Source: Bacillota bacterium (GTDB taxonomy: Bacteria > Bacillota_A > Clostridia > Christensenellales > Aristaeellaceae). Taken from it: a stretch of DNA of 27,427 nt. The stretch lies in the NCBI GenBank assembly GCA_023421735.1, contig JAEZSP010000069.1:1-27427 (forward strand), written 5' to 3'. Below the pieces are notes generated by a model, which saw nothing but the letters and a program-made list of their open reading frames with translations, did no database searches and had not been told where the DNA came from. The stretch's first letter is position 1. The number at the start of each line of letters is the position of its first letter. Positions 1-27,427 of the stretch are shown here, in pieces. A program made the translations under genes and the position numbers.

Positions 1-3000
1 CCCTCTGGCCTTTCACCACATGGTTGGAAAGGAAACACTCCTCCCCTGTGAAAGTGGAACTAAAGCGCTGCCCCCAAAAGTCTGAAGTATTTTGATGCAA
101 CAGAGGGTGAATACATGGGGCAGATACCCCATGTATCCTGCCATGCAGCTTATTACCGTCCGTTGGTATCCAATAGCGTTTCTTAGCAAAAGGATATGTA
201 GGCAGGCAAATATGCCGCGGTTTGCTTTGTCCATACATCAGCTCCCAGGCAACCGTTCCCCCTTGAGCCCAATATTGTGCAATTTTGTCGTGCCTTTTCT
301 TGACGATCCATTTGTGAACTAACTCCTGGGAATCTGCATCATTTCCTAATAAAGCAACGGTATCCCTGCTGGGGCTAACCCGTCCCTGCCAGCAATCCGT
401 GATATGCTCTTCCCCTTTTTCAAAAGCATTCAGCTTTTCAAACAGCTCCGAAATACATTTCACTACAAAGACCGCACGCTCTTCCATGTCCTCTCTTCCA
501 ACCTGAAGGGTATAGGCTATTTCCATCAAATCAATATCCGTACTGCTATAAATCTGGTTTTTATCTTTTGATAACGACTTTTTGAGAAATTCGTGAAGAT
601 TTTTGATATAGACGTGCAAACAATCCTTATTTTTTGCAGATACGGGAATAATGGCGGTTTCACCCCCGTTTACGGGGCATGGCGTCTGATTCGGGATGTT
701 GGAAGCGTCATACTCCTCCAGTATTACATGTGCATTGGCACCGCCAAATCCGAAGGAACTGATACCTGCCCTGAGCGGAATCTCATGTCCCTCTGAATCC
801 CTCAACCGCTTCCACTCCCGGTTCTTTTCCACTATATAAAAGGGACTCTTTTGAAGCTTGATGTAAGGATTGATATTTTTAAAATGAAGAGTTCCAGGTA
901 GAGTCTGACGGTTCATAGACATTAATACCTTAATAAGGCTTGCAATACCTGCTGCAGATTCACAATGTCCGATATTGGTCTTAACTGATCCCAATCCGCA
1001 AAAACCTGCAGAAAGACCAGAGTTGATTTCCTGAAATGCCTCCTGAAGCGCCTGAAATTCAATGGGGTCCCCTAAAGACGTACCGGTGCCGTGAGCTTCA
1101 ATATAGCTGATAGTGTCAGGGTATATGCCAGACTTTTCATAAGCTTCTTTAATAAGCTGCTTTTGGGCGTTAAGGTTAGGCGCCCGCAAAGAATTGGACT
1201 GCCCGTCATGATTGATAACCGCACCTTTAATAACTCCATAGATTGTATCCCTATCTATTACAGCCTGGCTGTAAGGTTTGAGTAAAACAGCTCCATAGCC
1301 CTCAGCCCGGACAAATCCGTCCGCATTTTGGTCAAAAGTCTTACAGTGACCGTCCTTTGAAAGCATACCTGCCTTAAAATCAGCACTGTAAATACGTGAT
1401 GCCAATATAAGGTTAATCCCGCCGGCAATAGCCAGGCTGCTTTCCCCCCGGTAAATAGACTCTGCCGCATGATGTATTGCAACTAGTGAGCTGGAGCATG
1501 CTGTATTGACAACCTCGCTTGGGCCGTGAAAGTTGAACCAGCGGGAGACCCTATGGGCAATCATGCTCACATGCAGTCCGGAATCCAGGTATGCTCCATA
1601 AGCCTCCATCAGCTCAGGCTGCCTTGAAACCAGCTCCGCATAGTCGCTGTTATGCACCCCTAGGAACAATGCAACATTTTTGCCTGACAGTTTGCGCGGG
1701 TTGTATCCGCTGTTTTCAATAACACTCCATGTCAACTCCAAAAGCTTCCTCTGCTGTGGATCCATGCTCTCAGCTTCTAAAGGAGATATGCCGAAAAATG
1801 AAGCATCAAACACATCCACATCGTCAATAAAACCGCCCCATTGAGGAAATGAATCTCTTGTACCCCCATAAAAGCTTTCATAATCTTCTATAATTTGCGG
1901 CCGGCTTTGGGAGATACGGGTAACACAATCCTTATTTTCTATCAAGTTTGCCCAAAACCGTTCTAAGTCTACTGCGCCTCCCGGGAAGTTACAACACATG
2001 CCGATTATTGCAATTTCCCTTTCTCCATCATTCCGGGAATTTATCAAAAATTCTTTCTGTGCTTTGGCTTGCACGGCTGTTTCAGCTGTCGGATCCTCAA
2101 TCTGGGCTGAAATATATTGCGCCAGTTCCTCTAGGTTCCTATATTTGAACAGCAGGGCAGGCGGAAACTGAATAGAGTAGATGTCCTCTATAAGTTTGGA
2201 AATTCTTACATATTGGATCGAATTCAATCCCAGCTCGCTGAATTTAAAAGCCCTTTCCAGCCTTTGCATGTCAAGTTTTAACACAGGAAGGAACACTTTT
2301 CTTTGTAGAGTTTCAAGAATATTAAGATTTATCTTTAATGGACTTTCGAGAATTTCTGACTGGAGCAGGGATGCCCCCTGCCTATACTGATATAAAACTT
2401 CAAGCTCCTGATTCAAAAATTTATTGCGGCAAGCCTTTCTCTGTATTTTACCGCTGCTTGTCCTGGGTATAGCTCCGCTCTCAACCAAATCAATTTCAAA
2501 CACTTCAAGTCCGTGGACTTCTGAGACTGCAGTGAGTATATTCTGGGCAATTTTTTCATACTCCCTTTCATTTAGGGCTGTGTCTATTTCCTGAACCACC
2601 ACTACCTTTTCTTGGAAATCCATTTCCCAGGAAAAAACCGCTATAGACAAAACAAGTTCCGGGACACTTCTCTTAACAGTCCATTCAATATCAACAGGAT
2701 GGTGGTTTTTCCCGTGAATAATTATTACTTCCTTTTCACGGCCTACGACATAAAGATTGTTATCCGCAACAAACCCTAGATCGCCGGTACGTAAAAAGCC
2801 CCCCTCCTTTGTATTTCCCAGAACCCCAGAAAAAGCATTTTCCATTCCACTGTCCCTATCCCAGTACCACACTTCTAAAACAGGGGACTTAATCCATATC
2901 TCGCCAATTTCATCATGTAAGCAAGGTTGACATGTTTCAGGATTTACTATGAATACTTTCAAGGCCTCCCCAATTTCACCACAGCTGGACACAAGCCTGT

Positions 3001-4096
3001 TTTTATTCTTCCGTTTAGTATATTTGACTTTGCTTTGTGCCAAGCTGGAAATGTCCAGGTTAAGGAAATGGAACGGCTGACCCGGTTTTTTTGTACTGAC
3101 AACGATCTCAGACAGGCCATAGTGAGGGCAAAATGCATTCTTTTCTAGCCCCAGCCTTTCAAATTTCTTAATAAAGCTTTCATAGGTCTCCTTGCTGACA
3201 GGCTCCCCACCGCAAATAACAGCCTTTATAGATTTGAGCGAAATATCATTTATAGAATTCGCATCTATAGTGGAACAACAGTAATCAAACGCAAAATTCG
3301 GTGCAGCAATATGGGTGGCACTGTACTGGTCAACAGTCTCAAACCATATTTTAGGTTCTTTAATAAAACTATTTGGCTCCAGAATTATGCTGGAAGCCCC
3401 TTTAACTATAGGCGCCATTATATTAAACAGAAGTCCGAAGCTGTGAAATTGGGGCAACCAGGATACAACACAACTGTTCTGGTTTATCTCCCATTGCTCT
3501 GCTGACATGAATGCCCTGGACATTAAGTTGCGATGACTTATTACCACACCTTTGGGCTGTGACACGGAACCCGATGTATAGAGCAAAATGGCGGTGTCTT
3601 CCTGTGCTTGAGTCCTTGCCTCCTTACAAACGGGTGGATTCTGAGTCAGTTCACTGACATTTATAATAGGAGCACTGCCGAAAATCCGCTTTGCAGTAAA
3701 AAATCCATGAAAGTCAGCATTGGTTATAATGCATACCGCCTCTGACTTCTCGAATAAAATATTTATTTTTTCCATGTCTTGTTCTTTTAGAGGTATATCT
3801 GAAACAGGAGTTGGCACCGCTACCACATTAGCGAAAAAGCACGCTATCAAGCTGTAAATGTATTCCAAACCCTGTGGAAGGGCAATAAGCACTTTTTCTT
3901 GAGACGCGGCTTTTTCCTGCAATGCACTGCCTAATATTTTTATTTTATCAATAAGGTCCTTTCTAGTAAGAAAATCAGAACCGCCTTTTTCCTTTTGAAA
4001 TGTAAACAGCCTTTTTTCCGGAAGCACCTCTAAAAGTTCAATAAAGGAACTTTCAGTAAAAAATAGAGTGTCAACCTGGTCAATCTTTTGTCTCAT
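1..4096 (-). CDS. Trans-AT polyketide synthase, N-terminal part (AL-ACP-KS-DH...), cut by window edge
   Basis: An open frame starts at ATG 4096-4094, with GGAGAG six bases upstream, and stays open to base 1: 1365 complete residues with no stop in the window. Domains in order: an AMP-forming acyl/aryl ligase (about 1-590; core YTSGSVSQPKG around 173-183, RTGDLGF, HYGLSE, and SSGK with Lys550); an ACP (about 595-670; GLNSIQY, phosphopantetheine Ser626); a ketosynthase (about 688-1118; Cys867 in NTACSSSL, His1002 in HGTGTSLGDP, His1044 in NIGHCESAAG, so the triad is intact); a linker ending LPTYPFAKKRYW; and the start of a dehydratase (HPLLHQNTSDF, about 1335 on). There is no acyltransferase between KS and DH, and the linker is of the trans-AT type. 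It would activate a carboxylic acid, load it on the ACP and extend it. It lies 145 bases downstream of the aldolase gene. The ligase ATP loop is unusual (V and S where T and G are normal). The start and domains are seen directly; the substrate is unknown. Confidence 0.95.
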   Translation of the reverse strand, partial: MRQKIDQVDTLFFTESSFIELLEVLPEKRLFTFQKEKGGSDFLTRKDLIDKIKILGSALQEKAASQEKVLIALPQGLEYIYSLIACFFANVVAVPTPVSDIPLKEQDMEKINILFEKSEAVCIITNADFHGFFTAKRIFGSAPIINVSELTQNPPVCKEARTQAQEDTAILLYTSGSVSQPKGVVISHRNLMSRAFMSAEQWEINQNSCVVSWLPQFHSFGLLFNIMAPIVKGASSIILEPNSFIKEPKIWFETVDQYSATHIAAPNFAFDYCCSTIDANSINDISLKSIKAVICGGEPVSKETYESFIKKFERLGLEKNAFCPHYGLSEIVVSTKKPGQPFHFLNLDISSLAQSKVKYTKRKNKNRLVSSCGEIGEALKVFIVNPETCQPCLHDEIGEIWIKSPVLEVWYWDRDSGMENAFSGVLGNTKEGGFLRTGDLGFVADNNLYVVGREKEVIIIHGKNHHPVDIEWTVKRSVPELVLSIAVFSWEMDFQEKVVVVQEIDTALNEREYEKIAQNILTAVSEVHGLEVFEIDLVESGAIPRTSSGKIQRKACRNKFLNQELEVLYQYRQGASLLQSEILESPLKINLNILETLQRKVFLPVLKLDMQRLERAFKFSELGLNSIQYVRISKLIEDIYSIQFPPALLFKYRNLEELAQYISAQIEDPTAETAVQAKAQKEFLINSRNDGEREIAIIGMCCNFPGGAVDLERFWANLIENKDCVTRISQSRPQIIEDYESFYGGTRDSFPQWGGFIDDVDVFDASFFGISPLEAESMDPQQRKLLELTWSVIENSGYNPRKLSGKNVALFLGVHNSDYAELVSRQPELMEAYGAYLDSGLHVSMIAHRVSRWFNFHGPSEVVNTACSSSLVAIHHAAESIYRGESSLAIAGGINLILASRIYSADFKAGMLSKDGHCKTFDQNADGFVRAEGYGAVLLKPYSQAVIDRDTIYGVIKGAVINHDGQSNSLRAPNLNAQKQLIKEAYEKSGIYPDTISYIEAHGTGTSLGDPIEFQALQEAFQEINSGLSAGFCGLGSVKTNIGHCESAAGIASLIKVLMSMNRQTLPGTLHFKNINPYIKLQKSPFYIVEKNREWKRLRDSEGHEIPLRAGISSFGFGGANAHVILEEYDASNIPNQTPCPVNGGETAIIPVSAKNKDCLHVYIKNLHEFLKKSLSKDKNQIYSSTDIDLMEIAYTLQVGREDMEERAVFVVKCISELFEKLNAFEKGEEHITDCWQGRVSPSRDTVALLGNDADSQELVHKWIVKKRHDKIAQYWAQGGTVAWELMYGQSKPRHICLPTYPFAKKRYWIPTDGNKLHGRIHGVSAPCIHPLLHQNTSDFWGQRFSSTFTGEECFLSNHVVKGQR

Positions 4097-4241
4097 ATCT
4101 ATCTCTCCAACATCTTATTTAGTAATCTGAACGTATGATTTTTCAAGGTTTCTGGTCAAAATATCAAGAAAGCCACTTGAGATTTGAAAAATAACTTTAA
4201 AACTAACTTATAGGAAGACAGTAAGTATGCTAAAATAACTA

Positions 4242-5066
4242 TCAAAACTGAAGTTCTAAGTTTCTGCTTCTGGCGCTTTCAGTTTTCTCAAGCCTGTCCA
4301 AGCACTCCTGCAGTTTTATTTCACCATGCACAAATTTTCTTATTAATGTAGTCATAAGCAGCGGGTCTCTATGTTCAAAAATATTACGTCCAATAGCAAC
4401 ACCCGCCGCTCCTCCCGATAGCGCATCACTAATCATATACAGCAATTCTTGACCACTGTTCATTTTGTTCCCACCGGCAATAATTACTGGTATACTCACA
4501 CTTTTTACAATATGTTCCATACTTTTTATTGAACCGGGATAGGCCACCTTGACAATATCTGCACCCAGTTCTTCAGCCAAGCGTGCTGCATGAGCAATAT
4601 CATACGCTTCCCTATTGGATTTGAAGCTATACATCATTGCTAACAGAGGTATACCCCATTCAAAGCTGGCACTTGCTACCCTGCCTAAATCTTTAAGCAT
4701 CTCAGCTTCATTTTCCACTCCCAGATTTACATGTACAGACACCCCATCGGCACCAAGCTTAACAGCCTCTTCGACCGAACCGATCAGAACCTTGTAGTCA
4801 GGATACGGGCTTTGTTTCGTAGAAACGGATAAATGTAGAATATACTGACCTTTCCCCAATTCAGGACATTGCGCAACTTTTTTCAATAACCCTTTATGTA
4901 AAACAACTGCGTCTGCTCCTCCAGAATTTATACATTCGATAGTACTCAAGTATTCTCTTATACCATCAACAGGACCAATCGTTGCACCATGATCGATAGG
5001 AACTATGCAAACCTTTCCTGACTTAGGATTTACCAGCCTTGTCATTCTCAGCTTTTTTCCATACAT
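4242..5066 (-). CDS. 2-amino-3,7-dideoxy-D-threo-hept-6-ulosonate synthase-like aldolase (DhnA/GriI type)
   Basis: A class I (Schiff-base) aldolase of 274 residues, close to the roughly 270 of the archaeal enzyme MJ0400 and Streptomyces GriI. Family motifs: IVPIDHG (Asp25-His26), GADAVVLHKG, GADGVSVHVN, DIVKVAYPG with the probable Schiff-base Lys173, and GAAGVAIGRNIFEH near the C-terminus. The family condenses aspartate semialdehyde with a C3 or C6 sugar phosphate. In archaea the product feeds a variant shikimate pathway; with GriH it yields 3-amino-4-hydroxybenzoate. I chose ATG 5066 because a G-rich Shine-Dalgarno (AAGGGGGGGA) ends five bases before it. An upstream in-frame ATG at 5108 has no good site but lies only four bases after the preceding stop. 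It sits between the DHQ synthase II gene and the PKS on the same strand, so probably one operon. Family is certain; the exact product is inferred. Confidence 0.9.
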   Translation of the reverse strand: MYGKKLRMTRLVNPKSGKVCIVPIDHGATIGPVDGIREYLSTIECINSGGADAVVLHKGLLKKVAQCPELGKGQYILHLSVSTKQSPYPDYKVLIGSVEEAVKLGADGVSVHVNLGVENEAEMLKDLGRVASASFEWGIPLLAMMYSFKSNREAYDIAHAARLAEELGADIVKVAYPGSIKSMEHIVKSVSIPVIIAGGNKMNSGQELLYMISDALSGGAAGVAIGRNIFEHRDPLLMTTLIRKFVHGEIKLQECLDRLEKTESARSRNLELQF

Positions 5067-5112
5067 TGAACTCCCCCCCTTGTCTCTTCTCGTAACCCCG
5101 GCCTTCATACCA

Positions 5113-6246
5113 TTATTTCTCTTTGATAGATTCCTTGATTTTAACTCCTACATGGCGGCCGCTGACACAAACATATGCCAAAAGTTCATCGCCTTTTTTT
5201 ATATTTGAAGCATTGCGAACTTCCCCATCTCCTCCAAAAATCCGTATATGCCAATCATCCTGTACTATGGCATTTACCTTTATACCGTTAGACTCAGCTT
5301 CTATTTTTAAAAGCGGCCTCATTTCAGTCTTTACCCGTCCAACGCTTACCTCCCGTGTATTTCCGTCTGTATCCACACAAAGCAGTTTGCTTCCTCCCTT
5401 CAGCTCAGTCAAATAAGCAGTCATTCCGTCCGGTCCCCAAACGTAAGAATGCACCGCACCTGCATTAACTCTGAACGGCCTAAGTTCCATATAAGGAAGG
5501 TAGTGGGTTTCAGAGCTGACCAACAAGCCCCCTTCAGAAGTAGAGCCTATTATCATTCCCTCATTCTTTTGCATCAGATTGGTAGTGTCAATGCACGCTC
5601 TGTATCCCATTCCAATATGTTGAACTTCACTTACCTTAGCTCTAACCAACTCCAACTTTCCGACTTCTTCCTTTGACATTAAATTATTGAACTCCATAAT
5701 TTCTTCAACATCCTCACACTTAATCACAACCCCGTCACTTCCCGCTTCCATAACGCCCAGTGCGATCTCGGCGTCCTTCAAGTTTTGTACTACCTTTAAT
5801 AAAACCGTACTCTTATCCTGTAACCGGGCAATCAACAGCTCCAATGGAATATTGGTTTCTGCCGTAAGCTCTACCATCAGGTAATCCGTCCGACTTCCGA
5901 TCCGCCAAGCTTCTTCCATATCTTCCTGAACCTCAATCTTACGGTAGAGTGCCGTACTATAACCCTTTTCCTTTGCAGCGTACAGTAAATTTTCTCTAGT
6001 GGATAAAATTATTACTTCTCTGGGAATTTCTTCAATATCTACCTTTTCATCATCAATATCCACAATAAGCGTTACCCTATGCGGCACATTAATCCGCTGG
6101 TACATATCCGCCTTTATCAGCAGATACTCAAACCTCAAATTAAAAACCAACGGCAATATCGTGCTTTCATTTTTCAAGTCTCTCCCATCAAACCAAAATA
6201 TCTTTTTTGAACATTTCGCTATCTCCGCTTCTTTAACAGCATTCAT
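5113..6246 (-). CDS. 3-dehydroquinate synthase II-like enzyme (MJ1249/GriH type)
   Basis: A 377-residue protein of the archaeal-type 3-dehydroquinate synthase II family (Pfam DHQS), close to the usual 350-390. Recognisable segments: KKIFWFDGRD at the start, SDGVVIKCEDVEEI, a middle block GMGYRACIDTTNLM...GMIIGSTSEGG, RPFRVNAGAVHSYV, and the C-terminal beta-rich part ending HVGVKIKE. The archaeal enzyme performs NAD-dependent oxidative deamination and cyclisation of the aldolase product to dehydroquinate. GriH, from the same family, instead forms 3-amino-4-hydroxybenzoate. The frame opens at ATG 6252, but AGGAGG ends one base before that codon, so the second ATG (6246, seven bases from AGGAGG) is the better start. 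It is followed at once by the aldolase gene. Since it heads a PKS operon, aryl precursor supply is more likely than primary metabolism; this is inference. Confidence 0.9.
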   Translation of the reverse strand: MNAVKEAEIAKCSKKIFWFDGRDLKNESTILPLVFNLRFEYLLIKADMYQRINVPHRVTLIVDIDDEKVDIEEIPREVIILSTRENLLYAAKEKGYSTALYRKIEVQEDMEEAWRIGSRTDYLMVELTAETNIPLELLIARLQDKSTVLLKVVQNLKDAEIALGVMEAGSDGVVIKCEDVEEIMEFNNLMSKEEVGKLELVRAKVSEVQHIGMGYRACIDTTNLMQKNEGMIIGSTSEGGLLVSSETHYLPYMELRPFRVNAGAVHSYVWGPDGMTAYLTELKGGSKLLCVDTDGNTREVSVGRVKTEMRPLLKIEAESNGIKVNAIVQDDWHIRIFGGDGEVRNASNIKKGDELLAYVCVSGRHVGVKIKESIKEK

Positions 6247-6309
6247 AGCCATACCTCCTAAAACCGTTTTTAAATTAATTACCAGTATCAGTTTGCTTGC
6301 AAAAAATAA

Positions 6310-6939
6310 TCAATGACACATCTGTTGTATCAAATTATACAAATTTTCCTTTATTCTATTAATATTAACTTCTGCATTTTTAGGGTAATTTATTGAGCAC
6401 GTATAATCTTCTACTATAAAAGAAATAGATCTATACTGTAGAAAATCGGTAAAAGTACTGACAAAATATCCATCATGAAACTCTATACTCTTTACCTCTA
6501 ATGCACTAAGAGGGACTGTCAATCCAATTTGTAATGATTAACTCCACTTCTATCCCTCTATATGTTTGCTGACTAATTTTTTCAATATCAATACATATAA
6601 TGAGCATATCATCAAATGCCACTGCAGCTGCTAAGTCATCACAATGGGTTAAGCTTACCCGTATATTGCTATTTGACTCACAAACTACTAACGCTTGATT
6701 AAAAACTCCTTTTTTAATAAGGATTTTTTTAGATTATCCTCATTAATTAATGCAGAAATCGCTTTTTTAGCAGAATATCTTCCTAATAGATAACTATTTA
6801 CCCTCCGCTCATATATCAGTGTTTCAAAACACCTATATTCGGTGACATGAAGAAAGCTTTTAATGTTCTGATTTTTGAAATCATATCCATTCCTACAAAA
6901 ATTAACATATGCTGTATACGTATATCCTGACGATTTCAA
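6310..6939 (-). pseudogene. Broken Sfp-type 4'-phosphopantetheinyl transferase
   Basis: Three overlapping pieces in different frames together resemble a phosphopantetheinyl transferase, the enzyme that activates ACPs. Piece 1 (6939-6688, TTG start) has the N-terminal signature FLHVTEYRCFETLIYE and SYLLGRYSAKKAISAL. Piece 2 continues in another frame (about 6710-6506): KKGVFNQALVV, VSLTHCDDLAAAVAF, IDIEKIS. The frame changes within or near a run of seven A (plus-strand T 6724-6730); one added A there restores a smooth reading NLKKILIKKGVFNQ. Piece 3 (6522-6310) holds the C-terminal part: GLTVPLSALEVKSI, FTDFLQYRSISFIV, YTCSINYPK. Between pieces 2 and 3 about 50-60 residues usual for the family are missing, including the WTxKE region. 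The frameshift alone could be a sequencing error or slippage, but the deletion makes this a dead gene. Family recognition is from remembered motifs and was not searched. Confidence 0.75.
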
Positions 6940-7045
6940 AAAATGTGATCAGTATATGTGTAACTGCCTTCAATATTGTTTTTTTTAGTAGCAACTTATA
7001 TTATGCATAGTGTATATTTGCTATTCTAATTTCTATACAAAATAA

Positions 7046-7427
7046 TTATGAGTGAATTTCTATGTCATCTAAAATTTGATGTATTAACATAAAAACTTCT
7101 TTGGCAATAGCCAATTCATCATCTGCTCCTGTAACATCTATTCCTCCCATAAGTGCAGCAAAACTGCCAATATATTTTTGGGTGTCGCTAGAAAACCTAC
7201 TAAGGCTTGAGTAAGTACTTTCAACCTTAGAATCTAATGTTAGTTTCTGACTATTTGTTCAACAAATATAAATCTATTACTGCATCATCAAATACATATG
7301 ATTTTTCATGAATTGATAGCGGCTTTCCATTATTTAATGCAAAAATGCTGACTTGCTAAATAGATTTCAAGTTTAAACCTTTTACTTTTACAGCAATATC
7401 ATTTGTAGCATAGCTTCGCCATTTCAT
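7046..7427 (-). pseudogene. Broken ORF of unknown function
   Basis: On the minus strand, ATG 7427 opens a frame beginning MKWRSYATNDIAVKVKGLNL. It meets an in-frame TAG at 7358-7356 and then continues in the same frame through SIFALNNGKPLSIHEKSY and VFDDAVIDLYLLNK to a stop at 7253-7251. A neighbouring frame then carries on (LTLDSKVESTYSSLSRF, YIGSFAALMGGIDVTGADDE, LIHQILDDIE) to TAA at 7048-7046. Joined, this gives about 125 residues of plausible soluble protein with one nonsense codon and one frameshift. I do not recognise the family. No clear ribosome binding site precedes the ATG. It lies just upstream of the broken phosphopantetheinyl transferase and has the same kind of decay. It could be chance open frame in AT-rich DNA. 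Confidence 0.4.
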
Positions 7428-7566
7428 GCATAAATTTTTACATACTACTTAACATTTTGCTATATGTCCCCTTCTTTCCACCAAAGTGTCTTAGCTTCTA
7501 TCGGTTCTTCAAAGGTTAAAAAACATAATAATAAAAGTGCTATGTATACTTTTTTGGACATTTTTG

Positions 7567-7575
7567 TGTTATAAT
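7567..7575 (+). promoter_or_regulatory. Extended -10 promoter (TGTTATAAT) of the small RNA
   Basis: TGT followed by a perfect TATAAT (7570-7575) forms an extended -10 element. No convincing -35 hexamer is present at 17 bases (the sequence there is ATACTT). A start near 7582 is expected. The surrounding 19-mer (7566-7584) recurs with one mismatch on the minus strand at 21184-21166, ahead of the thioesterase gene. Confidence 0.55.
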
Positions 7576-7581
7576 ATAAAT

Positions 7582-7668
7582 AGCAAAGTAAAATAGCATA
7601 AAGCTATTGTGCTGCTAGCCCATAAATCATCTGTTTCCGCCAAGAAGTTGCATGATTTATGGGTTTTT
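7582..7668 (+). ncRNA. Candidate small non-coding RNA, about 87 nt
   Basis: A short transcription unit with promoter, body and terminator but no sensible ORF. The body has a 6-bp hairpin AATAGC (7592-7597) / GCTATT (7603-7608) with a 5-nt loop, then a linker GTGCTGCTAG, then the terminator hairpin at 7619-7663 followed by T5. Compensated pairing and the closeness of promoter and terminator are what suggest an RNA gene. I cannot match it to a named family. It sits in the decayed region between the two PKS gene groups. It could be a regulator, the antitoxin RNA of a lost toxin, or a leftover leader. The sequence shows the structure; expression is inferred. Confidence 0.5.
7619..7668 (+). terminator. 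Rho-independent terminator of the small RNA
   Basis: A perfect 12-bp inverted repeat, CCCATAAATCAT (7619-7630) with ATGATTTATGGG (7652-7663), flanks a 21-nt loop and is followed directly by TTTTT on the plus strand. The loop is longer than usual. The minus strand lacks a T run after the stem, so it should work in one direction only. Confidence 0.65.
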
Positions 7669-7783
7669 ACTTATTTAACACATACATACCAAATATATAA
7701 CGAATAACTCTATTTAATTTATTCCCTATATCCACTTGGTAAAAATTCAATGATATTATATTAACATGCGCAACCATACATGT

Positions 7784-7819
7784 CAACATTTTACATTTAT
7801 ACAATTATGTAGAATGTTG
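7784..7819. repeat. Near-perfect 13-bp inverted repeat
   Basis: CAACATTTTACAT (7784-7796) faces ATGTAGAATGTTG (7807-7819) across a 10-nt spacer. Twelve of 13 positions are complementary, and the thirteenth is a U-G pair in plus-strand RNA. T-rich sequence follows on the plus strand. It could be a weak terminator or a protein-binding operator. Confidence 0.5.
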
Positions 7820-8060
7820 TTATTTATTGTAATTTTATAAATATATAACATTAATTCCATTTTTAAACATTTGTAATAATAGCAACACTGTAATTGAGTC
7901 TTCAAAGTACAACATACTGTGTTACATTTCATTCGCTATGCGAATTAGCTTTTGTTTTTCACTGTGCTTATTATCTCTTTTTTCCTTATCTACCCTTTTC
8001 TGTTTTAACAATTACCCACCCTGCCATCCACATTAATTTCCCCATACCTTTTCACATTAA

Positions 8061-8146
8061 TAAAGCACCAATCATCGTGAACCAACCTCCAATTGCTAGA
8101 TTTTAGGTCTAACTTTGGGGTTCGGTTTATCTGAATTGGTGCTTTA
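8061..8146. repeat. 86-nt nested stem structure with 12-bp perfect outer arms
   Basis: The outer arms are TAAAGCACCAAT (8061-8072) and ATTGGTGCTTTA (8135-8146). Inside, AACC (8080-8083) can pair with GGTT (8124-8127), AACC (8084-8087) with GGTT (8119-8122), and TAGA (8097-8100) with TCTA (8108-8111). Read on the minus strand, the inner part contains a GGAGG site and ATG 8075, giving a seven-codon ORF that overlaps an arm, so the ribosome site would be buried in the structure. It could be a folded mRNA leader, a mobile-element end or a miniature element. No target-site duplication was recognised. Confidence 0.5.
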
Positions 8147-8318
8147 CACATAAAACAAAAGCAAATTATTGCTCATCTACATGTTAGGGGGTATGTTCAT
8201 TTATTGGCAACTTTCTGGTTTAAGTCCCTTTTATGGTAAAACGGAAATTAGTTTTTAGGATATCAACTAAAGAGCTTTTATTATTTTTTTATTATTCATT
8301 TCCTATATTAATATCCAT

Positions 8319-11300
8319 TTAATACCCATATTCCATCAAGTATTTATGTACGGTCTCATTAAACATCCGGTAGTTGGTGATATACGGAAAGTGCCCAGAA
8401 TCTTCGAATACAAAGCTTATTGCATCTTGAATATTGCCAAGCAGAAAATCCGTTTCATCGTTTCCAAATACAGCTCCCTTAAACTTGTCTAGTGCACTCG
8501 AAATAACAAATACAGGTTTCTTTATGTTCTTAACCGTATACCTAGTTGACATTTGCTGGAGTGCTCCTAAGTATTCCAGGGCAGCCAGAGGATCCATTGA
8601 TTGGCTTCCATAATAAATCAGCTTGTTTTGATCTACTGTATTTGTGTCTAATCCCTTTATATCGTTAATGCTATCCTTTCCAGCGTTGTTAAATACTTTT
8701 AATGCCTCACTATGCCTCATGCTTTTAAACTCTTCCGTAACCTTACTAAAGCTGCATACAAGTATGATTGCAGAAAGCTTCGTGGAAAATCTGCTGGCAA
8801 AATCCTGAGCAAGCATTCCACCAAATGAAGCTGCAATCATGGGAACAGGCTCAACTATGCCCATACACTCTAGGGTATAATTAATGGCGCAGGATAACTT
8901 TTCAAGAGACATATCTTTCATAGTTTTACTTTTACCATGTCCTGGTAAGTGAATTATTATTAACCTATAATCCTTCTTCCATTCTTTAATCTGATAGTAC
9001 CATATAGAAGCCGCCATTCCAAATGCAGATAGTAGCAGCAAAGGTTTTCCTGTTCCTACTTCTATTACTTCAATATCTAAATAGCCATTATATTTATAAA
9101 CATTGCTGACGACTGCATTATCAAGCTCCATTAGCAAGTTGAAGTATTCACTTCTGCGTTTTACTGAAGGTGTATTTTCACCGGGCTTGCTAATATCAAT
9201 TAATTTCATGAATTTTTGGCGGTTTGCCCTTACTGGAATTACCTGGTTCTGAGAACTATTCAAACCCTTGTCGAATATCTCCATTCCAAGTTTATCATCA
9301 ATTGTCTTAATCCCGTAGGTATTAAGAAATAATGATTTTATCTTCTCATCAACTTGCATACCTCCGTTTTCCCATAAAGACCAGTTAAAAGATTTTGATT
9401 CCCCTTTTCTTCTACCTTCCGCGCAAAGTGCTTCTCTGGCTTGAATAAAACTGTCCAAGAAGCCATTAGCATAAGCATAATCACTTTGCCCAATATTGCC
9501 TGTAATAGAAACAAGAGATGAATAGAGTATAAAGAAATCAAGTTCCAGCTCTTTGGTGGCTTCATCGAGAAAAACAGTACCCTTAATTTTAGGCATCATA
9601 ACTGCTTCAATTTCGTTTTTGCTCTTGCTACCAATCAAGTTATCATAGTTAACTCCTGCACAGTTGATTACCCCGTTAACAGTACCCCATTTTTCCAATA
9701 CTTCACTAACAGCTCCCCTTACATCACCAATATTGGTAATATCCGATTTTAAATATACTACATCTGATCCGTTATTTCCAAGCTCCCCTAAAAGCTGTTT
9801 CTTCTCCCAGGTTAGCTCAGAGCGTCCTAAAATGGCAATCTTAACCTGTTTTAATCCGACAAGGTGCTTTGTAAGTATCAATCCTAAACCGCCTATTCCC
9901 CCAGCAATAATATAAACACCTTTGTCTCTGATTTTGATACTGTCAATCTCATCAAAAGGATAGCTATTCTCATATAATACCTTGACATATCTACTCCCAT
10001 TACTGTACTTTATCTCAAGATGGCCCATACTGTCAAAAGCTTCTTGGAGGACTATATCCAGTTCGGGCATACTGTCTTTATTCCAGGCCCTTCCCCATAA
10101 ATCCATATCTGATTCAATCAGTTTAAACCAGATTTTATTGTTTTCTAGATGCACACCTTTGAAGAGCCCTTTCAGAGCTGAATAGAAAATCTGTCCTGGG
10201 GTACCAGTCTTATACAGGGTAAAAATATTCAGCTGCTCCTTCGATTTAACATTATACAAAGCTTTACATAAGGAGAAGATTGGGTATATTTCTTTCAAAT
10301 ATCTGTCAACCTGATACTCCAATCCGTGTAAATCACTTTCGTAATATTCAGGAAGTAGATAGCAGAAAATATCAGGAAGTGCCCCGTCGGCTACATGTTC
10401 CTCAATTAACCTGCAAAAATGCTTATCATTTTGGTAATCGATAGTATACTCATTCTTATTAGTACTATAAAATTCAACTCCCGGCTTCACCAAAATCAAT
10501 TTTTCATTCTCAACAATATCAGTGCTTATCCTTTCGGCACAATCAAAAATCATAACTTTTGGCTGGTTCTCACCATCTTTATTTTCTGTCAATTCCTGCT
10601 TCTCCCACAGATATGAAAAATACATAACCTCACTTTCTAATCCGTTTTTTTGATTAGTACTATCCATAACAGGCTTCGAAGGCAAATCAAGCTGCTGGTC
10701 TGACAAATATCGTTTTAGCTCCTCGATTGTTGAATATTCGAATAGCAAAGTAGGATACAAAGTCTTTCCAACCTTGCCTTCTAGTCTGTAAGTCATCTCT
10801 AATAAATCGGTGGAATCTAGACCTAATTCATAGAAACTCTCTTTAGTATTTACTTTTTCTATTGGGATACCGGCTACTTCTGCAACCATTTTCTTCAATT
10901 CCTCCGTTAGATCTTGAGGCAACAAATCTAACTCGTTTTGCAGATTTCCAGCTTCGCCCTTTACCAATTTAGCAGTAGAGCAGTTATTCATATTCCCCTT
11001 AAACTCAACAGCATCTAACCTAGTAATCAAGTCTTTTGCACGAATTTTTTTAGCTACAAATTTATCAAAAGCTGCTATAAAGTCTCCGTTTGCATCAACA
11101 ATAGCTATACTTGAGTACATCATGTCCTCCGACTGTATATCGGTATTCTGCTTCTCTACATATATATAGCATTTTTCATGTGTCTTTGCATTACCGTAGA
11201 AGCTTTCAATAAATATCGGTATAAATGGAGGCATACTTTCAGATGCAATGCCCTTATACTGGAACATAAATGATACTATGGATGCCGAATCCATGAATGC

Positions 11301-14300
11301 CGGGTGAAAGTAGGTGAATGGCAAATATTTTTTTCCGGACTCGCTTAGCACCACCTCTGCAAGTAACCAGTCTTCATGCAAGTATATCTTCCCAGAAGGC
11401 TTCATAAACTCAAAATGTTCAATACCAGCTGCCCTTACATAGCGATATGCATCATCGAGTTCAAGCACTTGGACTTCTTTTTGTTTCAGAGAATCAATAT
11501 CGATATGCATATGCTCTTGTACACTATCGAGACGAATATCGCAACGAAAGTTTTCTTCCCATTCGCTCTCTAGTAGTCCTGAAACTGTACATTTTCTGCT
11601 TTCCCCAACTACACTATAGCTTTGATTATTCTTACTTACTTTCATTGTCACTTCCCTGTCGAACAACTTGGAAGTAGAGATGGGAGTCTTAAACAGCACA
11701 TTCTGCACTGTTATTTTTTCAAGTTCCAAGCCTATAAGTTCTAAGGCTCTATATAAGAAGTCTATAAACGTAACACCAGGCATGATACTTACACCATGTA
11801 CATGATGATCCCTTACTATATAATCATCATTTCCGATTTTTAGCCCAAATTCGAATGAGTCCTTTTTCCTGCTCTTCAATTCTATAGCACTAAAGCGTTG
11901 ATGAGCTGGATACAAAGTATCCACAACTTTTGGTCTATCCATCCATAGCCGTTCCTTTGTGTACTCTACAGGTTTCAGTTCCTTCCTATAACATCTATAA
12001 AATGGGTATTCACTCAAGTATAAATCACTTAAGATGACATGCGCATTTGTTCCGCCAAAACCAAATGAACTGATTCCTGCACGCCTTACCTGATTAACCG
12101 GCTTCCACTGCTTTAATTCATTGACAATATAAAATGGTGACTGGGAAAAGTCAAACCTTGGATTTGGTATTTCACAGTTTAATGAGGGAGGGAGTTGCTT
12201 ATTATATACGCTAAGAACAGTCTTTATAAAGCCTGCTATCCCGGCGGCACTAAGTAGATGACCTATATTGGTCTTTACACTTCCGATTCCACAGTATTGT
12301 TTTGATTGGGTGTATTCTTGAAACACAGATGTAAGTGCCTTAAGTTCAATAGGGTCGCCGATCAGTGTTCCTGTACCATGGGCTTCAATATAGGAAACAG
12401 TTTCCGGGTTTATACCTGCTTTATTTATAGCCTCATTTATTACTTCAATTTGAGCTTCAAAATTGGGTGTAGTAATCCCCATGGTATTCCCATCATTGTT
12501 AACAGCCGTAGCCTCAATTACCGCATAAATCTTATCGCCGTCAGAAACAGCCCTTTCAAGTGGTTTTAACAAAACCGCTCCGCAGCCCTCTCCAGGTACA
12601 AATCCGTTTGCATTCTTATCGAAAGTATGACATTTACCGTCAGGGGATAATGCCTTTGCCTGGCTAAGTAAAATATATGTTTTTTCATCTAGAAGCAGAT
12701 CGACTCCACCTGCAATACACATTTCCGTCTCACTAGCATTTAGGCTCTGACATGCAAGGTGAAGGCTGACCAATGAAGATGAACATGCAGTATCCACCAC
12801 CATACTTGGTCCCTTCAAGTTCATAAAATGTGATAAATGCGCTGCAATAAAGTTTTGCCCTGCTGCCACAATCGTATCCTTTGTGGGCCGCTGTATTCGC
12901 TGCGAGTAACTGGATATTCTTGCCCCTACAAAAACACCCACCTTCCTACCAGAAAGTTCATCCCTGTCATAACCTGCATCTCTTGTAACGTCAACTCCCG
13001 CTTCCAGGAAAAGTCTTACCAGAGGGTCGGTCTGTTTAGCGGCTTCCTTGTCTATTTTAAAATAATGTGGGTCGATTTCATTAATATCATCGATAAAACC
13101 TCCCCACTTACTCATACTCTTACCCTCGCAGAAACCCTCCTGAAAGTACTCTTCGGTATCCCATCTTGAAGAGGGCACCTCTACGACAGAATCTTTACCA
13201 GCTTTTAAATTATTCCAGAATTCATTCTTGTCAGTAGCTCCTGGGAAACGGCATGTAACTCCGATAACAGCTATCTTCCCTGACTTTTCCTGATATTTAT
13301 CTGACCCTAACTCTGTACAAGCGGATACCCCCTCATACTCAATCATTTCATCGAAATCCTGGCACACCAACTTTTCCATGCTACTTTGATTTTCCACCAA
13401 TACCTGCTTTGCATCACAATTATCACCCAGAAAAGTTGCCAGAGTCTTTATGTTTGGATACTCCCAGAAAACCGAAGGTTCAAGAACTATACCGAGCCTT
13501 TCCTCTATTTTTTTTACTAGCTCAGCTAGAATAATAGAATCAAACCCAAGACTATCAAAGTTCGCTGCTTCTTTTATCTTATCTGGCTGTATTTTTAGTT
13601 CACTTGAGAACAGCTCCTTTAGGCAGTTTACCATTTGGTTGTCTTCTGTTTTTATTGCTATATCCGGAACAGTTTCTACAGATAACGGCTGGACACCCCT
13701 TTTCACTTGCAGCAAGCATTCATTTCCGAACTTTTGCCTATCTACCTTAATAATTGAAATATTTTGGGGTTCATTTGTTCCAATGCATTTGTCGAATAAT
13801 TTAAGCCCTTCATCCAATGATATCGCTAGAAGACCAAGCTCCATGAATTTATCGGTTAGCTTAGCCCCTATACCCATGTGTTTCCAACTAGTCCAATTAA
13901 TGGATTTGTAGTATCTAAATCCTTCTTTAGCTTTGCTTTCAACAAATGCATCCATATAGTAATTGGCTGCAGAGTAATCACATATTCCAGTCGCCAAACT
14001 AGGTACAAGTGCAGAAATTGAGGAAAAAAGTATAAAGAAATCTAAGCAGTCATTTTCAAATACTCTATGCAGTATCTCAAGTGCACTTACCTTTGGTTCA
14101 AGAACTGCCTGGATATTAGACAACTTCTTGTTAATAAAAGCAGGGTTTTCATGGATAGCCAAGCCTGCGCAATGTATCACTCCTCCAATATTGCCAAAGC
14201 TTGTGCGTATCTCACTAAAATATTCTTTTAGCTCCCTCTCATTAATCAAAGACCCACAATACACATGGATTTGAGCACCCATTTTCTCCAACTCAATAAT

Positions 14301-17300
14301 TTGTGTAATTTTATTCACCAAGTCATTGTTCTGATACTTAGATGCAATTATCTGCTGCCACAACTCGCGATCAGGTATTTTTTGCCGACCTGTCAAAATC
14401 AATTTTTTGACTCCACTTTTCACCAAATGCCTTGCAATTTCCAATCCGATCCCTCTAGTACCGCCAGTAACTACTACAACTTTACCACTATTTAGTCGTG
14501 GAATGTCTACACTCCTATCAAGTAGCTGTTTAGTATACTTTTCAGAAATTTTCATATATGGTATCAGTCGTCTTCCGTTTCTGTAGCAAACCTCGCTTAT
14601 GTTTTCCCAAACTCTGACCTCCTTGTAAGTGATATCATCCAGGCGGTCTAAATCATTCCATAGTAAATCTACGGTTTTTGCATAAACTTTACCGTATTCA
14701 GCTCCAAGCATTCTAACAAATCCAGCCATTACAGTCCCCTTGAGATTTATTTTCCCATTGTCAGGCTTCTGCCTTCCAAGGGTAAAATGTAACAGCAGCA
14801 ATTTCTCATAAGGATAATTTTTTATAAGAGCCTGTATTAGTTCCAGCCTCTCTAGCTCCTGTGCAGGGTTTACCTCTTCCTGTGAGATATCTGACAAATC
14901 TATATAGACTGTATTTTTATCAAATTTTATATTACCTAATGCTTCCATTGAATCACTGTCATTTAAAATATAAGTGTTCTTATTCCATGTCCAAGTAATC
15001 TTTTGCAGCAATTCCATTGAGTTTTTATTAACAACAAAAATAATCGTGCCTAATGTATCCTTACTGCTTATTACCTCCTCTGAATACTTCCACACCTTTT
15101 CCAGTAATAGAATTTCATGTTCCGAATTAGTCTGCTTTAACTTTGTTGAATCTACTTGAGGCCAGTATTTTTCATTCCTGAATGGATATGTAGGCAGGGC
15201 TATCCTTCTTTTGTCAATACCCTTATGTAAGAGCTCCCATTCAATATTAAACCCGGAAACCCATAATTGTGCTATGACCTTATAATTTCGATTTTTAGCA
15301 AGCAGCCTAAGGTATTCTTTTCCTTCCTCATTGTCAAGGAAGTGACCAGTTTCCATATTGTTTTCCGTACGACTGCCAGAAAACAGTTTATCGGCAGTTT
15401 CTTCTCCTGTACAATACCTGTCCAGTAGTTCATACAATTCCTTAATATTTGACACAATTGCTGCCAATCGCTCTGTCATAGACACCCTCCCTGTCTGAAG
15501 GGTATATGCTATATTGGAAAGGCTCATTTCCTGGACACAACCACCATAATAATACTGATTTCCCATAATACTGCCAATATTATCCTTTAATCTTACTACA
15601 TACTTTTTAAGGGTTTCCTTGTCATTTGCTGACAGGATTACAATCTCAGGACCATATTGCAATTGTACTTCATTAGCTGCACAGTCTGTGTGTTCTTCAA
15701 GTACAAGATGTGCATTGCTTCCTCCAAAACCAAACGAACTTACTCCAGCAATCCTTTTTCCCCTCTCGAAGTTCCACTCAGTGAGGTTTGTAGGAATTTG
15801 AAACGGAGTATTTTCTATCTGGATTAATGGATTTAGTTCCTTGAAATGCAAGTTCTGAGGTATCTTTCTGTAATACAACATCAAGGTAGCCTTAATCAAG
15901 CCTGCCATACCGGCTGCAGCCTCCAGATGACCAATGTTTGTTTTTACTGATCCCACATAGCATTTTTCTTGGCCTTTATACTCACCCGAAAATACTTCCT
16001 TTAAGGCTTGAAATTCGATAGGATCTCCCAGTGATGTACCCGTTCCATGAGCTTCAATATAACCAACTTGTGAGGGCTTAATTTTTGCATTTTTCAGTGC
16101 CTTTTTGATAACATCCTGCTGAACAATTCCATTAGGAACTGTCAGACCGCTACTTTTCCCATTATGGTTGATTGCACTTCCTTTAATTACTGCATATATT
16201 GTATCCTTATCTTGCAACGCCTTGTGTAAAGGTTTTAATATGACTACTCCACAACCTTCACCTCTCACATATCCATCGGCAGCCTTATCAAAGGTCTTAC
16301 ACTTTCCATCTTTCGAAAGCATACCTGCCTTATTGAAGGCTATATTTAAATCGGATGTAAGGATAAGATTTACTCCTCCGGCAACAGCCAATTCACATTC
16401 ACCCTCAGAGAGACTCCGACATGCCTGATGAACTGCTACCAATGAAGAAGAGCATGCTGTATCTACGACTATACTAGGTCCCTGGAAATCAAACAAATAC
16501 GATATCCTATTAGCATTGATGGAGAAGGCATTTCCTGTACCATAGTAAGCATTTACCACCTCCGGTGATGTCTCCTGAATACGCAGATATTCAGAATTGG
16601 AAACACCTATAAATACGCCAGTGCTTGTTCCTCTCAAATTTGTAGGGTTTATTCCCGCATACTCAAATGCTTCCCAACATACTTCCAATAGAATTCTTTG
16701 TTGGGGGTCCATATTTTCTGCTTCACGTGGAGAAATCCCAAAGAAAAGAGGATCAAATTCATCAACTTTATCTATAAATCCTCCCCACTTTGGCCATTCA
16801 ACTGAGGATAGATTTTCACTGCTGTATAAATTTCTATCCTCCGGTATTTTAGTGACTGCATTTGTGCCTTCCACCAGTAAACTCCAAAACTCTTCCGGAT
16901 TTGAAGCTTTCGGAAACCGACAACCAATACCTACAATCGCAATTCCCTCCAAAACTTCCGATGGGTCAGGCTGCTCCTGTACATTTGCCTGATGATTCTT
17001 TATTGGTTGTTCTCCAGCTAAATGTTGAGATAATTTCTTTATCGTTACATAATCATATATTAAAGTTGGTGAAACATCCCTATTCAGCCAATCACTTAGT
17101 TCAGATGCTATTCTTATAATTTTAACAGAGTCGAGCCCAAAGCTGGAAAACGACTCTTCCAGTCCGATTTGTTTGAGCGTAAGGTTTTTTACCACTGCAA
17201 TTTTTTCAACCAGCCAGTTTTGTATGCTCAATGCATCCTTGTCTGAATTTTCTGTTTTACTATCGTCTGGCTTCTCAGAGTTCTTCTCGGCAAATTCCAT

Positions 17301-19016
17301 GTTTTCTGCAAAAAACTGTTCCAGCTTCTCAATGCTGCTGTCATAAGAGCCCTCCTGAAATCGTTCCCCCAGTTTATATCTTTGCACCTTTCCACTTGTC
17401 GTTTTTGGAATATCTTTTACTGGTATAACATGCTTTATTTGAAGCCCTATTTTTTCATTTATAATACTCTTAACTTTTACAGCTATAGGTACAAATTCCT
17501 CTACCTTTTTTTTAAATAAGACGAAAGCGATTATTTCCTCATTGAAGCTCTCCTTATCATACACACCACAAACTGCAATCTTTCCATCTTCAATCCCTTC
17601 CACATCAAAAGCCAGTCGTTCTAAGTCATGCGGGTAGTAATTCTGTCCTCTTATAAATATTATATCCTTTGCCCTGCCTGTAATTATAAGCTGTCCCTTT
17701 GTATTGATAAATCCAAGATCACCGGTATTGACCCAACCATCGGAAGTTATCAATGAATCTGTGGCTTCTTTATTATTATAATAGCCTTGAGTAACATTCT
17801 TTCCGCCTATATGTACATATCCTACTGTCATCTTGTTTAACTCGTTGTGTGCCTCATCACATATTCTGATGGAGCAATGCTTGATAGGATACCCTTCTAC
17901 AGCAAATTCTATAATATCATTACCTGTGACTCCATCAGCTTCCTCAACTATTTGTCCTATATTTAGCGAACATCTGTTTACACTAATTTTCTGATATGCT
18001 TTCCCAATTTCCGGAAAAGCCACCCCAAGGCTCGCCTCTGCAAGACCGTATGCAGTAAGCATAGCTTCTCTTTTTAACCCGAATTCTTTTAAGGTATTTA
18101 AAAATTTATCACAAAGTTCTACTGATATTGGCTCTGCACCATTAAAAATAATACGAATATTAGACAAATCCCAGTCTAATCCCTTATAGGGATCAAAATG
18201 ATTAAGAAAAAAACTATACCCGAAGTTAGGTGATGAAAGTATAGTAGCTTTATGCTGGTGAGCCTTTTTCATCCATATTGTAGGTCGACGTATAAAAAGG
18301 GTGGTAGTCAGTATAAAATGGTTTACTCCCAAATAAACTGGCCACAAATGATATCCTATCATTCCCAAATCATGTGTAAGTGGCACCCAGCTCAAAAACG
18401 AATCATCTTTATTTGTATTAGAAGAATATGTCATGCCATCAATATTTGTTACCAAATTTTCATGTGTCAGGATAACTCCTTTCGGGTCGCCTGTAGAACC
18501 TGATGAAAATTGGACAAATGCGATGTCTTCAGATTTTGGATTGTATACTCTTCCATTACCTTCTAGTTTAAAAATCTCTTCAATATATATTTTCTTTTTT
18601 TCTATTACCTCAAATAAATCTTGCTTACCGATGCTTTGTGCAAGCTTTCCCAAGTTGAAAAAAGTTTTTTCTTCGATGACTATATATGGATTATTGAGAA
18701 CAGTCCAAATTTTTAACACTTTAGCCCTATGCTCATCGTTATTTCCTACTGAAATAGGAATTGGAATAATTCCACCCAAGAGACATCCCCAAAAAACATT
18801 CAAGTAAGTCACATTGTCGTTAATTTGAAAAATCAGTTCATCGCCCTTTTGCATACCTATGCTTTGAAGATTATATAGTATATTTAAGGCATTATTATAT
18901 AAATCTTTATATGAAACATAAATTTCTTCATCATCACCAGATATGTGAGTAATACCTTTATCACTCACATATCTTAGTGCTTCGAGCATTTCTACAAGAT
19001 TCTGATGTGTATCCAT
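8319..19016 (-). CDS. Trans-AT polyketide synthase, AL-ACP-KS-KR-ACP-KS-DH-ACP-KR-TE (3565 aa)
   Basis: A complete multimodular enzyme. Domains: AMP ligase about 1-590 (FSSGSTGDPKG near 170, GDLGF, TTSGK with Lys543); ACP1 Ser630; KS1 about 688-1112 (Cys855, His990, His1030); linker ending LPTYPFRNEKYW; KR1 about 1508-1720 (VTGGTRGIG, Tyr1681, Asn1685); ACP2 Ser1827; KS2 about 1911-2330 (Cys2078, His2213, His2253); DH about 2355-2620 (HHVHGVSIMP with His2404, Asp2576 in HPAFMDSA); ACP3 Ser2735; KR2 about 3028-3240 (AGGIGGLG, Tyr3180, Asn3184); C-terminal alpha/beta hydrolase about 3310-3565 (ASFGG with Ser3397, late SGHFPY His). No AT domain is present, so malonyl units must come from a separate acyltransferase outside the window. 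Having both a loading ligase and a terminal thioesterase makes it a possible stand-alone two-module line. The ATG has a G-rich site (AAGGGGGG) about 12 bases upstream, somewhat far. Residues and order are read directly; the product is inference. Confidence 0.97.
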   Translation of the reverse strand: MDTHQNLVEMLEALRYVSDKGITHISGDDEEIYVSYKDLYNNALNILYNLQSIGMQKGDELIFQINDNVTYLNVFWGCLLGGIIPIPISVGNNDEHRAKVLKIWTVLNNPYIVIEEKTFFNLGKLAQSIGKQDLFEVIEKKKIYIEEIFKLEGNGRVYNPKSEDIAFVQFSSGSTGDPKGVILTHENLVTNIDGMTYSSNTNKDDSFLSWVPLTHDLGMIGYHLWPVYLGVNHFILTTTLFIRRPTIWMKKAHQHKATILSSPNFGYSFFLNHFDPYKGLDWDLSNIRIIFNGAEPISVELCDKFLNTLKEFGLKREAMLTAYGLAEASLGVAFPEIGKAYQKISVNRCSLNIGQIVEEADGVTGNDIIEFAVEGYPIKHCSIRICDEAHNELNKMTVGYVHIGGKNVTQGYYNNKEATDSLITSDGWVNTGDLGFINTKGQLIITGRAKDIIFIRGQNYYPHDLERLAFDVEGIEDGKIAVCGVYDKESFNEEIIAFVLFKKKVEEFVPIAVKVKSIINEKIGLQIKHVIPVKDIPKTTSGKVQRYKLGERFQEGSYDSSIEKLEQFFAENMEFAEKNSEKPDDSKTENSDKDALSIQNWLVEKIAVVKNLTLKQIGLEESFSSFGLDSVKIIRIASELSDWLNRDVSPTLIYDYVTIKKLSQHLAGEQPIKNHQANVQEQPDPSEVLEGIAIVGIGCRFPKASNPEEFWSLLVEGTNAVTKIPEDRNLYSSENLSSVEWPKWGGFIDKVDEFDPLFFGISPREAENMDPQQRILLEVCWEAFEYAGINPTNLRGTSTGVFIGVSNSEYLRIQETSPEVVNAYYGTGNAFSINANRISYLFDFQGPSIVVDTACSSSLVAVHQACRSLSEGECELAVAGGVNLILTSDLNIAFNKAGMLSKDGKCKTFDKAADGYVRGEGCGVVILKPLHKALQDKDTIYAVIKGSAINHNGKSSGLTVPNGIVQQDVIKKALKNAKIKPSQVGYIEAHGTGTSLGDPIEFQALKEVFSGEYKGQEKCYVGSVKTNIGHLEAAAGMAGLIKATLMLYYRKIPQNLHFKELNPLIQIENTPFQIPTNLTEWNFERGKRIAGVSSFGFGGSNAHLVLEEHTDCAANEVQLQYGPEIVILSANDKETLKKYVVRLKDNIGSIMGNQYYYGGCVQEMSLSNIAYTLQTGRVSMTERLAAIVSNIKELYELLDRYCTGEETADKLFSGSRTENNMETGHFLDNEEGKEYLRLLAKNRNYKVIAQLWVSGFNIEWELLHKGIDKRRIALPTYPFRNEKYWPQVDSTKLKQTNSEHEILLLEKVWKYSEEVISSKDTLGTIIFVVNKNSMELLQKITWTWNKNTYILNDSDSMEALGNIKFDKNTVYIDLSDISQEEVNPAQELERLELIQALIKNYPYEKLLLLHFTLGRQKPDNGKINLKGTVMAGFVRMLGAEYGKVYAKTVDLLWNDLDRLDDITYKEVRVWENISEVCYRNGRRLIPYMKISEKYTKQLLDRSVDIPRLNSGKVVVVTGGTRGIGLEIARHLVKSGVKKLILTGRQKIPDRELWQQIIASKYQNNDLVNKITQIIELEKMGAQIHVYCGSLINERELKEYFSEIRTSFGNIGGVIHCAGLAIHENPAFINKKLSNIQAVLEPKVSALEILHRVFENDCLDFFILFSSISALVPSLATGICDYSAANYYMDAFVESKAKEGFRYYKSINWTSWKHMGIGAKLTDKFMELGLLAISLDEGLKLFDKCIGTNEPQNISIIKVDRQKFGNECLLQVKRGVQPLSVETVPDIAIKTEDNQMVNCLKELFSSELKIQPDKIKEAANFDSLGFDSIILAELVKKIEERLGIVLEPSVFWEYPNIKTLATFLGDNCDAKQVLVENQSSMEKLVCQDFDEMIEYEGVSACTELGSDKYQEKSGKIAVIGVTCRFPGATDKNEFWNNLKAGKDSVVEVPSSRWDTEEYFQEGFCEGKSMSKWGGFIDDINEIDPHYFKIDKEAAKQTDPLVRLFLEAGVDVTRDAGYDRDELSGRKVGVFVGARISSYSQRIQRPTKDTIVAAGQNFIAAHLSHFMNLKGPSMVVDTACSSSLVSLHLACQSLNASETEMCIAGGVDLLLDEKTYILLSQAKALSPDGKCHTFDKNANGFVPGEGCGAVLLKPLERAVSDGDKIYAVIEATAVNNDGNTMGITTPNFEAQIEVINEAINKAGINPETVSYIEAHGTGTLIGDPIELKALTSVFQEYTQSKQYCGIGSVKTNIGHLLSAAGIAGFIKTVLSVYNKQLPPSLNCEIPNPRFDFSQSPFYIVNELKQWKPVNQVRRAGISSFGFGGTNAHVILSDLYLSEYPFYRCYRKELKPVEYTKERLWMDRPKVVDTLYPAHQRFSAIELKSRKKDSFEFGLKIGNDDYIVRDHHVHGVSIMPGVTFIDFLYRALELIGLELEKITVQNVLFKTPISTSKLFDREVTMKVSKNNQSYSVVGESRKCTVSGLLESEWEENFRCDIRLDSVQEHMHIDIDSLKQKEVQVLELDDAYRYVRAAGIEHFEFMKPSGKIYLHEDWLLAEVVLSESGKKYLPFTYFHPAFMDSASIVSFMFQYKGIASESMPPFIPIFIESFYGNAKTHEKCYIYVEKQNTDIQSEDMMYSSIAIVDANGDFIAAFDKFVAKKIRAKDLITRLDAVEFKGNMNNCSTAKLVKGEAGNLQNELDLLPQDLTEELKKMVAEVAGIPIEKVNTKESFYELGLDSTDLLEMTYRLEGKVGKTLYPTLLFEYSTIEELKRYLSDQQLDLPSKPVMDSTNQKNGLESEVMYFSYLWEKQELTENKDGENQPKVMIFDCAERISTDIVENEKLILVKPGVEFYSTNKNEYTIDYQNDKHFCRLIEEHVADGALPDIFCYLLPEYYESDLHGLEYQVDRYLKEIYPIFSLCKALYNVKSKEQLNIFTLYKTGTPGQIFYSALKGLFKGVHLENNKIWFKLIESDMDLWGRAWNKDSMPELDIVLQEAFDSMGHLEIKYSNGSRYVKVLYENSYPFDEIDSIKIRDKGVYIIAGGIGGLGLILTKHLVGLKQVKIAILGRSELTWEKKQLLGELGNNGSDVVYLKSDITNIGDVRGAVSEVLEKWGTVNGVINCAGVNYDNLIGSKSKNEIEAVMMPKIKGTVFLDEATKELELDFFILYSSLVSITGNIGQSDYAYANGFLDSFIQAREALCAEGRRKGESKSFNWSLWENGGMQVDEKIKSLFLNTYGIKTIDDKLGMEIFDKGLNSSQNQVIPVRANRQKFMKLIDISKPGENTPSVKRRSEYFNLLMELDNAVVSNVYKYNGYLDIEVIEVGTGKPLLLLSAFGMAASIWYYQIKEWKKDYRLIIIHLPGHGKSKTMKDMSLEKLSCAINYTLECMGIVEPVPMIAASFGGMLAQDFASRFSTKLSAIILVCSFSKVTEEFKSMRHSEALKVFNNAGKDSINDIKGLDTNTVDQNKLIYYGSQSMDPLAALEYLGALQQMSTRYTVKNIKKPVFVISSALDKFKGAVFGNDETDFLLGNIQDAISFVFEDSGHFPYITNYRMFNETVHKYLMEYGY

Positions 19017-19051
19017 AGTTCAAAATTACCCCCCTTAAGCAATTGCGGTCC

Positions 19052-19080
19052 TTTAATGATAGTTCTTTCAGTTGTGTCAA
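19052..19080 (-). promoter_or_regulatory. Possible promoter of the large PKS gene
   Basis: On the minus strand TTGACA (19080-19075) is a perfect -35 hexamer, 17 bases before ATTAAA (19057-19052), a poor but possible -10. A start near 19045 would give a leader of about 30 bases before the PKS ATG at 19016. The PKS could therefore be transcribed separately from the radical SAM gene 203 bases upstream. Confidence 0.4.
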
Positions 19081-19219
19081 TTAGAAAATAAATTTATTCT
19101 CGAGGTAATTTAATTTCCATTATGTGGGAAATACACATTTGAGGAAAGCTGTCCTTACGGTTTGAGTATAAAGACACTTCTTTAGATATTACTTTCCATT
19201 GACAATTTTAAGTATGGTA

Positions 19220-20581
19220 CTAGACTCCAATATTATTCCTGGCGGTATTTACCTCAGAAAATTTAATTGGGTTATACTTCTCGCTATATTTTTTCATTAT
19301 TTTAAATCCGCGTCTTGTCCCAAGATTTATTTTAAATGCAAATATACTATTAAATAATTGCCCTTGAAGTATCTTTCTGAAACTTCTTTTAAACAAAGCC
19401 CAAATCGACGAATTTTTTTGATATAACCATCGATACCCTTGAAACAGCTGTTCTTGGGTCATTTCTTTAGGTATGAAGTTAACTCCATCAAGTATATAGT
19501 TATCATAATCATGACTTGTGATTCTGTTTTCTTTGACTAAACGTTCACGTAATTGTGTTCCTACATAAGGATAAGGTATATTAAACTGTATACAATCAAA
19601 TTTCATTTTATCAACAAATTTATGCAGTCTTTTGAAGATATCAGCCTTGTCTTGATCCAGTCCGATTACAAAAGCTCCCTGAATGAGAATTTTATTATCA
19701 TGAGCCTTTTTAATAATATTTCTATATTCTTTTGGATTGTTTTGGTTTTTATTTGACTGCTTCAAGGTATCTTCATTGATTGACTCAAATCCGATGAACA
19801 GGAGTATACATCCACTTTTACTTGCAAGTTCCATGAAGCCTTCCCTACTAGCAGTTTTTACACCTGTTTGACTGGCCCATTTAATCTTAAGTGGAGTAAG
19901 CTTTTCAAATAATTCTTTTGCATACTTAGGATTTACTCCGATATGATCATCAGCAAAGAATATTGGCTTTGATCTGTCAAGAGTTTTTACTTCTTCAATA
20001 ACTTCATCGATAGGACGAGAGCGATACTTGTTGCCCGAGAATCTTGTAGCTGAACAGAACTCGCAATTAAAAGGACATCCTCGCGTTGTTTGTACATATT
20101 GGTATACGGTATATTTTTCAGGATACTTTATCAAATCAAGCCGTGGCTTGGGCAATCCCTTCATATCAAAAAAGACATCTGACTTATATATTTTATTTAG
20201 ATTGCCTTTCAAGGCATCATTAACGATATCTTCCCAAATCAGTTCTGCTTCGCCTACTGCAACTGAATCACAGTGTTCCAAGGCTTCTTCCACCGCCGCA
20301 GATACATGAATTCCTCCCATTACTACTTTGATGCCTCTCATACGAAACTCGTCCGCAACCTCATATCCCCGCTTTATTGCAGACGTTGTCCCAGTAATAC
20401 CTACTAGGTCAACTTTTTCATCAAAGTTTATTTCCTCAAACATTTCATCTACTATTGAGACTTCATGCTCTCTTGGTATTACTCCAGCGACAGCGCAAAG
20501 CGACCATGGTGGGAGTTTAAACCTTGTACCCATTCCTTTAATAAGTTTATGAGCTTTTGGTTGTATCAACAGTATTTTCAT
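19220..20581 (-). CDS. B12-binding-domain radical SAM protein
   Basis: 453 residues. The N-terminal Rossmann-like B12-binding domain (about 1-140) begins KILLIQPKAHKL and includes VGITGTTSAI and VVMGGIHVSA; the DxHxxG cobalamin-histidine motif is not evident, as in many members of this family. The radical SAM core follows, with the cluster motif CPFNCEFC (Cys169, Cys173, Cys176), then GNKYRSRPIDEVIEEV and FADDHIG. The C-terminal part (about 330-453) is the basic helical extension typical of the BchE/HpnP-like group. Relatives do methylation at unactivated carbon, ring formation and other radical reactions. Between a thioesterase gene and a PKS gene on the same strand, it probably tailors the polyketide or its starter; the reaction cannot be told from sequence. 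The ATG at 20581 has GAGAGGA 13 bases upstream. Confidence 0.9.
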   Translation of the reverse strand: MKILLIQPKAHKLIKGMGTRFKLPPWSLCAVAGVIPREHEVSIVDEMFEEINFDEKVDLVGITGTTSAIKRGYEVADEFRMRGIKVVMGGIHVSAAVEEALEHCDSVAVGEAELIWEDIVNDALKGNLNKIYKSDVFFDMKGLPKPRLDLIKYPEKYTVYQYVQTTRGCPFNCEFCSATRFSGNKYRSRPIDEVIEEVKTLDRSKPIFFADDHIGVNPKYAKELFEKLTPLKIKWASQTGVKTASREGFMELASKSGCILLFIGFESINEDTLKQSNKNQNNPKEYRNIIKKAHDNKILIQGAFVIGLDQDKADIFKRLHKFVDKMKFDCIQFNIPYPYVGTQLRERLVKENRITSHDYDNYILDGVNFIPKEMTQEQLFQGYRWLYQKNSSIWALFKRSFRKILQGQLFNSIFAFKINLGTRRGFKIMKKYSEKYNPIKFSEVNTARNNIGV

Positions 20582-20720
20582 ATTCGTATCACATTCCTCT
20601 CATTGTGCTTAAAGCACTAATTTAATTTAAGGTTTATATAAATTCTATGCTTCCGTACAATTTAAAAATTTTCAAACTGATGCCATTAGGAGCTTTCCTA
20701 AGAGAAGTCGTTTTTTAATT

Positions 20721-21143
20721 TTACTTATTAATTAGAATGTACCAGGTAAATTTTGAAAACATTGTAACTTCATTCTCTGAATCATACACTTTAACAATAA
20801 CATCAAACAACGCACGTCCTTTGACGTTTAAATTATCTTTAACCTTCTCGATATCTTTATCGTTCATGGTTGCATGAGAAAATATGGCACCTTTAGCAGG
20901 CTTTTTATATTTAACTTCAACAGATCTTACTACTGGAATAACCCCTTTTTCCGTATATTCTTCGAAAACTTCCAGCAAATATTGACCACTCGTCGCTTCT
21001 GCAAGAGCAAACTGAGCGCTGGCATGAACTGTTTCCAAATGATTCAAGTATTGGGGCTCATCTTGTATCTCAAAAACATATTCTTCCTTATCGGTTTTTT
21101 TTATTTTCATAAATTCATTAAACGCAATTTTAGTTATATCCAT
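20721..21143 (-). CDS. Hotdog-fold thioesterase-like protein (DUF4442/PaaI-like)
   Basis: 140 residues, the size of a single hotdog domain. The central helix region YLNHLETVHASAQFALAEA and following strands (VIPVVRSVEVKYKKPAKG) match the DUF4442/YiiD-type acyl thioesterase group. Such proteins hydrolyse acyl-CoA or acyl-ACP thioesters in the cytosol. As the first gene before the radical SAM protein and PKS, it may clear misprimed ACPs or release a chain. ATG 21143 has GAGGAG eight bases upstream. An extended -10 element at 21183-21175 would put the transcript start about 25 bases before the ATG, so this gene probably leads the operon. Fold assignment is by motif memory; substrate unknown. Confidence 0.75.
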   Translation of the reverse strand: MDITKIAFNEFMKIKKTDKEEYVFEIQDEPQYLNHLETVHASAQFALAEATSGQYLLEVFEEYTEKGVIPVVRSVEVKYKKPAKGAIFSHATMNDKDIEKVKDNLNVKGRALFDVIVKVYDSENEVTMFSKFTWYILINK

Positions 21144-21174
21144 GTCCTTATCTCCTCTTGCATACGCTATTTAT

Positions 21175-21183
21175 ATTACAACA
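21175..21183 (-). promoter_or_regulatory. Extended -10 promoter ahead of thioesterase-radical SAM(-PKS) operon
   Basis: On the minus strand TGT-TGTAAT (21183-21175) is an extended -10 element. It lies in the 19-mer GTGTTGTAATATAAATAGC (21184-21166), which differs by one base from the small RNA promoter at 7566-7584. No -35 hexamer is evident. The transcript would begin near 21168, 25 bases before the thioesterase ATG. Confidence 0.5.
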
Positions 21184-21542
21184 CTACTCCATTCGAGCAC
21201 TGTTGCGTCCATCAATATCCCACGCCCTGACCGACCATATTGCTTTATCACCTGGCCTAACTCTGCCCTCAACTCGGGGCGATATATTATTCTTAAATAA
21301 TCTTTCTACTGCATATCTGCCAATTTTGTCATTGGTGCTTATATATCTATTTTCTACCCTATCTTTAAAAGTAATTTATGGATATCTCCATTTTGCCCGA
21401 ATTGTTCCATCAGATCGTCATGGGATAATTCATAGAAGATAAATAAATACTCATTAGAATGAACACACGCTATGTATTCATGTCTCACCAACCACTCAAT
21501 ATATATTTTAAAAAATAATCTAAGTAGCTTATTTAGTAGCAA
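21184..21542 (-). pseudogene. Frameshifted remnant of an unknown gene
   Basis: One frame (21542-21354, TTG start just after a TAA) reads FKIYIEWLVRHEYIACVHS and FIFYELSHDDLMEQFGQNGD. It stops, while an overlapping frame carries on with FKDRVENRYISTNDKIGRY, AVERLFKNNISPRVEG, RPGDKAIWSVRAWDIDGR and ends at TAG 21186-21184. The join falls near 21375, and both halves look like real protein. Together they give about 115 residues that I cannot place in a family. The end WSVRAWDIDGRNSARM slightly recalls a glycosidase beta domain, but this is weak. It lies directly upstream of the thioesterase promoter. Confidence 0.45.
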
Positions 21543-21697
21543 TTACATAATAACTTATTTTTGTTATTATTTATATTTAGCCCCATATATAGAAAATTTT
21601 ATTTCAATTATATATTTATTGGTATAATATGTCAATTGTTTTGTGTCTCATTTTTCACCGAGAAATTGTAGGCTTATTAAAAGCGCAGAAAATCAAA

Positions 21698-21742
21698 CAG
21701 TCAATGAAAAAATCGAAATGACAACCGAGATTTCATTGACTG
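21698..21742. terminator. Hairpin with 12-bp perfect stem, probable terminator of the regulator unit
   Basis: CAGTCAATGAAA (21698-21709) pairs with TTTCATTGACTG (21731-21742) around a 21-nt loop. On the minus strand the stem is followed by TTTGATTTTCTG, so it could end transcripts coming from the AraC gene and the small ORF behind it. On the plus strand CTTCTAATTAATT follows. No perfect T run, so moderate confidence. Confidence 0.45.
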
Positions 21743-21749
21743 CTTCTAA

Positions 21750-21881
21750 TTAATTAGTTAAAACATAAATTCCATATCCAATACAATTTAAGAGTAATAC
21801 CAAAATTAAATTCCAAAAACGTAAAGCATTATTGTGATTAGATTTTATAATAAACCAAAGTAAGAAGAGTACCCAATACAC
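21750..21881 (-). CDS. Possible small two-helix membrane protein, or a remnant
   Basis: A 43-residue frame from GTG 21881 (upstream in-frame TAG) to TAA 21752-21750. It reads as two hydrophobic segments, VYWVLFLLWFII and WNLILVLLLNCIGYGIYVL, joined by the polar KSNHNNALRF. It begins 42 bases after the AraC stop on the same strand and ends just before a hairpin. There is no clear ribosome binding site, so it may be the tail of a decayed membrane protein. Not recognised. Confidence 0.3.
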   Translation of the reverse strand: MYWVLFLLWFIIKSNHNNALRFWNLILVLLLNCIGYGIYVLTN

Positions 21882-21922
21882 TGATATAACTATACTCTAC
21901 ATATTATATCCATAAGAGTGAT

Positions 21923-22777
21923 TTAAAGCTCGTTTTTTAGATATTGTTTAGGAGTAATCCCCTTATATTTGCGAAATGTCTTAATAAAGTAACTAATATC
22001 ATTAAATCCGCAATTAAAGGCCACCTCAATAATGGTACTTTTTTTTGTAGATAATTGTTCACATGCACATTCAATTCGATAATAATTTAGGTAATCTATA
22101 GGAGTGCGATAGGACATTTCACGAAAAAAACGACAAAAATATTTGGGATTCATACCGGCAATTCTAGATAAATCTTCAAGTGCAATGTGCTCTGTATAAC
22201 TATCTTCAATGTAACTTAATACTCTTTTGAAAAGTAGCACATGTTGTTGAGAAATATGTGTTGCATTTATATTAACTTCATATAAATGTTCCCTTAATAA
22301 TAGTCCTAGAAGCTGATAGAGATAACCTTGTGCTAGAAATTCGTATCCTGTCTTTTTTTCAGACATTACTAGAAATAAGCTATCAATTGTGTTTTTTAGG
22401 CAAATCAAATTATTTGGCAGTCGCTGTCTGATAACTATTTCATGTTGAATTATTTTTTGTGTTAGTTTTGTGCAAATATTATTTTCCTTTAATAATAGAT
22501 TCACATCAAAAACAAGACATTCATAGATACAATTTTCAGGAATACCGCCATGTAAAACTCCATCTTGTAAAAAGAGAATATCGCCTTTATTAACAACAAA
22601 GGTCTTATTATCCAAGGTCAAATGAAAACACCCCTCAAGGATATGAATAATTTCATATTCCGGATGCCAATGATATGGCATTTGATACCTTAAATGACTG
22701 GGTTCAACATGATAAAATTCCACAGGAAAGTCAAAAGTTCCTTGTCGCCTATGTTCCCTATAATCAAAATATTTCAT
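21923..22777 (-). CDS. AraC-family regulator with N-terminal cupin domain
   Basis: 284 residues. The N-terminal cupin sensor (about 25-110) has YHWHPEYEIIHILEG, VNKGDILFLQDG and LHGG. The C-terminal AraC/XylS DNA-binding domain (about 185-284) has two helix-turn-helix units (LEDLSRIAGMNPKYFCRFF and IIEVAFNCGFNDISYFIKTF, ending KYKGITPKQYL). ATG 22777 has GAGGG seven bases before it; an in-frame TTG at 22795 is less likely. It is divergent from fucI with 125 bases between starts, so it most likely activates the fucose operon in response to the sugar or an intermediate; that role is inferred from position. Confidence 0.9.
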   Translation of the reverse strand: MKYFDYREHRRQGTFDFPVEFYHVEPSHLRYQMPYHWHPEYEIIHILEGCFHLTLDNKTFVVNKGDILFLQDGVLHGGIPENCIYECLVFDVNLLLKENNICTKLTQKIIQHEIVIRQRLPNNLICLKNTIDSLFLVMSEKKTGYEFLAQGYLYQLLGLLLREHLYEVNINATHISQQHVLLFKRVLSYIEDSYTEHIALEDLSRIAGMNPKYFCRFFREMSYRTPIDYLNYYRIECACEQLSTKKSTIIEVAFNCGFNDISYFIKTFRKYKGITPKQYLKNEL

Positions 22778-22825
22778 TTTAAATCCCTCGAACAATTAAA
22801 GTGAATATTGTTATATTTTTAGTCT

Positions 22826-22864
22826 ATTATAGCACAAGATTTACACTGGTAACTACCATATAAT
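22826..22864. promoter_or_regulatory. Overlapping divergent promoters between AraC regulator and fucI
   Basis: A TATAAT on the minus strand (22831-22826) faces the regulator, and a TATAAT on the plus strand (22859-22864) faces fucI. The plus -10 has TTTACA only 13 bases upstream, too close for a strong promoter, which suits activator-dependent transcription. The TTACACTGGTAA segment (22841-22852) between them is a candidate operator. Confidence 0.45.
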
Positions 22865-22902
22865 GAAAAAAGACATCAAATAATTTTTACGGAGGGTTAA
22901 AA

Positions 22903-24699
22903 ATGGCAAGAAGCAGATTGATTGGTGATTACCCTGTAATTGGGATCCGTCCAACCATTGATGGAAGAAGAGGCTATTTAAATGTACGCGGATCGTTGGA
23001 AGAACAAACAATAAACATGGCTAAGGCTGCCGCAAAGTTGTTTGAAGAAAACTTGAAATATTCAAATGGTGAAGCAATAAAGGTAGTTATTGCTGATACA
23101 ACAATTGGACGTGTTGCAGAAGCAGCGGCTTGTGCAGATAAATTTAGAAAAGCCGGTGTTGATATTACGCTAACCGTAACGCCTTGCTGGTGCTATGGTG
23201 CAGAAACAATGGATATGGACCCTATGACAATAAAAGGTGTATGGGGATTCAATGGAACAGAAAGACCAGGAGCGGTATATTTAGCATCTGTATTGGCAAC
23301 CCATGCACAAAAGGGTCTTCCCGCTTTTGGTATCTATGGTCGAGATGTACAGGACGCACAGAATACTTCAATTCCAGAGGATGTTAAGGATAAATTATTA
23401 CGCTTTGGACGGGCTGCTATTGCTGCTGCAACGATGAGAGGAAAGTCCTATCTTCAGATTGGCTCCATTTGCATGGGTATTGGTGGGTCAATCATTGATC
23501 CTGCTTTTATAGAAGAGTATTTGGGAATGAGAGTAGAGTCTGTCGATGAAGTAGAAATTATCAGAAGAATGACAGAGGGCATCTATGATGAGGAAGAATT
23601 TAACAAAGCTCTTGTATGGACAAAAGAGAAATGTAAGGAAGGTTTTGATAAGAATCCTGCTGAAATCCAGAAAAGCCCTGAGCAAAAGGAAAAGGACTGG
23701 GAATTTGTAGTAAAGATGATGTGTATCATTAAGGATCTGATGAATGGAAATCAGAAGCTTCCAAAAGGATGCGAAGAAGAATCAGTTGGACACAATGCAA
23801 TTGCAGCAGGTTTCCAAGGGCAGAGACAATGGACTGACTTTTATCCAAACTGTGATTTTGCCGAAGCACTTTTGAATACATCCTTCGACTGGAACGGTGC
23901 AAGAGAACCATATATCCTTGCCACAGAAAACGATGTTTTAAATAGCTTGGGAATGCTATTTATGAAACTTTTAACTAACCGTGCTCAGATTTTTGCTGAT
24001 GTACGTACCTATTGGAGTCCAGAGGCCGTAAAGAAAGCAACTGGCTATGAATTAGAAGGGATTGCAAAAGCTTCAGGTGGCTTTATTCATTTGATTAATT
24101 CTGGTGCTGCATGTTTGGATGCTAATGGAGAAGCAAAAAATGAAAACGGAAACGGAGTAATTAAACCTTGGTATGATATTACAGAAGAAGATCAGAAAGC
24201 AATATTAAAAGCAACTACCTGGAATGCTGCTGATAATGGATACTTCAGAGGAGGCGGCTACTCATCTAGATTTGTTACCAAAGTTGAAATGCCTGTAACG
24301 ATGATCCGGTTAAATCTTGTGAAGGGACTTGGTCCGATGCTCCAGATTGCAGAAGGCTGGACGGTTAATCTGCCGGAAGAAGTTACAGATATATTATGGA
24401 AGAGAACAGACTATACTTGGCCTTGTACGTGGTTTGCACCAAGAACAACGGGAGAAGGTTCATTTAAGGATGCTTATGCTGTAATGAATAACTGGGGAGC
24501 GAATCACGGTGCTATCTCCTACGGACATATTGGTGCAGACTTAATTACTTTATGCTCTATCCTTCGCATTCCTGTGAGTATGCATAACGTTCCTGAAGAA
24601 AATATTTTCCGTCCTGCAGCTTGGAACGCCTTCGGTATGGATAAAGAAGGTCAGGATTACAGAGCATGTACAGCTTATGGTCCACTTTATACTGCATAG
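22903..24699 (+). CDS. fucI: L-fucose isomerase
   Basis: 598 residues, close to the 591 of the E. coli enzyme. It converts L-fucose to L-fuculose (and D-arabinose to D-ribulose) with Mn2+ as a cytosolic hexamer. The N-terminal [19 protein letters not shown], the [12 protein letters not shown] block, [14 protein letters not shown] and the C-terminal [17 protein letters not shown] followed by [11 protein letters not shown] are hallmark FucI segments. The start follows ACGGAGGG with a seven-base gap. It is the first gene of a plus-strand operon with the aldolase and the sugar kinase. No truncation. Confidence 0.97.
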
Positions 24700-24809
24700 G
24701 TTCAGATAAAATATTTCGTCTGTTCGTCTATGTGTCAAAGTATAACGTGGTAAATAATGATTGGAGGTTAGCTTGAAAGAATGTGGAGGTAGCTATAAAT
24801 AAACTGCGT

Positions 24810-24828
24810 ACCTCTACGAAGTAGAGGT
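24810..24828 (+). repeat. Hairpin in the fucI-fucA spacer
   Basis: ACCTCTAC (24810-24817), loop GAA, GTAGAGGT (24821-24828): a perfect 8-bp stem with a triloop and no T run. It may be an mRNA processing or stabilising element. The 182-base spacer also has three GGAGGT sites, one five bases before a nine-codon frame (TTG 24773-24775 to TAA) that might be a leader peptide. Confidence 0.45.
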
Positions 24829-24881
24829 TCTCCACAGAGTTCTTTACAAATTTTTTGCCAAAAGTAGGCGTGGAGGTTATT

Positions 24882-25586
24882 ATGAGCGATAAAGAAAGGT
24901 TGAAAGTAAATCATATAAAAGAACATATCTGTGATGTTTGTTACAAAATGTGGCAGCTTGGCTGGGTTGCTGCCAACGATGGGAATATAACAGTAAAATT
25001 GGAGGATGGCACTTATTTGGCGACTCCAACCGGCATAAGCAAGAGCTTTATTACACCTGACAAAATAGTGCATATTGATAATAACGGCATGCTTTTAGAT
25101 GATAGCGAATATAAGCCCTCTTCTGAAATTAAGATGCATTTGAGATGCTATGAAGAAAGAGAAGATGTGGGAGCTGTACTTCATGCACATCCACCGGTTG
25201 CTACAGGGTACGCGGTAGCTAATATTGCATTGGATGAGTACTCAATGATTGAGACAGTTATTGCACTAGGTTCTATTCCTGTTACCCCATATGGAACACC
25301 CTCTACCTATGAAGTTCCAGATTCCATAGCACCTTATCTTGGAATGCATGATGTGGTATTGCTTCAGAATCATGGTGCTCTATCTGTTGGTGCAGATTTG
25401 CTTACCGCATATTATCGTATGGAAACCTTGGAGTTATTTGCAAAAATCAGTTTAAATGCACATTTGCTTGGAGGCGCAAAGGAAATCTCCAAGGTTAATA
25501 TTGACCGCCTAATCTCTATGCGCGAGCGTTATAAAGTAACAGGTAAACATCCTGGTTACAAGAAATACCCAGAGGGTAATGCCTAA
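24882..25586 (+). CDS. fucA: L-fuculose-1-phosphate aldolase (class II aldolase)
   Basis: 234 residues, of the class II aldolase/adducin family. It splits L-fuculose-1-phosphate into dihydroxyacetone phosphate and L-lactaldehyde, using zinc. Visible features: GWVAANDGNITVKL, the TPTGISKSF phosphate loop, the PSSEIKMHL glutamate, zinc histidines in LHAHPPVATGYA, and the later LLQNHGALSVGADLLTAYYR. The frame is open from ATG 24855, but GGAGG lies five bases before ATG 24882, so that start was chosen. Second gene of the fucose operon. Confidence 0.93.
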   Translation: MSDKERLKVNHIKEHICDVCYKMWQLGWVAANDGNITVKLEDGTYLATPTGISKSFITPDKIVHIDNNGMLLDDSEYKPSSEIKMHLRCYEEREDVGAVLHAHPPVATGYAVANIALDEYSMIETVIALGSIPVTPYGTPSTYEVPDSIAPYLGMHDVVLLQNHGALSVGADLLTAYYRMETLELFAKISLNAHLLGGAKEISKVNIDRLISMRERYKVTGKHPGYKKYPEGNA

Positions 25587-25628
25587 GATTAACTCAAAAA
25601 CCGGAAGAACTTTCCATTGGACACTTAT

Positions 25629-25745
25629 GTGGAACATCTAGTGAAATTAATGCAGGTAATGAAAGATGATCACGTAGAGACTCCAATATGGGAAAGGTAT
25701 AAAGAGATCGTTGTGAAACTGCCCTTTATGCAAATGTCATGTTAA
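25629..25745 (+). other. Short open stretch between fucA and the kinase
   Basis: A frame with no good start reads YVEHLVKLMQVMKDDHVE and TPIWERYKEIVVKLPFMQM, up to TAA 25743-25745. It looks more protein-like than chance but lacks a ribosome binding site and has an in-frame stop 40 bases upstream. It could be the tail of a lost gene. Confidence 0.25.
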
Positions 25746-25784
25746 AAAGGTGTGGTAGTCGCATAATTAACAGGAGGAGTAGCT

Positions 25785-27194
25785 ATGAGTACTTATTATT
25801 TGGCAATTGACATTGGTGCCTCCAGTGGTAGGCATGTATTAGGCAGCATAGTAGATGGAAAAATCCATTTAGAAGAAGTATACCGATTTGAAAATGGTAT
25901 GGAGAATATATGCGGACAACTCTGCTGGAATACGCAAAATATACTTATGCACATTTTAACTGGAATGAAAAAATGCAAAGAACTTGGTAAGATCCCTAAG
26001 AGTGTTAGTATTGATACTTGGGGCGTTGATTTTGTACTTCTAGATAAATGCGGCAATATGATAGGTCAGGCGGTAGGTTATAGAGATCATAGGACTGATT
26101 CTATGGATGAAGTAGTAAAACAATATATATCTACTGATGAGCTATATTATAGAACAGGTATTCAAAAACAGATATATAATACAATATACCAGTTAATGGC
26201 GATTTTGCAAACACATCCTGAGTATTTTGAACAAGCGGACACTATGCTTATGACTCCTGATTACTATAACTATCTCCTTACTGGTGAAATAAAACAGGAA
26301 TACACCATAGCTACAACTACCCAATTAGTGAATATTCATTCTAAGGACTGGGACTTTGAATTGATTGATAAACTTGGTCTTTCTAAAAATATATTGAGGC
26401 ATATACAAATGCCTGGAACGACAGTTGGAAATCTCAAGTCAGAGATAACAGAGTTGGTAGGATATGATTGCCAGGTGATTATGCCGTGTTCCCACGATAC
26501 CGCATCAGCAGTTATGGCTGTTCCCAATACTGTTGAGGATATGCTATACATTAGTTCTGGGACTTGGTCTCTGGTAGGAATTGAATTAAATGAACCAAAC
26601 TGTTCAAAGGATAGTATGCAAGCAAACTTTACAAACGAAGGTGGATTTGACTATCGCTATCGGTATATAAAAAATATCATGGGACTATGGATGATACAAT
26701 CAGTAAAAAAGGAAATGGTCGAAGGATATTCTTATGCAGAAATCTGTGACCTGGCCACTAAAGAGGATATAACATCTATAGTAGATTGTAATGATAACAG
26801 TTTCTTATCCCCCAATAGCATGGTAGAAGCTATCAAAGCCTACTGTAAAGGCTCAGGTCAGCAAGTTCCAGAGACATTGGGTGAAATAGCTTCTGTTATT
26901 TATAACAGTCTTGCCAAGTGTTATACAAGTGCCATTACACAAATAGAACAAATTACAGGGAAACATTTTGATTACATTCACATTATTGGTGGTGGCTCCA
27001 ATGCAGATTACTTAAATAGGTTAACTGCAAAATTTACAGGTCGTACAGTACTGGCAGGTCCAACAGAAGCAACTGCAATTGGGAACATTCTGGCTCAAAT
27101 GTTGAGTTACGGAGAACTCTCCACTTTGTCAGAGGCAAGAAAATGTGTGGCAGCTTCCTTTGATATTAGAGAATACTGTAACTCTGAAGTCTAG
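25785..27194 (+). CDS. rhaB: FGGY-family sugar kinase, rhamnulokinase type (probable L-fuculokinase role)
   Basis: 469 residues, two-lobed FGGY kinase. Motifs: AIDIGASSGRHVLG at the start, SIDTWGVDFVLLD with the catalytic Asp, GYRDHRTD, MPCSHDTASAVMAVP, SSGTWSLVGIE, and the C-terminal ATP site IGGGSNADYLNRLTAKFTGR followed by GPTEATAIGN. The sequence resembles rhamnulokinase (RhaB) more than E. coli FucK. Next to fucI and fucA it should phosphorylate L-fuculose at O1; rhamnulose cannot be excluded. AGGAGG is well placed before ATG 25785. Last gene of the operon seen here; no fucose permease is in the window. Confidence 0.92.
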   Translation: MSTYYLAIDIGASSGRHVLGSIVDGKIHLEEVYRFENGMENICGQLCWNTQNILMHILTGMKKCKELGKIPKSVSIDTWGVDFVLLDKCGNMIGQAVGYRDHRTDSMDEVVKQYISTDELYYRTGIQKQIYNTIYQLMAILQTHPEYFEQADTMLMTPDYYNYLLTGEIKQEYTIATTTQLVNIHSKDWDFELIDKLGLSKNILRHIQMPGTTVGNLKSEITELVGYDCQVIMPCSHDTASAVMAVPNTVEDMLYISSGTWSLVGIELNEPNCSKDSMQANFTNEGGFDYRYRYIKNIMGLWMIQSVKKEMVEGYSYAEICDLATKEDITSIVDCNDNSFLSPNSMVEAIKAYCKGSGQQVPETLGEIASVIYNSLAKCYTSAITQIEQITGKHFDYIHIIGGGSNADYLNRLTAKFTGRTVLAGPTEATAIGNILAQMLSYGELSTLSEARKCVAASFDIREYCNSEV

Positions 27195-27379
27195 GTTAAT
27201 AAAATGTATACATGTGTAGTTGATAGGGCTAAAACCTAAAAAGACGAGAGAAAAAAAGTCTGTAAATACAGCTTTCTATGATAAAATTTAAAGCGAAAAA
27301 AGGGTCTATAAGAAGTAGTGTGTAATTAATTTTTATTAAAAAGTATAACCATCGTTATATTTATATTATTTCCAAAAAG

Positions 27380-27414
27380 TGGTGGTTATATTCAATTTAT
27401 CACCATCATTTTTT
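27380..27414 (+). terminator. Weak terminator candidate near the right edge
   Basis: TGGTGG (27380-27385) pairs with TCACCA (27400-27405), including one G-U, with a 14-nt loop, and T6 starts three bases after the stem. It lies about 190 bases past the kinase stop. A palindrome ATGTATACAT is at 27204-27213 in between; otherwise this stretch shows no gene. Confidence 0.35.
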
Positions 27415-27427
27415 GGGGAATTTTTGA

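What the first reader, a model, noticed from the sequence alone, without database searches (positions are those of the whole stretch)
1..6246. PKS with its own aryl precursor genes: possible 3-amino-4-hydroxybenzoate-primed polyketide
Seen: a DHQ synthase II-like gene and an ADH synthase-like aldolase gene sit directly upstream, same strand, of a PKS that starts with an adenylating ligase and ACP. Known: GriI/GriH make 3-amino-4-hydroxybenzoate, this acid starts one polyketide chain in manumycin-type compounds such as asukamycin, and clostridial closoxazoles use it too. Inferred: the ligase loads this acid onto ACP Ser626, giving a modular trans-AT polyketide with an aminohydroxybenzoyl starter, which I do not know to be described in anaerobes.
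Basis: partly seen in the sequence, partly recalled or inferred. Interest (0 to 1): 0.78.

Follow-up and report, generated by a model that had tools for sequence, protein, structure and literature searches.

The report
Probable aryl-primed clostridial polyketide genes
Two genes that very probably make a small aromatic acid sit right in front of an assembly-line enzyme whose first domain probably picks up that acid, so this bacterium likely builds an aromatic-capped polyketide of a kind not yet described.

Summary
On the minus strand a DHQ-synthase-II/GriH-like gene (5113-6252), an ADH-synthase/GriI-like gene (ORF 4242-5108) and an AT-less PKS starting AL-ACP(Ser626)-KS-DH (2-4096, cut by the window) lie in tandem. 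Relatives support most of the interpretation. The pair is not primary metabolism there: 11 of 11 DHQS-II genomes tested also carry aroB. The window's DHQS falls in a 97/97 clade; of nine other members with a readable neighbourhood, eight lie in or beside PKS/NRPS genes, and closoxazole-type rows fall outside. The ligase is FAAL-derived, which argues against an aryl substrate, but it belongs to a 100/100 clade lacking the Asp of the FAAL 'HDMG' motif (0 of 42 rows; 21 of 21 others have it). Members sit directly behind a chorismate lyase (two sister genomes) or PABA synthase plus AurF (Burkholderia glumae plasmid). The second PKS (8319-19016) is a separate three-gene cluster. Unproven: 3,4-AHBA as the substrate, the window's own aroB, the rest of the PKS. 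Against: in three relatives with whole genomes this ligase is not beside the pair, and those with aryl-acid neighbours lack the window's AL-ACP-KS layout.

The parts
5113..6252 (-). DHQ synthase II / 3,4-AHBA synthase (GriH-like), 379 aa
   Evidence: PF01959 360 bits; 74% to P0002 (source name: 3-dehydroquinate synthase II/3-amino-4-hydroxybenzoic acid synthase) and 68% to P0003 (3-amino-4-hydroxybenzoic acid synthase); tree
4242..5108 (-). ADH synthase (GriI-like) class I aldolase; likely start at 5066
   Evidence: NF005556 over its cut-off; aligned to MJ0400 (2qjg) with the DHG, MMY and DIVK stretches kept (residue roles recalled); ribosome-binding site before 5066
4097..4241 (-). 145 bp spacer between ADHS and PKS-B with a Shine-Dalgarno; no terminator-like site, one promoter-like match at chance level
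2..4096 (-). PKS-B, first 1365 aa: AL-ACP-KS-linker-DH, no AT, runs off the window
   Evidence: Pfam; KS and start of DH match trans-AT PKS structures; G211 homologue 55.6% over 1319 aa
2372..4096 (-). AL (adenylating ligase) domain AL_B, FAAL-derived, motif SWLPQFHSFG
   Evidence: 300 bits to FAAL 3kxw, 64 to 4-coumarate-CoA ligase; clade 100/100
3440..3442 (-). codon of Ser219, in place of the Asp of the FAAL HDMG motif
2111..2287 (-). ACP with Ser626 (codon 2219-2221)
   Evidence: PF00550
578..2020 (-). KS of module 1 with its C-terminal extension
   Evidence: 63.5-76% identical in 19 of the 20 proteins P0121-P0140 (P0127 not in the list)
2..109 (-). start of DH domain (NHVVKG), cut by the window end
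   Evidence: PF21089 24.2 bits, under its cut-off of 27; aligned in 7zma
6253..8318 (.). 2 kb gap between the two PKS units; at 6310-6939(-) fragments with a sub-threshold phosphopantetheinyl-transferase match
   Evidence: 4PPT_N E 0.044, 14.3 bits against cut-off 27
8319..19016 (-). PKS-A, AL-ACP-KS-KR-ACP-KS-DH-ACP-KR-TE; judged a separate gene cluster
   Evidence: G378 orthologue 54% over 3572 aligned positions without the pair or PKS-B
19220..20581 (-). B12-binding radical SAM protein of the PKS-A block
   Evidence: 80% in G378
20721..21143 (-). DUF4442 / YiiD_C thioesterase-like protein of the PKS-A block
   Evidence: 57% in G378

Best explanation
DHQS-ADHS-PKS-B is the start of a secondary-metabolite operon. 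The GriI-like aldolase joins aspartate semialdehyde and dihydroxyacetone phosphate, and the GriH-like enzyme turns the C7 product into 3-amino-4-hydroxybenzoate (chemistry from known homologues; not shown here). The AL domain of PKS-B, a member of an aryl-loading offshoot of the FAAL family, adenylates this acid and passes it to ACP Ser626. The first AT-less module (KS-DH..., KR expected beyond the window) adds one malonyl unit supplied by an AT elsewhere and would give a 3-amino-4-hydroxycinnamoyl-type intermediate. Later modules lie outside the window. PKS-A is a separate neighbour.
For: (1) Same-strand tandem order, short gaps, no terminator-like site between ADHS and PKS-B. (2) Pair on one strand within 2.5 kb in 73 of 80 loci. 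(3) aroB present besides DHQS II in 11 of 11 genomes tested; DHQS II in only 5 of 391 genomes in the class of G001 and 6 of 299 in the class of G012, centres counted, so it is accessory. (4) Tree: window DHQS inside a 97/97 clade with DHQS of PKS/NRPS clusters G001, G148, G588, G915, G921, NRPS clusters G928 (with a start of a KS) and G007, the PKS-remnant G378, and G010 (no PKS/NRPS found); closoxazole-type rows outside. (5) AL_B lies in a 100/100 clade of 42 rows (41 proteins), none with the FAAL Asp, against 21 of 21 other rows with it; in the 120 listed homologues 82 have D, 14 N, 14 A, 10 S. (6) In that clade G378 and G928 have an Rv2949c-like chorismate lyase directly upstream, and the B. 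glumae plasmid has a PabB/aminotransferase fusion, PabA and AurF directly upstream. (7) Both AL_B carriers at E 1e-110 among 391 genomes (G211, G378) are among the 5 DHQS-II carriers; leaving out the centre, 2 carriers among 4 of 390, chance 8e-5, not corrected for relatedness. (8) Precedent: FAAL22 is specific for p-hydroxybenzoate, and AmbG accepts aromatic acids (PMC11837247, passages).
Against: AL_B is closest to fatty-acid ligases in sequence. In G211, G378 and G928 the AL gene is not beside the DHQS pair (other contigs or 350 kb away), and in G211 no aryl-acid gene was seen in the 60 kb fetched. The members with aryl-acid neighbours besides the window (G378, G928, B. glumae) pass from AL-ACP to an NRPS A domain, not to a KS like the window's; for the AL-ACP-KS subgroup the only neighbourhoods read are the window and G211. 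Co-occurrence in the order of G378 is weak once the centre is left out: one carrier (G928), among 7 of 57 (0.12). None of 35 contig lengths of top AL hits equals any of the 120 DHQS contig lengths listed (longest contigs only), so AL_B's nearest sisters P0122 and P0123 apparently have no close DHQS on theirs. In other pair-bearing clusters the neighbouring activating enzymes are NRPS-type A domains or closoxazole-type ligases, not AL_B. Control: one canonical-FAAL protein (G915:C8) also follows an aroB-like gene, so adjacency is not exclusive.
Confidence: 0.62

Rival explanations
1. The pair makes 3,4-AHBA, but PKS-B starts with another acid (fatty or another benzoate) and AHBA is attached later through its amine, as an acyl acceptor or chain terminator.
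For: Relatives with the pair in PKS/NRPS clusters carry amine-acylating enzymes in the same cluster: NAT family (PF00797) next to DHQS in G921 and its 74% identical homologue in G915; BtrH_N proteins in G588, G915, G007 and G010. AL_B is FAAL-derived, and AL_B relatives elsewhere work without the pair beside them.
Against: No NAT or BtrH_N match among the 11 window ORFs scanned, though the cluster is cut; AL_B is in the non-HDMG clade, some members of which have aryl-acid neighbours.
Confidence: 0.23
2. The two PKSs and the pair form one manumycin-like pathway: PKS-A makes an acyl chain for the 3-amino group, PKS-B the AHBA-primed chain.
For: Both PKSs are on the same strand; manumycins have an AHBA-primed lower chain and a separately made upper chain attached by an arylamine acyltransferase (PMC8000086, passages).
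Against: DUF4442-rSAM-PKS-A is conserved as a block in G378 (57%, 80%, 54%) with neither the pair nor PKS-B in the 40 kb around it; PKS-A has its own TE; a 2 kb gap lies between.
Confidence: 0.08
3. The pair is the cell's primary dehydroquinate route and only happens to lie beside the PKS.
For: DHQS II/ADHS serve primary metabolism in archaea (recalled); DHQS II rang in 3 archaeal control genomes; the window genome is not held.
Against: 11 of 11 bacterial DHQS-II genomes tested also have aroB; DHQS II is rare and mostly sits in biosynthetic clusters.
Confidence: 0.04

Closest known systems
Manumycin-type lower chain (asukamycin, colabomycin)
   Same: 3,4-AHBA is the starter of a mostly polyene polyketide chain (PMC8000086, passages); the GriI/GriH-type origin of this AHBA is recalled
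   Different: Actinobacterial; C5N unit and arylamine acyltransferase genes, not seen in the window; that its AHBA chain is not made on an AL-ACP-started AT-less modular PKS is recalled
Closoxazole / pfx benzoxazole clusters
   Same: Dedicated 3,4-AHBA pair (ClxE, ClxB) in an anaerobic Clostridium; AMP ligases use AHBA (PMC12118335, passages)
   Different: Ligases and amidohydrolase, not seen in the window; the closoxazole-type Firmicute DHQS form separate clades
FadD22/FAAL22 and AmbG
   Same: FAAL-family ligases (AmbG a FAAL-ACP didomain) reported to take p-hydroxybenzoate or aromatic acids (PMC11837247, passages)
   Different: Relation of AL_B to them not tested here; different cluster context and starter
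Clostridial trans-AT PKS/NRPS clusters, e.g. C. cellulolyticum H10
   Different: No AL_B-type loading domain in G148 at E 1e-60
Aureothin and elansolid (both recalled)
   Same: PKS primed with p-nitrobenzoate or p-hydroxybenzoate from cluster-encoded genes
   Different: Different starter acid and hosts; not compared by any search

Membership tests
GriI/GriH-type 3,4-AHBA pair | DHQS II-family gene adjacent to ADHS-family gene | tested here: met
   also 73 of 80 loci
GriI/GriH-type 3,4-AHBA pair | Passes curated equivalog/exception models | tested here: not met
   TIGR01949 290.9 of 299.45; BagC_FevH 244.8 of 750; BagB_FevI 212.3 of 500; the DHQS models NF002623-NF002628 also under their cut-offs (best 298.3 of 375). 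Subfamily NF005556 met at 295.4 of 241. The exception models are made for single pathways.
GriI/GriH-type 3,4-AHBA pair | Canonical aroB also present in the genome | tested here: inconclusive
   window genome not held; 11 of 11 relatives tested have it
GriI/GriH-type 3,4-AHBA pair | Makes 3,4-AHBA | not testable with these tools
   needs expression
trans-AT PKS | KS modules without AT, KS of trans-AT type | tested here: met
   no PF00698 in either PKS; best KS match 7zma, AT-less and trans-AT PKS entries below it; only the first module of PKS-B is visible
trans-AT PKS | Free-standing AT in the cluster | tested here: inconclusive
   none in the window, which cuts the cluster; present in G588 and G915
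FAAL | Sequence closest to FAALs over full length | tested here: met
   300 bits to 3kxw
FAAL | HDMG-type motif with Asp | tested here: not met
   FHSFG; 0 of 42 clade rows have D, 21 of 21 others do
FAAL | Fatty-acid substrate | not testable with these tools
   needs assay
Closoxazole cluster | Amidohydrolase and two AMP ligases beside the pair | tested here: not met
   no such match among the window ORFs scanned
Manumycin-type cluster | C5N genes and arylamine acyltransferase | tested here: inconclusive
   no arylamine acyltransferase match among the window ORFs scanned; C5N genes were not sought by model; the cluster is cut

The most novel reading that the evidence does not exclude
A distinct clade of FAAL-derived loading domains, marked by loss of the HDMG Asp (to N, S or A), is a general benzoate-loading family placed behind whichever aryl-acid pathway is at hand (4-hydroxybenzoate, PABA/p-nitrobenzoate, 3,4-AHBA). 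The window holds its 3,4-AHBA version: an aminohydroxycinnamoyl-primed modular polyketide, probably from an anaerobe.
Probability: 0.46. Interest if true: 0.7.

Novelty: new variant of a known kind. Interest (0 to 1): 0.6.

Why it matters
If right, it gives a simple sequence mark (loss of one motif Asp) for aryl-loading PKS/NRPS starters hidden among annotated fatty-acyl ligases, and links 3,4-AHBA, known from manumycins and closoxazoles, to modular trans-AT polyketides of clostridia, whose products are little explored. It also exposes clostridial and Brevibacillus PKS/NRPS clusters that carry the same precursor pair.

Tried and rejected
Rejected: PKS-A as part of the same pathway. AL_A as an AHBA-specific ligase: an AL_A-type domain occurs in 23 of 58 genomes of the order, against 8 of 58 for DHQS. 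PKS-B as kin of the 7zma bimodule in particular: its KS scores 545 and 531 bits against the two KS of 7zma, a general trans-AT KS match; two Brevibacillus G588 PKSs also have 7zma among their best hits, with 856 and 817 bits.

Led nowhere: own genome. AL_B in 299 genomes of G012's class and 229 of G002's phylum, none at E 1e-110 (the tool warns that an empty answer without a positive control shows nothing). Plasmid relatives of AL_B other than the two B. glumae records are under 35% identity in the 20 rows listed of 1196. dN/dS of the R. josui pair against G148 (0.05 DHQS, 0.16 ADHS, 0.23 PKS remnant) fits a kept pair beside a decaying PKS but is not decisive. Paper searches for a 3,4-AHBA-primed trans-AT PKS (listings) and passages of six papers showed none; most subscription journals are not held. 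Structure prediction was not used, since it would not settle the substrate.

Mended on re-checking: my order-level co-occurrence figure (0.017) counted the centre genome, which I had chosen because it was positive; without it the figure is 0.12. I had also left out that the aryl-neighboured relatives have another domain order after the ACP.
Full report
Observation. All genes in question are on the minus strand and read from right to left: DHQS II-like (5113-6252), ADHS-like (ORF 4242-5108, likely start 5066), then PKS-B (2-4096), which is cut by the window edge. PKS-B begins with an adenylating ligase (AL_B), an ACP with Ser626, a KS with intact motifs, a RhiE-like linker and the start of a DH; no AT was found. 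Upstream lies a 2 kb gap without a convincing gene, then PKS-A, a radical SAM protein and a DUF4442 protein.

What the pair is. The two best DHQS relatives bear source names that include 3-amino-4-hydroxybenzoic acid synthase (P0002 74%, P0003 68%); many others are named 3-dehydroquinate synthase II. Among 80 related loci, 73 have an ADHS on the same strand within 2.5 kb: 19 in the order seen here, 54 in the reverse order. All 11 DHQS-II genomes tested, picked from the carriers then known, also have aroB over the family cut-off. DHQS II is rare: 5 of 391 genomes in the class of G001 and 6 of 299 in the class of G012, each count including the centre genome. The window's own genome is not held, so its aroB could not be checked.

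Which pathway type. Of 13 Firmicute loci at 45-52% identity (L002-L009, L011-L014, L027), 10 carry the closoxazole-type amidohydrolase and 3 only other genes of that set, on partly short contigs. Of seven genomes above 52% (G001, G007, G010, G148, G211, G378, G588), five show KS or NRPS domains beside the pair; G010 shows none; G378 has a PKS remnant 75% identical to the PKS next to the pair in G148. G915, G921 and G928, read later, also have KS and/or NRPS domains there; in G915 and G921 ADHS and DHQS are about 11 kb apart in one cluster. The tree of 47 DHQS rows (46 different) puts the window in a 97/97 clade of 25 rows with G001, G148, G588, G915, G921, G928, G007, G010 and G378; the other 15 rows of the clade are database proteins without a readable neighbourhood. 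G211 and the closoxazole-type rows lie outside. 14 of 27 rows that I wanted from the loci were dropped because my motif filter found no ORF; they include Streptomyces and Sorangium. No archaeal row was available. G588 matches P0032 (Brevibacillus antibioticus) and G378 matches P0026 (Ruminiclostridium josui) at 100%; G148 is taken as C. cellulolyticum H10 only by its contig length (recalled).

The ligase. By sequence AL_B is FAAL-like: 300 bits to 3kxw and 293 to 7r7e, but 138 to McyG, 64 to 4-coumarate-CoA ligase and 49 to benzoate-CoA ligase. This argued against an aryl substrate. The tree of 63 AL rows changed that view: 42 rows, including AL_B, form a 100/100 clade on a long branch, and none has the Asp of the HDMG motif; the 21 others all have it. 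Two of the 42 (G211 and P0129) are the same protein, and of P0161-P0240 only 15 were put in the tree. In the 120 listed homologues the residue is D in 82, N in 14, A in 14 and S in 10; one of these, P0215 (A), was not in the tree. The alignment places this position under the Asp of NRPS A domains; that this is the 235 position of GrsA (Asp) and DhbE (Asn) is recalled.

Neighbourhoods. Five members could be read: the window (3,4-AHBA pair); G378 and G928 (Rv2949c-like chorismate lyase ending 15 and 13 bp before the AL protein); B. glumae (PabB/aminotransferase fusion, PabA, AurF); and G211 (no aryl-acid gene among the genes looked at in 60 kb, but the DHQS pair sits on another contig). G378 and G928 are sisters in the tree, so this is 3 of 4 independent contexts, the window included. 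A limit: G378, G928 and B. glumae pass from AL-ACP to an NRPS A domain, so the AL-ACP-KS layout of the window is backed by no aryl neighbour but its own. As a control I looked at eight FAAL starts with the HD motif (window PKS-A, G378 3.43 Mb, G001 twice, G915 twice, G933, G306; motifs). One, G915:C8, follows an aroB-like gene and a HAD protein; not all neighbours of the other seven were family-scanned. A FAAL specific for p-hydroxybenzoate and a FAAL-ACP accepting aromatic acids are in print (PMC11837247, passages).

Co-occurrence. In the class of G001 both AL_B carriers at E 1e-110 (G211, G378) are among the five DHQS-II carriers; without the centre, which was chosen as a DHQS carrier, chance gives 8e-5. 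At E 1e-75 there are four carriers, three of them (with G009) DHQS-positive; G306 is not. In the order of G378 the carriers are G378, the centre, and G928; without the centre this is one carrier among 7 of 57, 0.12. Relatedness and the general richness of these genomes in PKS genes are not corrected for. In none of the three genomes is the AL gene beside the pair. The 35 AL contig lengths that I compared share none with the 120 DHQS lengths, which speaks against a fixed AL_B-pair partnership; the starter acid probably varies within the clade.

KS support. The KS after AL_B is 63.5-76% identical in 19 of the 20 proteins P0121-P0140, more conserved than the AL itself (42-57% in the rows listed). 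In trans-AT systems the KS tends to follow its incoming acyl group (established knowledge), which suggests a common class of starter in this subgroup, but not which one.

Cluster limits. In G378 the DUF4442-radical SAM-PKS-A block is kept in the same order (57%, 80%, 54%) with neither the pair nor PKS-B in the 40 kb read. PKS-A is therefore taken as a separate cluster.

Mechanism. Shown: gene order, families, active-site motifs, phylogeny, neighbourhoods. Inferred: the pair makes 3,4-AHBA; AL_B adenylates it and loads Ser626; the first KS elongates it with malonyl from a trans AT; DH with a KR beyond the window gives an aminohydroxycinnamoyl intermediate. Relatives P0124-P0126 and P0139 have both DH and KR matches; P0122, P0123, P0129 and P0131 have KR without DH.

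Comparison and novelty. It works like the AHBA-primed lower chain of manumycins (PMC8000086, passages) but on an AT-less modular PKS. No taxon was established for the window; the nearest named relatives are clostridial, so an anaerobe is likely. It shares the precursor pair with closoxazoles (PMC12118335, passages) but shows none of their ligases or amidohydrolase. No listing showed this combination. I rate it a new variant of a known kind.

Noticed in passing
L170:1026-1517 (G921); G915:C9, 255-aa ORF across L172/L173: An arylamine N-acetyltransferase-family gene (PF00797 in G921; 74% identical homologue in G915) sits just downstream of DHQS in a PKS/NRPS cluster, with a glycosyltransferase next to it; this recalls the manumycin upper-chain transferase.
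   Followed up: partly
L145:17646-18908, L146:4460-5467 (G588); L172:15364-18276 (G915); L152:6285-7301 (G007); L151:12275-13279 (G010): BtrH_N proteins recur near the DHQS/ADHS pair in four genomes; candidates for acylating the amine of AHBA.
   Followed up: partly
L182:4562-7149 (G915:C8): An aroB-like DHQ synthase and a HAD protein lie directly upstream of a canonical-FAAL NRPS protein; possibly a C7 aminobenzoate or cyclitol route.
   Followed up: no
window 8319-21143: DUF4442-radical SAM-PKS-A is a conserved three-gene block shared with an R. josui genome (G378, 3.43 Mb).
   Followed up: partly
window 6310-6939: Frame-broken fragments with a weak 4PPT_N match (E 0.044); possibly a decayed phosphopantetheinyl transferase upstream of DHQS.
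   Followed up: partly
L117 (G378, 632 kb): In R. josui the pair is intact beside PKS remnants broken up by genes that look like transposon genes by eye, as if kept for another user.
   Followed up: partly
L184:7588-13896 (Burkholderia glumae plasmid): PABA synthase, AurF and an AT-AL-ACP start of a PKS/NRPS: a probable p-nitrobenzoate- or PABA-primed pathway.
   Followed up: partly
window 21923-27194: AraC-type regulator, L-fucose isomerase and a rhamnulokinase-like kinase flank the clusters; ordinary sugar-use genes.
   Followed up: no
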